Source of the DNA: Pseudoclavibacter soli DSM 23366
GTDB lineage: Bacteria > Actinomycetota > Actinomycetes > Actinomycetales > Microbacteriaceae
DNA length: 64,000 bases
Direction of reading: 5' to 3'
Assembly (NCBI RefSeq): GCF_000423505.1
Contig: NZ_KE384027.1
Coordinates: 559,140-623,139 of the forward strand
Each line of letters opens with the position of its first letter. Positions within the stretch are counted from its first letter, which is position 1. Under the pieces are notes generated by a model. It made no database searches and was not told the origin of the DNA. It saw nothing but the letters and a program-made list of their open reading frames with translations. The position numbers and the translations under genes are program-made. This document shows, piece after piece, positions 1 through 64,000 of this stretch.

Positions 1-1137
1 CACCCCTTCTACGGCCGTCTCACCTACATTCGTGTGTACTCGGGCCATGCCAAGTCGGGCGAGCAGGTGCTCAACTCGACCAAGGGCAAGAAAGAGCGCA
101 TCGGCAAGCTCTTCCAGATGCACGCCAACAAAGAGAACCCGGTCGATGAGATCACCGCTGGTCACATCTACGCGGCGATCGGTCTGAAAGACACCACCAC
201 CGGTGACACCCTGAGCGATATCCACGACCCGGTCGTGCTCGAGTCGATGACCTTCCCGGCCCCCGTGATCTTCGTCGCGATCGAGCCGAAGACGAAGGCC
301 GACCAAGAGAAGCTGTCGCTGGCCATCCAGAAACTCGCCGAAGAAGACCCGACCTTCCAGGTGTCGCTCAACCCCGAGACCGGTCAGACCGAGATCGGCG
401 GCATGGGCGAGCTGCACCTCGACATCCTGGTCGACCGCATGAAGCGCGAGTTCAAGGTCGAGGCCAACGTTGGCAAGCCGCAGGTGGCCTACCGCGAGAC
501 CATTCGCAAGCCCGTCGAGAAATACGACTACACCCACAAGAAGCAGACCGGTGGTTCAGGTCAGTTTGCAAAGGTGCAGATCGCGCTCGAGCCCATGGAG
601 GTTGAGGGAGACAACACCTACGAATTCGTGAACGCTGTTACCGGTGGTCGCGTGCCTCGTGAGTACATCCCCTCGGTCGATGCGGGCATCCAAGATGCCA
701 TGGCATCAGGCATCATCGCCGGCTATCCCGTGGTCGGCGTGAAGGCAACTCTGCTCGACGGTGCCTACCACGATGTTGACTCGTCAGAAATGGCGTTCAA
801 GATTGCTGGTTCGATGGCCTTCCGCGAGGCGGCAAAGCTCGCCAAGCCAGTGCTCCTGGAGCCGGTCATGGCTGTTGAGGTTCGTTCACCCGAGGAGTAC
901 ATGGGTGACGTCATCGGCGACCTGAACTCTCGCCGTGGCCAGATTCAGTCGATGGACGACGCCAGCGGGGTGAAGGTGATCAAGGCCAACGTGCCGCTCT
1001 CAGAGATGTTCGGTTACGTCGGCGATCTTCGCTCACGCACCCAGGGCCGCGCTGTTTACTCGATGCAGTTCGAGACCTACGCCGAGGTTCCGCGCGCAGT
1101 GGCTGACGAGATCGTTCAGAAGGCCAAGGGCGAGTAG
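1..1137 (+). CDS. fusA: Elongation factor G, C-terminal part (truncated by window edge)
   Basis: EF-G is the GTPase that moves tRNA and mRNA through the ribosome. The reading frame is open from base 1 ([15 protein letters not shown]) and ends with TAG at 1135-1137. About 378 residues are visible, covering the end of domain II and domains III-V of a protein that is usually near 700 residues. The stretch [14 protein letters not shown] and the [12 protein letters not shown] segment are typical of EF-G domains III-IV. The GTPase domain lies outside the window. tuf follows 180 bases downstream in the usual str-operon order. Confidence 0.97.
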
Positions 1138-1164
1138 CACTCAGGGTCTGAAAAGCTTGGGGTT

Positions 1165-1198
1165 CTGATGCCCGTTTGGTCACACAGACGGGCATCAG
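1165..1198 (+). terminator. Hairpin between fusA and tuf
   Basis: A perfect 11-bp stem (CTGATGCCCGT with ACGGGCATCAG) closes a 12-base loop 27 bases after the fusA stop. There is no clear T-run behind it, so it may be a partial terminator or processing site that lowers read-through rather than a full stop. A purine-rich stretch and the tuf ribosome-binding site follow, so tuf may also have its own promoter here, but no convincing -35/-10 pair was found. Confidence 0.5.
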
Positions 1199-1317
1199 GG
1201 CTGTAAGATAGGTAAGTACGCAAGAAAAAGAAAACAGTAGGTAACTCACCGACACACACAGTGCGCGTTCGCTGTGGGTTTGAGCCAACTACTCGAGAGT
1301 CCTGAGGAGGACCCACA

Positions 1318-2508
<1,191 letters not shown>

Positions 2509-2548
2509 GTCATCGGGGCTCGCTCAGCAACTGAGCGGCCATGATGCA

Positions 2549-2584
2549 ACAGAAGACCCGAGGCGCAAGTCTCGGGTCTTCTGT
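2549..2584 (+). terminator. Terminator after tuf
   Basis: A 14-bp perfect stem (ACAGAAGACCCGAG / CTCGGGTCTTCTGT) with an 8-base loop starts 40 bases after the tuf stop and ends in a short T-containing tail. It closes the str operon. Confidence 0.85.
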
Positions 2585-2659
2585 CATTTCCCGCACGTTT
2601 TCGATGGATATACTCACAGTGTCGTGGTCACTGGGGCCACACAGCTCCGAGGAGGACAC

Positions 2660-2896
2660 ATGGGACTGGAAGATCTGGTCAACAAGGCCAAAGAAGCAGT
2701 CGCCGGTATTGGCGAACAGGGGTCGAACGTCGCGGAACAGGCCAAGAGCCTTCTGAATAGCGATCAGGCTGAAGGCGTGACTGATCAAGCGCTCGACGGT
2801 GTTGCAAACTTGGTGAACAAGGTCACTGGCGACAAGTTCGCTGACCAAGTCGCACAGGCGAAAGACACGCTTGACGGCAAACTCGGCAACGAGTGA
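2660..2896 (+). CDS. Small MT0933-like (antitoxin-family) protein
   Basis: The predicted product has 78 residues and starts MGLEDLVNKAKEAV. It is hydrophilic and helical, with the pattern seen in small actinobacterial proteins annotated as MT0933-like antitoxins (Rv0909 family; PF14013): a short N-terminal helix, then TDQALDGVANLVNKVTGDKFADQV and a DGKLG ending. The ATG at 2660 is chosen because GGAGG lies 5-9 bases upstream; a longer form from 2624 lacks such a site. No toxin partner is next to it, so the antitoxin label is family-based only. It stands alone between two terminators. Confidence 0.65.
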   Translation: MGLEDLVNKAKEAVAGIGEQGSNVAEQAKSLLNSDQAEGVTDQALDGVANLVNKVTGDKFADQVAQAKDTLDGKLGNE

Positions 2897-2916
2897 GTTC
2901 GTCATTCACAAAAATC

Positions 2917-2942
2917 TTGGGCCGAGCGCATGCTCGGCCCAA
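2917..2942. terminator. Bidirectional terminator
   Basis: An 11-bp perfect stem (TTGGGCCGAGC / GCTCGGCCCAA) with a GCAT loop is flanked by an A-run on its left and AAAATCATTT on its right. The left A-run gives a T-run on the minus strand, so it can stop the small gene at 2660 and also transcription coming from the minus-strand dehydrogenase remnant. Confidence 0.8.
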
Positions 2943-2962
2943 AATCATTTCAGGGGTGTTTG

Positions 2963-3320
2963 TCAGGCTGCATCTCGCACGTCTTTCACGTTGAGCACGA
3001 CTCGCCCATTGATGGCACCGTGGCGCATGTCGTCGAACACCTGATTCACGTCATGCAGGCTGCGTTCGGTGACCGTGGTGTGAACCTTGCCAGCAACAGC
3101 AAAGGCCAGAGCTTCTGCGAGGTCGAGGCGCGTGCCGATGATCGAGCCTCGGAGAGTGACGCCGCGCAACACCGTATCGAAGATGTTTACTGGGAAATCT
3201 CCGTCGCATTCGCCACAGGCGCTCCACAGCCAGGCATTGCCAACGCGATCACCGACAGCGACATTCTCGATACCCAACGAGGCTGGGGCAGCAATAGGGG
3301 CGAATATGAATCCGCCGGCG
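2963..3320 (-). pseudogene. Zn-dependent alcohol dehydrogenase (AdhP-like) remnant with internal deletion
   Basis: Read on the minus strand, the frame gives GIENVAVGDRVGNAWLWSAC then GECD, which matches the middle of the N-terminal domain of AdhP-type alcohol dehydrogenases. It then jumps directly to GDFPVNIFDTVLRG and VRGSIVGTR-like sequence (LRGSIIGTRLDLAEALAF) and the normal C-terminus ending GRVVLNV. The join is near 3200. About 170 residues, including most structural zinc cysteines and the Rossmann NAD domain, are missing, as is the first part of the protein. Only about 120 of some 340 residues survive, so an active enzyme is not possible. The hemH promoter and start overlap its 5' edge. 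Confidence 0.8.
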
Positions 3321-3321
3321 A

Positions 3322-3351
3322 TTCGCTCGGGCAAACGTCTGATGATAGGCT
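3322..3351 (+). promoter_or_regulatory. Possible hemH promoter giving a leaderless mRNA
   Basis: TTCGCT (3322-3327) and TAGGCT (3346-3351) are separated by 18 bases. The -10 hexamer ends 7 bases before the chosen GTG start of hemH, and no good ribosome-binding site is present, which fits a leaderless transcript. The -35 box is weak. Confidence 0.35.
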
Positions 3352-3358
3352 GGCGAGC

Positions 3359-4486
3359 GTGTCTGATCCACAAAATCTCTCGGCCCATTCCTCCCTAGAC
3401 CCCTATGACGCGGTGCTTCTGCTGTCATACGGTGGGCCGAACAAACCAGAAGACGTGCTCCCGTTTTTGAGAGACGTCGTCAGCGGCAAGAACATTCCAG
3501 ACGAGCGCCTGGTCGAGGTCGGAGCGCACTACTCGCTCTTCGACGGTCGCAGCCCGATCAACGGTGAGAATCTGCGACTGATCCGAGATCTCGGCGCGGC
3601 GCTTCACGCACGAGGTGTGCAGGTGCCCATCCTCTTCGGCAACCGTCACTGGAACCCATACACCGTTGACACACTGCGGTCGGCCATCGCGTACGGTGCC
3701 AAACGCATCTTGGTGATCATCACTGCTGCGTATGTTTCGTACTCAGGTTCACGTCAGTATCGCGAACACCTAGCGGAGACCGTCACCGCGCTGGAAGCTG
3801 AAACTGGCGTTCGTCTCGAGGTGGACATCCTGCGAGCTTTCTACAACGACCCCTCTTTCGTCGAAGCAAATGTCAATGCCGTGCGTGAAGCTGCCAAACA
3901 ACTGGCAGATGGGCCGGTACACATCGCTTACGTCACCCATTCAATTCCAAAAACCATGAACGTTGCCAGCGGCGCGACTGGACCCACATACCTCGAGCAG
4001 CATCAGCTGGTCGCTGAGCTCGTCGACGAAGCACTACACGCTGAACTCGGCAATCGCATCTCAGGCAGCAGTCTGTCGTTCTGTTCCCGTTCGGGCAGCC
4101 CACATCAGCCGTGGCTCGAACCCGACATCAACGATCGACTTGATCAGGTGCACGCCGAGGGCGTCTCCAATGTCGTGATCGCGCCAATCGGATTCATCTC
4201 AGATCACATGGAGGTCGCTTTTGACCTCGATACTGAGGCTCTGGCGCACGCCCGAGAGCTCGGGCTGAACGCGCGGCGATCGGCGACCGCCGGCTCCAGG
4301 GCAGAGTTCGTCGACGGTCTCGCGAGTCTGGTCATCGACAGAGCCGCTCGCGAGCGGGGCGAGGCGAGTGACCGGCCAGTGGTCGGTGAGCAGCCTGTTG
4401 CGCCGGATGTCGCGCCTCCGAACAGCGCACGCCAACGTGACGGCGTGGTCACCGGCGTTCCCGTGGTGGCCGGCGACGAAGACTGA
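3359..4486 (+). CDS. hemH: Coproporphyrin III ferrochelatase
   Basis: This enzyme inserts Fe2+ into coproporphyrin III in the Gram-positive (coproporphyrin-dependent) haem route; it is also called CpfC. From GTG 3359 it has 375 residues, close to the usual actinobacterial length. LLSYGGP lies at 21-27, VTHSIP with the family's conserved His at 194, CSRSGSPHQPWLEPDI further on, and IGFISDHMEV, which carries the second conserved acidic site. The frame is open far upstream, but that part overlaps the antisense dehydrogenase remnant and is not conserved, so the GTG just before SDPQNLS is preferred. hemQ starts 23 bases downstream and acts on its product, so the two form one operon. The C-terminal 40 residues are low-complexity. 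Confidence 0.93.
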   Translation: MSDPQNLSAHSSLDPYDAVLLLSYGGPNKPEDVLPFLRDVVSGKNIPDERLVEVGAHYSLFDGRSPINGENLRLIRDLGAALHARGVQVPILFGNRHWNPYTVDTLRSAIAYGAKRILVIITAAYVSYSGSRQYREHLAETVTALEAETGVRLEVDILRAFYNDPSFVEANVNAVREAAKQLADGPVHIAYVTHSIPKTMNVASGATGPTYLEQHQLVAELVDEALHAELGNRISGSSLSFCSRSGSPHQPWLEPDINDRLDQVHAEGVSNVVIAPIGFISDHMEVAFDLDTEALAHARELGLNARRSATAGSRAEFVDGLASLVIDRAARERGEASDRPVVGEQPVAPDVAPPNSARQRDGVVTGVPVVAGDED

Positions 4487-4509
4487 ACGAGTCAGCGAAG
4501 GAGTCAATA

Positions 4510-5268
4510 ATGAGTGATCAGACACATGCATCGGAGGCGGCAGCGCCGGTGATCGCAAAGCCAGAGAGCTTTGATGAGAAGGCGGCGCGCATTAATGCCA
4601 CGGTGACCTACACGCAATGGGCAGTGTTCACGGTGGGCGAGGCGTTCGGCGACGATGCCGAGGTGCGCGATGCTGAGGTGCGCGAGACGTTGGCGGCACT
4701 CGAACAGATCAGCGGGCTGACCGTACGCGGGTACTACGATGTGTCGGGGTTCCGCGCCGAGGCTGATCTCATGGTGTGGTGGTACTCAGAAGACCCGAAG
4801 ACCGTGCAGCGCGCGTATCACAAGTTCTTGGCCACACCGGTGGGGGAGCACTTGGTGCCATTCTGGTCGGCAATCGCGGTGCATCGCCAGGCAGAGTTCA
4901 ATGCTCGGCATATCCCGGCGTTCCTTGCCGGAGAATCGCCGAAAGACTACCTCTGTGTATACCCGTTTGTGCGGTCGTACGACTGGTATCTGCTGCCAGA
5001 TGCTGAGCGGTCGGCCATTCTTCGTGAACACGGGCAATACGCTGTTGACTATCCGGATGTGCGTGCCAATACGATCAGCTCGTTCGCGCTGGGTGACTAC
5101 GAGTGGATTCTTGCGTTCGAGGGCAATGAGCTGCATCGCATCGTCGACCTCATGCGCCATATGCGAGGAACGAAGGCCAGGCTGCATGTGCGAGAAGAGA
5201 CCCCCTTCTTCACCGGGCCGCGCATCGACCTCGCAGACTGGGCACGCTTGGTCGCCGCAGGCGAATAA
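4510..5268 (+). CDS. hemQ: Coproheme decarboxylase HemQ (ChdC)
   Basis: HemQ (chlorite dismutase superfamily) decarboxylates two propionates of coproheme to give haem b, using H2O2. The protein has 252 residues. YPFVRSYDWYLLP (151-163) carries the conserved Arg and the reactive Tyr region, LREHG contains His174 at the position of the proximal haem ligand, and MRHMRGTKAR forms the second conserved block. The ATG has a GAAGGAG site 6 bases upstream. It follows hemH directly, so the last two steps of haem synthesis are encoded together. Confidence 0.93.
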   Translation: MSDQTHASEAAAPVIAKPESFDEKAARINATVTYTQWAVFTVGEAFGDDAEVRDAEVRETLAALEQISGLTVRGYYDVSGFRAEADLMVWWYSEDPKTVQRAYHKFLATPVGEHLVPFWSAIAVHRQAEFNARHIPAFLAGESPKDYLCVYPFVRSYDWYLLPDAERSAILREHGQYAVDYPDVRANTISSFALGDYEWILAFEGNELHRIVDLMRHMRGTKARLHVREETPFFTGPRIDLADWARLVAAGE

Positions 5269-5283
5269 CTCCGTTTATGGCGC

Positions 5284-5325
5284 GACACGCCCGGGTTGCA
5301 CGTAAGGCCTCGGGTGTGCCAGAAT
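5284..5325 (+). promoter_or_regulatory. S10 operon promoter with GCGACACGCC element
   Basis: The element CGCGACACGCC ends at 5291. After four bases come TTGCAC (-35, 5296-5301), an 18-base spacer and CAGAAT (-10, 5320-5325). The same element in the same place relative to -35 occurs before infA, rplM and the NlpC/P60 gene in this window. Transcription would start near 5332. Confidence 0.6.
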
Positions 5326-5331
5326 TATTCG

Positions 5332-5615
5332 GTTCCAGAAATCCGCGTTCGCGGGTCACTGCGAGGCAGTGTCGAGTCTGAGGCTCGGCCGCTTGCAGCA
5401 GAACTGCGCCGCGAGGTGCACAATCCAGAAGAAGAGTTCTCGGCGTCTTTGTGCCTACCGCTCTTCTCTTGGAGAGTCCGCGTCGGCGTAACGATGCTTT
5501 GACAGATGAACAGTGGTGCGTGAAATGAGCGCCAGCTCATAGAGCGTCCTGAGGGTGGTGACACCCGAAGAAAGCTCGGCAGCAATGCCGAAACGAAGAA
5601 GAAAGCGAGTCAGCA
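5332..5615 (+). promoter_or_regulatory. Long 5' leader of the S10 operon
   Basis: About 280 bases separate the predicted start of transcription from the rpsJ ATG, with no recognisable gene. The leader can fold locally: CACTGC-gag-GCAGTG at 5357-5371, further short GC hairpins up to 5420, and an AGAAGAG...CTCTTCT pairing between roughly 5431 and 5467. A TTGACA hexamer sits at 5499-5504 without a good -10 partner. Length and structure fit a leader for autoregulation (L4 does this in enterobacteria), but no known leader family is recognised. Confidence 0.4.
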
Positions 5616-5924
5616 ATGGCGGGACAGAAGATCCGCATTCGACTGAAGTCGTATGACCACGAGGTGATTGACTCCTCGGCACGCAAGATCGTCGACACGG
5701 TGACCCGTGCCGGTGCAACGGTGGTCGGCCCAGTGCCGCTGCCGACCGAGAAGAACGTCATCGCGGTCATTCGTTCACCTCACAAGTACAAAGACAGTCG
5801 CGAACACTTCGAGAAGCGCACCCACAAGCGTCTGATCGACATCGTCGATCCCACGCCGAAGGCTGTTGATTCGCTCATGCGTCTCGACCTCCCCGCCGAC
5901 GTGAACATCGAGATCAAGCTCTGA
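5616..5924 (+). CDS. rpsJ: 30S ribosomal protein S10
   Basis: S10 (NusE) is part of the 30S head and also of the NusB-NusE antitermination complex. The protein has 102 residues, the standard length, opening [19 protein letters not shown] and containing the [10 protein letters not shown] motif. It is the first gene of the S10 operon; rplC starts 13 bases downstream. Confidence 0.98.
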
Positions 5925-5937
5925 GGAACACGAGAGA

Positions 5938-6591
5938 ATGACTACTGAAACCAAGACACGCAAGGGTCTGCTGGGCATCAAGCTCGGCCAGACCCAGGTC
6001 TGGGACGCAGATAACAACCTCGTCCCCGTGACCGTCGTCGAGGCCACGACCAACGTCGTGACCCTCGTACGCAACCTTGAGCGTGACGGCTACCAGGCCG
6101 TGCAGATCGCCTACGGGCAGATCGACCCGCGCAAGGTCACCAAGCCCGCTGCAGGCCACTTCGCCAAGGCAGGCGTCACCCCACGTCGTCACCTGGCCGA
6201 GGTACGTACCCCCGACGCTGATCAGTATTCGGTTGGCCAGGAGCTCACGGTGGAGCAGTTCGAAGCCGGCGTGCTCGTCGACGTGACTGCCACCAGCAAG
6301 GGCAAAGGCTTCGCCGGTGTGATGAAGCGCCACAACTTCAAGGGCGTCAGTGCTTCGCATGGTGCGCACCGCAACCACCGCAAGCCCGGCTCGATCGGCG
6401 AGGCCTCGACCCCGTCTCGCGTCTACAAAGGCCTGCGCATGGCTGGTCGCATGGGTGCTGAGCGAGTGACCGTGCAGAACCTGAAGATCCAGGCTGTCGA
6501 CGCTGAGAAGAACCTTCTGCTCATCAAGGGCGCGATTCCCGGCCCCAAGGGCCAGGTCGTGTTCGTCCGCAACGCTGTGAAGGGGGCCTGA
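5938..6591 (+). CDS. rplC: 50S ribosomal protein L3
   Basis: L3 is an early-assembling 50S protein that reaches towards the peptidyl-transferase centre. It has 217 residues. [13 protein letters not shown] near the N-terminus, the conserved tip segment [14 protein letters not shown], and [20 protein letters not shown] are all present. It sits between rpsJ and rplD with only 2 bases before rplD, so the genes are probably translationally linked. Confidence 0.98.
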
Positions 6592-6593
6592 AC

Positions 6594-7229
6594 ATGGCTG
6601 CCACCAAGATTGACGTCGTGAACGCCGAGGGCAAGAAGGCCGGCAGCGTCGAGCTGCCCGCCGAGGTCTTCGACGTCGAGACCAACATCCCGCTCATCCA
6701 CCAGGTTGTCGTGGCCCAGCTTGCAGCTGCTCGTCAGGGCACGCACAAGGCCAAGACCCGTGGTGAGGTTTCGGGTGCCGGCCGCAAGCCCTTCAAGCAG
6801 AAGGGCACGGGCAACGCCCGTCAGGGGTCGATCCGTGCGCCTCACCTCACCGGTGGTGGCGTCGTGCACGGCCCCGTACCGCGCGACTACGCTCAGCGCA
6901 CCCCGAAGAAAATGATCGCTGCCGCACTTCGTGGCTCGCTGTCAGACCGCGCCCGCAACGGACGCATCCACGTGATCAGCGAGATCGCTGGTGAGAAGCC
7001 ATCGACGAAGGCCGCGAAGGCCGTGCTCGACACCGTGGTCAAGGGTCGTACCACTCTGGTGGTCGTCTCCCGTGGCGATGCGCGCTCGACAAAGAGCGTG
7101 CGCAACCTGGCCACTGCCAAGGTAATCGAGGCTGGGCAGCTGAACGCCTATGACGTGCTGGTCGCTGATGACGTGGTCTTCACTCAGGCTGCCTTCGAGC
7201 AGTTCGTGACCAAGAAAGGTGACGCATAA
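6594..7229 (+). CDS. rplD: 50S ribosomal protein L4
   Basis: L4 lines the peptide exit tunnel and in some bacteria regulates the S10 operon. It has 211 residues with the tunnel-loop sequence [23 protein letters not shown]. Its stop codon overlaps the rplW start by one base (TAATG). Confidence 0.98.
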
Positions 7230-7528
7230 TGACTGAGCTCAATAAGCATCCCCACGACGTCGTGATCGCGCCGGTCGTCTCTGAGAAGAGCTACGCGCTG
7301 ATCGACGAGGGCAAGTACACCTTCGAGGTTGCCCCCGACGCCAACAAGACCGAGATCAAGACGGCCATCGAGGCCATCTTCGACGTCAAGGTCGCAGACG
7401 TGCGCACGCTCAACCGCCAGGGCAAGTCGCGCCGCACCCGTTTCGGAACCGGTCGTCGTAAAGACACCAAGCGCGCCATCGTGTCGCTGAAGTCCGGCTC
7501 CATCGACATCTTCTCGGCTGCGAACTAG
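7229..7528 (+). CDS. rplW: 50S ribosomal protein L23
   Basis: L23 sits at the tunnel exit and is the docking site for trigger factor and SRP. It has 99 residues, with [19 protein letters not shown] at the start and the [18 protein letters not shown] segment. The start overlaps the rplD stop. Confidence 0.98.
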
Positions 7529-7549
7529 GTCGGGTGAAAGGTCAAGATC

Positions 7550-8389
7550 ATGGCTATTCGCAAGTACAAGCCCACGACCCCGGGTCGCCGCGGCTCATCG
7601 GTCGCTGATTTCGCTGAGATCACGCGCTCGACTCCTGAGAAGTCGCTGCTTCGTCCGCTGTCGAAGTCGGGCGGTCGCAACTCGTCCGGTCGCATCACCG
7701 TTCGCCACCATGGCGGCGGGCACAAGCGCCAGTACCGCGTGATCGACTTCCGTCGTCACGACAAAGACGGCGTGCCCGCGAAGGTCGCTCACATCGAGTA
7801 CGACCCGAACCGCACCGCACGCATCGCGCTGCTGCATTTTGCCGACGGAACCAAGCGCTACATCCTGGCTCCGAACAAGATCAAGCAGGGCGACGTCATT
7901 GAGTCAGGCGCCAACGCTGACATCAAGCCCGGCAACAACCTGCCGCTGAAGAACATCCCTACGGGTACGGTCGTTCACGCGATCGAACTGAAGCCGGGCG
8001 GCGGCGCGAAGCTCGCTCGCTCAGCCGGCGCCAGCGTGCGTCTGGTCGCCAAAGACGGACCATACGCCCAGCTGCGTCTGCCGAGCGGCGAAATCCGCAA
8101 CGTCGACGCGCGCTGCCGTGCCACGGTGGGCGAGGTCGGCAACGCTGAGCAGTCGAACATCAACTGGGGCAAGGCCGGCCGCAACCGCTGGAAGGGCATT
8201 CGCCCGACCGTGCGTGGTGTGGTCATGAACCCCGTCGATCACCCGCACGGTGGTGGCGAGGGTCGCACTTCGGGTGGTCGTCACCCGGTGAGCCCGTGGG
8301 GTCAGCCTGAGGGCCGCACCCGCCGTCCCAACAAAGAGAGCGACAAGCTGATCGTTCGTCGCCGTCCCTCGAGCAAGAAGCGCAAGTAG
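7550..8389 (+). CDS. rplB: 50S ribosomal protein L2
   Basis: L2 is a primary 23S rRNA binder needed for subunit joining. It has 279 residues, with [18 protein letters not shown] near residue 45 and the conserved C-terminal [13 protein letters not shown] loop that holds the histidine close to the peptidyl-transferase centre. It has its normal place between L23 and S19. Confidence 0.98.
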
Positions 8390-8402
8390 GAGATAAAGAA
8401 GA

Positions 8403-8684
8403 ATGCCACGCAGTCTGAAAAAGGGCCCCTACATCGACGAGCACCTGCTTCGCAAAGTTCTCGCGCAGAATGAGGCCGGCACCAAGAACGTGATCAAGAC
8501 TTGGTCACGTCGCTCGCTCATCGTGCCCGCGTTCCTCGGGCACACCATCGCCGTGCACGACGGCCGCAAGCACGTCCCGGTGTTCATCACCGAGTCCCTG
8601 GTCGGCCACAAGCTCGGCGAGTTCGCACCCACTCGTACCTTCCGCGGGCACGACAAAGACGACAAGAAGGGCCGCCGCCGCTAA
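8403..8684 (+). CDS. rpsS: 30S ribosomal protein S19
   Basis: S19 forms a complex with S13 in the 30S head. It has 93 residues, starts [16 protein letters not shown] and contains the [21 protein letters not shown] block. An AGGAG-like site lies before the ATG. Confidence 0.98.
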
Positions 8685-8714
8685 GGCGTCGGCGCTCACG
8701 AAAGAGAGGTCATG

Positions 8715-9110
8715 ATGGTAGAAGCAACTGCGCGTCTGCGTCATATCCGTATCACGCCCCAGAAGGCCCGTCGCGTCGTCAACTTGATCCGCGGCAAGCA
8801 GGCCAATGAAGCCCTCGGCATCCTGAAGTTCGCACCGCAGGGCGCTGCGGAGCCGGTCTACAAACTCGTTGCGTCGGCAGTGGCCAACGCTCGAGTCAAG
8901 GCTGACTCTGACAACGTCTCGCTGAACGAGGACGACCTGTTCATCGCTGAGGCGTATGTCGACGAGGGGCCGACCCTCAAACGCATTCGTCCGCGTGCCC
9001 AGGGCCGCGCCTATCGAGTGCTGAAGCGCACCAGCCACATCACCGTGGTGGTGGCCACCCCTGAAGACGAGGCCACGGCCGCGAAATCCGCAGAGAAAGT
9101 GAGCAACTGA
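8715..9110 (+). CDS. rplV: 50S ribosomal protein L22
   Basis: L22 lines the exit tunnel. Two tandem ATG codons exist (8712 and 8715); the second is better spaced from the GAGAGG site and gives [27 protein letters not shown], as in relatives, with 131 residues. The tunnel hairpin sequence [23 protein letters not shown] is present. The TGA stop overlaps the rpsC start by one base. Confidence 0.97.
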
Positions 9111-9868
9111 TGGGTCAGAAAGTCAACCCATACGGCTTCCGTCTGGGCATCACCACTGACCACGTGTCACGGTGGTTCTCCGACTCGAACAAGCCGGGTC
9201 AGCGTTACAAAGACTATGTCGCAGAAGATGTGAAGATCCGTCGCTTCCTCACCGACAGCTTGGATCGTGCAGGTATCGCACGCATCAACATCGAGCGCAC
9301 CAAAGATCGCGTTCGCGTCGACATCCACACCGCGCGTCCGGGTATCGTGATCGGCCGCCGCGGAGCCGAGGCCGAGCGCATTCGTGCTGATCTCGAGAAG
9401 CTCACCGGCAAGCAGATCCAGCTGAACATCCTCGAGGTGAAGAACCCCGATGCATCGGCACAGCTGGTGGCACAGGGTGTCGCTGAGCAGCTTGCTGCTC
9501 GCGTGGCATTCCGTCGTGCGATGCGCAAGGGTCTGCAGGGTGCACTGCGTTCGGGCGCTAAGGGTGTTCGAATTCAGGTTTCAGGCCGTCTCGGCGGTGC
9601 TGAGATGAGCCGCTCGGAGTTCTACCGCGAAGGCCGTGTGCCCCTGCACACCCTGCGTGCGAACATCGATTATGGCTTCTACGAGGCAAAGACGACTTTC
9701 GGCCGCATCGGTGTGAAAGTCTGGATCTACAAGGGTGAGATCACCAACCGCGAGCTGGCAACCCTCGAGGCTGCCAAGCCTGCACGCGGAGATCGCCCGC
9801 GTCGTGCACCGCGCGGCGGCCAGCAGGCCAGCCACGAGGCGCCGGCGAAGGCAGGAGCGGAGGCCTGA
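9110..9868 (+). CDS. rpsC: 30S ribosomal protein S3
   Basis: S3 forms part of the mRNA entry site. It has 252 residues. [18 protein letters not shown] starts the protein; a KH domain with [19 protein letters not shown] follows near residue 83, then the C-terminal domain with [27 protein letters not shown]. The last 35 residues are an Ala/Arg/Gly-rich tail, common in actinobacteria. Confidence 0.98.
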
Positions 9869-9869
9869 C

Positions 9870-10289
9870 ATGCTGATTCCACGTAAAGTTCGTTACCGTA
9901 AGCAGCACCATCCGGGTCGCTCGGGTCAGTCGAAGGGTGGCAACACCTTGGCATTCGGCGAGTACGGCATTCAGGCGCTGAGCCCGGCGTACATCACCAA
10001 CCGTCAGATCGAGGCCGCTCGTATCGCCGTCACCCGCTACATCAAGCGCGGCGGCAAGGTGTGGATCAACATCTTCCCTGACCGTCCGCTCTCGCAGAAG
10101 CCGATCGGCACTCGTATGGGTTCTGGTAAGGGTTCACCTGAGTGGTGGGTTGCCAACGTGAAGCCGGGTCGCGTGCTCTTCGAGCTCAGCGGCGTGTCTG
10201 AGGACGTCGCCCGTGAGGCACTCAGCCGTGCGATTTACAAACTGCCCCTGAAAGCGCGGATCATCAAGCGTGAGGAAGGTGACGCATAA
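9870..10289 (+). CDS. rplP: 50S ribosomal protein L16
   Basis: L16 contacts tRNA at the A and P sites. From ATG 9870 it has 139 residues, beginning [19 protein letters not shown] and containing the conserved [22 protein letters not shown]-like loop ([12 protein letters not shown] here). A longer in-frame start lies inside rpsC and is not needed. The stop overlaps the rpmC start by one base. Confidence 0.98.
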
Positions 10290-10594
10290 TGCCCATCGGT
10301 TCGAAAGATCTCGCCATCGAGAAGCTCGAGCACCTCGATACCGAGGCCCTGGCCGTAGAGCTGAAGAAAGCCAAGGAAGAGCTGTTCAACCTGCGCTTCC
10401 AGTCGGCAACCGGCCAGCTCGCATCGGGTGCGCGTGTGCGTGCCGTCAAGCGTGACATCGCCCGCATCTACACGGTCATTCGTGAGCGTGAGCTGGGCAT
10501 CCGCCCGGAGCCTGAAGTGGCACCGGTCGCGGCGAAGAAGTCCGCCAGCAAGAAGAAGGCGGCTGACAAGGCCGACGAGGAGGCTCAGGCATGA
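10289..10594 (+). CDS. rpmC: 50S ribosomal protein L29 with C-terminal tail
   Basis: L29 lies at the exit tunnel rim next to L23. The first 70 residues match the family ([21 protein letters not shown], then [20 protein letters not shown]). The protein is 101 residues instead of the usual 60-75: a lysine/alanine-rich tail ([22 protein letters not shown]) is added, as in some actinobacteria. It overlaps rpsQ by 4 bases. Confidence 0.96.
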
Positions 10595-10875
10595 GTGAGA
10601 AGAAGCAAGAGTCGACCACAGTCGAGCGCGGCTACCGCAAGACTCGCCGCGGCTACGTGGTCAGCGACAAGTCCGACAAGACGATCACCGTGCTGGTCGA
10701 AGACCGCGTGAAGCACGCGCTCTACGGCAAGGTGCTGCGTCGTTCGGCCAAGGTACACGTTCACGACGAGAACAACGCCGCCGGCGTCGGCGACCTCGTG
10801 CTGATCAGCGAGACCAAGCCCCTGTCCGCCACCAAGCGCTGGCGCCTGGTAGAGATTCTGGAGAAGGCCAAGTAG
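10591..10875 (+). CDS. rpsQ: 30S ribosomal protein S17
   Basis: S17 is an OB-fold primary binder of 16S rRNA. It has 94 residues with [27 protein letters not shown] and the conserved [18 protein letters not shown]. Its ATGA start overlaps the rpmC stop. Confidence 0.97.
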
Positions 10876-10902
10876 GCCTGATCCCAGCCAAGGAGAATTG
10901 AC

Positions 10903-11271
10903 ATGATTCAGAACGAATCGCGACTGAAGGTGGCCGATAACACCGGCGCCAAGGAGTTGCTGACGATTCGTGTGCTCGGGGGCTCCAACCGCCGGTACGC
11001 GGGTCTTGGCGACGTCATCGTGGCGACCGTCAAAGATGCGATCCCCGGTGGCGGTGTGAAGAAGGGTGAGGTCGTGAAGGCCGTCATCGTTCGCACTGCT
11101 AAAGAGACTCGCCGTCCCGACGGCTCGTATATCAAGTTCGACGAGAACGCCGCTGTGCTGCTCAAGGGCGATGGCGAACCTCGTGGCACCCGCATCTTCG
11201 GCCCGGTTGGCCGAGAGCTTCGTGACAAGAAGTTCATGAAGATCGTTTCGCTGGCACCGGAGGTGATTTAA
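10903..11271 (+). CDS. rplN: 50S ribosomal protein L14
   Basis: L14 sits at the subunit interface and binds the silencing factor RsfS. It has 122 residues, the standard length, starting [20 protein letters not shown] and ending [11 protein letters not shown]. An AAGGAG site precedes the ATG. It opens the spc part of the cluster; rplX follows after 1 base. Confidence 0.98.
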
Positions 11272-11272
11272 C

Positions 11273-11623
11273 ATGGCGAAGATCCGTAAAGGCGACCTCG
11301 TAGAGGTCATCTCAGGGCCGAGCCAGGAGCGCGGCGGTTTCCGCGGCAAGCAGGGAACGGTTCTGCGTGTGCTGCCTGAGAGCGACCGAGTGGTCGTCGA
11401 GGGCATCAACATCGTGACTCGTCATCAGCGCGCCGGCGTGAACGGCCAGCCGGGTGGCATCCAGGAGTTCGAGGCACCTATTCACGTCTCGAACGTCGCG
11501 TTGGTCGACCCCGAGACCAAGAAGCCCACTCGCGTGGGCATCCGTGTCGAAGAAGTTGAGACGAACGGCATCACGCGCACCGTGCGCACTCGGTATGCCA
11601 AGAAGTCGGGTAAGGACATCTGA
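11273..11623 (+). CDS. rplX: 50S ribosomal protein L24
   Basis: L24 starts 50S assembly. The KOW motif is visible near the start ([32 protein letters not shown]). The 116 residues are in the family range. Its stop overlaps the rplE start by one base. Confidence 0.97.
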
Positions 11624-12201
11624 TGACTGAGACTGCACAGGCTGAGAAGATTCAGCCCCGCCTCAAGGTCAAGTACCGCGAGACCATCATTCCCGCACTC
11701 GAGCAAGAGTTCGGTTTCACCAACGCCCATCAGGTGCCCAACGTCGTCAAGGTCGTTGTGAACACCGGTGTCGGCGATGCAGCTCGTGACGGCAAGATCA
11801 TCGAGGGCGCGATTCGTGACCTGACCCTGATCACCGGTCAAAAGCCGCAGGTCAACCACGCTCGGAAGTCGATCGCACAGTTCAAGCTGCGTGAAGGCCA
11901 GGCTATCGGCGCACATGTGACCCTTCGTGGAGACCGTGCGTGGGAGTTCCTGGATCGCCTGATCAGCCTCGCACTGCCGCGCATCCGCGACTTCCGCGGC
12001 CTCAGCGATCAGCAGTTCGACGGTAATGGCAACTACACCTTCGGTCTCACCGAGCAGTCGGTATTCCACGAGATCAAGCAGGATGAGATCGACCAGGTTC
12101 GTGGGTTTGACATCACCATCGTCACCACGGCCAAGAACGATGACGAGGGTCGGGCACTGCTTCGCCAGCTCGGCTTCCCGTTCAAGACCAACAACAAGTA
12201 A
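11623..12201 (+). CDS. rplE: 50S ribosomal protein L5
   Basis: L5 binds 5S rRNA and contacts the P-site tRNA. It has 192 residues with the signature [22 protein letters not shown] and the C-terminal [20 protein letters not shown]. In many actinobacteria rpsN (S14) follows here, but the next 73 bases contain no such gene. Confidence 0.98.
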
Positions 12202-12274
12202 CACACCGATTGCCGCAGGTCCCGTCTCTGTGTACAGAGGCGGGAAACCGGGCGAGAACAGGAAAACCCACAGA

Positions 12275-12673
12275 ATGACACTCACAGATCCGGTCGCAGA
12301 CCTGCTGACCAGACTGCGCAATGCGAACAGCGCTCATCTCGAGCGCGTCGCGCTGCCTTACAGCAAGCTCAAGCGCAATATCGCCGATATCCTTCAGCGC
12401 GAAGGCTATGTCGCCGAGGTTGGCGAAGAGCCTGCCCGCGTTGGCAAGACCCTGCTGATCACCCTGAAGTACGGCCCGCAGCGTGAGCGCACGATCACGG
12501 GCATCAAGCGCGTGTCAAAGCCCGGTCTGCGGGTGTACGCAAAGTCGACCGAGCTGCCTCAGGTGCTCGGCGGCCTGGGCGTTGCAATCCTGTCCACCTC
12601 CTCGGGTCTGCTCACAGACCGCGAGGCCAAGAGCAAGGGCGTGGGTGGGGAAGTCCTCGCCTACGTGTGGTGA
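12275..12673 (+). CDS. rpsH: 30S ribosomal protein S8
   Basis: S8 is a central-domain assembly protein and, in E. coli, the spc-operon regulator. From ATG 12275 it has 132 residues: [21 protein letters not shown] at the start and [26 protein letters not shown] at the end. An AGGAAA site lies 13 bases upstream. The frame is open further upstream only because it overlaps rplE out of frame. Confidence 0.97.
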
Positions 12674-12679
12674 TCGAAT

Positions 12680-13216
12680 ATGTCACGTATCGGCAAACTT
12701 CCCATCCAGATTCCTGCTGGCGTCGACGTCACCGTTGAGGGTCAGCACGTTGCAGTCAAGGGGCCCAAGGGCCAGCTTGACGTCGTCATTCCCGCGCCCA
12801 TCGCCGTCGCCATCGACGGCGGGCAGGTCGTGGTCACTCGACCCGATGATGAGCGTCAGTCGCGTTCGCTGCACGGCCTGAGCCGTACCCTGATCGCCAA
12901 CAACATCATCGGCGTGACTGAGGGCTACCGTAAGAGCCTGCAGATCGTCGGCACCGGTTACCGTGTGGTGGCCAAGGGCAGCGCGATCGAATTCGCTCTC
13001 GGCTACTCACACCCGATCGTGGTTGACCCGCCGGCTGGCATCTCGTTCGAGATCGAAGGCCAGAACAAGGTCACCGTCGTGGGTATCGACAAGCAGGCGG
13101 TCGGCGAGGTCGCCGCGAAACTGCGCAAGCTTCGTCTGCCAGAGCCCTATAAAGGCAAGGGCGTGCGCTACGAAGGCGAGCAGGTGCGTCGCAAGGCTGG
13201 AAAGGCTGGTAAGTAA
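12680..13216 (+). CDS. rplF: 50S ribosomal protein L6
   Basis: L6 lies near the sarcin-ricin loop and factor-binding site. It has 178 residues, [15 protein letters not shown] at the start, and the C-terminal signature [20 protein letters not shown]. It is 6 bases after rpsH and 2 before rplR. Confidence 0.98.
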
Positions 13217-13218
13217 TC

Positions 13219-13584
13219 ATGGCTTCACGCAACAACAGCAGGCAGGCAGCTCGTCAGCGCCGCCATGCACGTGTGCGCAAGCACATCCAGGGCACTGCGG
13301 TTCGTCCCCGTCTTGTCGTCAACCGTTCGGCGCGCCACGTGTTCGTGCAGGTAGTCGACGATACCAAGGGCATTACCGTCGCCAGCGCATCGACCCTCGA
13401 GGCCGATCTGCGCTCGTTCGACGGTGACAAGACAGCCAAAGCCAAGCGCGTTGGCGAATTGGTCGCGGAACGTGCCAAGCAGGCAGGTGTCGAGGAAGTC
13501 GTGTTTGACCGCGGCGGCAACCGCTACGCCGGTCGTGTCGCAGCGATCGCCGACGGCGCACGTGAAGGTGGGCTGAAACTGTGA
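13219..13584 (+). CDS. rplR: 50S ribosomal protein L18
   Basis: L18 binds 5S rRNA with L5 and L25. It has 121 residues: an Arg-rich N-terminus ([19 protein letters not shown]), [20 protein letters not shown], and the ending [21 protein letters not shown]. It overlaps rpsE by 4 bases (GTGA). Confidence 0.98.
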
Positions 13585-14270
13585 GCGAACAGACCAAAGA
13601 TCAAGCATCGAAGGAGCACGAGGTGACCGCAACGGCAACCGAGGGCCAGCAGGTGAAGGGCCAGCAGGCCACCGATCCCAACGAGCGTGAGCGTCGTCAC
13701 GGCTCGCGTGAGCGTCAGCCCGGTCGCGAGCGCGGCGGACGCGGCGGTGATAAGGAGAGCCCCTTCCTGGAGCGCGTCGTCACCATCAACCGTGTCGCCA
13801 AGGTGGTCAAGGGCGGCCGTCGCTTCAGCTTCACCGCTCTGGTAATCGTCGGTGACGGCGATGGCCTGGTGGGCGTCGGCTATGGCAAGGCGAAAGAGGT
13901 TCCGGCCGCTATCGCCAAGGGCGTTGAAGATGCCAAGCGCAACTTCTTCCGGGTGCCGCGCATCAAGAAGACGATTCCGCACCCCGTGCAGGGTGAGGAT
14001 GCTGCAGGCGTCGTGCTGTTGCGCCCCGCCGCAGCCGGTACCGGTGTTATCGCCGGTGGCCCGGTGCGTGCCGTGCTCGAGTGCGCAGGCGTGCATGATG
14101 TGCTGAGCAAGTCGCTCGGTTCGTCGAACACACTGAACATCGTGCGCGCCACTGTCGCAGCACTGAAGCAGCTCGAAGAGCCTCAGGCCGTGGCCGCTCG
14201 CCGCGGACTGCCGCTCGATGAGGTCGCTCCGGCGATCCTGCTGTACACCGAAGAGAAGGCGAGTGAGTGA
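13581..14270 (+). CDS. rpsE: 30S ribosomal protein S5 with N-terminal extension
   Basis: S5 helps maintain translational accuracy and mRNA unwinding. It has 229 residues from a GTG start. The first 55 or so are a charged extension rich in Gln, Arg and Gly, followed by the standard double-stranded-RNA-like domain ([20 protein letters not shown]) and the C-terminal domain with [18 protein letters not shown]. Such extensions are common in actinobacterial S5. Confidence 0.97.
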
Positions 14271-14455
14271 TGGCTGCCCAACTGAAGGTAACCCAGATCA
14301 AGAGCAAGATCGGTGGTAACAGCCAGCAGCGCAACACCCTGCGTTCGCTCGGCCTGCACCGCATCGGTCAGACCGTCGTCAGAGACGACAACCAGGTCAA
14401 CCGCGGCTACGTCAAGGCAGTCGCTCACCTGGTGAAGGTGGAGGAGGTTCAGTGA
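14270..14455 (+). CDS. rpmD: 50S ribosomal protein L30
   Basis: L30 is a small 50S protein. From ATG 14270 it has 61 residues: [37 protein letters not shown], and [10 protein letters not shown]-like ending. The ATG overlaps the rpsE stop by one base, and the gene overlaps the rplO start by one base. Confidence 0.97.
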
Positions 14456-14928
14456 TGGCTGAAGACAAAAAGGCTCAGGCCGAAGACAAGGTGAGCCTGC
14501 TGAAGGTTCATCACCTTCGTCCGGCTGCTGGTGCCAAGAAGGATCGCACCCGCGTGGGTCGTGGTGAGGCCTCTAAGGGCAAGACCGCGGGTCGCGGCAC
14601 CAAGGGAACCAAGGCACGCTACCAGGTGCGTCAGGGCTTTGAAGGCGGCCAGATTCCGCTGCACATGCGCCTGCCGAAGCTTCGTGGCTTCAAGAATCCC
14701 GCCCGTGTCGAGTACCAGGTGGTCAACCTGTCGAAGCTCGCCACGCTCTTCCCCGAGGGCGGTCAGATCGGCATCGAAGACCTCGTCGCCAAGGGCGCTG
14801 TACGCGCCGGCGCTCCGGTCAAGGTGCTCGGCGACGGTGAGATCAGCGTCAAGCTCGATGTCCGCGTCGACAAGGTCTCGGCCTCGGCACGCGACAAAAT
14901 CGTCGCAGCCGGCGGATCGGTAGAGTAG
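14455..14928 (+). CDS. rplO: 50S ribosomal protein L15
   Basis: L15 is a late-assembly 50S protein. From ATG 14455, placed after a GGAGG site, it has 157 residues: [37 protein letters not shown]-type Gly/Lys-rich N-terminus, then [26 protein letters not shown] three bases earlier is also possible but is worse spaced. A hairpin separates it from secY. Confidence 0.97.
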
Positions 14929-14934
14929 TGTCGG

Positions 14935-14964
14935 ATCTCGGCTGTGGGAAACCACAGCCGAGAT
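14935..14964 (+). terminator. Hairpin between rplO and secY (attenuator-like)
   Basis: A perfect 13-bp stem (ATCTCGGCTGTGG / CCACAGCCGAGAT) closed by a GAAA tetraloop lies 6 bases after rplO. Only TCTTC follows, so termination is probably partial. It would set the secY-adk-map level below that of the ribosomal proteins. Confidence 0.7.
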
Positions 14965-14989
14965 TCTTCAATTGACAGGAGCCAGAAGG

Positions 14990-16303
14990 TTGTCGAACGC
15001 GGTAGCCCGAATCTTGAAGACCCCAGACCTACGACGGAAGATTGGCTTCACACTGCTGATCGTTCTGCTGTTCCGGCTTGGGTCCTTCGTTCCGACCCCA
15101 TACGTCGACTATGCGAACGTGCGCGTTTGCGTCGAGGCGCAGTCGTCCACCTCCGGGCTCTACGAGCTCGTCAACCTCTTCAGCGGCGGTGCGCTCCTTC
15201 AGCTATCGATCTTCGCGATGGGCATCATGCCCTACATCACTGCGTCGATCATCGTGCAGCTGTTGCGTGTCGTGATACCGCGTTTTGAAGAACTCCATAA
15301 AGAGGGTGAGAGCGGCCAGGCCAAGCTGACCCAGTACACTCGCTACCTTTCCTTGGCATTGGGCCTGCTCCAGGCCACCACCCTGATCACCGTCGCTCGC
15401 ACCGGAGCGCTGTTTGGCACATCCTGCAGCGCCGACCTCATCGCCAACGACTCGTGGTACGTGATCGTTCTCATGGTCATCACCATGACTGCTGGCACCG
15501 GCCTCATCATGTGGTTCGGCGAGCTCATCACCGAGCGCGGAATTGGCAATGGCATGTCGCTGTTGATCTTCACCTCGATTGCCGCCCAGTTCCCGAGCTC
15601 GATGGGCGCCATCTGGAATGGCTCAGCTGGCCCCCGCGTCTTCTTCCTCGTCATCGCGGTTGCGCTCCTGCTGGTGCTGGCAGTCGTGTTCGTTGAACAG
15701 TCGCAGCGCCGCATTCCCGTGCAGTACGCCAAGCGCGTCGTCGGGCGTCGCACCTACGGCGGCAACAGCACCTACATTCCGATCAAGGTCAACATGGCCG
15801 GCGTCGTGCCCGTCATCTTCGCCTCGTCGTTGCTGTACCTCCCCGCACTGATCGCCCAGTTCAACCAGGGCGACGGCACCAACCCGCCTGAGTGGGTGCA
15901 GTTCATCTCGAACTACCTCACCCGCGGCGATCACCCGCTCTACATGGCGCTCTACTTCCTGCTCATCGTGGGCTTCACGTACTTCTACGTGGCCATCACG
16001 TTCAACCCTGACGAGCAGGCTGAGAACCTCAAGAAGTATGGTGGCTTCATCCCGGGCATCCGCGCCGGTCGCCCCACCGCAGACTTCCTCAACTACGTAC
16101 TCACCCGCATCACGTTCCCCGGTTCGCTGTACCTCGGCATCGTGGCCCTGCTGCCGCTGATAGCACTGAGCTACCTCGGGGTGAGTCAGAACTTCGCCTT
16201 CGGCGGCACATCGATTCTGATCATCGTGGGTGTCGGCCTCGAGACGGTCAAGCAGATAAACTCACAATTGCAGCAACGTCATTACGAAGGACTACTGAAA
16301 TGA
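14990..16303 (+). CDS. secY: Protein translocase subunit SecY
   Basis: SecY is the pore of the Sec translocon. About 437 residues and ten hydrophobic helices are visible. [28 protein letters not shown] begins it, with the plug-region sequence [51 protein letters not shown], and the cytosolic loop [23 protein letters not shown]-like ([16 protein letters not shown] here). The TTG at 14990 is preferred because AGGAG lies 8 bases upstream; a TTG at 14972 has no such site. Confidence 0.96.
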
Positions 16304-16313
16304 GGCGATTCAA

Positions 16314-16886
16314 TTGACTCAGCGACTGCTTCTCATCGGCCCGCCTGGGGCTGGCAAGGGCACCCAGGCCGCTCGTCTGACCACCGAACTCGGAGTGCCA
16401 GCCATTTCGACTGGTGATATTTTCCGCGCGAACGTCAAGAATGAGACCGAGCTCGGCCTGCAGGCCAAGCGGTACATGGATGCGGGGGAGTACGTCCCCG
16501 ATTCACTCACCAACGACTTGGTGCGGTCGCGCCTGGGCGAGCCCGATGCCGCTGAAGGCTTCTTGCTCGACGGCTACCCCCGCACCGAAGACCAGGTGAA
16601 GGAGCTTGACGACATCCTCAAAGCACAGGGCACTTCGCTCGATGCTGTGGTGCTCATCGAAGCTGACCAAGAAGAGCTGGTACAGCGCCTTCACAAGCGT
16701 GCGCAGGAACAGGGCCGTTCCGACGATACCGAAGAGGTCATCCGTCATCGTCTCGAGGTCTACACCGAGCAGACGCAGCCGCTGATCGACATCTACCGCG
16801 AACGTGGACTGCTCGTCACTGTCGACGGGCTGGGTGCGGTCGACGAAGTGACCAAGCGCATCCTCGACGGGCTCGCAGCCCGCTGA
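16314..16886 (+). CDS. adk: Adenylate kinase (short form)
   Basis: Adenylate kinase converts ATP + AMP to 2 ADP. The P-loop GPPGAGKGT is at residues 9-17, the NMP-binding segment [10 protein letters not shown] follows, and [11 protein letters not shown] holds the conserved arginine. At 190 residues it is the short type with a reduced LID and no zinc cysteines, usual in actinobacteria. It begins with TTG 10 bases after secY, and its stop overlaps the map start. Confidence 0.97.
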
Positions 16887-17713
16887 TGTTTCGCAGCAAG
16901 TTCGACTACAAGACCCCAGAGCAGATTCTGAAGATGCGAGCCGCGGGGCTCGCCACGCGGCACGTGCTGGATGCGATCGCTCCGGCCATCGTGCCCGGGG
17001 CAACCACTCGATCGCTCGATGACATCGCCTTGGCCTCGCTGAAGGCCGACGGCGCGATCGCCAACTTCGCGCTCGAAGAAGATTATTACGACGCGATCTG
17101 CGTGTCGCTCAACGAGCAGGTGGTGCATGGCATCCCCGGTGACCGCGTGATTCAAGCTGGCGATATCGTTTCGGTGGATGCCGGGGCTGAGCTGGGTGGC
17201 TGGAATGGCGATTCTGCGATCACAGTCGTCGTGCCTGGGGGCGATCCTGAGGTGCAGGCTCGCCGCGAGGAGCTCAACCGAGTGACCGAGCAGTCGATGT
17301 GGGCGGGCATTGCTGCGCTGGCATCGGCCAAGCACGTCAACGAGGTTGGTGCTGCCATCGAGGATTACATCTTGGGGCAGGGACAGTTCGGCATTCTGCG
17401 TGAGTACATCGGGCACGGTATTGGGCGACAGATGCACGAAGAACCTCCGGTGTTCAACTACGCCATCGCGGGGCGCGGGGCCAAAGTGGCGCCGGGCCTG
17501 GTGATCTGCATTGAGCCAATGGTGACCAACGGCACTGAAGAGACTGCGATCGAAGCTGATGGCTGGGCCATCTCGACCGTCGACGGCTCCGACGGCTCGC
17601 ACTGGGAGAACGCAGTTGCGGTGACTGAAGGTGGTGTCTGGGTGCTGACCGAACATGATGGTGGCGCCGCGGGGCTGGCGCCATTTGGCGTGACGCCTGC
17701 GCCGCTCAGCTGA
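16886..17713 (+). CDS. map: Methionine aminopeptidase, type I
   Basis: MetAP removes the initiator methionine from new proteins. It has 275 residues. His81 (VVHGIPGD), Asp98 (SVDAG) and Asp109 (WNGDSA) correspond to the substrate histidine and two metal ligands; GHGIGRQMHEEP supplies the His ligand and IEPMV and HWENAVAV the Glu ligands. It overlaps adk by one base and completes the secY-adk-map unit. Confidence 0.96.
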   Translation: MFRSKFDYKTPEQILKMRAAGLATRHVLDAIAPAIVPGATTRSLDDIALASLKADGAIANFALEEDYYDAICVSLNEQVVHGIPGDRVIQAGDIVSVDAGAELGGWNGDSAITVVVPGGDPEVQARREELNRVTEQSMWAGIAALASAKHVNEVGAAIEDYILGQGQFGILREYIGHGIGRQMHEEPPVFNYAIAGRGAKVAPGLVICIEPMVTNGTEETAIEADGWAISTVDGSDGSHWENAVAVTEGGVWVLTEHDGGAAGLAPFGVTPAPLS

Positions 17714-17725
17714 TTTCGGTCGAAC

Positions 17726-17769
17726 TGCGACACGCCCGACTAGATTAACGGCCTCTAATACCATACAAT
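17726..17769 (+). promoter_or_regulatory. infA operon promoter with GCGACACGCC element
   Basis: TGCGACACGCC (17726-17736), four bases, TAGATT (-35, 17741-17746), a 17-base spacer and TACAAT (-10, 17764-17769). The -10 is close to ideal. The element and spacing match the S10, rplM and NlpC/P60 promoters. infA begins about 60 bases after the -10. Confidence 0.65.
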
Positions 17770-17832
17770 TCTTGTTTGGTGTCTCATGGCATCATTGTGA
17801 TCGACGACAGAGAAATGAGTAGGTAAGCATTC

Positions 17833-18054
17833 ATGGCGAGTAAAGAAGGAGTCATCGAGATTGAGGGTTCAGTCTTGGAGGCTCTCCCCAACGCCATGTT
17901 TCGCGTCGAGCTGACCAATGGTCACGTTGTCTTGGCGCACATTTCCGGCAAGATGCGGCAGCACTACATCCGCATCCTCCCTGAAGATCGCGTTGTCGTC
18001 GCAATGACTCCCTATGACCTGAGCAAGGGGCGCATCGTCTATCGCTACAAGTGA
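17833..18054 (+). CDS. infA: Translation initiation factor IF-1
   Basis: IF-1 binds the 30S A site during initiation. It has 73 residues with the OB-fold sequence [32 protein letters not shown] and the end [18 protein letters not shown]. It begins the alpha-operon part of the cluster. In relatives rpmJ (L36) usually comes next, but it is not found here. Confidence 0.98.
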
Positions 18055-18101
18055 TAGTGCTGCGTCGACCGGCGTTCGCGCCATCCAACTGAATATTCCA
18101 A

Positions 18102-18169
18102 GCAGTGTCGTCGGGCAACCGACACACCCCCAGACTGAAGGCTGGGGCCGCTATTGCGGGTGACACTGC
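18102..18169 (+). promoter_or_regulatory. Predicted three-way-junction leader RNA before rpsM
   Basis: An outer 8-bp stem GCAGTGTC (18102-18109) / GACACTGC (18162-18169) encloses two hairpins: GTCGG-gcaa-CCGAC (18110-18123, GNRA-type loop) and CCCCAG-8 nt-CTGGGG (18128-18147). This lies in the 151-base gap between infA and rpsM, ending 37 bases before the rpsM start. The position resembles the regulated leader of the E. coli alpha operon, but no known family is recognised. Seen by eye only. Confidence 0.4.
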
Positions 18170-18205
18170 CACACACCTTCAATCGCACCACTAGGAGCAG
18201 CCACT

Positions 18206-18574
18206 ATGGCACGTCTGGCCGGCGTCGATCTGCCTCGCGAGAAGCGCGTCGAGATCGCACTCACATACATCTTCGGAATCGGGCGCACCAGTGCGCACAA
18301 GATTCTCGAAGCGACTGGCATCAGCGGAGACATCCGCGTCAAAGATTTGAACGACGATCAGCTCGTCGCTCTGCGCGACCACATCGAGCACAACTACAAG
18401 GTTGAGGGCGATCTCCGCCGCGAGGTTGCCGCCGACATTCGCCGCAAGGTCGAGATCGGCAGCTACCAGGGCCTGCGTCACCGCCGCGGCCTGCCGGTGC
18501 ACGGTCAGCGCACCAAGACCAACGCGCGTACGCGCAAGGGTCCGAAGCGCACCGTCGCAGGCAAGAAGAAGTAG
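18206..18574 (+). CDS. rpsM: 30S ribosomal protein S13
   Basis: S13 is in the 30S head and contacts L5 and L31 of the large subunit. It has 122 residues: [27 protein letters not shown] at the start and [26 protein letters not shown] near the end. A TAGGAG site lies before the ATG. Confidence 0.98.
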
Positions 18575-18598
18575 TAGAGAGCTCAGGAGACAGCAACC

Positions 18599-19003
18599 AT
18601 GGCAGCAGCAAAGTCAGCAGCCGCAGCGCGCAAGCCGCGTCGCAAAGACCGCAAGAACATCGCGGTGGGTCAGGCTCACATCAAGTCGACCTTCAACAAC
18701 ACCATCATCTCGATCACCGATCCTTCGGGCGCGGTCATCTCATGGGCCTCTTCTGGCGAGGTCGGGTACAAGGGCAGCCGCAAGTCGACACCTTTCGCCG
18801 CCCAGCAGGCCGCCGAGCAGGCCGCCAAGCGCGCCCAAGAGCACGGCGTCAAGAAGGTCGACGTGTTCGTCAAGGGCCCGGGCTCGGGTCGTGAGACCGC
18901 CATCCGCTCACTCCAGGCCGCAGGCCTCGAGGTCGGCTCGATCAACGATGTGACTCCTCAGGCGCACAACGGCTGCCGCCCGCCGAAGCGCCGTCGCGTC
19001 TGA
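18599..19003 (+). CDS. rpsK: 30S ribosomal protein S11
   Basis: S11 lies on the 30S platform near the mRNA exit. It has 134 residues with an Ala/Lys-rich N-terminus, [39 protein letters not shown] and the ending [13 protein letters not shown]-like ([14 protein letters not shown]). rpoA follows after 142 bases; rpsD is not in this operon. Confidence 0.98.
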
Positions 19004-19020
19004 CCCTTTCGTCTTTCGTG

Positions 19021-19127
19021 CGGGGTGTGCCCCGTTCGCCCTAGCTGGGCGCACTCCGCAACAACCATCCAAACCCAACTCCTGGGAGGCCTCCCAGAGC
19101 AAGCCGAGTGTCATATGGCGGACACTC
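19021..19127 (+). promoter_or_regulatory. Structured spacer between rpsK and rpoA
   Basis: Three hairpins are visible: CGGGG-tgtg-CCCCG (19021-19034), a perfect 16-base palindrome CTGGGAGGCCTCCCAG (19082-19097), and GAGTGTC-8 nt-GACACTC (19106-19127), which ends a few bases before the rpoA ribosome-binding site. An alternative long pairing joins GCGGGGTGTGC with GCGCACTCCGC. It could set the ratio of RNA polymerase alpha to ribosomal proteins by partial termination or processing. Confidence 0.4.
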
Positions 19128-19145
19128 AGCCGAAAGGAAACACAC

Positions 19146-20138
19146 GTGCTGATTGCACAGCGACCCACACTCACTGAAGAAGTCGTCTCTGAGAACCGTG
19201 CACGGTTCACCATCGAGCCGCTGGAGCCGGGCTTCGGCTACACGCTCGGCAACTCGCTGCGTCGCACCCTGCTGTCATCCATCCCGGGCGCTGCTGTCAC
19301 CAGCATCCGTATCGACGGCGTGCTGCACGAGTTCAGCACCATTCCCGGCGTTGTCGAAGACGTGTCTGACATCATCCTGAACATCAAAGAGCTGGTCGTC
19401 TCAAGCGAGCACGACGAGCCGATCACCGCTTTCCTGCGCAAGCAGGGTGCCGGTGAGGTGACCGCTGCCGACATCACCGTGCCGGCCGGCGTCGAGGTGT
19501 TCAACCCCGAACTGGTCATCGCGACCCTCAACTCCAAGGCCAAGCTCGACATCGAGCTGGTCATCGAGCGCGGTCGTGGCTATGTGACTGCAGCGCAGAA
19601 CCGCAGCGAATACGCTGAGGTCGGCCAGATTCCGATCGACTCGATCTACTCGCCCGTGCTCAAGGTCACGTACAAGGTCGAGGCAACTCGAGCTGGTGAG
19701 CGTACCGACTTCGACAAGCTGATCGTCGATGTTGAGACCAAGCCGGCAATCTCACCTCGTGATGCGGTGGCCTCGGCCGGCAGCACACTGGTTGAGCTGT
19801 TCGGCCTGGCCAAAGAGCTCAACACCGAGTCAGAGGGCATCGAGATCGGGCCCGCTCCGGTCGACGTGGCCACCAGCACCGAACTGTCGACGCCGATCGA
19901 AGACCTCGATCTCTCGGTTCGCTCGTACAACTGCCTCAAGCGCGAGAACATCAACTACGTGCATGAACTGGTCGCGCTGAGCGAACAGCAGCTGATGAAC
20001 ATCCGCAACATCGGGCAGAAATCGGTCGACGAGGTACAGGACAAGCTCGAAGAGCTGGGTCTTTCGCTGAAAGACGCAGTTCCAGGCTTCGACGGGGCCC
20101 ACTTTTACACGGGCTTCGACGACGAGCCCCAGGCCTGA
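19146..20138 (+). CDS. rpoA: RNA polymerase alpha subunit
   Basis: Alpha forms the dimer that nucleates RNA polymerase. It has 330 residues from a GTG start with a GAAAGG site. The N-terminal domain ([45 protein letters not shown]) and the DNA-binding C-terminal domain ([45 protein letters not shown]) are complete. Confidence 0.98.
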
Positions 20139-20173
20139 CACAGACATTTTTTCACTGACAAGGAGAATCCAAC

Positions 20174-20761
20174 ATGCCGAAGCCAGCTAAGGGTGCACGC
20201 CTCGGAGGCAGCCCCGCACACGAGCGGCTGATCCTGGCCAACCTCGCGACGCAGCTGTTCGCTCACGAGAGCATCACCACCACTGAGAGCCGTGCCAAGC
20301 GTCTGCGTCCGTACGCCGAGCGTCTGGTGACGTTCGCCAAGCGCGGCGATCTCGCTGCTCGCCGCAAGGTGGCCACGGTCATCCGTGACAAGGCCGTCGT
20401 GCACAAGCTGTTCACCGAGATCGCACCGCAGGTCGACGAGCGCGAGGGTGGCTACACCCGCATCATCAAGCTCGGCTACCGCAAGGGCGACAACGCGCCT
20501 CTGGCGAAGATCGAGCTCGTGCTCGAGCCCGTCGTCAAGAAGCCGAGTGCCAAGAAGGCGGCTGAGGTCGTCGAGGCAGAGGTCGCCGACGGCGCCAGCG
20601 AGCAGGCCGAGGAGATCCGCGACGAAACCATCGCGGCTGAACCCGACACTCAGGCCAAGGGCACCGAAGAGCAGATCGAGGCTGAGGCGCAGGCTGAGGC
20701 TGAGGTCGCCGAGGCCGCTGAGCAGGTCGACGAGGCCATCGAGGCCGACGAGGCGAAGTAG
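20174..20761 (+). CDS. rplQ: 50S ribosomal protein L17 with acidic C-terminal tail
   Basis: L17 lies near the exit tunnel. The first 120 residues match the family ([50 protein letters not shown]). The remaining 75 residues are a Glu/Ala-rich tail of repeated AEAE and EA units, making the protein 195 residues. Acidic tails of this type occur on L17 in several actinobacteria. It is the last gene of the ribosomal block. Confidence 0.97.
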
Positions 20762-20782
20762 TCTCGCGAGAGCACCGCGTAT

Positions 20783-20818
20783 GAAGAACCCATCGGCCCT
20801 CGGGTCGATGGGTTCTTC
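20783..20818 (+). terminator. Terminator after rplQ
   Basis: A perfect 13-bp stem (GAAGAACCCATCG / CGATGGGTTCTTC) with a 10-base loop 21 bases after the rplQ stop. It ends the alpha operon. Confidence 0.8.
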
Positions 20819-20851
20819 GCATCTGCAGACTTCATGAGAAGGGACGAGACG

Positions 20852-21775
20852 ATGGGCGACTGGCTGTATGGTCCGGCAGAAGGCCGAGTACGCATCCGTA
20901 TCGACCTCGCCTACGACGGTTCGGGCTTCGCTGGATGGGCACGGCAGCCCGGTCTGCGCAGCGTGCAGCAGGTGGTCGAAGACGCGTTGGCTCTGGTGTT
21001 GCGTGAACAGGTGACTGTGGTAGTGGCCGGTCGCACCGACGCCGGTGTGCACGCCTCAGGACAGGTGTTGCACGTCGATGTCGATGCCGGCACTCTCGAG
21101 CGGCTGGCCGACGGTCATCGCTCTGGAGCGTGTTCGGCTGCGGAGAGCGCTGCAGTCACGGTGAGTGAACGAGGTGCGAGGCTGCTGCTTTCGCGGCTGC
21201 GCAGTGCGCTGGGCAGAGTCGCCGACATCGCCATCCATAATGTGCGCGTTGCCCCGTGGGGGTTCGACGCCCGCTTCTCACCAGTGTGGCGGCGATATGA
21301 ATACCGCGTGAGCGACCAACAGGAGTCGCGAAACCCGTTGCAGCGAGGCTTTGTTCTGAACTGGCCGAGGCCGGTTGACGTGTCGCTCATGCATGATGCA
21401 GCGCAGACACTGCTGGGCCTGCATGATTGGCGCGCCTATTGCCGTCCGCGCGACGGAGCCACGACCGTACGCGAACTGCAGCGGCTGGATTGGCGGCGCG
21501 ATAACCAGGGCGTGCTGGTCGCAACCGTGCAAGCGGACGCATTCTGTCACCACATGGTGCGCTGCTTGGTTGGCGCATCGCTTGCTGTGGGCGAGGGGCG
21601 ACTGAAGCCCGACGACCTCGTGGTGATCAGAGACCGGCGCGACCGCGGCAGCGCGTTCACTATGGTGGCTGGCACCGGGCTGGTGCTGGCCGCTGTCGGC
21701 TACCCGCCTGACGACGAGCTTGCTGCACGTGCTGCGCAAACGCGCGCCAAGCGAGAGCCTCTCCCTGAGCGCTAA
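20852..21775 (+). CDS. truA: tRNA pseudouridine(38-40) synthase
   Basis: TruA modifies U38-U40 of the tRNA anticodon stem. From ATG 20852 it has 307 residues with RIDLAYDGSGFAGWARQPG, the catalytic Asp63 in GRTDAGVHASG, and FCHHMVRCLVGASLAVGEGRL. The upstream ATG at 20834 is possible but GAAGGGA is correctly spaced only for 20852. It follows rplQ as in most bacteria, but after a terminator. A run of about 40 residues near 95-130 (AGACSAAESAAVTVS...) looks like a small insertion. Confidence 0.94.
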   Translation: MGDWLYGPAEGRVRIRIDLAYDGSGFAGWARQPGLRSVQQVVEDALALVLREQVTVVVAGRTDAGVHASGQVLHVDVDAGTLERLADGHRSGACSAAESAAVTVSERGARLLLSRLRSALGRVADIAIHNVRVAPWGFDARFSPVWRRYEYRVSDQQESRNPLQRGFVLNWPRPVDVSLMHDAAQTLLGLHDWRAYCRPRDGATTVRELQRLDWRRDNQGVLVATVQADAFCHHMVRCLVGASLAVGEGRLKPDDLVVIRDRRDRGSAFTMVAGTGLVLAAVGYPPDDELAARAAQTRAKREPLPER

Positions 21776-21791
21776 GCGACGGAGCTGCGCA

Positions 21792-21826
21792 GTCAGCGTG
21801 CTTCGGCTCAGCAGCAGCGCGCTGAC
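21792..21826. terminator. Hairpin between convergent truA and ybdD-like gene
   Basis: GTCAGCGTGC (21792-21801) pairs with GCGCGCTGAC (21817-21826) over 10 bp with one mismatch. It lies between the convergent ends of truA and the YbdD-like gene and overlaps the latter's last codons. No T-run is present. Confidence 0.35.
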
Positions 21827-22044
21827 GGGTTGCGGTCTTCTTCGGCTGCCTTGTGCCGCCAGAACTCACGCTCAGACATCACTGGTTCACCTGGGTGTAC
21901 CTGGCGGTGGTGGTCTACGTAGTTCTGATATGCATTGGCACCGAGCATGCCGTTGAGTATCCAGACCACCTTGGCCCACCAACCGGTGGGGGCGGCAGAA
22001 CGGCCGCGCCCCACCAGTACTGCGGGCATATCGTGCTCAGTCAT
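21808..22044 (-). CDS. YbdD/YjiX family protein
   Basis: A 78-residue protein with the family signature WWAKVVWILNGMLGANAYQNYVDHHRQVHPGEPVMSEREFWRHK. Members are small cytosolic partners encoded just after CstA/BtsT transporters, and this gene lies 55 bases downstream of cstA on the same strand. The ATG at 22044 follows a GAAGG site. The C-terminus ends in two cysteines. Its biochemical role is not established. Confidence 0.85.
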   Translation of the reverse strand: MTEHDMPAVLVGRGRSAAPTGWWAKVVWILNGMLGANAYQNYVDHHRQVHPGEPVMSEREFWRHKAAEEDRNPSARCC

Positions 22045-22099
22045 CGACCGGCCTTCAGGATGCCCGACCCGGTTGGCAATTCAGCGGTGAATCGAGTCA

Positions 22100-24412
22100 T
22101 CAGTGCACCTGAACCTTGACCTTGTCGGCGGGCAGTTCAGCCCACTGCTGCTCCAAGGCGCGCTCCTCAGCGGTGGGGATGAATCCGCTGGGTGCATACG
22201 TCTGGCTGGCCACAGGTTCTGGCTCGGTGGTGGGCAGGCCGTTGTTGCGCCAGGCCTTCACCACGGCGACGAGAGCAGAGATGATCACGATGACAGTCAG
22301 CACTGCGAAGAGCACCGAAAGTGAGCCCTGAACTGCGGTGTTGCGAATTGTAGCCTCGAAGGTTTTGATCTGTGCTGCGACCTTCTCATCGGCGATCTGT
22401 GTGCCGGCAACGGTGCCGAACTCACGCAGCTCGTCGAGCTTGGCTCGTGTGGAGGCGTTGTTGGCCCAGTACCCGATCTTCGCGTCGGCAGAGAAGATCT
22501 TGTACCACGATCCGGTCAGCGTGACGGCGAGGTCAAACAACAGTGGAAGCACGGTGACCCACAGGTACTTGAAGTACTTGCGGCCTTTCTTGGCCAGGAT
22601 GGCCGTCACAACAGACAGCGCGATGGCGGCCAGCAGCTGGTTGGCGATGCCGAAGAGCGGGAAGAACGTATTGATGCCTCCGAGCGGATCGGTCACGCCG
22701 AGAATCAGGATGTAGCCCCAACCAGCCACCATGAACGCGGTGGCCAGCCAGACGGCGACTTTCCAGTTATTGTCTTTGAATCGTGGCCAGAAGTTGCCCA
22801 CGGCCTCTTGCAGCTGGAAGCGTGCGACGCGAGTGCCGGCGTCGACCGCAGTCAAGATGAACAGTGCCTCGAACATGATGGCGAAGTGGTACCAGAACGC
22901 TTTGAGCCCGGGGGTCAACCCGTGCATGATCTCGGCGATGCCCACGGCGAGCGTGGGGGCGCCGCCGGTGCGCGATACAACGGTGGTCTCGCCGACCTCG
23001 TTGGCCACCTGCTGAAGAGCTGAGCCTTCGACGTGCACGCCGGTGAGCCCAAGACCGTTGACGAATGCAGCAGCGCCCTCCGCTGTGCCCCCGGTTGCGG
23101 CAGATGATGAGTTCATTGCGAAGTAGATGCCGCGGTCGATCGACAGCGCGGCGACGAACGCCATGAGTGCCACGAGCGATTCCATGAGCATGCCGCCGTA
23201 GCCGATGAAACGAATCTGGCGCTCTTTGTGCACCATCTTCGGGGTGGTGCCCGAAGAGATCAGCGCGTGGAATCCGGAGAGTGCGCCGCAGGCGATCGTC
23301 ACGAACAGGAACGGGAAGATGGGGCCGGTGAACACTGGACCGTCTGATCGGCTGGCAAATTCGCTGATGGCGGGCACGTTCAGATCTGGACGCACGACGA
23401 TGATGGCGACGGCCAAGAGCAGGATGACGCCAATCTTCATGAAGGTCGAGAGATAGTCACGTGGCGTGAGCAGCAGCCACACCGGCAGAATGGCGGCGAT
23501 GAAACCGTAGATGATGATCGCCCACGCGATGGTCAGGCGGTCGAGATGGAAGAATGCAGCGCCCCATTCGGTGGCGGCGATCTGGCCACCGAAGATGATG
23601 GCGGCCATCAGCAGCGCGAAGCCGATGATCGACACCTCGAGGATCTTGCCGGGGCGAAGGTAACGCAGATAAACACCCATGAACAGAGCGATGGGGATGG
23701 TCATACCGACGCTGAAGACACCCCATGCGCTCTCGCCGAGTGCGTTGACGACCACCAGCGCGAGAATGGCCACGATGATGATCATGATGCTGAGCGTGGC
23801 GACAATGGCGGCAGTTCCGCCAACGACGCCGAGGTCTTCCCGAGCCATTTGACCGAGCGAGCGGCCTTTGCGGCGAGTCGAGACGAACAGCACGATGTAG
23901 TCCTGCACGGCCCCGGCGAAGATCACGCCCAAGATGATCCAGATAGTGCCCGGCAGATATCCCATCTGCGCAGCGAGCACCGGGCCGACCAGAGGGCCGG
24001 CGCCGGCGATGGCTGCGAAGTGGTGCCCGAAGAGTACGCGTCGGTCGGTTGCGACGAAGTCGCTGCCGTTGGCTGCGTATTCAGCCGGCGTCGCGCGACG
24101 GTCGTTCGGTCGCAACAGGTGGCGCTCGATGTACTTGGAATAGAAACGGTAAGCGATCAAGTACGAAGAGATGCCGGCGAACACGAACCAGATGCCGTTG
24201 ATTGATTCGGAGCGGCTGATGGCGAGAACGCTCCAGCCGATCGCACCAACGATTGCGATGAGGATCCACACCACAACCTTGAGCGGTGTCCACTTGGGGC
24301 GGTCGAGCGCATTGTCTTCGACTGCGGTAGGGGGAAGGCCAGGGGCGACGAGCTGCGACTCGTCCCATTCAGTCGGCGTGGTGGAACCACGGGAGGCCGT
24401 CGACGTTGACAT
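22100..24412 (-). CDS. cstA: CstA-family carbon starvation transporter
   Basis: CstA/BtsT proteins take up pyruvate and/or peptides under nutrient limitation. It has 770 residues and about 16-18 hydrophobic helices. Family motifs include NGSDFVATDRRVLFGHHFAAIAGAGPLVGPVLAAQMGYLPG, GAVQDYIVLFVSTRRKGRSLGQ and GALSGFHALISSGTTPKMV. The ATG at 24412 has AAAGGAG 8 bases upstream; longer forms lack one. A hydrophilic tail follows the last helix. It pairs with the YbdD-like gene downstream. Confidence 0.93.
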   Translation of the reverse strand: MSTSTASRGSTTPTEWDESQLVAPGLPPTAVEDNALDRPKWTPLKVVVWILIAIVGAIGWSVLAISRSESINGIWFVFAGISSYLIAYRFYSKYIERHLLRPNDRRATPAEYAANGSDFVATDRRVLFGHHFAAIAGAGPLVGPVLAAQMGYLPGTIWIILGVIFAGAVQDYIVLFVSTRRKGRSLGQMAREDLGVVGGTAAIVATLSIMIIIVAILALVVVNALGESAWGVFSVGMTIPIALFMGVYLRYLRPGKILEVSIIGFALLMAAIIFGGQIAATEWGAAFFHLDRLTIAWAIIIYGFIAAILPVWLLLTPRDYLSTFMKIGVILLLAVAIIVVRPDLNVPAISEFASRSDGPVFTGPIFPFLFVTIACGALSGFHALISSGTTPKMVHKERQIRFIGYGGMLMESLVALMAFVAALSIDRGIYFAMNSSSAATGGTAEGAAAFVNGLGLTGVHVEGSALQQVANEVGETTVVSRTGGAPTLAVGIAEIMHGLTPGLKAFWYHFAIMFEALFILTAVDAGTRVARFQLQEAVGNFWPRFKDNNWKVAVWLATAFMVAGWGYILILGVTDPLGGINTFFPLFGIANQLLAAIALSVVTAILAKKGRKYFKYLWVTVLPLLFDLAVTLTGSWYKIFSADAKIGYWANNASTRAKLDELREFGTVAGTQIADEKVAAQIKTFEATIRNTAVQGSLSVLFAVLTVIVIISALVAVVKAWRNNGLPTTEPEPVASQTYAPSGFIPTAEERALEQQWAELPADKVKVQVH

Positions 24413-24779
24413 TTCATTCTCCTTTGAATGATGCGTGCGGCAGCGCGAATGCGCGGCGGCGGTGAACAGCATCATAGGCGAAGCACCGTCAAGATGGGAG
24501 GGTGCAACCGGGTGCAGCTCCTGTCGACAATTCGCCACCAGCCCCTGTTGGGGGACATTCCCAGCGATAATTCGCCGGCTTCTGGCGAATTCTCGCGAGC
24601 CCGCACGACACGTGGCGAGTCTTTGAAAGTGCTGCGCCCCGGAGTACCCGGCCGAGCGCACCCGTACACCTGTACGCGTGCACGGACCCAGCAGCTCAAC
24701 GTTTTCCACAGCGACCACTCACCCAAGTTGCGCCAGCGCTGAGATGGGGAAGTCTGAAAGGGACGGGGAAGGGGAGGCG
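24413..24779. promoter_or_regulatory. Divergent spacer with AATTCGCC repeats upstream of cstA
   Basis: No gene is seen in this 367-base gap. It holds two direct AATTCGCC copies (24530-24537, 24569-24576) and one inverted copy GGCGAATT (24584-24591); the last two form an 11-bp imperfect inverted repeat with a 7-base loop. A minus-strand TATGAT (complement of 24471-24476) could be the cstA -10 box. The repeats look like operator sites; the regulator is unknown. Confidence 0.35.
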
Positions 24780-25688
24780 ATGAGCGCAGGCGAGCCCAGC
24801 AGGCAACGAGTTGAGCATTTGCTCCGACGCCTGGACGGCAAAGGACATGGCGTCTGGCGAGTGTCGAACCTCCTCAACATTGGCTTCACTCGATGGCACA
24901 TCTCCGTACTCATCAAAGCCGGATACTTGCGCCGAATTCGCCAAGGTTGGGTCGCCGCTGAGAACGCACCATACGACCTCGTACGAGCAGTCGCGGCTGG
25001 TACCGTGCTGAGTGGCTCCCACCGGCTGAAACTCATAGCACCAGAAACAGTCTGGGGGCCACACCGAGCAGCGCCACAACTCTGGGTGCCATCCGCTCCA
25101 TCGACCGCCCAGGTAGCAGCAGCAGAACCGCATGCTCGGCTCCACTCCCGCCCACGCATCTCCAAACGACACATCGGGCACGGGGTAGCGCCTTGGCGCA
25201 TCGCCCTCAATCATGCGTTGCAGCATTTGACGTTGCAAGACAGCGTCGCACTCGCTGACACCTTGCTCTCGGTGCCTAGCCATACGCTGCTCACGGGCGA
25301 ATACTTCGAGCCGTCCGACATAGAGGTCGTACTCGCTGCCACGCAGCGTGGACGTGAAGTGATGCGCTGGTGGCGATTGGGGTGTGAAAACGGCTTCGAG
25401 TCGTATGTCTTCGCAGGACTGCGTCTCGAAGGCTTCCATGTTCAGACCCAAGTCGAACTCCCCAATAAAGCGCGTTTCGACGGCCTAATCGATGGCCGCA
25501 TTGGCATCGAACTCAATGGCCCCCACCATTTCAACGCCGAGCAGCATTTCAGAGACATCCGTAAAGCGTCGCTCGGAACTCGCTGCGGGTACATAGTGCT
25601 TTCATTTGACTATGACATGGTGATGAACCACTGGGAGGTTGTCCTCGAGACGATTCGAGCGGCTCTTGCTCAACTCCATGTTGCATGA
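24780..25688 (+). CDS. AbiEi-like winged helix plus DUF559-type endonuclease-fold protein
   Basis: A 302-residue protein. Residues 1-65 look like the AbiEi antitoxin winged-helix domain ([34 protein letters not shown]). The C-terminal third looks like a DUF559/Vsr-type PD-(D/E)xK nuclease fold: [19 protein letters not shown] supplies the Asp and Glu, and [23 protein letters not shown] ends it. Proteins of this build are widespread and often multicopy in Micrococcales; their function is not known, and a defence or DNA-repair role is only inferred. The start at 24780 follows a GGGGAGG-rich stretch; ATG 24744 is an alternative. A broken relative lies at 63078-63473. Confidence 0.75.
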
Positions 25689-25697
25689 GCGGCACGT

Positions 25698-25742
25698 TTG
25701 CAACACGCCCGGGTTGCCGCGGGGCTCGCAGTCGCGTAAAGT
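25698..25742 (+). promoter_or_regulatory. rplM-rpsI promoter with GCGACACGCC-type element
   Basis: TTGCAACACGCC (25698-25709), four bases, TTGCCG (-35, 25714-25719), a 17-base spacer and TAAAGT (-10, 25737-25742). The element differs from the consensus at one base. The transcript would carry a leader of about 130 bases before rplM. Confidence 0.6.
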
Positions 25743-25878
25743 AGCCCATTGGTATGTGTCTGTGCGTCTTGGCGTGCAAACGGCAGCCCGACTTGAGCCC
25801 TCCACCGTTTGGATTGCCATCAGGCAATGCGCATCGGAGCGGGATTCACGACCACCTCAAATCGAGAGAGAGAAACCT

Positions 25879-26325
25879 GTGACACGCACATTCTCGCCCA
25901 AAGCCGGCGAAATCAAGCGCAACTGGGTCGTCATCGACGCCACCGATGTGGTGCTCGGCCGACTCGCCAGCCATGCTGCAGCCATTCTGCGCGGCAAGAA
26001 CAAGTCCACCTTCGTCAACCACCTTGACACTGGTGACTTCGTCATCGTGATCAACGCTGAGAAGGTTGTGCTCTCGCACGGCAAGGCAGCCAAGAAGATC
26101 GCTTGGCGCCACTCGAACTACCCTGGCGGCATTACGGGTGTCAGCTACACCGAGCTGCTGGCCGAGAATCCCGAGCGCGCCATTGAAAAGGCCGTGCGCG
26201 GCATGCTGCCGAAGAACAGCCTGGGTGCTGAGCAGCTGAAGAAGCTCAAGGTTTATAAGGGTGCCGAGCACCCACACGCCGCGCAGAAGCCGGTGCCCTA
26301 CACCTTCGACCAGATCGCCCAGTAG
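25879..26325 (+). CDS. rplM: 50S ribosomal protein L13
   Basis: L13 is an early 50S assembly protein. From GTG 25879 it has 148 residues: [30 protein letters not shown] at the start and [17 protein letters not shown] near the end. The frame continues upstream into the promoter region, so the GTG after AGAGAGAGAAACC is chosen. rpsI follows in the usual pair. Confidence 0.97.
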
Positions 26326-26355
26326 TCGGCGCCGAGACTTTCACAGGAGAACAAC

Positions 26356-26835
26356 GTGGCAGAGAACACTGAAACACTGACTTCGTACAGCACCGCGACG
26401 CCTGAGGGCGCCACCGAGACCGTTGAGCGCGCTCCGCGCAACCTGAGCGTTCCCGGCGCAGCCGTGGGCCGCCGCAAGCAGGCCATCGCCCGCGTGCGCT
26501 TGGTGCCGGGCACTGGCGAGTTCGAGGTCAACGGCCGGTCGCTCGAAGATTACTTCCCGAACAAACTGCATCAGCAGCTGATCAAAGATCCGCTGACCCT
26601 GCTCGGCCTCGAGGGCGCCTATGACATCGCCGTGCGCATCCAGGGTGGCGGCGCTTCGGGTCAGGCTGGCGCACTGCGTCTGGCCATTGCTCGCGCGCTC
26701 AACGAGATTGACGCAGACAACAACCGTCCCGAGCTGAAGAAGGCTGGCTTCCTCAGCCGCGACGCTCGTGTCAAAGAGCGCAAGAAGGCTGGTCTTAAGA
26801 AGGCCCGCAAGGCTCCTCAGTACTCCAAGCGCTAA
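26356..26835 (+). CDS. rpsI: 30S ribosomal protein S9
   Basis: S9 reaches the P-site tRNA with its C-terminal tail. It has 159 residues: a 30-residue non-conserved start, then [30 protein letters not shown] and the typical ending [27 protein letters not shown] site precedes the GTG start. glmM begins 14 bases later and may be co-transcribed. Confidence 0.97.
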
Positions 26836-26849
26836 ACCGCAGGGGGACT

Positions 26850-28205
26850 ATGCCTCGCCTTTTCGGCACCGATGGTGTCAGAGGACTCGCCAACCGCGAC
26901 CTGACGGTCGAGCTTTCGCTCGCACTGGCTCAGGCCGCGGCGCGAGTTCTTGGCGCATCTGCCAGAGAACTCGGCCGCAAACCGACTGCTGTCTTGGGGC
27001 GCGATCCGCGAGTGTCCGGTGAGTTCATCGGAGCTGCCGTTGCTGCTGGTCTGGCCAGCGGCGGTGTAGACGTCTACGATGCCGGCGTGCTGCCGACACC
27101 GGCTACAGCGTTTCTGGTGAGCGATCTGCACGCTGATTTTGGTGTGATGATCTCTGCCTCACACAATCCGGCTCCCGACAACGGCATCAAGTTCTTTGCC
27201 GCTGGTGGGCTGAAACTCCCAGATGAGCTCGAAGACCAGATCGAGGTTGCACTCTCGCTCGAGAAACTGGCTCCGACTGGTGCAGGCGTTGGGCGCATTC
27301 GGCGTTTCGCAGACGCCGAAGATCGTTATCTCGTGCATCTGCTCGGCACTCTGCCGAACACCCTTGATGGCATCTCTATGGTGCTCGACTGCGCGAACGG
27401 TGCCGCTGCTGGGGTCTCGCCGCAGGTGTTTACCGACGCCGGTGCAACCGTTACCGTCATCGGGGCAGACCCCGATGGCTACAACATCAATGCTGGCGTT
27501 GGCTCGACGCACCTCGAGCGCCTGCAGCAAACCGTCTTGAGCTCTGGGGCTCAGGTGGGCATCGCACATGACGGTGACGCTGACCGGTGTCTTGCCGTTG
27601 ACGAGAACGGCCGTGTGATCGACGGCGATCAGATCATGGCCATCCTTGCGCTGTCGCTGCACCGCCGCGGGGTGCTTCCTGGTGACACGCTGGTCTGTAC
27701 TGTGATGAGCAATCTCGGGTTGCATCTCGCGATGAAGCGTGCGGGCATCGAAGTGCGACAGACATCAGTTGGCGATCGCTACGTGCTCGAAGAGCTGAAT
27801 CGGTCGAATCTCGGCCTCGGCGGCGAACAGTCAGGGCATGTGATCTTCCGGAAGTTTGCGACGACTGGTGACGGTCTGTTGACGGGGCTGCAACTCTTGG
27901 CGGTGATGGCGAGCACGGGCAAGCCACTGTCGCGGCTGGCCGATGAAGCAATGACTGTGTATCCGCAGGTGCTCATCAATGTGCGCGATGTCGACAAGAC
28001 CGCTCTCGCAGGCAATGCGATCGTCGCTCAGGCTGTATCGGAGGCTGAGGCCGCTCTTGGCGATCAAGGGCGTGTTCTGCTTCGCCCGAGTGGAACCGAA
28101 CCGCTCGTGCGTGTGATGGTTGAAGCCGCAGACGAACAGACTGCGCAGCATTGGGCAGAACAGCTCAGTGAGGTCGTGCGTTGGCAGCTGACTTCGGCTG
28201 CCTGA
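26850..28205 (+). CDS. glmM: Phosphoglucosamine mutase
   Basis: GlmM converts glucosamine-6-P to glucosamine-1-P for UDP-GlcNAc synthesis. It has 451 residues: [13 protein letters not shown] at the start, phosphoserine Ser104 in [12 protein letters not shown], the metal loop DGDADRC, and the phosphate-binding [12 protein letters not shown]. It works directly after GlmS, which is encoded at 60866. Location after rplM-rpsI is typical of actinobacteria and firmicutes. Confidence 0.97.
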
Positions 28206-28212
28206 AGAAGGT

Positions 28213-28249
28213 GGCGGCGGAGAAGCAGGGGGAGGACCTCTCCACCGCC
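28213..28249 (+). terminator. Terminator-like hairpin after glmM
   Basis: GGCGGCGGAGA (28213-28223) pairs with TCTCCACCGCC (28239-28249) over 11 bp with one mismatch, 8 bases after the glmM stop. No T-run follows. Confidence 0.5.
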
Positions 28250-28390
28250 GGTTCTGCAGCGTGGCCAGACCACAGCTGCAGAAGTCAAATACTCTATCAC
28301 GTCTAGCGCTCAGCATGTGTCGGTGGGGTGTCTCAGCGCGGTCGTATGCAGTGTTGAACCGCTCGAGGTTCCCCAAGGAAGCAAATCATT

Positions 28391-28436
28391 TTGCGACACG
28401 CCTCCGTTATGCTTCGTGTGGAGGGCTGAGTAGACT
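28391..28436 (+). promoter_or_regulatory. Promoter of the NlpC/P60 gene with GCGACACGCC element
   Basis: TTGCGACACGCC (28391-28402), four bases, TTATGC (-35, 28407-28412), an 18-base spacer and TAGACT (-10, 28431-28436). It is the only one of the four such promoters in the window not in front of ribosomal or translation genes. Confidence 0.55.
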
Positions 28437-28497
28437 AGGTGCACCTCTCATGTTCAAGCTGAGCCTGAGAGCTTCCTCATGACAAAGGAGTGTGGAC

Positions 28498-29832
28498 GTG
28501 GCCTCACGAGTGCTGACCGGTCTGGTGGGCGGTGCCTTCGCGTTGGCGTCAGTGTTCGCAATGGGGCTGCCGGCAGTGGCCGACGTCGATGTCTCCGCAC
28601 CCACGTGGGACGAAGTGCGAGCTGCCGAAAGCGATCAGGCGCAGCGCACAGCCATGCAGCAGCGCATTCAGCAGGTTCTCGACGCGTATGACGCTGAGTA
28701 CCAAAGCGCTGCATCCAGCTATCAGAGCGCAGCGCAGGCCGCGGCTGTCGCACAACAGACTCTGGGCGACACTGTGGTGAGTTTCGTCGAGCTGCAGGAA
28801 CAAATCGAACAGGCCAAGAGCAAAGCGGAGCAGTCGAAGCGACAGGCTGGCTCTATCTCTGTGCAACTGTATCGTTCCGGCGGCATTGGCACCGGAACTG
28901 AGGCGGCGGCGATCGCCAGCGTCGAAGACCCAGATGCTGCGTTGAAGAAGATGGCTGCGCTTGATCGACTGGGCGGACAGTTCACTGACACACTCGACAG
29001 CGCTGTTGCTGATGCCAACACCCTGCAATCACTGAGTGACACTCTCGAGCAGCAGAAGAATGCCCTCCAAGATCTCTCTGACCAGGCACAGACCAAAGCC
29101 GATACCGCTGCGCAGGCGCAGTCGACGGCTTACAGCCTGTACAGCGGTCAGTCGGATCAGGTGGTGCAGTTGAGTGCTCAGCTCGCCGAGCTGCAGGGCA
29201 GGGATGCCGAAGCGGCGGCGGCTCAAGTCTCGGCGCAGCGTGCGCAGACAGCCGCTTCCATCGCGCCGGTGGCTGGAGGCACCCAGGCTGATGAGGCCAG
29301 GGGTGCGGTGACGCCGGTGGCCACAACGCCGAGTACGAGCAGCTCGTCATCTAGCGGCACGACGACACCGGCTGCGACCACGCCGAGTACGCCCGGGTCG
29401 AGCTCATCATCTTCGTCATCGACAAGCGGTTCGTCGGCATCTTCAGGGAGCTCATCTGCGGGCAGCTCGTCTTCGAGCTCGTCGTCAAGTAGGGGCGCCG
29501 CGGTGGTGGCTACCGCTCGACTGTACTTGGGCGTGCCTTATGTCTGGGGTGGAACGACTCCGGCAGGTTTCGACTGCTCTGGCTTCACCAACTATGTCTA
29601 TGCCAAGAACGGCATATCTTTGCCGCGAGTGTCACAGTCGCAGATGAACTCAGGGCGAGCAATATCATATGGAGAAGCTCAGCCCGGCGATCTCGTCTGG
29701 ATGAACTCTGGTGGCCACGTGGGTATTTATCTCGGAGGCGGAATGGTCATTCACGCCTCGAAGCCGGGAGATTTCGTGAAGATTTCTCCGGTCAGCGTGT
29801 GGTCAGACGCTCATTTCCGTCGTCTCTGGTGA
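28498..29832 (+). CDS. Secreted NlpC/P60 peptidoglycan endopeptidase
   Basis: Predicted to cut peptide stems of peptidoglycan, as RipA/RipC-type enzymes do in cell separation. From GTG 28498 (AAGGAG 7 bases upstream) it has 444 residues: a signal peptide (about 1-28, ending PAVADV), a long coiled coil rich in Gln/Ala (35-245), a low-complexity Ser/Thr/Gly linker (about 275-335), and an NlpC/P60 domain. Catalytic residues are Cys360 (DCSGF), His407 (GGHVGIYL) and His419 (MVIHASKPGD). The coiled coil may receive an FtsEX-type activator, as in related hydrolases; this is inference. manA follows after 28 bases. Confidence 0.92.
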   Translation: MASRVLTGLVGGAFALASVFAMGLPAVADVDVSAPTWDEVRAAESDQAQRTAMQQRIQQVLDAYDAEYQSAASSYQSAAQAAAVAQQTLGDTVVSFVELQEQIEQAKSKAEQSKRQAGSISVQLYRSGGIGTGTEAAAIASVEDPDAALKKMAALDRLGGQFTDTLDSAVADANTLQSLSDTLEQQKNALQDLSDQAQTKADTAAQAQSTAYSLYSGQSDQVVQLSAQLAELQGRDAEAAAAQVSAQRAQTAASIAPVAGGTQADEARGAVTPVATTPSTSSSSSSGTTTPAATTPSTPGSSSSSSSSTSGSSASSGSSSAGSSSSSSSSSRGAAVVATARLYLGVPYVWGGTTPAGFDCSGFTNYVYAKNGISLPRVSQSQMNSGRAISYGEAQPGDLVWMNSGGHVGIYLGGGMVIHASKPGDFVKISPVSVWSDAHFRRLW

Positions 29833-29860
29833 TGCTGACGACGAAACGGGCGGTTCGCCC

Positions 29861-31126
29861 ATGTCAGTGATCATCGACAACGAACCCCGCGATTACGCGT
29901 GGGGCGGGCCGAGGGCAATCCAAAATCTTCGGGGGCAGCCCTCCATCGCGTATCACACGAGTCGGCATACTTCGGCAGGATGGGCGAATACCGATCCAGC
30001 CGCGCCCGAAGCCGAGTTGTGGCTGGGTACACACCCGTCGTGGCCATCCATCGTCGTGAGCGAACCTTTCGAGGGAATCACCCTGCCTGAGGCGCTCAAG
30101 GCCTGTGAGCAGCCTGCTGAACTCGGGTACCTGCTCAAGCTGCTCACCGTAGAACGCCCGCTGAGCTTGCAAGTGCATCCCGATGACGCCCAGGCTCGTG
30201 ACGGATACGCACGTGAGAACGCAATGGGCATCCCGGTGGGTGACGCCACCCGAAACTATCGTGATCCTCACCCGAAGCCGGAAATGCTGCTGGCGCTTTC
30301 GGATCAGTTCGAACTCTGTGCGGGAATCCGCGAGATCGACGACATCTTGATCGACCTGCGGCGTGCTGGGCGCAGCGCCGAACGAGACGGATCGGCAACG
30401 CGTATGCTGCGGGCGATTTGGCAGGAGTTCGCGGACACCCTGATTGATCAGCGCACGGTTGATCGTGCCGTGCACTGGCTGCTCGACGACGGCGCGAGCC
30501 GTGCTGCGGAGGTGACCGAGGCGATCGTGCAGCGCAGCCGCCGTGGAGCTTCGACGTTCGGTATCGAGCGAGACACGCTGATCCGTCGTCTCGACGAGTG
30601 TTTTCCAGGCGATGTCGGCATTGCGCTGAGTCTGCTCCTGAGGCATGAACTACTGCGCCGAGGGCAGGCGATCTACCTCGAACCCGGCACGCCCCACTTC
30701 TATATCCGCGGTGCCGGTATTGAGCTGATGGGGCCCAGTGACAATGTTGTGCGCGCTGGGCTCACGGGCAAGCATGTCGACAGGCTTGAAGCCATGCGCC
30801 TCATGAAGACGGTGCCCAGCGCTCCTCGCCACCTCTTTGAGTATCACAAGGGTGCGACCACTGTCTTCCATGCTGCGGGTGCTGGGTTACGGCTGGCTCA
30901 CGCGACGGCAAGAGCAGGAGAGCACATCGCGCTGCCGTTTGAGGCGGGGGATGCCGTATACGTACTGAGTGGCTCCGCAGTCGTCGACGATCGCGATGGA
31001 AGTCGTCAGACGTTACGCCATGGGCAGGCAGCGATTCTCATAGATGCTCTGCGGCTTGAATTGCACGGCGGCGAACACGAGCGTGCACAGCTCGTGCTCG
31101 CTGGCGCCACCGTGCCGGAGGCCTGA
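29861..31126 (+). CDS. manA: Mannose-6-phosphate isomerase, class I
   Basis: It interconverts fructose-6-P and mannose-6-P, feeding GDP-mannose and surface glycans. It has 421 residues. The start NEPRDYAWGGPRAIQNLRG, zinc ligands in LQVHPDDAQ and HPKPEMLLAL, and LEPGTPHFYIRGAGIELMGPSDNVVRAGLTGKHVD with the conserved Arg are present. The ribosome-binding site is weak. It lies immediately before the polysaccharide cluster, which fits a role in sugar supply. Confidence 0.95.
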   Translation: MSVIIDNEPRDYAWGGPRAIQNLRGQPSIAYHTSRHTSAGWANTDPAAPEAELWLGTHPSWPSIVVSEPFEGITLPEALKACEQPAELGYLLKLLTVERPLSLQVHPDDAQARDGYARENAMGIPVGDATRNYRDPHPKPEMLLALSDQFELCAGIREIDDILIDLRRAGRSAERDGSATRMLRAIWQEFADTLIDQRTVDRAVHWLLDDGASRAAEVTEAIVQRSRRGASTFGIERDTLIRRLDECFPGDVGIALSLLLRHELLRRGQAIYLEPGTPHFYIRGAGIELMGPSDNVVRAGLTGKHVDRLEAMRLMKTVPSAPRHLFEYHKGATTVFHAAGAGLRLAHATARAGEHIALPFEAGDAVYVLSGSAVVDDRDGSRQTLRHGQAAILIDALRLELHGGEHERAQLVLAGATVPEA

Positions 31127-31256
31127 CTCATCAGCGTGACGTGAGAGGTATTAGTGCGGTGGTGCATTCGATCCCAAGTAGGAATGATTTTTGGGGTGGT
31201 TTCATCTCATGGCTCAGACGCATCGCACCAAAGCGACTATGGTAGACATCTTTTTC

Positions 31257-31279
31257 ATACGCGATGACTGGGCTATAGT
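31257..31279 (+). promoter_or_regulatory. Possible promoter of the polysaccharide cluster
   Basis: TATAGT (31274-31279) is a good -10 box, 17 bases after a weak TTTTTC -35 that begins near 31251. It sits in the 252-base gap after manA, about 100 bases before the sugar-transferase gene. The rest of the gap shows nothing recognisable. Confidence 0.4.
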
Positions 31280-31378
31280 TAACCTCTGTCGCTGAGAACA
31301 GCCGTTTTGAGCGTATAGCTGCTCAGGGAATCACCTCTGAAGCCATCGAAGGGGGAATGCTTTGAGGCGACAGCGCTG

Positions 31379-32866
31379 ATGGGTGCAGCAATGGCCGTTT
31401 CACAGTCGTCCAACGGTTCACGTAGTGCGCGACGCACGGATCTGCTCCGTCCGTACATAATCCGCCTGCTCATGACCGATGCACTAGTCATTATGTTGAC
31501 TATGTCGTTTGCGCACCTTGTGCGTTTCGGCGTCGACGACCCTGACGTGGGGCCAACGATTTGGCTCGAACATCTGCAGCTGAGCTACTTGCCTATCACC
31601 GCGATTCTCGTTGCCTTGTGGCTGTTGGTGTTGGCTGCCTATCACACCTACGACGCACGCTACCTCGGCTCAGGAACTGAGGAGTATCGCAACGTCGGAG
31701 GCGCAACATTCCTGTTATTCGGCGGACTCGCAGTGTTCAGCTACCTGGCAAAACTGCAGATCTCTCGTGGGTACTTTCTGATCGCGTTCCCTCTGGGCCT
31801 CGTGCTGTTGCTGATCGGGCGGTGGCTGTGGCGCAAATGGTTGAATCGCCAGCGCGCAGCAGGTCGATACGTCACAAGAGCCATCATCGTTGGAGGTCTA
31901 AATACGGCTGCAGCCATCGCCAAAGAAGTTGCTGCGAGCCCTGACTCTGGTTTGAAAGTAGCTGGCTGTTGCGTCGCAGATCACCTTGAGGAGAAGGTCT
32001 TGCCGGGTACCGATGTTCCGGTTCTTGGCACGCTTGATGACTACATGCAAGCTGCTGACCAGACTGATGCCGACACGATCATCCTTACGTCGTCGAGGCA
32101 TCTGACGCCGGCCAAGGTGCGCCGCATCAGCTGGAGCCTTGAGCCCACACAGCGGCATTTAGTGCTCGCGCCGAGTCTGGTCGATGTCGCGGGGCCGCGC
32201 ATTCACGTGCGCCCGATGGCCAGCATGTCGCTCATGCACGTCGAGACCCCTCGATTTGACGGCCGCACCCAACTAATCAAGCGTGCTTTCGATCTCGTAG
32301 CCTCCAGCTTGGGGTTGATCATTTTGTCACCGCTGTTCGCGCTGGTCGCCGTAGTCGTGAAGGCTCAAGACGGTGGGCCTGTGTTCTTCAAACATCGTCG
32401 GGTCGGCCGCGGCGGTGAGCATTTTAAAATGTGGAAATTCCGTTCTATGCGGGTCAACGCAGACGCTGAGCTCCATACCCTGCTTGACAAGCAAGGTAAG
32501 ACAGGAAAGCCATTATTCAAGATCGATGACGACCCACGAATCACTCGGTTCGGTCACTTCATTCGAAAGACCTCCATCGACGAGCTGCCGCAACTCATCA
32601 ACGTATTGAAGGGTGACATGAGCTTGGTCGGGCCGAGACCACAGGTCGATGCGGAGGTCGCGTTGTATGACAAAAGCGCTGCCCGTCGACTGAATGTGCG
32701 CCCTGGGGTTACTGGTCTCTGGCAGGTGAGTGGTAGGTCGAACCTAACTTGGGAAGAAGCGATCAGGCTTGATCTGTACTATGTAGAGAACTGGTCGTTT
32801 GTGGGCGACTTGCAGATTCTCTTTCGCACGTTCAGAGCAGTTTCGAAAGCTGAAGGGGCAAAGTGA
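31379..32866 (+). CDS. Polyprenyl-phosphate sugar-1-phosphate transferase (WbaP/CpsE type)
   Basis: This enzyme should start the repeat unit by moving a sugar phosphate onto undecaprenyl phosphate. It has 495 residues: four N-terminal hydrophobic helices (about 25-150), a Rossmann-like CoA-binding-type domain (VTRAIIVGGLNTAAAIAKEV), a fifth membrane segment (about 300-325), and the catalytic domain with KRAFDLVASSLGLI, KMWKFRSM, RKTSIDELPQLINVLKGDMSLVGPRPQ and the C-terminal RLNVRPGVTGLWQVSGRSNLTW. The ATG at 31391 is an alternative start. It overlaps the next gene by 4 bases, so the two are co-transcribed. Confidence 0.93.
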   Translation: MGAAMAVSQSSNGSRSARRTDLLRPYIIRLLMTDALVIMLTMSFAHLVRFGVDDPDVGPTIWLEHLQLSYLPITAILVALWLLVLAAYHTYDARYLGSGTEEYRNVGGATFLLFGGLAVFSYLAKLQISRGYFLIAFPLGLVLLLIGRWLWRKWLNRQRAAGRYVTRAIIVGGLNTAAAIAKEVAASPDSGLKVAGCCVADHLEEKVLPGTDVPVLGTLDDYMQAADQTDADTIILTSSRHLTPAKVRRISWSLEPTQRHLVLAPSLVDVAGPRIHVRPMASMSLMHVETPRFDGRTQLIKRAFDLVASSLGLIILSPLFALVAVVVKAQDGGPVFFKHRRVGRGGEHFKMWKFRSMRVNADAELHTLLDKQGKTGKPLFKIDDDPRITRFGHFIRKTSIDELPQLINVLKGDMSLVGPRPQVDAEVALYDKSAARRLNVRPGVTGLWQVSGRSNLTWEEAIRLDLYYVENWSFVGDLQILFRTFRAVSKAEGAK

Positions 32867-34584
32867 ATCACGACGGTGAAATGGATGCGAGCGCGGTACA
32901 ACCAAAACCGGATCCTCGCGCTGATACTATCGCCCCTGCTTGGGTCCTCATTCCTGCTCGAGGCGGGTCAGTAAGTGTGCCAAGAAAGAATGTTCGACTC
33001 GTGGCAGGTCAACCGCTCATCTCCTATGTGATCACGACGGCGCTGCAAGTCGTGGACTCTCGCCATGTGATTGTCATTACCGACGATCGGCAAATAGAAG
33101 ATGTGAGCCGAGCAACAGGTGCGTCTGTGATTTTTGAAACCCAGTCAACTCCATCCGAGGAGACTCTCGACGAAAAGATTCTTCGAAACCTTCCAATATT
33201 GATAAGTATGGGCGCAACCGATGCTGATGTGATTGTCACGGTTCAGCCGACCTCACCTCTACTAACGCAAGAGACGTTGCTCAAAGCGATATCAATCGTC
33301 GGCACAGGTCAAGCGCATACTGCGATGACTGTGACTGATGACCGCCATCTAAGTTGGACTCAAGACGAGGATGGCCACGCGAAGGCACTGTACAAAGCCC
33401 GCGTTAATCGCCAGTACCTTCCCTTGGAATTCCGAGAAACTGGAGGCGCGATAGCGAGTCGTCTCGGAGATGCCCTTAGCTCAGGTACACGAGTCGTGCC
33501 TCCTGTGGCCCTAGTGCCAGTCTCCGCGCAAGAAGCGATCGACATCGACCATTTCGGGGACCTTTATGTGGCGGCTCACTTCTTAACGCGGCGGCGTATC
33601 GTCATTCGAGTTGATGCTGGTCCGAGCCTTGGCATGGGGCATGTGTATCGTGCATTAGCCTTGGCCACTGAGCTCGCACGCCACGAAATCCTAGTGGTCA
33701 CTAGGGCAGATCATGAGCTGGGTGCAGAGTTTTTCTCACGTTTTCCGTATAACGTCCATGAGGTCGCTGATGACGAAGAGTTCTTTGACGTACTGAGCGA
33801 TTTCGCACCAGATCTGACTGTTTTAGATATCCTTGACACGACTTCTGCGTTCATTGAGCGCATTCGGGCGAGTGCACCCGCTACTAAGGTGGTCAGCTTT
33901 GAAGACACCGGCGAAGGAGCTCAGCATGTTGACTTGTTGGTTGCGGAGTTCATCGACAACCATGAAGTGCCCGAGTCACGGCAACTTCGTGGAATTGAAT
34001 ACTCGCTACTGTCGCCACACTTTGAGACGGTGTCCGCAGATCATGCACCTGCGGACAAAGTAGGACACATCCTCGTCCTGTTTGGTGGCACTGATCCATC
34101 AGATCTCGCCAAACGCTCGTTAGAAGCGCTAGCACAGCTGCGGTTCGCTGGTGCGGTGACTGTCGTACGAGGACTCGGTGCTTCCCCCCTTGAGGCGCCT
34201 CAAGATCTGCCGTATTCGTTAGAAATCCTCAACGACGTGAGATATATGCCTAGCGTCATGCAGCGCGCCGATATAGCGCTGACCTCTGCAGGGCGAACAA
34301 TTATCGAACTTGCTTCTCTCGGGATACCTTCGGTTTGCATTGCTCAGAATGAGCGAGAGATGACTCATACGCATGCCTGTGAAGAAAACGGCGTGTACAT
34401 GCTGGGGCTTGGATCTGCCTTGCGTGATGATGAGATTCGCGAAGGCATTCGCTTGATGCTAAATGGCGATGTTCGCCTGCAACTGGCGAATCTTGCGCGT
34501 CTTTCAGGAAGTCGGCGAAGTAACCGTCGTACAGTTGAAACTATCTTAGACAGAGTCGGCCTAAATGTATTTCCGAATCTGTGA
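32863..34584 (+). CDS. Fused CMP-nonulosonate cytidylyltransferase and PseG-like hydrolase
   Basis: A 573-residue two-domain protein. Residues 25-240 look like a CMP-sialic acid synthetase (NeuA/PseF/LegF): IPARGGSVSVPRKN (30-43), VTVQPTSPLL (126-135), and the metal-binding DIDHFGDL (227-234). Residues 245-570 resemble PseG, the UDP-sugar hydrolase of pseudaminic acid synthesis: RIVIRVDAGPSLGMGHVYRA with His260 at the catalytic position, LFGGTDPSDLAKRS, and SAGRTIIELASLGIPSVCIA. The first loop has SVS where most relatives have SKG/SQG. With the NeuB gene that follows 29 bases later it should make a CMP-activated nonulosonic acid. The domain join is direct, with no stop or frameshift between the two parts. 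Confidence 0.87.
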   Translation: MNHDGEMDASAVQPKPDPRADTIAPAWVLIPARGGSVSVPRKNVRLVAGQPLISYVITTALQVVDSRHVIVITDDRQIEDVSRATGASVIFETQSTPSEETLDEKILRNLPILISMGATDADVIVTVQPTSPLLTQETLLKAISIVGTGQAHTAMTVTDDRHLSWTQDEDGHAKALYKARVNRQYLPLEFRETGGAIASRLGDALSSGTRVVPPVALVPVSAQEAIDIDHFGDLYVAAHFLTRRRIVIRVDAGPSLGMGHVYRALALATELARHEILVVTRADHELGAEFFSRFPYNVHEVADDEEFFDVLSDFAPDLTVLDILDTTSAFIERIRASAPATKVVSFEDTGEGAQHVDLLVAEFIDNHEVPESRQLRGIEYSLLSPHFETVSADHAPADKVGHILVLFGGTDPSDLAKRSLEALAQLRFAGAVTVVRGLGASPLEAPQDLPYSLEILNDVRYMPSVMQRADIALTSAGRTIIELASLGIPSVCIAQNEREMTHTHACEENGVYMLGLGSALRDDEIREGIRLMLNGDVRLQLANLARLSGSRRSNRRTVETILDRVGLNVFPNL

Positions 34585-34613
34585 TGATCGACACCAGATG
34601 AAAGTGAGCACCT

Positions 34614-35666
34614 GTGTCAACCCAAATGATGCAACGAACCTATTGTGACCCCTACATCATCGCTGAGATTGGCGTGAACCATGAGGGTTCGCTCGATCGC
34701 GCCAAACGAATGATTGACGGTGTTGCACGTGCGGGCGGTCATGCCGCCAAGTTCCAGACCTACAAGGCCGCAACTTTGGCAAGTAAGACGACCAGCCCGG
34801 CCTATTGGGACACGAGCAAAGAGTCGACACCGTCACAGTTCGAGTTGTTCAGTAAGTATGACTCTTTTGGCGAAAAAGAATATCTAGCTCTGGCCCAGCA
34901 CTGTGCCGATAATGGAATCGACTTCCTCTCAACGCCATTCGACTTGACCTCAGTCAGCTTCTTGGCTCCACTCATGCCGGCAATAAAAATCGCCTCAGCC
35001 GACCTCACTAATATTCCACTTCTCAGAGAGGTCGCAGCAACGGGGAGCCCCGTTATCATGTCCGTGGGTGCATCGACTTTCGATGAAATAGACCGCTCTG
35101 TCGATGTGCTAAAGACAAGCGGAGCAGCAGAGATTTGTCTCCTGCACTGCGTGCTGAAATACCCTACTCCGTCTGAAGATGCGAATCTCCGAGTTATAAG
35201 CTCTCTGACTGCTCGATATGGTGATACCGCGACTATCGGATACTCTGATCATGTTGCACCTGAAGCAGACGGCAGCGTCCCCGCACTGCTGCTGGCAAGC
35301 GCCTTGGGTGCTCGTGTTCTGGAGAAACATTTTACAGATGACCGGACAGCACCCGGAAACGACCATTATCATGCCTTCGATGAAAAAGGGCTCCTCCATT
35401 TTACCCAAGCGCTGAAGGAGCAACGCGAACTCGCGGGGTCGGACGCCCCAGATATTGATTCTCAGCGCTCGGCTATCGCGAATGCGCGCCGACGAATATT
35501 CCTGGCACGGGACCTTCACGCAGGGGAAGTGATCGCGCCGGAGGCACTTATCCCGCTCAGAGCCGATGATGGGATCGAGATTGCTGAATGGGATTCAGTT
35601 GTTGGCAGGCGAATACGCTGTGCGCGTTTTGCTGGGGATCCGCTAAATGTAGACGATATCGAGTAA
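34614..35666 (+). CDS. neuB: Nonulosonic acid synthase (NeuB/LegI/PseI family)
   Basis: It condenses phosphoenolpyruvate with a six-carbon amino sugar to form a sialic-acid-like sugar. It has 350 residues: a TIM barrel (YIIAEIGVNHEGSLDRAKRMIDGVARAGGHAAKFQTYKA; FLSTPFD; KIASADLTNIPLL; IGYSDHV; LEKHFTDDRTAPGNDH) and a C-terminal SAF/antifreeze-like domain (ARRRIFLARDLHAGEVIAPEALIPLR). Sequence alone does not tell whether the product is neuraminic, legionaminic or pseudaminic acid; the fused PseG-like partner favours the last two. It starts with GTG. Confidence 0.92.
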   Translation: MSTQMMQRTYCDPYIIAEIGVNHEGSLDRAKRMIDGVARAGGHAAKFQTYKAATLASKTTSPAYWDTSKESTPSQFELFSKYDSFGEKEYLALAQHCADNGIDFLSTPFDLTSVSFLAPLMPAIKIASADLTNIPLLREVAATGSPVIMSVGASTFDEIDRSVDVLKTSGAAEICLLHCVLKYPTPSEDANLRVISSLTARYGDTATIGYSDHVAPEADGSVPALLLASALGARVLEKHFTDDRTAPGNDHYHAFDEKGLLHFTQALKEQRELAGSDAPDIDSQRSAIANARRRIFLARDLHAGEVIAPEALIPLRADDGIEIAEWDSVVGRRIRCARFAGDPLNVDDIE

Positions 35667-36153
35667 TCCTTTAGAGTTCCGTCGCATAGACCTCGAATTC
35701 AAGGTGAATCACAAGGCTATATCGAGCCATATGCGACTCATGAGTGAGAGGGGTGAGTAGGGGGCAGCAGACGATAGCTGTATACAGTTGCAGAGGTCGT
35801 GCCGTTGAAGGGAAACAGGTAACGCCAACCACGGCGGAAGTCGGACTGTGGAGTTATCAGATGCAGCACCTAGTTCGTGACTCTTCGATAGGTGTCAGTA
35901 GGCGCTTTTCGTTCCTTATAGCAAGAATATGCCTCATCTGGTAGGGATGTGCAAATGCGCATCACTAGTCACACCTCAAAGTGATGACCTTCGAAATCAA
36001 AGCGATTGCCCCACAAGCATGACCCTCATATATGGATCGATGCTCGTATGGAACCAACCCCATGACGGTGTCTTTGGAAATAGAAGAATGGTGCAGAATG
36101 AACGAATGTATCGAATTGATAGTGGTGGAGATGGAGACTCGACGGGAATGTTC
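35667..36153 (+). other. Gene-free A+T-rich gap inside the polysaccharide cluster
   Basis: About 490 bases between neuB and the DUF4422 gene show no conserved reading frame. The next gene's frame is open from 35929, but that part reads as non-conserved sequence. A perfect palindrome CTGTATACAG lies at 35778-35787. The gap may be the remnant of a deleted gene or a junction from assembly of the cluster. Confidence 0.4.
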
Positions 36154-36939
36154 ATGCAGAAGCAAGAAATGAGAGTTCTCGTTGCGACTCATAAACCCTA
36201 TTGGATGCCGCGCGATGACCTCTATCTTCCCATTCAAGTGGGGGCCGCTGTACCGGGTCGGGCGCCAGTGCCGAATACTGTCGCGGACAATAATGGGATA
36301 AACATCAGTGCGAAGAATCCAAGCTATTGTGAGCTGACAGCGCTCTACTGGGCTTGGAAGAATTATGCGGTGCCATACATCGGGCTCGCGCACTATCGCA
36401 GGTACTTTCGCGGTCATGGCGAACGAAAAATCGCGCAAAAAAAAGACTTGGCTAGGCGCCTAGCTCCCGATACGGTACTAGTGCCCAAAAGGCGAAGATA
36501 CTATATCGAAACCGTATACAATCACTATGTTCATGCTCATCACAGCGCGCCGATGGATCTCGCGCTGGATATCATTCGTAGGGACTACCCAGGACAAGTT
36601 GAAGCAAGCGAAAGGGTTATGAACCGAACTTGGCTATATCTATTCAATATGTTCGTAATGTCTAAGCAGAACTTCGATGCATATTGCGAATGGTTATTCG
36701 CAATCCTCGAGGAGATAGAATCTCGAATTGATACATCACACTGGTCTGCCTATGAGACGCGAATGCCAGGCTTTTTAAGCGAACGATTGTTCAATATATG
36801 GCTGGAAGCCAGGGATGACCTAGCAATTGTCGAATGCCCGTACGTCACCCTTGAGAAACAGCATACCGTGGCGAAAGTTGTGAACGTTATTCGAAGGAAG
36901 GTCGATCGCCGCAACATGGGAGCGGGGGAGGCCCCCTGA
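36154..36939 (+). CDS. DUF4422 family glycosyltransferase
   Basis: DUF4422 proteins are predicted glycosyltransferases found in capsule clusters. From ATG 36154 the protein has about 261 residues: MRVLVATHKPYWMPRDDLYLPIQVGA near the start, then NISAKNPSYCELTALYWAWKN, YIGLAHYRRYF and NMFVMSKQNFDAYCEWLFAILEEIE, all family hallmarks. GGGA lies 7 bases before this ATG; the family-conserved part begins right after, so longer starts are unlikely. Its donor and acceptor are unknown. Confidence 0.85.
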   Translation: MQKQEMRVLVATHKPYWMPRDDLYLPIQVGAAVPGRAPVPNTVADNNGINISAKNPSYCELTALYWAWKNYAVPYIGLAHYRRYFRGHGERKIAQKKDLARRLAPDTVLVPKRRRYYIETVYNHYVHAHHSAPMDLALDIIRRDYPGQVEASERVMNRTWLYLFNMFVMSKQNFDAYCEWLFAILEEIESRIDTSHWSAYETRMPGFLSERLFNIWLEARDDLAIVECPYVTLEKQHTVAKVVNVIRRKVDRRNMGAGEAP

Positions 36940-36985
36940 GTAAGAGCTGAAAGAAATAAAGGGACAGACAGGAATTGGAGTAAGC

Positions 36986-37999
36986 ATGCCGGGCAACGAG
37001 ATGGTCGTCTCAGTCATAATTCCGTTCTATAATATCGCGGATTCTGTGCAGTACTGTGTCAAGGCGATTGGCGAGCAAACTTATTCGTCACTTGAGATTA
37101 TCTGCGTAGACGACGGTTCAACCGATGAAACCAGCCAAATACTTGATTCTATGGCAAGTTATGATTCAAGGATCCGAGTATTCCACAATAAAAACGGAGG
37201 TCTCTCAGCCGCGAGAAATTTCGGAATTTCCCAGGCCACAGGAGACTACATTACGTTCGTAGACGGTGACGATCTAGTCAGCCCCATCTATATCGAGTCG
37301 CTCATTCGGGGCGGGAAAATCGACGACGTTGCGCTTGTATACGGACGTGCAAAGACGATCAGTTATGAATGGGCAAAGAGGGGGCAAATCGATTGGGACA
37401 ACGATGTCACGTACACCGTGCTCAATGAGCGCCAACTATACGAGATGTTCATGTATGAAGAGGTTCTTCCGAGTGCTTGGGCTAGACTGGTGCCGCGTGC
37501 ATGCTATGATGACAAATGGTTTCCTGTAGGTCACATCTACGAAGAGATTTCGACGATCGGTAAGTTGGTCGCATCGGGATCTCCGCACGTACTGATCAAC
37601 GAACCGATCTATGGTTACGTGATGAGACAGGATTCGATAGTGCATAAAAGAGAAGTCCGCCCATCTCAAGTGCGTGACTACATAACGGCGCTCAAGGCGT
37701 TCGAAGAGTATGCCTATCGATATGTTCCCTCAACTAGCGCTGCGGCAGTATTCTTTAGGAGCCTTCACTACTCTAGGATTGTCAGGCTCATGGGGAAGGC
37801 CAGCAATGTGAAGGTTTCTAGGTGGCGTCAACCTGCTTGTCATTTTCTTCAGGAAATACGAGACAATATCTCGTCTCTCCTTAGAGATCGCCGAGTCTCA
37901 ATTGGAAATAAGATTCGTTTTATAGTCATCGCGTACTGGCCTTCACAATACGAAAGACTGATCGGGATATATGAAAAATATGTGAGCCGGACAATCTAA
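36986..37999 (+). CDS. Glycosyltransferase family 2
   Basis: A 337-residue GT-A-fold transferase. VSVIIPFYNIADSVQYCVKAIGEQTYSSLEIICVDDGSTDETS opens it, GLSAARNFGISQATGDYITFVDGDD holds the DxD-type metal site (DGDD near residue 94). The C-terminal 120 residues are rich in Arg and hydrophobic residues and may lie on the membrane. It probably adds one sugar of the repeat unit; specificity cannot be read from sequence. A TGGAG site precedes the ATG. Confidence 0.92.
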   Translation: MPGNEMVVSVIIPFYNIADSVQYCVKAIGEQTYSSLEIICVDDGSTDETSQILDSMASYDSRIRVFHNKNGGLSAARNFGISQATGDYITFVDGDDLVSPIYIESLIRGGKIDDVALVYGRAKTISYEWAKRGQIDWDNDVTYTVLNERQLYEMFMYEEVLPSAWARLVPRACYDDKWFPVGHIYEEISTIGKLVASGSPHVLINEPIYGYVMRQDSIVHKREVRPSQVRDYITALKAFEEYAYRYVPSTSAAAVFFRSLHYSRIVRLMGKASNVKVSRWRQPACHFLQEIRDNISSLLRDRRVSIGNKIRFIVIAYWPSQYERLIGIYEKYVSRTI

Positions 38000-38027
38000 T
38001 GGTAGCTTTGGAATTAGGGTAGATCCT

Positions 38028-39467
38028 GTGGTATCAATAGGAAAAGTGTTACGAGAGGCCTCAAAGTACAGTATACCTACTGTGATGTCTGCGGTTCTGT
38101 CGGTGGTTCTGATACCGTTTATCTCACGATCGTACCCCGCGGAGCAGTACGGGATCATAAACGTATTCTATACCGTCGGAAACAGCATAATGATGTTCAG
38201 TCTCTTGGGGCTTGACAATGCAGTATTGCGGTTCTATCAAGCTCCTCTACCAGGGCTCACCAACAGGCGCGCTGTCAGTATTTCCCTCGGAGTGGCTGAA
38301 TGTATCATTCTGTCTATTACTGTCTTGGCTGCGGTGTTTTGGCCTACTGAGATTTCTGTTTTTCTCTTCGGTGAGTACAATAGGCTAGGGATTCTAGAAC
38401 TCGGTCTCTTCGCAGCTGCGCTGGTCATGTTTCGATTGCTCAGTATAGTGACGCGTCAGGAATTCAACGCAAAAGGATATAATGTACAGCAAATCGCGCT
38501 GACATTGTCCACAAAGGTGCTGTTCGTTGTAGGTTTGTTACTCTCTACCGGGTACATGAGCTCGATTACCATGATGACCCTCTGGACTGTATCATTCGCG
38601 CTTTTGTTCTCGACTGGATTTGCGCGTAAATACGTTACTTGGTCTTTCAAACGCGTCCCGAGTTCCTCGCTGAACGCCTTTCTCCGGTTTGCGTTGCCAA
38701 CTATGCCAGCGGCTTTGCTGGTCTGGCTGAATACATCGATCGCTAAGTTAATAATGGCCGGTCTGGGAGATTTTCAAGGAGCGGGAGTATTCGCACTAGC
38801 ATTCACAATTGCTAACGCATTTTCTGTGATTCCTGCTGCGTTTTCAATTTACTGGTCGCCGTTCGTCTACAAGCATTACGCAGCGGAACAAGACTTGATC
38901 AAGCGGATGCAAGATCTTATCACGGGCATCACCCTGTTCCTGGTTTTGATGTTCCTTTGTTTCCAAGATCTGATCTACTTGCTGGTAGGCCAAGAGTATG
39001 AAAGCTCGCAGTCATACTTCATGCTAATCATGCTCGTCCCAATTCAGCTACTTCTCGTAGAGACGGTGGGGTATGGGATCTACTTGAGGAACAAGAGTTA
39101 TCTGCGCCTAGTTGTTGTCGCCATTGCTGCACTCATCAATCTTTTCTTATGTCTTCTGTTTATCCCTATCTGGGGAAGTTTGGGAGCGGCAATTGCACTT
39201 GGTGGATCTTCTGTCGTCATGCTTTGGGGAAGCTACTATTTTGGCCAGAGGTACTATGTTAGCGTCAAGAATGTGCATCGCACACGCATCGTGTATTGGC
39301 TGGTGATTCTGCTCTGCGGCTCTAACTACTGGGGAGCTCATAACCACTGGTTGCGCACGGTACTAGTTTTCATAGGTGCAGGAGTAGGTGCTCTCCTTTA
39401 CGGTAGGGCTGGATTGGCGTGGTTCTCTGCATCCCGTATTTCAAAAAGAAGGAACAATGGAGCGTAA
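38028..39467 (+). CDS. Wzx-type polysaccharide repeat-unit flippase
   Basis: A 479-residue membrane protein with 12-14 hydrophobic helices, of the MOP/MATE-like polysaccharide exporter superfamily. The start REASKYSIPTVMSAVLSVVLIPFISRSYPAEQYGIINVFYTVGN and FALPTMPAALLVWLNTSIAKLIMAG are typical. It should move the lipid-linked repeat unit across the membrane for polymerisation. It starts with GTG and its stop overlaps the next start by one base (TAATG). Confidence 0.9.
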   Translation: MVSIGKVLREASKYSIPTVMSAVLSVVLIPFISRSYPAEQYGIINVFYTVGNSIMMFSLLGLDNAVLRFYQAPLPGLTNRRAVSISLGVAECIILSITVLAAVFWPTEISVFLFGEYNRLGILELGLFAAALVMFRLLSIVTRQEFNAKGYNVQQIALTLSTKVLFVVGLLLSTGYMSSITMMTLWTVSFALLFSTGFARKYVTWSFKRVPSSSLNAFLRFALPTMPAALLVWLNTSIAKLIMAGLGDFQGAGVFALAFTIANAFSVIPAAFSIYWSPFVYKHYAAEQDLIKRMQDLITGITLFLVLMFLCFQDLIYLLVGQEYESSQSYFMLIMLVPIQLLLVETVGYGIYLRNKSYLRLVVVAIAALINLFLCLLFIPIWGSLGAAIALGGSSVVMLWGSYYFGQRYYVSVKNVHRTRIVYWLVILLCGSNYWGAHNHWLRTVLVFIGAGVGALLYGRAGLAWFSASRISKRRNNGA

Positions 39468-40723
39468 TGGAAGTTATCGCATTTTTCGAACATAAAGTTC
39501 GAGAGCTAGCGGCTCTGAGACGGCTAAGGTCCGAGTTGCAGAAACGTGGAGATACTGTCTCTATCTATTCGATCGCATTCGAATGGTCTGACGCTTATGC
39601 ATCAGCCAAAAAACATGGTATTGATGTCCTACTTGTGCCGTGGTGCTATAGGGCCGATCAGTTTTGGCGCTTTTCTCCATTTTACGAGCTAAACCCAGAG
39701 TTGAAGATGATAAATCTTCATCATGAGCAGATTACCCCTCAACTCACTAAAAATGTTCTACTGCCTAGAGATCAAATTGCTTGTGAGTACCCATGGCACT
39801 TCAGCTGGACGGAGTATTTTAGGGACTTGCTCATTTCGGCCGGAGTAGACGAAAGTCGAATTCGGGTCGTCGGGAATCTACGTCTTGAGCCCACAGCTTC
39901 CGATTGTGAACGGTTCAGTACCCGCGCCTCCTTTGCTGAAAGGTATCATCTAGATACCTCGAAGAAATGGATTCTCTATGCAGAATCTCGGAGAATCGAC
40001 GCGATCAGTTTGGAAAAGATTGGGAACGATCTTACCGTACTATCAGATGTTTCCGTAGCTGATTGTGAACGTTATTTTGAGCGCTGGAAGCTTTCCTTGC
40101 GTCGTACGATTGATCAGATTAAGTCGTTGCCGAGTTCTTTTTTCGATGAATTCGAGATAATCTATCGTCCGCATCCTGGGTCGACTATCGACTTTAGTCT
40201 TGGCGAATATGCTCGGATCATATCAGACGGACCAATAGCCCCTTGGATCAACAGTTCGGATGTATTTTGCACTTGGCAAAGTACGTCAGCATTCGAGGCT
40301 GACATGGCAGGACTTCCAGTATTCTTTCATGAATCTGTCCCGATCCCCGAATCTGAGCGCATGCCTGGCGTTAGTGATTACTACGCAATTCATAATATCG
40401 ACGAGATCAACTCTGCATCAATCGAGAAGTGCCTGTTAAGTCGAGAGCAGGATCCGATTTTCACTCGTTACGTTGGTAGGTGGAATCCGGATGCTGATCA
40501 TCATTACGCAGATGCAGTTCATGGTGTCGCTGCTCTGGCTGAATCAAAGAGCATAGTTCCATACAACAGAGTCTGGAAAATGAAAATGTGGGGATCTGAA
40601 CTCGTGATTCGTTTTTTGAAACGTTACTCATTGATAAGGAAGTTGCACTGGCCTAAGACCGCATCCATGATGTATGACGATATTCCATTCGGCGATAAAT
40701 CGTGCATCGATCTACATCGTTGA
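39467..40723 (+). CDS. Predicted surface carbohydrate biosynthesis glycosyltransferase
   Basis: A 418-residue soluble protein. MEVIAFFEHKVRELAALRRLRSELQKRGDTVSIYSI and INLHHEQIT at the front, IIYRPHPGS in the middle, and WINSSDVFCTWQSTSAFEADMAGLPVFFHES in the C-terminal half are the kind of GT-B/CDP-glycerol-transferase-like motifs found in proteins annotated as surface carbohydrate biosynthesis protein. Family assignment is tentative. The ATG at 39467 overlaps the flippase stop. Confidence 0.7.
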   Translation: MEVIAFFEHKVRELAALRRLRSELQKRGDTVSIYSIAFEWSDAYASAKKHGIDVLLVPWCYRADQFWRFSPFYELNPELKMINLHHEQITPQLTKNVLLPRDQIACEYPWHFSWTEYFRDLLISAGVDESRIRVVGNLRLEPTASDCERFSTRASFAERYHLDTSKKWILYAESRRIDAISLEKIGNDLTVLSDVSVADCERYFERWKLSLRRTIDQIKSLPSSFFDEFEIIYRPHPGSTIDFSLGEYARIISDGPIAPWINSSDVFCTWQSTSAFEADMAGLPVFFHESVPIPESERMPGVSDYYAIHNIDEINSASIEKCLLSREQDPIFTRYVGRWNPDADHHYADAVHGVAALAESKSIVPYNRVWKMKMWGSELVIRFLKRYSLIRKLHWPKTASMMYDDIPFGDKSCIDLHR

Positions 40724-40734
40724 TCTTGCTCAAT

Positions 40735-41943
40735 ATGAATATGACAATGGGGCTCTCGACACCCAGAAGCGCGAAGCGTAGAGAATCCTGGTTTCTTGGC
40801 GGGTTGAGCCTTTGGCTGCTCGCGAAGGTGCTTCGTTACTCTATGTTTGTAGTTGAAACGCCTCAGCTCGAGCTGGTGTTCGTGGGAGTTGAATTCCTCG
40901 CCTTAGTAATTCTCATTTTATTCGAGCTGATTTTCAATTTTTCGCAAGCTTCAAAGGTGCTCACGATATTCGTCATCTTGCTGTTGACCGTCGTCATAAC
41001 GATGACAACCGGATACTTTTACTTGGCTGAAAGCGCCCTTATAATTGTCGTATCGCGCAACTGTAATTTGCGGTCAATTCTTCGTATCGCTTTTTGGACT
41101 TTGTGTATCGCTGTTGCGGTAGTTGTACTGACCTCTTTGGCTGGAATAATTCCGAACTATATCTTCACTTGGGGAGAACGAGTCAGGTTGGGGTTAGGAT
41201 TCAAGTATGCTACATATGTTCCAGCTTTCGCGTTCGCGTTGATCGCTCTATATGGGTATCTTCAGTTCGAATATCTGAAACTGAGTTATTTGCTTTCCGC
41301 ATTTTTCATCGAGGCCATTTTATTCTACTACACGGATACTCGTTTTCTAGCTGTCTTGGGCGCAGTTGGCGCGTTGTTTATGTTTATAGTTTCGAGATTC
41401 GTGATGCGTGATTCAAGAGTACTTCGGTTGTTGTGGATCACGCCTGCTTTATTTCTCGTTTTTCTTATCGGATCTTACTGGTTGGCAGTCATGTATGATC
41501 CGGGGAGCAACTCGTATAATTCGTTGAATGTCCTACTCAGCGATAGGCTCGCCTTGGGCCAAGCGGCGATATCAGACTGGGGTATTGCGTTGTGGGGACA
41601 AGAAGTTGAATACAATGCAATTACGTGGAACAGTGGTGTGCCAAGTCTACCTGACACCGTTAACGTCGTGGACTCATCATATTTGAGTGCCTTGTTGCTC
41701 TTTGGGCCAGTTGTCTCAACTGCAATTTTTTCTTGTCTAACTATGCTGGCAGTAAATGGCTGTCGGCGCAAAGATTGGGGGCTGGTCATAGGCCTGTTGC
41801 TTATGGCGATCATGGGGCTGTTTGAGCCTCGGCTCCTTCTTTTAGAGTACAATCCGTTCTTATTGTGCTTCGGGCCTTTATTCCTTCGTGCGAAGTCGAA
41901 ACCAAACATTGCCGACTCCCGCGTGGTATATCGAGGCGGGTGA
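40735..41943 (+). CDS. Putative Wzy-type polysaccharide polymerase
   Basis: A 402-residue, very hydrophobic protein with about 10-11 predicted helices and a large extracellular loop near residues 255-315 (DPGSNSYNSLNVLLSDRLALGQAAISDWGIALWGQEVEYN), the usual topology and motif style (RLALG...WG) of O-antigen polymerases. Such proteins share little sequence, so the call rests on topology and on its place beside the flippase. GTG 40702 is an upstream alternative start. Confidence 0.75.
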   Translation: MNMTMGLSTPRSAKRRESWFLGGLSLWLLAKVLRYSMFVVETPQLELVFVGVEFLALVILILFELIFNFSQASKVLTIFVILLLTVVITMTTGYFYLAESALIIVVSRNCNLRSILRIAFWTLCIAVAVVVLTSLAGIIPNYIFTWGERVRLGLGFKYATYVPAFAFALIALYGYLQFEYLKLSYLLSAFFIEAILFYYTDTRFLAVLGAVGALFMFIVSRFVMRDSRVLRLLWITPALFLVFLIGSYWLAVMYDPGSNSYNSLNVLLSDRLALGQAAISDWGIALWGQEVEYNAITWNSGVPSLPDTVNVVDSSYLSALLLFGPVVSTAIFSCLTMLAVNGCRRKDWGLVIGLLLMAIMGLFEPRLLLLEYNPFLLCFGPLFLRAKSKPNIADSRVVYRGG

Positions 41944-42108
41944 AGTCTGTAAGTTCACTCGGTCTGCTGAAGGTTTGGTTGGCTGTTTTCCTTATGCTGC
42001 GGTTGCAGTTGGTTGATAGGACAGTGTCAGGTGGCACCGTTTTTCTCTTTAGGCACACAGCGATTCACGTTGGCGAGTGTTCGCGGGAGCAGTGGGAACA
42101 GAGGCGCT

Positions 42109-42561
42109 TCATCCAGCATTTACATCTTGGGGCCGCTTCGAAGCGGTCGCAAGAAGAACGCCAATGAACCCCCCGAAACTATTCATCGCCACATCAAATA
42201 TGGAGGCGAAACGCTCGGGCAGTAGCAGCCCCTGACCGAGCTCAATAGTGACTGACACGGCTACGCAGCACAGTACGGCGACCCAAGCGAGACGGCGGGG
42301 CAGAAGCAGCGCGATCAGCAGGCCAGCTGGAATGAATAGCAGTACGTTCGCCGTGCGTTCCACGAAGGAGTAGTTGAGAAAGCCTGGTGCTCCGTGGGCG
42401 TGAAGCCACGCGAGAACGTGAAATAGTGTTCCATCGAGATCTCGGTCAACAGGTGTGGGCCAGAACGCGATGAAGCCAAGCGTCACCACATAAGCGGCTA
42501 GAGCAACGCTGACCCAAGCCCTGTGGCTGGGCGTGGGACTACGAGCGTGCGATTGGCGCAT
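42109..42561 (-). CDS. VanZ-family membrane protein
   Basis: A 150-residue protein with four hydrophobic helices. FWPTPVDRDL, NYSFVERTANVLLFIPAGLLIALLLP, and SVTIELGQGLLLPERFASIFDVAMNSFGGFIGVLLA form the VanZ pattern (ERxxN, IELxQ, R..D...N..G). The family's function is uncertain; VanZ itself gives low-level teicoplanin resistance. It converges on the putative polymerase and is divergent from the DUF4012 gene by 50 bases. A TAGCAT hexamer 6 bases before its start suggests a leaderless mRNA. The 165 bases before 42109 show no gene. Confidence 0.85.
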   Translation of the reverse strand: MRQSHARSPTPSHRAWVSVALAAYVVTLGFIAFWPTPVDRDLDGTLFHVLAWLHAHGAPGFLNYSFVERTANVLLFIPAGLLIALLLPRRLAWVAVLCCVAVSVTIELGQGLLLPERFASIFDVAMNSFGGFIGVLLATASKRPQDVNAG

Positions 42562-42611
42562 CCATTCATGCTACGCGGGGTAAAGCCTATCGGCGCGGTA
42601 AGCTGAAGCGC

Positions 42612-44450
42612 ATGCCCAAGCACCAAGAGAAATCTCGAGCAACGCAACGACATCGAGGCGAGAAACGACGTCGCCGCTGGCCGTGGGTCGTTGGGGCTAT
42701 CGTGCTGCTGGGGCTCCTTCTCGGTATCGCAGGGGCGGTCATCGCGACCAGTGCACTCAGCGCCCGAGACCACTTGCAGGCTGCGAAATCCAACTTGAGC
42801 AGGGTCTCGGATCTTTACAAGGCGGGTGACCGCGATGGCGCAAAAGCCCAGTACGTCAGCGCGCGAAACGAAGCCAGTGCAGCCTCTGACGATGTCTCTG
42901 GATGGTTGTGGTCTGCCGGGCAGGTGACTCCTTGGGCAGGGAGCAACCTCACTGCAGTGCGAACTGTCGCTGATCAGACGGCTGGAGTGCTGACTGATGC
43001 GCAGCCTCTGGCCGAGGCCGCGTTCGCGCTCAACCCGGATGAGCTCGTTCACGACGGGGCCTTAGATCTCGATTCTCTGACATCGTTGATCGGGCAGCTG
43101 GATCCGCTGGATGCCCGACTGGAGGACGCCAAGCAGGCGCTTGACGCGGTGAACACGGATGGGTTGGTTTCACAGGTTGCCGACGGGGTGACCCAGTTGC
43201 GCGATCAGGTGGATTCGCTGCAGCCAGGAGTGCAGCGAGCAGCAGATCTTGGACAGTATCTTCCGACCTTGCTTGGCAGTGACGGGCCGAAGAACTACCT
43301 GTTGCTCTTCCAGAACAATGCAGAGGTGCGAGCGCTTGGTGGAAACCCTGCTTCTCTGATGCTGCTGACCGTGGACAACGGACGACTTGAGATCAGCGAC
43401 CAAAAGTCGAGTGGTGATTTCTCGAATGGGCGTGCCACGCCTATCGCAGACATAAACGAAGATACGTACAGCGTGTTCATCTCGAACGTGGCTCGCTATG
43501 AAATGGACATGACCGGCTTGCCCGACCTACCGCAAGTTGCCACGTTAGCTCAGGCCTGGTGGAAGGACGCTGGAGGGACGCAGCAGATCGATGGTGTGAT
43601 GACGTTTGATCCGGTTGGGCTCAGCTATCTGCTTCGCGCGACTGGGCCGGTCACATTGCAGAACGGCGATGTGCTGACCTCAGACAATGTTGTGCAGGCG
43701 GTGCTCAGCGACGTGTACGCGAAGTATTCGCTGCCCGCCGCTCAAGATGCGTACTTTGCGGCAGCGGCTGCGTCGGTGTTCGACGCGTTGACGGACCAGC
43801 CGGTGGATGCGCAAAAGCTCGTTGAAGCACTCGGGCAGTCAGTCGACGAACGCCGCCTGCTGTTCTGGAGCGCTGACGAGAACGTGCAAAATGCACTCTC
43901 TGACAACAGTGACCTGCAAGGGGTTATTCCGGAAGACGGTACAGGGGCTGACGACACGACCTCGGTCGGCGTCTATCTCTGGGACACTACCGGCTCGAAG
44001 ATCGATTACCACGTGCGTAACGACAATGACCTAGTCAAGAAAGTCTGCCAGAGTAGTGGAACGACAACGTATAGCGTCGACATCTCGCTGACCTCAACCA
44101 TCACACCGGAGGAAGCGCAGCAGTTGCCGGCGTATGTGCTGCCAGACGGGCCAAAAGCGGCCCAACGCTTCGGCACGGACATCTACGTCTTTGGGCCGCA
44201 AGGCAGCACCTTCGCTGGCATGGAAGTGATCAGCGGTGGGCTTGACCAAGGAGTTCGACAGGAAGGTGCGACCTTGGGGCGGCCGGCGGTGCGAATCGGT
44301 ACACAGATGGCGTTCGGCACTACGACAACGGTTCGGGTGACTTTCACGGCGCCCACCGCAGCCAACGACCTCTCGACCCTCAACCTGCTGACTACGCCGA
44401 TGGTGCAGCCAGTCGGCGCGAAGGCCTCAACCACTGACGAGTGTGAGTAA
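42612..44450 (+). CDS. DUF4012 domain membrane protein
   Basis: A 612-residue protein: basic N-terminus, one membrane helix (about 25-47), a helical region (50-215), and the DUF4012 extracellular domain (YLLLFQNNAEVRALGGNPASLMLLTVDNGRLEI, ADINEDTYSVFISNV, DGVMTFDPVGLSYLLRATGPV). DUF4012 proteins resemble LytR-CpsA-Psr-linked envelope proteins and occur next to capsule genes in actinobacteria; a role in attaching or displaying the polysaccharide is inferred only. TAAGCT 8 bases before the ATG and lack of a ribosome-binding site suggest leaderless translation. Confidence 0.88.
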   Translation: MPKHQEKSRATQRHRGEKRRRRWPWVVGAIVLLGLLLGIAGAVIATSALSARDHLQAAKSNLSRVSDLYKAGDRDGAKAQYVSARNEASAASDDVSGWLWSAGQVTPWAGSNLTAVRTVADQTAGVLTDAQPLAEAAFALNPDELVHDGALDLDSLTSLIGQLDPLDARLEDAKQALDAVNTDGLVSQVADGVTQLRDQVDSLQPGVQRAADLGQYLPTLLGSDGPKNYLLLFQNNAEVRALGGNPASLMLLTVDNGRLEISDQKSSGDFSNGRATPIADINEDTYSVFISNVARYEMDMTGLPDLPQVATLAQAWWKDAGGTQQIDGVMTFDPVGLSYLLRATGPVTLQNGDVLTSDNVVQAVLSDVYAKYSLPAAQDAYFAAAAASVFDALTDQPVDAQKLVEALGQSVDERRLLFWSADENVQNALSDNSDLQGVIPEDGTGADDTTSVGVYLWDTTGSKIDYHVRNDNDLVKKVCQSSGTTTYSVDISLTSTITPEEAQQLPAYVLPDGPKAAQRFGTDIYVFGPQGSTFAGMEVISGGLDQGVRQEGATLGRPAVRIGTQMAFGTTTTVRVTFTAPTAANDLSTLNLLTTPMVQPVGAKASTTDECE

Positions 44451-44514
44451 TGCCTAAGTCAGTTGTGCAGAAAAAGTCGGCTAAACTGCCTGAGACCATA
44501 GAGGGGGTTGCCGC

Positions 44515-46125
44515 GTGACGGTACAGGAGTACTGGAAGATCGCCCGACGATACTGGATGCTGATCGTCGGGGCGCTGATCGCTGGCGTGGTATTGGCGAC
44601 AGCGGTGACGCTCTTCATGCCCAAGAAATATCAAGCGACGGCAAGCGGGTTCATTTCGGTTCCCGCCTCGCAAGAAACAGCTTCAGGCTCCGTCTCGGCA
44701 GATACTTATGCCAAGTCGCGGGCCAAATCGTATGTGGAACTGGGGCAGAGTAAGTCCGTAGCGGAAAAAGTCATCTCTCGGCTCGGATTGACCACGACAC
44801 CGGCAGCGCTGCTGGGGCAAGTCTCGGTGACTGCACCTACCAACACTGTGACCATTCAAGTCACTGCGACTGCGCGCACCGCCCAGGCATCAGCGGATTT
44901 GGCCAATGCATGGATTGATGAACTGACCGAGCAGATTAACGAAGTTGAATCTGCATGGAAGCAGACTGGCACTGAGGGCAGCGAAACCCCCGTGTCGACT
45001 CTGGTCACGTATGACGAGGCGACTGCGCCGACCTCAGCGAGCTCTCCGAAACTCATGCTGAACGTCGCCATTGGCGGGTTGGCCGGGCTCGTACTCGGTG
45101 CAGGTGCGGCAATTGCCCTCACCGTCTTCGACCGCCGCCTGCGCAGCGCCGAAGCCATCACCGAACAATTCGATGTGGCGATTATGGGCAAGCTGCCCGA
45201 GACGAACTGGTTCACGAAGCACAAGTCCCGGCTGCTCGCAGAAGAGACACAACACAGTCGCACGAAGGGCGACGCAACCACGGCGTTCCGCGAGGCACTG
45301 CGCGAACTGCGCACGAACATCCAATATGTCGACGTGGATCATCCAGTTCGGGCACTCATGGTGACTTCATCGTTGCCCGGCGAAGGCAAATCAACGGTGG
45401 CTGCAAACTTGGCTGTCGCACTCGCTGATGCAGGAGAGACAGTCGTACTGATCGATGGTGACCTGCGTCGCCCCACGGTGGCCAAGACCTTCGGCCTGTC
45501 ATCAGGTGCCGGTGTGACCGATGTACTCGCCGGGCGAGCCGAGTTGGGAGCAGTGCTGCAGCGCTGGCGTTTAGGCACGGAGCTGTACTTGCTGCCGGCA
45601 GGGCATTTGCCGCCGAACCCGAGTGAGCTTCTCGGCTCTGATGCGATGACTGACCTGCTGCGTGAGCTCTCGGGGTATGCAATTATCTTGATCGATGCTC
45701 CGCCCACGTTGCCAGTAACCGACGCTGCCGTGCTGAGCACCAAAGTCGATGGCGTGATTGTCGCGGTAGTCGCAGGCAAGACCACCAGTGACCAGCTCGG
45801 CACGACGCTTGAGCATCTGCACCGAGTCAAGGCCAACATCTATGGCGTGGTACTCAACCGTGTGCCGACCAAGGGTATCGACTCTGAAGGGTATGGCTAT
45901 TACTCCAGCGGGTACACCTCCAACGCTCCGGCAAAGCCCGTGACCGTAGAACGGGTGGCCCCTCTGCGCGCAGATGTGACTGCCGATGGGCGGTTACGAG
46001 TCACCCCCGATGCCACCGCAGCGCAGGCTCCGGTGAAGTCTTCCGCCCGGCCACCGCGTGCAGAGCACGCAGACAAAGACTTGAGCTTTGATGATCTTCT
46101 AGCATTCTCCAAGGATGAGAACTGA
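44515..46125 (+). CDS. Chain-length regulator fused to bacterial tyrosine kinase (Wzz/CapAB type)
   Basis: Controls chain length and export of polysaccharide by autophosphorylation. It has 536 residues from GTG. Helix 1 (about 16-36) and helix 2 (about 180-205) flank an extracellular Wzz domain (PKKYQATASGFISVPAS). The cytosolic kinase has Walker A SLPGEGKST with Lys292, Walker A' VVLIDGDLRRPT and Walker B IILIDAPPT. A tyrosine cluster GYGYYSSGY lies near 460, though followed by a 70-residue tail. The phosphatase gene follows 2 bases later. GAGGGGG precedes the start. Confidence 0.93.
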   Translation: MTVQEYWKIARRYWMLIVGALIAGVVLATAVTLFMPKKYQATASGFISVPASQETASGSVSADTYAKSRAKSYVELGQSKSVAEKVISRLGLTTTPAALLGQVSVTAPTNTVTIQVTATARTAQASADLANAWIDELTEQINEVESAWKQTGTEGSETPVSTLVTYDEATAPTSASSPKLMLNVAIGGLAGLVLGAGAAIALTVFDRRLRSAEAITEQFDVAIMGKLPETNWFTKHKSRLLAEETQHSRTKGDATTAFREALRELRTNIQYVDVDHPVRALMVTSSLPGEGKSTVAANLAVALADAGETVVLIDGDLRRPTVAKTFGLSSGAGVTDVLAGRAELGAVLQRWRLGTELYLLPAGHLPPNPSELLGSDAMTDLLRELSGYAIILIDAPPTLPVTDAAVLSTKVDGVIVAVVAGKTTSDQLGTTLEHLHRVKANIYGVVLNRVPTKGIDSEGYGYYSSGYTSNAPAKPVTVERVAPLRADVTADGRLRVTPDATAAQAPVKSSARPPRAEHADKDLSFDDLLAFSKDEN

Positions 46126-46127
46126 GC

Positions 46128-46850
46128 ATGCCGACTCGACGCTCTTTGCGTGCGCAGGAGCGAGCGAAACAGCAGCAACCGACTGGGCCAAGAAGGTTTC
46201 TGACACCCGGGCACTCCCTTTCTCGAGACGATGCTTCTGAGCTGCAGGATGAACACGCACGGCGATTTCGAGTGCTCACCGTCTGTACTGGCAATATTTG
46301 TCGCTCGCCACTGGCTGAGCTACTCATAGCGAGTCTCGTCGATCCGAAGCAGATCGAAGTGTCAAGCGCAGGGACAGGTGCGCCTGCGGGGTCACCTGTC
46401 GACGAGACGGTTGCGGAGCTGGCTAGCCTTCGTGGACTCGACCCCAGCAGACACCGAGCGCGCCGAATCACTGAGGAGATCATCGCTGGTAGCGATCTCG
46501 TGTTGGCGCTGACGGAACGGCACCGAGAGCGCGTGGTGGCGCTGCATCCGGCTGCGATTGGCCAGGCATTTACGCTGCGTGAGTATGCGACGATCGTCTT
46601 GGCCATCCAACGTGGCGTGGCAGCGGGGATTACTGAGGTGCCGAGCGGCCCGGAAGGATGGCGTGCATTGGCGGGAGACCTGCGCTCGTCAGTGCGACGT
46701 GCTGCACAGCAACGTGGGGATTCAGCCGATTGGCTGGATATCACCGACCCGATCGGTGGCACTCGAGACCTGCATGAGCGAGTCGCTGCTCATATCGAAG
46801 CTGCGGTGCAGGCAGTGGTGCCCGCATTGCGCTATAGCGCTGACCGTTAG
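46128..46850 (+). CDS. Low-molecular-weight protein tyrosine phosphatase
   Basis: Expected to dephosphorylate the neighbouring tyrosine kinase. It has 240 residues: a 45-residue basic extension, then the P-loop CTGNICRS with Cys53 and Arg59, and DITDP near 204 with the general-acid Asp. It is longer than the usual 150-160 residues because of the N-terminal extension and an insertion around 140-190 (VPSGPEGWRALAGDLRSSVRRAA). Kinase-phosphatase pairing is standard in Wzy-dependent capsule loci. Confidence 0.92.
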   Translation: MPTRRSLRAQERAKQQQPTGPRRFLTPGHSLSRDDASELQDEHARRFRVLTVCTGNICRSPLAELLIASLVDPKQIEVSSAGTGAPAGSPVDETVAELASLRGLDPSRHRARRITEEIIAGSDLVLALTERHRERVVALHPAAIGQAFTLREYATIVLAIQRGVAAGITEVPSGPEGWRALAGDLRSSVRRAAQQRGDSADWLDITDPIGGTRDLHERVAAHIEAAVQAVVPALRYSADR

Positions 46851-46925
46851 TAGCCTCTCCGGGCCTCTTGTCGGTTGTCGCCGTACAGCTTTCCCGATAA
46901 GCTGGAGAGAGACAGCAGGTGTTTC

Positions 46926-46944
46926 TAAGGCAAGCCTAAATTAC
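46926..46944. promoter_or_regulatory. DtxR/IdeR-like iron box upstream of sufC
   Basis: The 19 bases read TAAGGCAAGCCTAAATTAC and match the DtxR/IdeR operator consensus TTAGGTTAGSCTAACCTAA at 13 positions, including the core AGGnnAGCCTAA. It lies 40 bases before the sufC start, where iron-dependent repression of an iron-sulfur assembly operon would make sense. Found by eye; not scored. Confidence 0.5.
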
Positions 46945-46983
46945 TTGGATGCTGAACTCTGCTGCTGACAGGGGAGGGCGTTT

Positions 46984-47718
46984 ATGGCCGGTGCAAGTGC
47001 ACTTAGTCTGCAGGGTGTTGAGGTCGCGGCTGCGGGCCGTACCGTGTGCCGTGGTGTCGATCTTGACCTACCTCATGGTGAGATTCACGTGTTGTTCGGC
47101 CCTAATGGGTCGGGCAAATCATCTCTGCTGAGCGCGATCATGGGGTTGCCTGGGTATGAGCTCACTGCCGGGCGGGCGCTGCTTGACGGCACAGACCTTA
47201 CCGAACTCGACTTGGCCGGGCGCGCTCGAGCTGGTCTCGGCATCGCTTATCAGCGGCCCCCTGCGATCAACGGTGTGTCGATCGCGGCGCTCGCCGAATC
47301 GCTGGGCGCAACCGGGCATCTTCGCGAAGAAGAAGCCGCTCTCGACTTGGTGAATTTCGAATCGCGCGACGTGAACTCAGGGTTTTCGGGCGGTGAGATC
47401 AAACGCTGGGAGATTCTCAAACTGTTCTTGCAACAGCCAGAGGTGTGCCTCTTTGACGAACCCGAGAGCGGTGTTGACCTCGAACACATCGCCGCTGTCG
47501 GTGCCGCGATCGAGCGGCTGCTGGCCCAGCCCGCTCCGAGCGGACGCCCCCGATCTGCGCTGATCATCACCCACACCGGGTTCATTCTCGACTACGTGAA
47601 AGCGACCACCGGGCACATGATGATCGACGGTCACATCGTCTACTCGGGCCCAGCCGCCGAACTGTTCGACCACATTCGCAACCACGGATACTCGGTGCCG
47701 GGCGCATCCGCCGCCTGA
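46984..47718 (+). CDS. sufC: SufC-type ATPase of iron-sulfur cluster assembly
   Basis: SufC is the ABC-type ATPase that drives Fe-S scaffold rearrangement. It has 244 residues: Walker A GPNGSGKSS at 39-47, YQRPPAINGVS in the Q-loop, signature FSGGEIKRWEILKL, Walker B VCLFDEPESGVD, and the switch histidine in IITHTGFILDYV. FSGGEIKR and DEPESGVD with the ExDxGxD-like pattern separate SufC from transport ABC proteins. It is the first gene here and is followed directly by one SufB/D-type gene, not by the full sufBDCSU set. A strong GGGGAGGG site precedes it. Confidence 0.9.
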   Translation: MAGASALSLQGVEVAAAGRTVCRGVDLDLPHGEIHVLFGPNGSGKSSLLSAIMGLPGYELTAGRALLDGTDLTELDLAGRARAGLGIAYQRPPAINGVSIAALAESLGATGHLREEEAALDLVNFESRDVNSGFSGGEIKRWEILKLFLQQPEVCLFDEPESGVDLEHIAAVGAAIERLLAQPAPSGRPRSALIITHTGFILDYVKATTGHMMIDGHIVYSGPAAELFDHIRNHGYSVPGASAA

Positions 47719-47747
47719 ACCCGACCCAAGAGAAACGGAGCTCAAAG

Positions 47748-48862
47748 ATGAGTACAGTCGCACTGAACACTCCACTGCCGGTCGCGGTGCAAGACAGCCT
47801 CGCCCCGATCGGGTACAGCGACGAAGCACAGCGCGCCGCTACGGTCGTGATCGTCGACCAGAACGTCGGGCATGTCTCGGTGACCGATGCCAACGTTGAA
47901 GTGCTGCCGCTTCAAGAGGCGCTGAAGACGCACGACTGGGTGCAAGATCTGCTGTGGAGCCTGATCGCGCCCGAGGAGAATGACGATGTGCGTCGCGTCG
48001 CCGAAAGCACAGAGCCGGTGAACGGGCATTTCATTCATGTGAAGGCCGGTGCTGATGTGAAACTCCCCTGCGGGCGTTCACCGTACTTGAGACTCCGCAG
48101 GGGCGACAGCACGTGCATAACCTCACCGTGATCGAAGAGGGAGCCCGCGTCGAGGTCGTTTCAGGAGACGCGGTTGCGCCCATCGTGCGCGCCGGTGAGC
48201 ACGTCTCGATTTCAGAGACCTTCATTCGAAAGGGCGCGGTTTACAACGAGACCAGCTTGGAACACTGGGGCGGCGACATGCAGGTACGCTCCTATTCTCG
48301 CACCCTGATCGAAGACGACGCCACGGTCACGACGACGCCTATTGCGCTGCATGGCATCAAACACCATCAAGACGAGGCCAAGGCCGTAGTTGGTCGCAAT
48401 GCGACCTACAATTCGCAGTCGGTTGTCTATGCACCAGAAGGCACCGAACGCGTCAGCATCAGCGAGCTCGAACTGCTTGATGACGGCGCCAGTGCGGAGA
48501 ACCTCGCGCGCATGGTCGCCGCCGGAGGGCGCATCGAGCACCATTCCAAACTGGTGGGTACCGGTACCAACACCAAGGGCTACCTGGGCTGCGACGGGCT
48601 GAAGATCGATGACCAGGGCTACATCGAATCGGTGCCGTCGCTGCGCGCGATCAACGACCAGTCGCAGTTGTCGCATGAGGCCTCGATCGGCACGATCGAC
48701 CAAGAGAAGCTCGGCTACCTGATGGTCACGGGGCTCGACGAGGAGGCCGCACGTAACCTCATCATTTCGGGCTTCCTCGACCTTGAAGAAGGCGTACTGC
48801 CAGAGTCGGCACGTGAGCAGGTGCGGGGATTTGTCGCCCAGGCGCGATCAGGTGCGCTCTAG
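47748..48862 (+). pseudogene. SufB/SufD-family Fe-S scaffold, interrupted by a one-base frameshift
   Basis: Two frames together encode one protein. The first runs from ATG 47748 to HVKAGADVKLP; the second continues as LRAFTVLETPQGRQHVHNLTVIEEGARVEV to the end SHEASIGTIDQEKLGYLMVTGLDEEAARNLIISGFLDLEEG, a typical SufB/D ending. The switch is at the C-run near 48065-48068; one extra C would restore a 371-residue protein. Without it, the first frame stops at 48131. The short length, and Cys in GYLGCDGL, fit minimal SufB-like scaffolds. It may be a sequencing error, a true lesion, or -1 slippage on CCC. Partner of sufC. Confidence 0.8.
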
Positions 48863-48876
48863 AAGTTACTGGAGCG

Positions 48877-48905
48877 CTCGCTGACGGTCTACAATCGTCA
48901 GCGAG
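48877..48905 (+). terminator. Hairpin after the suf pair
   Basis: A perfect 10-bp stem CTCGCTGACG / CGTCAGCGAG with a 9-base loop lies 15 bases after the stop codon. No T-run follows, but it is the only strong hairpin before the next operon. Confidence 0.6.
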
Positions 48906-49043
48906 GGTGGGAGCCCCCCATCGTCGAGTCAATCTACGAGGTGTTGGGTTTCGTGCTGCCTGGCAAGTGATTTTTGACCCGCACCGGTGGGAGAAAACGC
49001 CGCATGGCCTGACTGCGGACTACGAATCTGGAGACGGATCGTG

Positions 49044-49079
49044 ATGATTCACACACTGCGCAAATCGGTATGATTCATA
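49044..49079 (+). promoter_or_regulatory. Possible promoter of the cyclic-di-GMP/GT2 operon, within a direct repeat
   Basis: TATGAT (49069-49074) is a good -10 box, 17 bases after GATTCA (49046-49051). Both lie inside a direct repeat, ATGATTCACA (49044-49053) and ATGATTCATA (49070-49079). CACACT/AGTGTG and TGTGAG/CTCACA inverted pairs surround it, suggesting a regulated site. No cyclic-di-GMP riboswitch could be recognised in the 293-base gap. Confidence 0.4.
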
Positions 49080-49155
49080 GTGTGAGCTGAGTATCACCTC
49101 ATGTCTCACAGCCTGATGCGCCCGGGGGAAGACGGCGCGTGAAGAGGGAATCATC

Positions 49156-50523
49156 ATGGAGCTGTCAGCGCTGGAAGTATGGCTGGTTCGGCTGGCTGTG
49201 AGCTTCTTTCTGATCGCTGCGGTGACCGTGGTGACGTATTTCGTCTACTCGCGTCGGCGGGCTACCAGCGCGTTGGCAAGCGACGATGTGAAGCTGCGCT
49301 ATTTCGTGCAACGGCAAGTCGATGCACAAGGGCAGCTCAGCGGGTATGAATGCCTGCTGCGCCAACGCACGGAAGACGGCAGCTGGGTTCTGCCCGCACA
49401 GCTCGAGAGTCTGCCGCTGCGCCGCGCCATCGAGTTGCTCGACGACACGTTTGCGGCACTGCCCAGCGAAGCGACCAGACTCTCGATCAACCTCTCCTAC
49501 GAACAGATTATGAGCTCCGAGTTTCTCTACTTCGTGCGCTGGGCGGTCAGCAAGATTCGGCCGATGCAGCTGGAGATCGAGATGAACGTGCATACCCGTC
49601 AGCTCTCGCGCAGGCGTTGGAGATTCCGCCGTCACATTCGCCGCGGCAAGGCCTATGGCATGCAGTTTGCGCTCGACAACATCGGCTCAGACAACAACGA
49701 CCTCGACCGCATCCAATGGATGCTGCCGCTGATCGATACGCTGAAATGCTCGATGAAGAGCTTTCGCAAGAAAGACCCGTCGGTCTGGCTCGATGTGAAC
49801 CTGCAGTTCTGGAATGTGTTTGCGCGAGAACACTCCATTCGGCTGGTGCTGATCGGTGTCGAAGATGCTCAAGATCTCGCGCTCGCCGAGCAGCTTGGCA
49901 TCAGCCTGCGGCAGGGGTTTCTCTTCGATCGCCCGTCTGACCCCGTCGCCGCCCGAGCTGCTCAGACGGTTTCTCCTCAGCCCTCCGCACCTGGCGCGGA
50001 GTCAGCCAGCCCGTCTGCTCGGCGGCAGATCTACACAGATCTCTATTTTGAGCCGGGGCACTGGTGGCGCAAGATATGGCAGACCGTTGTCGCACTGGTC
50101 GGCTGGTGCGCAGTCATTGTGCCGGTCATCGTGACGGTGCAGAGTTACACTGCCGCGCGAACCGGTTTTGGCACGCCTTTCTGGACGTACTCCGAAGGGC
50201 TCTTCGAAATCGAGTTTATCGGCATGATCTTGGCCTTCTGTGCGGTGATTATATTGACCTATACGCTGTCGATGACCATCATCCAAGTGCGTAAGCGGGC
50301 ACGCTTGGTCGATCAGTGGCCGACTTTCGACCCGATCGAGCGTGATCAACGCAGGGATGCTGTGGCCGCGTTCATGGACCAACGCTTCGGCGATGCCGAC
50401 TTTCGGCATACCGTGCGCACCTATTGGGTAGAACCCGAGCAGAATCTCGAAACCAATGCGCTGCAGCGGCTGTTCACTCGTCGGCATGCGGCGCAGCGTC
50501 GCGGGCTGGGGAAGTCGCGATGA
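49156..50523 (+). CDS. Membrane protein with degenerate EAL domain (putative cyclic-di-GMP receptor)
   Basis: A 455-residue protein: helix 1 (9-30), an EAL-like domain (about 45-265), then two helices (about 310-335 and 355-385) and a basic tail. EAL positions are altered: ECLLR for EALLR, EIEMN for the ELTES motif, LDNIGSD for DDFGTGYS, LKCS for VKID, LIGVED for AEGVE, while INLS and QGFLF remain. Metal ligands are therefore lost and hydrolysis is unlikely; binding cyclic-di-GMP is possible. Its ATGA overlap with the GT2 synthase gene suggests it controls that enzyme. AGAGGG precedes the start. Confidence 0.8.
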   Translation: MELSALEVWLVRLAVSFFLIAAVTVVTYFVYSRRRATSALASDDVKLRYFVQRQVDAQGQLSGYECLLRQRTEDGSWVLPAQLESLPLRRAIELLDDTFAALPSEATRLSINLSYEQIMSSEFLYFVRWAVSKIRPMQLEIEMNVHTRQLSRRRWRFRRHIRRGKAYGMQFALDNIGSDNNDLDRIQWMLPLIDTLKCSMKSFRKKDPSVWLDVNLQFWNVFAREHSIRLVLIGVEDAQDLALAEQLGISLRQGFLFDRPSDPVAARAAQTVSPQPSAPGAESASPSARRQIYTDLYFEPGHWWRKIWQTVVALVGWCAVIVPVIVTVQSYTAARTGFGTPFWTYSEGLFEIEFIGMILAFCAVIILTYTLSMTIIQVRKRARLVDQWPTFDPIERDQRRDAVAAFMDQRFGDADFRHTVRTYWVEPEQNLETNALQRLFTRRHAAQRRGLGKSR

Positions 50524-51905
50524 TCGACCATGTGCTAGAAGCAGGCCCTTGGGAGACCACTGGGGTTATAGCGCTGCTCATCCTGATCCTCTACCCGGTG
50601 CTCGGGTCGTTTTACTGGTCGTTCGGTGCCCTGGCCTATCGTTTTCTGGGGCCGGCGGCCGATGATGACACGTGGGAACAGCTCGCACCCGAGGAGCAGC
50701 CCAGGGTCACGATCATGATTCCGGCACACAACGAAGAGCTGATGATCGAGTCGACCATTGTGTATCTGTTCGAGCAGATCAACTACACAAACTACGACGT
50801 GCTCGTGCTTGATGACGGGTCAACTGACCGCACTGCTGAGATCGTGCGCACCCTGCAGGTGCGCTATCCACAGCTACGCATGATCTCGATCCGGCACAAC
50901 AAAGGCAAGGCTCATGCCTTCAACATCGGCATGCACTTTGCCAACAGTGAGTACATTCTGAGTAACGACGCCGACACCGTGCCCGAACCAGATGCGCTGA
51001 TGAAATACATGCAGTACTTCATTCACGACCGCGATCTGAATACTGCTGCGGTGACGGCGAATATGGATGTGCAGAATCGCACCAAGTTGATCGGCAAGTC
51101 GCAAACTGTCGAGTTCTCAAGCATTGTCGGAGTGATCAAGCGCAGTCAGGCGGCAGTCAACGACGCTATGTACGCATACAGCGGCGCAAACACGATGTAT
51201 CGAAAATCGTTTCTGGTCGATGTGGGCGGTTTTCGGCAGGATCGGGCAACCGAAGACATCAGCATCTCATGGGACCATCAGATGCGCGGAGCAGTGCCGC
51301 GATTCGCACCCAACATCATCTTCCACATGAACGTGCCAGAGACGATCCGAGACCTCTATCGACAGCGTCGGCGGTGGGCCCTTGGCGGCACTGAAGTCTG
51401 GTTGACGAATATCAAAGAATTCGTATTTCACCCTTGGCGCCATCGGTACCAGTTGTCGATGTTCATTGATACAACCCTGTCGATCCTCTGGTCGTTCTTC
51501 TTTCTTATCACTTCGGTGGTCTTCTTCTTGACCTTGATCCTTTTTGCATCGACTGGCAACACAGAACGACTGTTACACGCTATTGAGATGTCGTTCATCT
51601 TCGTCACGTTCGAGATGTTTGCCGGCTCGGTGCAGCTGCTGACCGCGCTCATCCTCGACAGCCGAGGAGCCAAATTAAAATACTGGTTCTTCGCCCCGCT
51701 CTACATGCTCTTTTTCTGGATGATCAACCCGATCACCATCGTCACGACTTTCCTGCCAGCAGTCGAGTCAGTACTCGGTCTGGGGTCGGGAGTCTGGCGA
51801 AGTCCGAAGCGCGTGCAGCTTCTTACCGACGGCGACGAGATGAGGCAGCGGTGCACACTGAATACTGATCTGCGAGCTGAGAGTGACGTGTGGTCTAACC
51901 GCTAG
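50520..51905 (+). CDS. Processive GT2 polysaccharide synthase (PgaC/cellulose synthase-like)
   Basis: A 461-residue membrane glycosyltransferase: one N-terminal helix (about 15-37), a GT-A domain, then four to five helices. The four synthase signatures are present: LDDGSTDRT, NDADT (DxD), TEDIS and QRRRW in YRQRRRWALGG. The pattern fits poly-N-acetylglucosamine or cellulose/hyaluronan-type synthases; product not determined. No PilZ domain and no PgaD-like gene are nearby, so the adjacent degenerate EAL protein may supply cyclic-di-GMP control. The ATG overlaps the previous stop. Confidence 0.88.
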   Translation: MIDHVLEAGPWETTGVIALLILILYPVLGSFYWSFGALAYRFLGPAADDDTWEQLAPEEQPRVTIMIPAHNEELMIESTIVYLFEQINYTNYDVLVLDDGSTDRTAEIVRTLQVRYPQLRMISIRHNKGKAHAFNIGMHFANSEYILSNDADTVPEPDALMKYMQYFIHDRDLNTAAVTANMDVQNRTKLIGKSQTVEFSSIVGVIKRSQAAVNDAMYAYSGANTMYRKSFLVDVGGFRQDRATEDISISWDHQMRGAVPRFAPNIIFHMNVPETIRDLYRQRRRWALGGTEVWLTNIKEFVFHPWRHRYQLSMFIDTTLSILWSFFFLITSVVFFLTLILFASTGNTERLLHAIEMSFIFVTFEMFAGSVQLLTALILDSRGAKLKYWFFAPLYMLFFWMINPITIVTTFLPAVESVLGLGSGVWRSPKRVQLLTDGDEMRQRCTLNTDLRAESDVWSNR

Positions 51906-51915
51906 AATCAAAGCG

Positions 51916-54315
51916 ATGGCACACCTGAACTCACGCCTCCCCATCACAGTCGAAGATCAGACTGTGGTCGACAGCATGTCCAGGTATCCCTACCGAGTTC
52001 GTGCAATTGTCGCTGCAGCTGCTGCACTGCCAGTACTCATCGGCGTTGTCGCATCGGTTGCGTTGACCACGCTGCAGATGCTCGAGGGCGACACCCAGCG
52101 AAACCTGCCGTACTTGGCCGTGCTGGTTTTCTGCATGTATATGATGCGTGACGTCGGCGTGCAAATTACCCGCGGTGCACACGCACTGCGCATGACGCTG
52201 TTAGCCCCAACACTGGTGTTCTTGTATACCGGTGGGTTCTATAACTCGTCTTACGCGATCTGGACAGTGGTCACGTTCATCATCTTGCAGCTGTCCGCCT
52301 ATGACCGCAGATCGGCTTGGCTGCAGGCCTTGGTGACTTCTTTTGTCGGCTTGGTGTTCAGCGCTGTCGCGGCGATTGCCACCGCGTTTGACCTGCCGAG
52401 CATGATTTCCACAATGATCGGTTGCACCGCATCAGTGTTCGCTGCCGGGCCGCTCTACAAACACATGCTGCGCACCTCGCCAGGCACGACTCTAGTGCGT
52501 ATTCACTGGACGAGGCTGGCCGCGATCGCCGCGGGTGAAACGGCCCTGTGCTGGTTGGCCATTGGAGCGCACCACCTCTCTCAAATAGCTGGCGCCAGTG
52601 CATTTCTCGATGTGCGCGCGGTGACCGCCTTGATCTGCACAATGGTCATCGTCTCGTGGTATCAGAGCTATCGGCGACGTCTGCTGCGTCGCCAGCTCGA
52701 TACCGTGGTGAATGCCTCGCTGGCACTACCTTGGAATCCCACGCGTCAGCCCGTGCTCGACCAGCTGGTGGGGTTCGTTCGTCGGGCTATTCCCACAGGG
52801 AGAGTGCTGCTGCGTGAGCAGCCGCCCACGGCTGCAGAGATCGGTGAACGTGTCGATGTGCCAGGCGAACACGACGAGTACCTGGTGGTCACCAGCCAGA
52901 ACAATATGGCACCGTTTTCGAGAACCGAGCAGCATATCGTCGAAGGTCTTGTGCATATGGCTTCGGTGACGCTCGCGTCACAGCGCGAGATCAGCGATCT
53001 CTCGCAACGAGCCAACACCGATGAGCTCACGGGGCTGCTCAACTACCGCGGCTTCAAGCTGGTGACGAAACAAGCAACACAGAACGAGGGGCATACACCG
53101 CCAATCATCTTCTTCGACCTCGACGGCTTCAAACAGGTCAATGACAGTCTCGGCCATGGCGTGGGCAATTTGGTGCTGCAGGAGGTTGCCAAACGTCTGC
53201 GCGGCGCCCTGCGGCCGACCGACATCATTGCGCGCATCGGTGGCGATGAGTTCGTCGTCGTGCTGCCGGGCACCCCTGACGAAGACACTGCGCGTGCGGT
53301 TGCGGCCCGTGCACAAGAGAGCATTCAGCGCCCGATGCACATCGACGGTCACACCTTGGGCATCAAAGCCAGCTACGGCGTCGCCGCTGCGGCGCAGGGG
53401 CGCAGCGATCCGGCGGAGATTCTCGAAGAAGCTGACGAGCGCATGTATGAGGGCAAGAAGCGGCGCATCCTGCCTGGGTCAAAGCAGCACACTGAGCACT
53501 CGTCTGACATGGAGATGAGCGTGCGCCACGCCATCCTTGAAGAACGCTTGACCATCGCGCTGCAGCCGACCGTGCGCCTGGCCGATCAGAAGATCATCGG
53601 CGTCGAAGCCCTCGTGCGTTACCGCGACGAGAGCCTGGGCGACGTCCCGCCGCAGTTGATCGTCGATGTGGCAGACCGTTCGGGGTTGCTCCCTCAGCTC
53701 ACCCGTCAAGTGGTCGACGCGGGCTTTGCCGCCATGGAGCGCATTCAGAAGATCGAGCCATCAGTCAAGAGCCTGAATGTCAATTTTGAGGCTGGGCAGG
53801 TGCTCGATGCAGAGCTGATGGCTCATGTTGCAGAGCTGGCGCAGATGCATCCGAATGTGCAATTCGTGTTCGAGCTCTCCGAGCGCTCGCTCGACCAGGC
53901 CACTGACAGCGTGCTGCAGCATCTAGTCGACTTCACCGAGCACAACGGCATTCTGTTGGCTCTGGATGACTTCGGTAAGGCGTTCTCTTCGGTGAACAGT
54001 TTGGTGCGGTTCCCGGTCAATCTGGTGAAGCTCGACAAATCGCTGACTGACTACTTGGTGACGCGACCAGAGCGGGCGCGCGAACTCATCGGCGGTGTGG
54101 CACGCCTCGCCAAGCGCATGCACTTTGCGATCAGTGCTGAAGGCGTCGAGCATGCAGACCAGTGTGTGTTGCTGCAAGAGGTGGGCATTCGATATGCCCA
54201 AGGGTTTCTTTACTCGAGGCCACTGCCGCTCGATCAGCTGCTCACGCGGCTGCGCGACTACAGCGCCGAGGCCCTGCTGATCGACTGCAAGCCGCAATCA
54301 GACCGGGGTGCCTGA
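51916..54315 (+). CDS. GGDEF-EAL cyclic-di-GMP enzyme with membrane sensor region
   Basis: A 799-residue protein: 6-8 helices in residues 30-255, a GAF-like stretch (265-355), GGDEF domain with intact GGDEF at 442-446 (IARIGGDEF), and an EAL domain with Glu564 in GVEALVRYR, ELSER, LALDDFGKAFSS, LVKLDKS, AEGVEH and YAQGFLYSRPL. Both active sites look usable, so it could make and break cyclic-di-GMP. It follows the GT2 synthase by 10 bases and its end overlaps the convergent SGNH gene by 18. The first Met at 51916 is used; the ribosome-binding site is weak. Confidence 0.92.
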   Translation: MAHLNSRLPITVEDQTVVDSMSRYPYRVRAIVAAAAALPVLIGVVASVALTTLQMLEGDTQRNLPYLAVLVFCMYMMRDVGVQITRGAHALRMTLLAPTLVFLYTGGFYNSSYAIWTVVTFIILQLSAYDRRSAWLQALVTSFVGLVFSAVAAIATAFDLPSMISTMIGCTASVFAAGPLYKHMLRTSPGTTLVRIHWTRLAAIAAGETALCWLAIGAHHLSQIAGASAFLDVRAVTALICTMVIVSWYQSYRRRLLRRQLDTVVNASLALPWNPTRQPVLDQLVGFVRRAIPTGRVLLREQPPTAAEIGERVDVPGEHDEYLVVTSQNNMAPFSRTEQHIVEGLVHMASVTLASQREISDLSQRANTDELTGLLNYRGFKLVTKQATQNEGHTPPIIFFDLDGFKQVNDSLGHGVGNLVLQEVAKRLRGALRPTDIIARIGGDEFVVVLPGTPDEDTARAVAARAQESIQRPMHIDGHTLGIKASYGVAAAAQGRSDPAEILEEADERMYEGKKRRILPGSKQHTEHSSDMEMSVRHAILEERLTIALQPTVRLADQKIIGVEALVRYRDESLGDVPPQLIVDVADRSGLLPQLTRQVVDAGFAAMERIQKIEPSVKSLNVNFEAGQVLDAELMAHVAELAQMHPNVQFVFELSERSLDQATDSVLQHLVDFTEHNGILLALDDFGKAFSSVNSLVRFPVNLVKLDKSLTDYLVTRPERARELIGGVARLAKRMHFAISAEGVEHADQCVLLQEVGIRYAQGFLYSRPLPLDQLLTRLRDYSAEALLIDCKPQSDRGA

Positions 54316-55131
54316 GGCGAGCTCGGCAAGATCTTCGCCAGTGGCCTGTTGCATCGCGGCCAGAATGTCATCGGCGATCACCTCATTGCCCCAGTCATTG
54401 GGGTGGTCGCCATCGCCGAGCACCAGCTCCGGGCGGTTTTCGAGCGGATGGCCGATGTCGAGATACGTTGCCCCGGCTTCCAGCGCGGAGCGTCGCACAT
54501 CGTCCCGGATGCCGGGCAGATCAGCCGGTTCTTCACTGGCATTCCAGAATGGACTGACCACGTAGACCGGAGTGTGCGGAAAACGCTCGCGCAAGCTGGT
54601 GAAGAAGTCGTCAATGAGCGTCGCCTGCGTGGCTGTGGAGAGGTCAGAACCGGTGTCGTTGCCGCCTCCGGTGACCATGATCGCGTCAGGCGCCAGATCG
54701 GCGGGAAGCTCATCGAGCACATTGGTGTAATCGGGGCGCACCTCGCCGTCGTCGTCGACAACTTGGGTAAAGTAGCCGGTTCCCCCCAAAGCCACATTGT
54801 CTTCCTGCCAGCCGAGCTCGTTGCTGATCAGCGTGGTGAAGCGCTGATCAGGGTCGTCGAGCACCTCGCCGGAGGTGTAGGAGTCGCCGATGAACAGCAC
54901 CGACGGAGAGACTGAGTCTGCCGCCGTGACCTGCTGATCAGGGCTCTGTTCGTCTCGTGCCTGTGCCGCGTCGGACGCATCGGTCGCTGCTGGATCTTGC
55001 AGGGTGTATTGGTGTGAGGCGAGCGTCGAGGCGGTGACCAGCACAGCACCGACAGCCAAAGCCGCAGGTACACTGATGCGCAGACGAGTGAGACTGCGCC
55101 GCCGTTTCTGTGTCGCACGCCGGGTGGTCAT
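54298..55131 (-). CDS. Membrane-anchored SGNH/GDSL hydrolase
   Basis: A 277-residue protein with a basic N-terminus, one membrane helix or uncleaved signal (about 17-40), an acidic linker, and an SGNH domain: GDSYTSG with Ser84, GGTGYF, GGGND and DHPND with Asp/His. SGNH hydrolases act as esterases, including O-acyl removal from polysaccharides and peptidoglycan. Placed tail-to-tail with the cyclic-di-GMP/GT2 genes, it may edit the exported glycan; this is inference. Confidence 0.88.
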   Translation of the reverse strand: MTTRRATQKRRRSLTRLRISVPAALAVGAVLVTASTLASHQYTLQDPAATDASDAAQARDEQSPDQQVTAADSVSPSVLFIGDSYTSGEVLDDPDQRFTTLISNELGWQEDNVALGGTGYFTQVVDDDGEVRPDYTNVLDELPADLAPDAIMVTGGGNDTGSDLSTATQATLIDDFFTSLRERFPHTPVYVVSPFWNASEEPADLPGIRDDVRRSALEAGATYLDIGHPLENRPELVLGDGDHPNDWGNEVIADDILAAMQQATGEDLAELASGTPV

Positions 55132-55208
55132 CCCTCACACTGTACTCGCGTGTAGCGGCGGAGAGATTGTGAATCTCGCGTAGGCGAGTACACACAAAGG
55201 AGAATCTG

Positions 55209-55985
55209 ATGATTGTTCACGATGTTGCTTTTCCGACCCTGGTCGCCTTTGACCTCGATGACACCCTCGCGCCATCGAAGTCGCGCGTGCCGCAGCAGAT
55301 GGCGCAGGTGCTGCGTCGCCTGCTCGATCGGGCACAGGTCGCGGTCATCTCGGGCGGTAACCTCGAGCAGTTTCAGAAGCAGGTGTTGGCGGCACTCGGC
55401 GACGCTGGTGTGACTGATGCCGAACTCGACCGGCTGCATCTGCTGCCCACCTGCGGCACGAGGTACCACAGGCATCGCGATCACGCCTGGCACGAGGTGT
55501 ATGCACAGGATCTGACGGCTGACGAAAAGCGGGCGGCAACCCACGCGCTGACCGACGAGGCGAAGCGGCTGGAGCTGTGGCCGGCATCCCCCTGGGGGGA
55601 AGTGATCGAAGATCGCGGATCACAGATCACCTTCTCAGCGCTGGGACAACAGGCTCCGGTTGAGGCGAAGCAGCAATGGGACCCAACTGGTGAGCGAAAG
55701 GATGCGCTGCGGCGCGCGGTGCAGCAGCGACTGCCCGATCTCGAGGTGCGAGCCGGAGGCACCACCTCGGTCGACATCACCCGACGCGGTATCGACAAAG
55801 CCTATGGCATCAAACAACTGCGGGATGCGACCGGCATCGGTCTCGATCAGATGCTCTTCTACGGCGACAAGCTGCACGAAGACGGCAACGACTATCCGGT
55901 GAAAACGCTCGGTGTGCGCTGCATCGAGGTCACCGGTTGGCCCGACACGGTGGCCGAGCTCGAGACGCTGCTCGATCAGGCCTGA
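55209..55985 (+). CDS. HAD-IIB family phosphatase
   Basis: A 258-residue protein: VAFDLDDTLAPSKSRVP holds Asp15 and Asp17 of HAD motif I; VAVISGGNLEQF is motif II; GGTTSVDITRRGIDKAYGIKQL holds the lysine; MLFYGDKLHEDGNDYPV is motif IV. The C2 cap resembles phosphomannomutase/sucrose-phosphatase-like HAD-IIB enzymes. Substrate unknown; sugar phosphates are likely. An AAGGAG site precedes the ATG. The last 10 bases overlap the convergent glutaredoxin gene. Confidence 0.88.
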   Translation: MIVHDVAFPTLVAFDLDDTLAPSKSRVPQQMAQVLRRLLDRAQVAVISGGNLEQFQKQVLAALGDAGVTDAELDRLHLLPTCGTRYHRHRDHAWHEVYAQDLTADEKRAATHALTDEAKRLELWPASPWGEVIEDRGSQITFSALGQQAPVEAKQQWDPTGERKDALRRAVQQRLPDLEVRAGGTTSVDITRRGIDKAYGIKQLRDATGIGLDQMLFYGDKLHEDGNDYPVKTLGVRCIEVTGWPDTVAELETLLDQA

Positions 55986-56272
55986 GCGAGGCCCAGCTCA
56001 TTGAGCTTGCCTTGAAGCTCGGGATTGCTGGGCTCGACCTGGTGAGTGCCGTCGGGGAAGGCGATCACGGGGATGTTGGTGCGCCCGCTGATGTCTTTGG
56101 CCTCTTGCGCACGGTCTGGCTCGGCTTCGAGGTCGATGTAGGTGAAGGCGACGCCTTCGCGGTCAAGCAGTGCTTTGGCACGGCGGCAGTCGCCGCACCA
56201 CGATGCGCCATAGAACGTGATGCCGCTGTCGGGCGTCGAAGTGGAGTCTGCAGAAGTCGTGGTGTCTGTCAT
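55976..56272 (-). CDS. Glutaredoxin-family (mycoredoxin-like) protein
   Basis: A 98-residue thioredoxin-fold protein with a CxxC site (Cys26, Cys29 in SWCGDCRRAK), the cis-proline segment TNIPVIAFPDG and an N-terminal extension rich in Thr/Ser. Actinobacterial members (mycoredoxins) use mycothiol. It converges with the HAD gene and is divergent from glpD. Confidence 0.88.
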   Translation of the reverse strand: MTDTTTSADSTSTPDSGITFYGASWCGDCRRAKALLDREGVAFTYIDLEAEPDRAQEAKDISGRTNIPVIAFPDGTHQVEPSNPELQGKLNELGLAQA

Positions 56273-56418
56273 GGGAGCATCCTACCTGTGCGCGCGCTTC
56301 TGCGGTTTTTCGCGCACGTTGGCACATTTCGGTGTGCACCGGCAGGAGGTCGCGGTGGCTCGGTAGACTGAGGGCCGAGCGCGGTCGGCGCGCAGGCGAA
56401 GCGGCTGAAGGGATCCCA

Positions 56419-58131
56419 GTGACCAACATCCTCAACTCCGAGACCAGGCAACAGGCGATCGACACCATCGCCTCGACAACCCTTGACGTGCTGGTGATCG
56501 GCGGCGGAGTCACTGGCGCGGGTATTGCGCTTGACGCGGCCACCCGTGGGCTGAAGGTGGCCATCGTCGAGAGCGACGACTGGGCATCAGGCACGTCGAG
56601 CTGGTCGAGCAAGCTGCTGCACGGCGGCCTGCGCTATCTCGAAATGCTCGACTTCGCGCTGGTGCATGAGGCCATTCTCGAACGCAATCTGCTGTTGAAG
56701 ACCATTGCCCCTCACCTCGCCGTGCCGGTGCCGTTCATCTACCCGCTGCACCAACCGGTGATCGAACGTGCCTACGTGGGCGCGGGCATCACTCTCTACG
56801 ACGGGTTGGCCTGGCTCGGGGGAGTGCCCGCGGTGCCGGGGCACCGCCACTTGAGCTCTCGGGGCGTGCACGAGCTGTTTCCCGGGCTCGACGCCGACAA
56901 GCTGACCGGCGGCATCCGGTATTTCGACGCACGGGTCGATGATGCGCGCCTGGTCGCCACGCTCGTGCGCACGGCCGGCCACTTCGGTGCGCGGGCCATC
57001 AGCCGGGCGCAGGTTACCGACCTCACCACCGACGAATTCGACCGGGTACGCGGAGCCGAGGTGCTCGATCGAGAGAGCGGGCAGACGTTCACCGTGCGGG
57101 CGAAGAACGTGATCAACGCAACTGGGGTCTGGACAGAACAGACCGAGTCGCTGTCGGGCGCCACCGGCGGGCTCAAGGTGCTCGCTTCGAAAGGCGTGCA
57201 CATCGTGGTTGCCCGTGACCGCATTCCGGGGCACGCCGGCATCATCTCGCAGACCGAGAAGAGTGTGCTGTTCGTCATTCCCTGGAAAGACCGCTGGATC
57301 ATCGGCACCACCGATACACCCTACGAGGGCGATTACCGCGACCCGATCGCCACCGAGGCCGACGTCGCCTACCTGATCGACCATGTCAATGAGCTGCTGG
57401 CCGCACCGATCATCCGTGACGACGTCATCGGCGCCTATGCCGGGCTTCGCCCGCTGCTGCAGCCGGGCACCAAGGCGGGCACCGCATCCACCAAGGTGTC
57501 GCGTGAACACACGGTGGCTTCGCCCGCACCCGGGCTGACCGTGATTGCTGGCGGCAAGCTCACCACGTATCGCGTCATGGCCGAAGACGCGGTCGATTTC
57601 GCGCTGGGTGCCAGCAAGGCGCGCAAGAAGCCGTCGCGCACCAAGCACACGCCGCTGCTGGGCGCGGTCGGGCTGGATACCATCGTGGCCAAGCGGCGCG
57701 AGATCGCCCGCATCTACGGGTGGGAGGCCTGGCGGGTCACCCGCCTGATCAACCGCTATGGCACGTTGCTGTACGACCTGCTCGATCTGATTGGCAGTGA
57801 GCCTGATCTCGGCGCAGAACTGGCTGGCGCTCCCGGGTATCTGCGTGCCGAGATCGTCTACGCCGTGACCAACGAAGGCGCGCTGCACCTCGACGACGTG
57901 CTCGAACGACGCACCCGAATCAGCTTCGAATACCCGGAGCGCGGTGCGGCTGCCGTCGACGAAGTCGCAGATCTTGTGGCCGCACAGCTCGGCTGGACGC
58001 CCAAACAGCGTGCTGCCGAGGTTGCGTCGTACCTCGCGCGGCGCGCGAACACCGGCACCGTTGCGGCAGATGACGAGCCCGCTCGTGGAGCCGACGAAGG
58101 ACAGACGCCTACGCCGAGCGCCGAGGCATGA
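56419..58131 (+). CDS. glpD: Glycerol-3-phosphate dehydrogenase (FAD)
   Basis: GlpD oxidises glycerol-3-P to dihydroxyacetone phosphate and passes electrons to quinone. From GTG 56419 (AAGGGA 5 bases upstream) it has 570 residues: FAD site VIGGGVTGAG at 26-35, TSSWSSKLLHGGLRYLE, PWKDRWIIGTTDTPYEGD, and GAYAGLRPLLQ. The C-terminal cap domain is complete. A TAGACT at 56364-56369 could be the -10 box. It overlaps glpK by 4 bases. Confidence 0.95.
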   Translation: MTNILNSETRQQAIDTIASTTLDVLVIGGGVTGAGIALDAATRGLKVAIVESDDWASGTSSWSSKLLHGGLRYLEMLDFALVHEAILERNLLLKTIAPHLAVPVPFIYPLHQPVIERAYVGAGITLYDGLAWLGGVPAVPGHRHLSSRGVHELFPGLDADKLTGGIRYFDARVDDARLVATLVRTAGHFGARAISRAQVTDLTTDEFDRVRGAEVLDRESGQTFTVRAKNVINATGVWTEQTESLSGATGGLKVLASKGVHIVVARDRIPGHAGIISQTEKSVLFVIPWKDRWIIGTTDTPYEGDYRDPIATEADVAYLIDHVNELLAAPIIRDDVIGAYAGLRPLLQPGTKAGTASTKVSREHTVASPAPGLTVIAGGKLTTYRVMAEDAVDFALGASKARKKPSRTKHTPLLGAVGLDTIVAKRREIARIYGWEAWRVTRLINRYGTLLYDLLDLIGSEPDLGAELAGAPGYLRAEIVYAVTNEGALHLDDVLERRTRISFEYPERGAAAVDEVADLVAAQLGWTPKQRAAEVASYLARRANTGTVAADDEPARGADEGQTPTPSAEA

Positions 58132-59669
58132 GCGCCGAACGCTACGTGCTCGCGGTCGACCAGGGCACTACGAGCACCCGTGCGATCGCGTTCGATGTGC
58201 AGGGGCGCGCGCTCGCGGTGGCGCAGCGCGAGCATGAACAGGTGTTTCCGCACCCCGGTCAGGTGCAGCAAGATGCACTCGAGATTTGGGCGAACGCGCG
58301 CGCGGTGATCGCCGAGGTCGTTGAGCGCCTCGCCGCCGACCATGGGCGCTGGCAGCCCGCGGCGGTGGGCATCACGAATCAACGCGAGACCACACTGGTC
58401 TGGAACCCGCGAACGGGCGAGCCCTGGCACCATGCCCTCGTCTGGCAAGACACCCGCACCCAGCCGATCGTCGAGCGGTTGACTGAGCGCCTCGATGAGG
58501 CAGTGATCGCCCGGCTGCGTGAGCGCACTGGGCTGCGTCTGCACCCGTACTTCTCGGCGACCAAACTGGTCTGGCTGCTCGAACATGTCGAGGGGCTGCG
58601 TGAGGCGGCCGAGCGCGGCGAAGCCGTGTTCGGCACCATGGACACCTGGATGCTGTGGAACCTCACCGGTGGAGTGAAACCCAGCCCTGGGCGCACCGCG
58701 ACGCATGCGACTGACGTGACCAATGCATCCCGCACGCTGCTGTTTGATCTGCATACCCTGGCTTGGAGTGACCAGCTGCTGGCCCTATTCGACGTGCCGC
58801 GGGGCATGCTGCCGAGCGTGCATCCATCGGTGCATCGCTTCGGCGAGATCGATGCGGCTGCGGCAGGGCTGCCCGCTGTGCTCGACGGCGTGCCGGTGAC
58901 GGGCATCCTGGGCGATCAGCAGGCGGCGGCCTTCGGGCAGACCGCTACCCGTGCCGGTGAGGCGAAGAACACCTACGGCACCGGCAACTTTCTGCTGGTC
59001 AACACCGGCGCCGACGCCACGGTGGATGCCGACGGCGGGCTGCTCACCACTGTCGCCTATCAACTTGAGGGCGAGCCTGCGGTCTACGCTCAAGAGGGGT
59101 CGATTGCGGTCACCGGATCGCTCGTGCAGTGGCTGCGCGACAACCTGGGGCTGATCGAACGCGCTGCCGACATCGAGGCGCTCGCGGCGTCCGTCGAAGA
59201 CACCGGCGGCGTCAGCATTGTGCCAGCGTTCTCGGGGCTGTTCGCCCCGCACTGGCGGGCAGATGCGCGAGGAGTCATCGTCGGTCTCACTCGCTACGTC
59301 ACGAAGGCGCATATCGCGCGGGCGGCCTTAGAGGCGATCGCGCAGCAGAGTGTTGACGTGGTCGAGGCTGCGGGTCGCGAGGTGACGGAGCTGCGCGTCG
59401 ACGGCGGGGCGAGCACCAACGATCTGCTGATGCAGCTGCAGGCAGATCTGCTCGGCGTGCCAGTGCAGCGGCTGTCAACCTTTGAGACGACGGCGCTCGG
59501 CGCGGCCTATGCTGCGGGGCTCGGGGCAGGGGTGTGGCGAGATCTTGACGAGCTGCGTGAGCTCACCGGGCTGGGGGTGCGGTTCGAGCCGATGATTGAT
59601 GAGGCGGAGCGTGAGCGTCGGCGTGCAGCGTGGCGTGACGCGCTGCCGCGCAGTTTCGGGCTGGCCTGA
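58128..59669 (+). CDS. glpK: Glycerol kinase
   Basis: GlpK phosphorylates glycerol. It has 513 residues: DQGTTSTRAI at 11-20, TNQRETTLVWN, WQDTRT, GILGDQQAAAFGQ, KNTYGTGNFLLVNTG, and RVDGGASTNDLLMQ. The ATGA overlap with glpD indicates a glycerol-use operon. No glpF transporter gene is in the window. The 180 bases after the stop show nothing recognisable. Confidence 0.96.
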   Translation: MSAERYVLAVDQGTTSTRAIAFDVQGRALAVAQREHEQVFPHPGQVQQDALEIWANARAVIAEVVERLAADHGRWQPAAVGITNQRETTLVWNPRTGEPWHHALVWQDTRTQPIVERLTERLDEAVIARLRERTGLRLHPYFSATKLVWLLEHVEGLREAAERGEAVFGTMDTWMLWNLTGGVKPSPGRTATHATDVTNASRTLLFDLHTLAWSDQLLALFDVPRGMLPSVHPSVHRFGEIDAAAAGLPAVLDGVPVTGILGDQQAAAFGQTATRAGEAKNTYGTGNFLLVNTGADATVDADGGLLTTVAYQLEGEPAVYAQEGSIAVTGSLVQWLRDNLGLIERAADIEALAASVEDTGGVSIVPAFSGLFAPHWRADARGVIVGLTRYVTKAHIARAALEAIAQQSVDVVEAAGREVTELRVDGGASTNDLLMQLQADLLGVPVQRLSTFETTALGAAYAAGLGAGVWRDLDELRELTGLGVRFEPMIDEAERERRRAAWRDALPRSFGLA

Positions 59670-59849
59670 GCAGGGTGCGCTGCAGAGAGGTGTCGCGGAA
59701 TGCTGTTATGTGGGATCAGAGTCGCACTTTATGACACCTGAACGTGGTGCACAAGGTGTGCAGCGCCGAGGTACCCGGGCCAGTGCAGCTCATGTGAGAA
59801 AGCGCAGCGAATCTCGGCACCGAAACCTCAGTCTGCTGAGAGAGCCGGG

Positions 59850-60836
59850 TCAGAGCTTGCGCAGCAGCACACGATTGACGGTGTGATCGCTGGCCTTCTC
59901 GAGAATGAGATCGGCTCGCGATCTGGTGCGAGCAATGTTCTCGCGCAGATTGGGCAGATTCACCGAGCTCCAAATCTGCTGGGCGACAGCCTCGGCCTCT
60001 TCGGCATTGAGCCCGGCGTACTTGTGAAAGTACGAGTCGGGCTTGGTGAACGAGTCATGCTGCAGTTTCATAAAGCGCTCGACATACCAGCGTTCGATGT
60101 CACTGGTGCGGGCATCTACATAGATGCCGAAGTCGAGAAAGTCGCTCACGGCCGCCTGCAGGCTGTCGGCAGGAGGCTGCAGTACGTTGAGTCCCTCGAA
60201 CACGAGTACCTGTGGGCGACGCACGACAATCTGCTCGTCGGGCACGATGTCGTAACGCACGTGAGAGTACTTGGGGGCCCGTACCTCTGGCACGCCGCTC
60301 TTGATCTCGCTCAGAAAGCGCAGCAGCGCGCGACGATCGTACGACTCGGGAAAGCCCTTGCGAGAGAGTAGCCCGCGGCGCTTGAGCTCGGCATTGGGCA
60401 GCAGAAAGCCGTCGGAGGTGACCAACGCGACGTCTGGCGTGTCGGGCCAGCGGGAGAGCAGCTCACGCAGCAGGCGTGCCACCGTCGACTTGCCGACGGC
60501 AACCGACCCCGCCACCCCGATGATGAACGGCGTGCCGTCACCGGGGGTGTGCAGAAACTGCTGGAGGCGCTGATCGAGCCCGCGGCGATTGGCCACGACG
60601 TTGTTGAGCAACAGGCTGACGGGCAGATAGACCTCGGCGACTTCGCGCAGGTCGAGAGGATCGCCGAGGCCGCGCAGCGCTCGCACGTCGCTGACGGTCA
60701 GCGGGTTGGGCACACTGGGGGCGAGCTCTGACCAAGCGTCTCGAGCAATCTGCCAGAACGGCGACGGGCGGTCGGGATGGTTATCGATGGGCGCGAATTG
60801 CAGGCGCGCCGGGGAGCCCTCGTCGTTGGTAGGCAT
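59850..60836 (-). CDS. coaA: Pantothenate kinase (type I)
   Basis: CoaA performs the first step of coenzyme A synthesis. From ATG 60836 it has 328 residues: PLTVSDVRALRGLGDPLDL, P-loop GVAGSVAVGKST, TSDGFLLPN, RKGFPESYDRRALLRFL, and the end ARTRSRADLILEKASDHTVNRVLLRKL. Two further in-frame ATGs (60845, 60848) are possible. It is divergent from glmS with 29 bases between starts, the usual arrangement in Microbacteriaceae. Confidence 0.95.
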   Translation of the reverse strand: MPTNDEGSPARLQFAPIDNHPDRPSPFWQIARDAWSELAPSVPNPLTVSDVRALRGLGDPLDLREVAEVYLPVSLLLNNVVANRRGLDQRLQQFLHTPGDGTPFIIGVAGSVAVGKSTVARLLRELLSRWPDTPDVALVTSDGFLLPNAELKRRGLLSRKGFPESYDRRALLRFLSEIKSGVPEVRAPKYSHVRYDIVPDEQIVVRRPQVLVFEGLNVLQPPADSLQAAVSDFLDFGIYVDARTSDIERWYVERFMKLQHDSFTKPDSYFHKYAGLNAEEAEAVAQQIWSSVNLPNLRENIARTRSRADLILEKASDHTVNRVLLRKL

Positions 60837-60852
60837 GACTTCCATCATGCCG

Positions 60853-60858
60853 TAAAAT
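60853..60858 (+). promoter_or_regulatory. -10 box for leaderless glmS mRNA
   Basis: TAAAAT ends 7 bases before the glmS ATG, so transcription would begin at or next to the start codon. There is no ribosome-binding site. The -35 region lies within the coaA 5' end and is weak. Confidence 0.45.
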
Positions 60859-60865
60859 TGCGGCC

Positions 60866-62716
60866 ATGTGTGGAATCGTCGGCTATGTGGGCCCAGGAAA
60901 TACTGTTGATGTGCTGCTGGCCGGGCTGCGCCGCCTCGAATACCGCGGCTATGACTCTGCCGGAGTCGCCGTGGTCTCCGACGATGGGTCGCTCGGTGTG
61001 CGCAAGCGGGCCGGCAAACTCGACAACCTGATCGCCTCGCTCGACGACGCCCCGCTCGCCGCGGGGGCCACGGGAATCGGTCACACGCGGTGGGCAACCC
61101 ACGGCGGCCCCACCGACACCAATGCGCATCCTCACCTGGGCGATGACGGCAAACTCGCGGTCATCCATAACGGCATCATCGAGAATTTCGCTCAGCTCAA
61201 GCAGCAGCTGACCGATGAGGGGTTCACCTTCGTCTCTGAGACCGACACCGAGGTCGCAGCAGTGCTGCTCGGCCGCGAATACCGCCGCACCGGAGATCTG
61301 TTTGAGGCATTTGTCGCAACGGTCGCTCAGCTCGAGGGAGCCTTCACGCTGCTGGCTGTTCACCAAGATCAGCCCGGCACCGTCATCGGCGCACGTCGCA
61401 ACTCCCCGTTGGTGATCGGCCGTGGCACCGGCGAGAACTTTCTGGCCAGCGATGTAGCGGCCTTTGTTGAGCACACGACTCATGCCTACTCGATCGGCCA
61501 AGACCAGATCGCGGTGATCACCGCCGAGTCGATCACCGTCACCGACTTCACTGGCAATCCAGTCGAGCCTGAACCTTTCGAAGTCGAATGGGACGCTTCG
61601 GCGGCCGAGAAGGGCGGCTGGAAGAGCTTCATGGCCAAAGAGATTGCCGAAGAGCCGACAGCCGTGGCCAACACCCTGTTGGGGCGCATCTCCGACGGGC
61701 AGGTGGTGCTCGACGGTCTCGACGCAATCGATGACGATGTGCTGGCCAAGATCAGTCGCATCATCGTAGTCGCCTGTGGCACCGCGTCGTATGCCGGGCA
61801 GACCGCGGCCTACGCCATCCAACGCTGGACTAACGTGCCGGTGAGTATCGAGCTCTCGCACGAGTTCAGATACCGAGACCCGGTGCTCGACGACTCGGTG
61901 CTGGTGATCGCGATCTCGCAGTCGGGCGAGACGATGGATACCTTGATGGCGATTCGCTGGGCGCGCGAGCAGGGCGCTCGAGTGCTCGCGATCTGCAACA
62001 CCCAGGGCGCGACCATCGCACGCGAGTCTGACGGCGTGGTCTACACCTACGCCGGGCCCGAGGTCGCCGTGGCCTCGACCAAGGCGTTCGTCGCGCAGGT
62101 CGCCGCACTGTACCTGTTCGGGCTTCACCTTGCCCGCGTGCGCGGCACGCTCGGCGCCGATGAGATTGCGGGGGTCACCGCTGAGCTGACCGGCCTCGAG
62201 GCCGCTGTGCAAGAGGCCGTCGAAGCCAGTGCGTCGATCCCGAATCTCGCCCATTGGATGGCCGACACACGTTCTGTGCTGTTCCTCGGCCGCAACGTGG
62301 CCTACCCGATCGCGCTGGAAGGTGCGCTGAAGCTGAAAGAGCTCGCGTACATCCATGCGGAGGGGTTTGCCGCCGGCGAGCTGAAACACGGCCCGATCGC
62401 ACTGATCGAGCCGGGCCTACCGGTGTTCGTGGTGGTGCCGAGCCCGCGTGAGGCGCCGCTGCTGCACGCCAAGGTGATCTCGAATATTCAAGAGATTCGC
62501 GCTCGCGGTGCGCGAGTGCTCGTCGTGGCCGAGAAGGGCGACACTGCGGTGCTGCCCTTCGCCGACGAAGTGATCTCGCTGCCTCTGGTGTCACCGCTGA
62601 TGCAGCCGTTTGTTGCTGTGGTGCCGCTGCAGGTGTTTGCGATGGAGCTCGCCGAGGCCAAGGGGCTCGACGTCGATCAGCCGCGCAACCTCGCCAAGTC
62701 GGTCACCGTCGAGTGA
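60866..62716 (+). CDS. glmS: Glutamine-fructose-6-phosphate aminotransferase
   Basis: GlmS makes glucosamine-6-P, the entry to UDP-GlcNAc. It has 616 residues: the glutaminase domain begins MCGIVGYVG with nucleophile Cys2, HTRWATHGGPTDTNAHPH follows, then two SIS domains (VACGTASYAGQTAAYAIQRW; ISQSGETMDTLMAIR; EGALKLKELAYIHAEGF) and the ending DQPRNLAKSVTVE. Works with GlmM at 26850. acpS begins 7 bases downstream. Confidence 0.97.
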   Translation: MCGIVGYVGPGNTVDVLLAGLRRLEYRGYDSAGVAVVSDDGSLGVRKRAGKLDNLIASLDDAPLAAGATGIGHTRWATHGGPTDTNAHPHLGDDGKLAVIHNGIIENFAQLKQQLTDEGFTFVSETDTEVAAVLLGREYRRTGDLFEAFVATVAQLEGAFTLLAVHQDQPGTVIGARRNSPLVIGRGTGENFLASDVAAFVEHTTHAYSIGQDQIAVITAESITVTDFTGNPVEPEPFEVEWDASAAEKGGWKSFMAKEIAEEPTAVANTLLGRISDGQVVLDGLDAIDDDVLAKISRIIVVACGTASYAGQTAAYAIQRWTNVPVSIELSHEFRYRDPVLDDSVLVIAISQSGETMDTLMAIRWAREQGARVLAICNTQGATIARESDGVVYTYAGPEVAVASTKAFVAQVAALYLFGLHLARVRGTLGADEIAGVTAELTGLEAAVQEAVEASASIPNLAHWMADTRSVLFLGRNVAYPIALEGALKLKELAYIHAEGFAAGELKHGPIALIEPGLPVFVVVPSPREAPLLHAKVISNIQEIRARGARVLVVAEKGDTAVLPFADEVISLPLVSPLMQPFVAVVPLQVFAMELAEAKGLDVDQPRNLAKSVTVE

Positions 62717-62723
62717 TGCGGTC

Positions 62724-63077
62724 GTGATTGTCGGCATCGGCGTTGATAACGTCAACATCGAGCGGTTTCAGGCCAAGCTCGCCGGAGCGCCCCTGCTGCG
62801 TGAGCGGCTGTTCTCACCGGCTGAGCGGGCTCAAGCACTGCGGCCCGTGCAGTTGGCGGCGCGTTTCGCGGCCAAAGAGGCGCTGATCAAGGCGTTGGGT
62901 GGCGGCGGTGAAGGGTTCGCCTTCGCTGACATCACGGTGACCAAGGATGCGCTGGGCGCGCCGCGCTTGGAGCTCGCGGGGCCCATCGGGGTCACCGCGC
63001 AGGGGCTCACCCTGCACTTGAGCATGACGCATGAGCACCCGCTGGCCACCGCGTTCGTGGTGGCTGAGCGTGGGTGA
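62724..63077 (+). CDS. acpS: Holo-[acyl-carrier-protein] synthase
   Basis: AcpS attaches phosphopantetheine from CoA to acyl carrier protein. From GTG 62724 it has 117 residues: IVGIGVDNVNIERF with Asp8, RLFSPAERAQ, and ARFAAKEALIKALGGG with the conserved Glu and Lys, ending LSMTHEHPLATAFVV. The frame is open further upstream only inside glmS. It follows glmS closely and is near alr, as in related genomes. Confidence 0.93.
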   Translation: MIVGIGVDNVNIERFQAKLAGAPLLRERLFSPAERAQALRPVQLAARFAAKEALIKALGGGGEGFAFADITVTKDALGAPRLELAGPIGVTAQGLTLHLSMTHEHPLATAFVVAERG

Positions 63078-63473
63078 GACGGCGGCTGGGCGCCGCTCTC
63101 ATCGGCTGAGGTTGTCACTGAGCTGAGGCGTACTGCATTCGGCAGACAGATTCTCGGCTTGGTCGACCTGCGAGCCGAGTCAGGGCTTGAGAGCATCGTG
63201 CGCGTGCTGCTGACGTTGGGCGGGCACAGAGTCGAGAGCCGAGTCGAGCTGCCTGACGGCACGTGGATCGATATTTTGGTCGACGGGGTGCTGGCAATAG
63301 AGCTCGACGGCTCGACCCATTTGGGGCGCGAGCAACGCGACCGTGACCGCTGCAAAGACCAGATGATCACGAGAGTGGGTCACGTTCTGGCGCAGTACAG
63401 CTCTCGGCAGCTCATTGAGCAGTGGGATGCGACGTACCACGACATCCTGCTCCGGCTGTCGGTCGCGCGGTGA
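63078..63473 (+). pseudogene. Remnant of a DUF559-type endonuclease-fold gene
   Basis: In the frame just after the acpS stop the sequence reads ELRRTAFGRQILGLVDLRAESGLESIVRVLL, then GHRVESRVELPDGTWIDILVDGVLAIELDG and RDRDRCKDQMITRVGHVLAQYSSRQLIEQW. This matches only the C-terminal nuclease part (Asp and Glu of the PD-(D/E)xK core) of DUF559 proteins such as the one at 24780. The N-terminal part is missing and the only in-frame start is TTG 63159 without a ribosome-binding site, giving 104 residues. A functional short protein cannot be excluded. Confidence 0.6.
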
Positions 63474-63637
63474 CGCATGGGGTGAGAGAGTTCTGCCGTG
63501 GTGAGCAGGGGGGGGGCGGACATTGCGCTGGGCGCGAGCGGGGCAGTGGGTGTGGGCGCAGCTCCAAGGGCATCGTCTCGAGAAGATCCTCAGCCATTGC
63601 GGCACCGCGCGTGACCATGAGTGCCACAATAGAGGCC

Positions 63638-64000
63638 ATGACTTCACTGCAAGAGGTGCGCATCGATCTCGACGCGTACCGTCGCAATCTCGAGAGCATC
63701 ATCGAACGCGTGGCTCCGGCCAAGGTGCTGGCCGTGCTGAAAGCGAACGCCTATGGGCACGGGGCGGCACAGCTCGCCCCGGTCGCCCAGGCCGCCGGGG
63801 TCGACCGCGCGGGAGTGGTCTCGCTCGACGAAGCTCTCGAGGTGCGCGCCGCGGGCTTCACCAAACCGATCATCGCCTGGCAGCACCTGCCTGGTGCCGA
63901 CTTTGCCGCCGCGGCTGCGCACAACATCACCCTCGGTCTCTCGACGGCCGATCAGTTGCAGGCCGCGGCCGACGCAGGTGCCAGCACCGTGCACCTGGCC
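63638..64000 (+). CDS. alr: Alanine racemase, N-terminal part (cut by window edge)
   Basis: Alr makes D-alanine for peptidoglycan with pyridoxal phosphate. The frame from ATG 63638 stays open to the window end (121 codons): MTSLQEVRIDLDAYRRNLESI, then AVLKANAYGHGA with Lys35 binding the cofactor, and VVSLDEALEVRAAGF. An in-frame ATG at 63617 is an alternative start. The 164 bases before it hold no gene but contain a run of nine G (63508-63516). Confidence 0.93.
   Translation, partial: MTSLQEVRIDLDAYRRNLESIIERVAPAKVLAVLKANAYGHGAAQLAPVAQAAGVDRAGVVSLDEALEVRAAGFTKPIIAWQHLPGADFAAAAAHNITLGLSTADQLQAAADAGASTVHLA

Follow-up and report, generated by a model that had tools for sequence, protein, structure and literature searches.

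To our knowledge, sensing of cyclic di-GMP (c-di-GMP) by Gram-positive family 2 glycosyltransferase (GT2) synthases without PilZ has been little explored. In PgaCD, the interface of the synthase complex itself is the c-di-GMP binding site. The inactive EAL receptors LapD and FimX act on protease control and pili, not on a synthase. In the available text on Lactobacillus acidophilus (PMC6123363), the EAL domain of PdeB binds c-di-GMP (Kd 4.87 μM) and is reported to be without enzymatic activity, and E. coli with GtsA plus GtsB forms more biofilm and stains more with Congo red. According to the accessible part of PMC4125290, the dedicated receptor of the Listeria Pss synthase is a degenerate signalling-enzyme domain, PssE. 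E. coli NfrB (GT-MshEN) with DgcJ is presented in the available portion of PMC8669469 as a locally c-di-GMP-controlled synthase.

We describe a locus in a window of 64,000 nucleotides (the whole stretch of DNA analysed). The genome is a small actinobacterial one. Three genes, A, B and C, probably constitute a self-contained c-di-GMP-gated exopolysaccharide synthase operon, in which C would set the c-di-GMP level and A would bind c-di-GMP and activate B. The locus resembles gts of L. acidophilus La-14, as outlined in the available text of PMC6123363, in combining a putative degenerate EAL receptor, a two-helix subunit and a BcsA/PgaC-like GT2 in one operon, with one GGDEF protein per genome; the sequences used in this comparison came from same-order loci of Limosilactobacillus, Lactococcus and Lactovum (L061-L066, L111, L112). 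Gts-type features found were a QxxRW GT2 in one clade with Lactobacillaceae GT2s, a GtsA-type subunit beside the GT2, and an EAL with catalytic residues lost and ExLxR kept, but EAL and GtsA were not separate proteins. In L. acidophilus, as far as that text describes it, the EAL protein, GtsA and GtsB are separate, whereas in the window the EAL and a GtsA-like part share a 455-aa frame; DgcA and PdeA are separate enzymes of a second operon (dgcA-pdeA), whereas the window has one GGDEF-EAL protein in the same operon.

Like PgaC-PgaD and IcaA-IcaD, the locus pairs a synthase whose best match is PgaC_IcaA with a small two-helix partner. Unlike them, its synthase falls under the family cut-off, the partner has no Pfam PgaD match, and it has an EAL domain as its putative receptor. 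It also differs from BcsA-type PilZ-controlled synthases, since no PilZ was matched in the genome at E 0.001. The Listeria receptor PssE uses the I-site of a degenerate GGDEF domain, whereas A has an EAL with ExLxR.

Gene layout and the fused gene A

The features are listed in Table 1. A preliminary description had given three same-strand genes with overlaps or a 10-base gap, followed by a convergent SGNH hydrolase, and the coordinates confirmed this: an ATGA overlap joins the start of B to the stop of A, B and C are 10 bases apart, and the 3′ ends of C and the hydrolase gene overlap by 18 bp. Domain scores and motifs likewise bore out its assignment of the three products as a degenerate-EAL membrane protein, a QxxRW GT2 and an intact GGDEF-EAL enzyme. 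No sign of a riboswitch or structured leader was found: the leader showed no significant fold (z -0.45, 49044-49155) and Rfam gave no match at gathering scores across 46000-56000 of the window.

Table 1. Positions of the features in the window
Feature	Position	Strand	Basis
Putative MshEN-GT2 remnant (3′ end, 32 codons + stop)	48946..49044	+	similarity to gene end in congener G577
Operon leader with GAAGAGGGA ribosome-site-like stretch	49045..49155	+	read by eye
Gene A, 455 aa: TM helix, degenerate EAL, linker, two-TM GtsA-like subunit	49156..50523	+	domain search, alignment, structure
Gene B, 461 aa: processive-type GT2 synthase, PgaC/IcaA-like	50520..51905	+	domain search, motifs, tree
Gene C, 799 aa: membrane N-terminus, intact GGDEF, intact EAL	51916..54315	+	domain search, motifs
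SGNH hydrolase, convergent	54298..55131	-	domain score 72.2 bits

Profile search detected the EAL domain of A with 61.5 bits (cut-off 31.3). It spans residues 37-260 and is followed by a low-confidence linker (275-294) and a GtsA-like subunit (~291-440). In the alignment, the EAL keeps Q52, E65-x-L67-x-R69 (ExLxR), N112, E142, D174, K197, Q253 and P260. I233 stands where AEGVE has its catalytic Glu, and N175 takes the place of the second Asp of DDFG; none of 19 aligned relatives of A has Glu at the AEGVE position. The predicted structure has an EAL fold (pLDDT 85.4), and in a structural search this model matched c-di-GMP-bound EALs, including those of LapD (3pju) and FimX (3hv8). Helices were predicted at 8-26, 310-328 and 349-367, and the positive-inside rule, applied by eye, would place the EAL and the C-terminus on the same side of the membrane.

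Residues 285-455 of A align with 27 relatives, with 46-53% identity to the nine nearest. As judged from sequence, this C-terminal part is a synthase subunit of the GtsA type, with two helices and in the PgaD position. When searched alone in Pfam, it gave no PgaD (which we take to be PF13994) and matched only DUF4212 (E 0.87); PgaD was also absent from the best 25 of 74 Pfam families for 28 subunit members. We therefore dropped the term "PgaD homolog"; the likeness appears to consist of position and two-helix form only. An EAL and the subunit share one frame in A and in none of the 125 other related loci listed, a scan of genome contigs having contributed at least 80 of the loci (L046-L125). 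Frames from the subunit search were at most 239 aa, save for a single partial match of 446 aa, which was weak (E 3.8e-5). The fusion, a natural union of receptor and synthase subunit on one chain, implies contact.

C scored 133.4 bits for GGDEF and 161.6 bits for EAL. It has RIGGDEF, EAL, DDFG and AEGVE motifs and an RxxD I-site that precedes GGDEF by five residues. With both catalytic motif sets present, C is a predicted bifunctional diguanylate cyclase/phosphodiesterase. Its N-terminal region had no Pfam match at E 1 and no match in 247 other genomes of the order (congener G577, which has a C ortholog of 53-67% identity, evidently lay outside this sample). The genome contains one GGDEF and two EAL domains, all in this operon. 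The c-di-GMP network has three genes, with no GGDEF or EAL paralogues to confuse tests.

Origin of the synthase and the remnant upstream of A

B scored 97.9 bits for Glycos_transf_2 and has DDGSTD, NDADT, TED and QRRRW (QxxRW) motifs. Its best NCBIfam match was PgaC_IcaA, with 304.8 bits against a cut-off of 422.3. Among the matches listed, the nearest relative of B was from Paucilactobacillus (75% identity). In the GT2 tree, which has no L. acidophilus GtsB, B paired with L046 (SH-aLRT 95) within a clade of 17 rows (support 99), the other 16 of which are from lactic acid bacteria (Lactobacillaceae). A tree with these 16 rows together and B outside was not rejected by the AU test (p 0.125), so B may lie inside the Lactobacillaceae clade or just beside it. 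Because B is 75% identical to its nearest relative, and the remnant described below is nearly intact as protein, the direct donor is probably unsampled. It may already have carried the EAL-GtsA fusion.

Upstream of A, a short stretch resembles the end of an MshEN-GT2 gene of G577 (90% identity in 30 aa at E 7e-13, and 81% in 85 nt at E 2e-16); of 30 codons compared, 14 differ synonymously and 3 non-synonymously. In G577 this gene (L233, minus strand, from 12553) lies immediately ahead of the C ortholog. It matched PF05157 (MshEN) with 35.8 bits (cut-off 23.1), plus GT2 families, and its MshEN has the 24+5+24 motif-spacer-motif spacing with some substitutions. G577, with an MshEN-GT2 and a GGDEF-EAL, looks like the NfrB-DgcJ arrangement described in the available text of PMC8669469; MshEN is C-terminal in NfrB, N-terminal in G577, and the window keeps the gene tail only. 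Since this tail is kept just before A, one c-di-GMP-controlled synthase seems to have replaced another, with A-B taking the place of a resident MshEN-GT2 beside C. Neither an EAL-GtsA fusion nor such a replacement was named in the literature searched (titles and abstract openings, with few subscription journals).

Two other accounts of this history were weighed. The stretch could be a separate small conserved element, unconnected with any replacement of a synthase, and the flanks do differ between the window and G577, with no common gene found besides the remnant and C. We consider this very unlikely: apart from the similarity, the stretch lies on the same strand and upstream of C as in G577 and ends with an in-frame stop, and other GT2 matches to B in the window's genome sit in frames no longer than 351 aa, against 1041 aa for the MshEN-GT2 frame of G577 in the same search. 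The differing flanking genes indicate that the locus has also moved. It is hardly credible at all that an EAL-TM-GT2 operon was ancestral to Actinobacteria and lost in relatives, with no transfer, although related subunit-GT2 pairs occur in two other actinobacterial lineages (L083, L086; L092, L098, L035-L037). AU tests rejected grouping of B with either lineage (L083+L086, p 6e-69; L092, L098 and L035-L037, p 2e-55). A test that joined all eight actinobacterial rows in a single clade (p 1e-29) is not specific to B, because those rows sit in separate clades anyway. In the three other congeners nothing close to B turned up, the best match being 31% or less. The subunit was matched in 4/396 genomes of the order (query A C-terminus) and 2/396 of the phylum (alignment query; the second weak, E 8e-4), the window's genome being counted in both, against 81/301 in the family of Paucilactobacillus vaccinostercus. 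By sequence comparison, A and B are of the Lactobacillaceae type, and grouping with the other actinobacterial lineages is rejected for B.

A and B, of the Gts type (PdeB, GtsA, GtsB), would thus have been gained by horizontal transfer and have displaced a resident MshEN-controlled GT2 beside C, so that the native signal source would drive a foreign synthase. The fossil suggests that one receptor-synthase type displaced another at the same signal source. Whether c-di-GMP-controlled synthases behave as plug-in cassettes, here an MshEN-GT2 swapped for an EAL-GtsA fusion plus GT2 beside the same resident signal enzyme, we regard as evenly balanced. With the second messenger as sole interface, a local c-di-GMP source could be re-wired to a new synthase. 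If the cassette reading is true, the fused EAL-GtsA is a one-piece receptor-subunit in a whole three-gene c-di-GMP network.

Base composition was set aside as a transfer signal: GC3 of A, B and C (0.71-0.73) falls inside the range of their neighbours (0.59-0.81), and overall GC was lowest in B (0.546). A plasmid vehicle for A was also discarded, with six weak plasmid records only. An empty-site comparison via the downstream HAD gene was abandoned; HAD alone of 13 window genes was matched in 14-kb stretches of three congeners, so this route gave no clean insertion site, and the remnant was found via C.

Relation of the EAL gene to GGDEF and the proposed mechanism

Co-occurrence of EAL, two-helix subunit and GT2 is widespread in lactic acid bacteria. 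Of 55 listed loci (L046-L098, L111, L112), 16 carry them as three adjacent genes in the order EAL-TM-GT2, and another 8 as TM-GT2-EAL. Maximum identities to the window proteins among the loci listed were 56% for EAL, 55% for TM and 75% for GT2. The preliminary description had suggested looking for the A-B-C trio in relatives and had counted its absence as evidence against the module; the trio was seen nowhere else among the loci listed and is not a conserved actinobacterial operon.

A total of 110 genomes were classified. GGDEF was present in 58/58 genomes with an ExLxR-intact EAL neighbour, in 0/3 with a decayed neighbour that has lost ExLxR, and in 13/49 with EAL-less subunit-GT2 loci, an association that is confounded by ancestry. 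On the GT2 tree there were four independent changes of EAL state, of which 3.8 agreed with GGDEF (sign test p 0.125). For six loci in which D174, N112 or both are substituted, absence of GGDEF had been predicted, but five of the six have it. Intact EALs were seen only with GGDEF and the three decayed ones without it, so the EAL seems to be kept for its ligand. This comparative signature links the EAL gene with possession of a diguanylate cyclase.

We propose that C, the sole diguanylate cyclase found in the genome, would make c-di-GMP, which its own EAL would remove. The degenerate EAL of A would bind c-di-GMP in the cytoplasm without cleaving it. The two-helix subunit of A would lie against membrane synthase B, as PgaD does on PgaC, and pass the ligand signal on directly; upon activation by A, B would polymerise and extrude a glycan. 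We infer activation as the direction of control.

Alternatively, the imported synthase may be constitutive, or inhibited by c-di-GMP-loaded A, its linkage to C being historical. EAL-less subunit-GT2 pairs are common (49/110 genomes), which means that the core synthase could work independently of c-di-GMP. This alternative is nevertheless unlikely, given that intact EALs always occur with GGDEF, that the decayed ones are in GGDEF-less genomes, and that the fusion holds the EAL in the complex. We give slightly less weight still to the EAL of A being a weak or active phosphodiesterase that serves as a local sink at a synthase controlled otherwise. Residual activity is conceivable from the retained metal-site residues E65, N112, E142, D174 and K197; the loss of the AEGVE Glu in A and all its aligned relatives and of the second DDFG Asp argues against it, as do the intact EAL already supplied by C and the binding of c-di-GMP by PdeB, reported without activity in the available text of PMC6123363.

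Our preferred reading, gating of B by c-di-GMP-bound A, agrees with the earlier proposal of a dedicated EAL-type receptor, which gained comparative support from the 58/58 genomes and from the PdeB analogue (PMC6123363, available text). The single GGDEF in the genome likewise favours the self-contained signal-and-synthase unit then envisaged. The accompanying statement that neither PilZ nor PgaD was present held for PilZ throughout the genome; A does carry a subunit that takes the position of PgaD and is fused to the EAL, with no Pfam PgaD match.

No match to the SGNH hydrolase was found at E 1e-3 among 80 loci listed (L046-L125), and the hydrolase is probably outside the conserved module. In family member G117, a relative of it (33%) adjoins a gene for a GGDEF-EAL protein.

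Gene layout and the proposed receptor-synthase unit

The three genes of the preliminary description, encoding a degenerate EAL protein (A), a PgaC/IcaA-like GT2 synthase (B) and a GGDEF-EAL enzyme (C), were borne out, with refined starts for B and C. The window covers positions 559140-623139 of a 645,611-base contig in a genome of 2.22 Mb. Over the Pfam cut-offs, this genome has two EAL matches and one GGDEF match, all inside the A-B-C operon; by these families, therefore, the whole c-di-GMP enzyme set is located there. A search of the genome for PilZ gave no match.

Features at and upstream of the c-di-GMP operon (window coordinates)
Feature	Position	Remarks
Capsule-type region	28492-46850	sugar transferase, NeuB, cytidylyltransferase, GT2, DUF4422, DUF4012, Wzz-kinase, LMW phosphatase
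sufC-like gene	46984-47718	
SufD-like gene, first frame	47748-48131	
SufD-like gene, second frame	48113-48862	SUFBD_core
Remnant	48946-49044	last codons of a MshEN-GT2 gene, recognized by similarity to the congener's gene; just 5′ of A
A	49156-50523	455 aa; degenerate EAL and two-helix subunit
B	50520-51905	PgaC/IcaA-like GT2; ATGA overlap with stop of A
C	51916-54315	799 aa; GGDEF-EAL; starts ten bases past end of B
SGNH hydrolase gene	54298-55131	minus strand, convergent; 18-base overlap with C end

The unit is probably of the same kind as the Gts (PdeB-GtsA-GtsB) synthase system of L. acidophilus, a variant with a receptor-subunit fusion, a cross-phylum origin and a predecessor that it replaced. 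The earlier idea that the degenerate EAL protein may be a dedicated c-di-GMP receptor was upheld, on better grounds than could have been known from the window. An EAL domain was found at residues 37-260 of A (61.5 bits). Alignment with the EAL domain of C and 19 relatives showed that Q52, E65, L67, R69, N112, E142, D174, K197, Q253 and P260 are kept, that the catalytic Glu of AEGVE is replaced by Ile, and that the second Asp of DDFG is replaced by Asn. This Glu was present in none of the 19 relatives. The AlphaFold2 model of A (pLDDT 85.4, pTM 0.67) had an EAL-like fold, a low-confidence linker (275-294) and two long helices (303-336 and 346-387). Its Foldseek matches included c-di-GMP-bound EALs, LapD and FimX.

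The C-terminal part of A aligned with small two-helix proteins whose genes adjoin GT2 synthases and, judging from sequence, is more than a generic anchor. It corresponds to GtsA by position and form; no Pfam family for it was found among the matches listed. Lactic acid bacteria encode the EAL protein and the two-helix protein in separate genes, adjacent or overlapping, and a profile search revealed EAL and subunit in one frame at 0 of 125 loci. Of 301 genomes from the family to which Paucilactobacillus vaccinostercus belongs, 81 had the subunit. Its frames did not exceed 239 aa, apart from a 446-aa frame that matched weakly and in part (E 3.8e-5); that genome also carries a 176-aa subunit copy. 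A is the sole fused case among the loci listed.

Most likely, C would set the local c-di-GMP level, the EAL domain of A would bind c-di-GMP, and the covalently joined subunit would pass the binding on and so switch B on. The site residues, the fusion, the gene content and the co-occurrence of EAL with GGDEF are observed; binding by A, activation rather than inhibition, and extrusion of the polymer by B are predicted. In L. acidophilus, PdeB is reported to bind c-di-GMP (Kd 4.87 μM), and E. coli with GtsA and GtsB to stain more strongly with Congo red and form more biofilm (PMC6123363). The likeness of B to PgaC suggests poly-N-acetylglucosamine as the polymer, and a role of the SGNH hydrolase in its modification is possible. 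No counterpart of the SGNH gene was found in the best 80 loci listed. In a family member of the window's organism (L239:6721-9646 in genome G117), an SGNH hydrolase gene whose product is distantly related (33% identical) to that of the window adjoins a GGDEF-EAL gene.

Co-occurrence of EAL and GGDEF

We asked which subunit-bearing genomes also carry a GGDEF gene. In a first set (48 genomes of 50 sought), GGDEF was found in 20 of 22 with an EAL neighbour and in 10 of 26 without EAL; the two exceptions, L058 and L078, were the two rows whose EAL lacks ExLxR (E65, L67 and R69 in A) or other site residues. A second set comprised the 64 genomes that, among the 81 with the subunit in the Paucilactobacillus family, were not in the first, with EAL class assigned before the GGDEF check. 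GGDEF was present with 38 of 38 ExLxR-intact EALs, absent with the one decayed EAL (L215), and over the cut-off in 3 of 23 genomes without EAL, two unclear loci being omitted from these counts. For the two sets together, the values were 58/58 (intact), 0/3 (decayed) and 13/49 (without EAL), giving a Fisher p of 7e-19 if rows are treated as independent. The rows are not independent: in the GT2 tree the EAL state changes only 4 times, with agreement in 3.8 of 4 pairs (p 0.125).

The 58 include L200, whose GT2 lies past the contig end, and four loci (L112, L183, L187 and L196) with EAL in two overlapping frames, which are frame breaks or sequencing errors; all four genomes have GGDEF. GGDEF had also been expected to be absent where D174 or N112 of the EAL is substituted; this was wrong in five of six cases. 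No GGDEF was matched in the genomes of L058, L078 and L215, where the EAL beside the synthase is without ExLxR or other site residues; these EALs are apparently receptors decaying as the signal is lost. Two further loci were irregular: at L222:4545-5294, in a locus that is degraded or chimeric, a single frame matches both part of GT2 and the final part of the EAL profile, and L207, from a genome that lacks GGDEF, has two subunit-GT2 pairs in tandem and no EAL.

Ancestry of B and a probable former partner of C

Relatives of B were sought in 84,980 species genomes; the closest loci among the matches listed were from Paucilactobacillus vaccinostercus (75%), Pediococcus ethanolidurans (73%) and Lactiplantibacillus (71%). 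A tree of 52 rows paired B with the Paucilactobacillus sequence (SH-aLRT 95), within a 17-row clade whose other 16 rows are Lactobacillaceae (support 99). AU tests rejected grouping of B with L083 and L086 (p 6e-69) and with L092, L098 and L035-L037 (p 2e-55); a position just outside the 16 Lactobacillaceae rows was not rejected (p 0.125). The tree and AU tests thus argue firmly for kinship of B with the lactic-acid-bacterial type across phyla, and less firmly for a position inside the Lactobacillaceae clade or for an exact donor. Subunit matches occurred in 4 of 396 genomes of the order and 2 of 396 of the phylum, the window's own genome counted in each. No close B was found in the three other congeners, and GC3 gave no signal of transfer. 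L035, L036, L037, L092 and L098 form a separate actinobacterial GT2-subunit lineage; at L035 and L036, GT2 and subunit are followed by a membrane protein of ~310-320 aa, family unknown.

A congener genome (G577) has a full-length C ortholog; the N-terminal parts are 53% identical, the EAL domains 64% and the GGDEF domains 67%. Directly 5′ of it lies a gene for a GT2 of ~690 aa whose N-terminal domain is MshEN (35.8 bits against a cut-off of 23.1); MshEN is described as a c-di-GMP receptor domain also found fused to glycosyltransferases (PMC5013675; PMC8669469). By sequence comparison, C belongs to the native genes of the genus and seems to have had another partner formerly. The remnant upstream of A matched the end of the congener's MshEN-GT2 at 90% over 30 aa (E 7e-13) and 81% over 85 nt. 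The 30 codons compared showed 14 silent and 3 residue-changing differences; most of the divergence therefore seems to date from a time when selection still acted on the gene, which would make its loss recent relative to the split. Apart from the remnant and C, no flanking genes shared by the window and G577 were found, so the locus appears to have moved too. In the simplest history, C would have stayed while A and B took the place of the MshEN-GT2 gene.

Further upstream, the SufD-like gene after the sufC-like gene is split into two overlapping frames, either through a frame break or through an error in the assembly. The capsule-type region lies shortly upstream of the c-di-GMP operon, and its GC content is as low as 46% at 36-42 kb.
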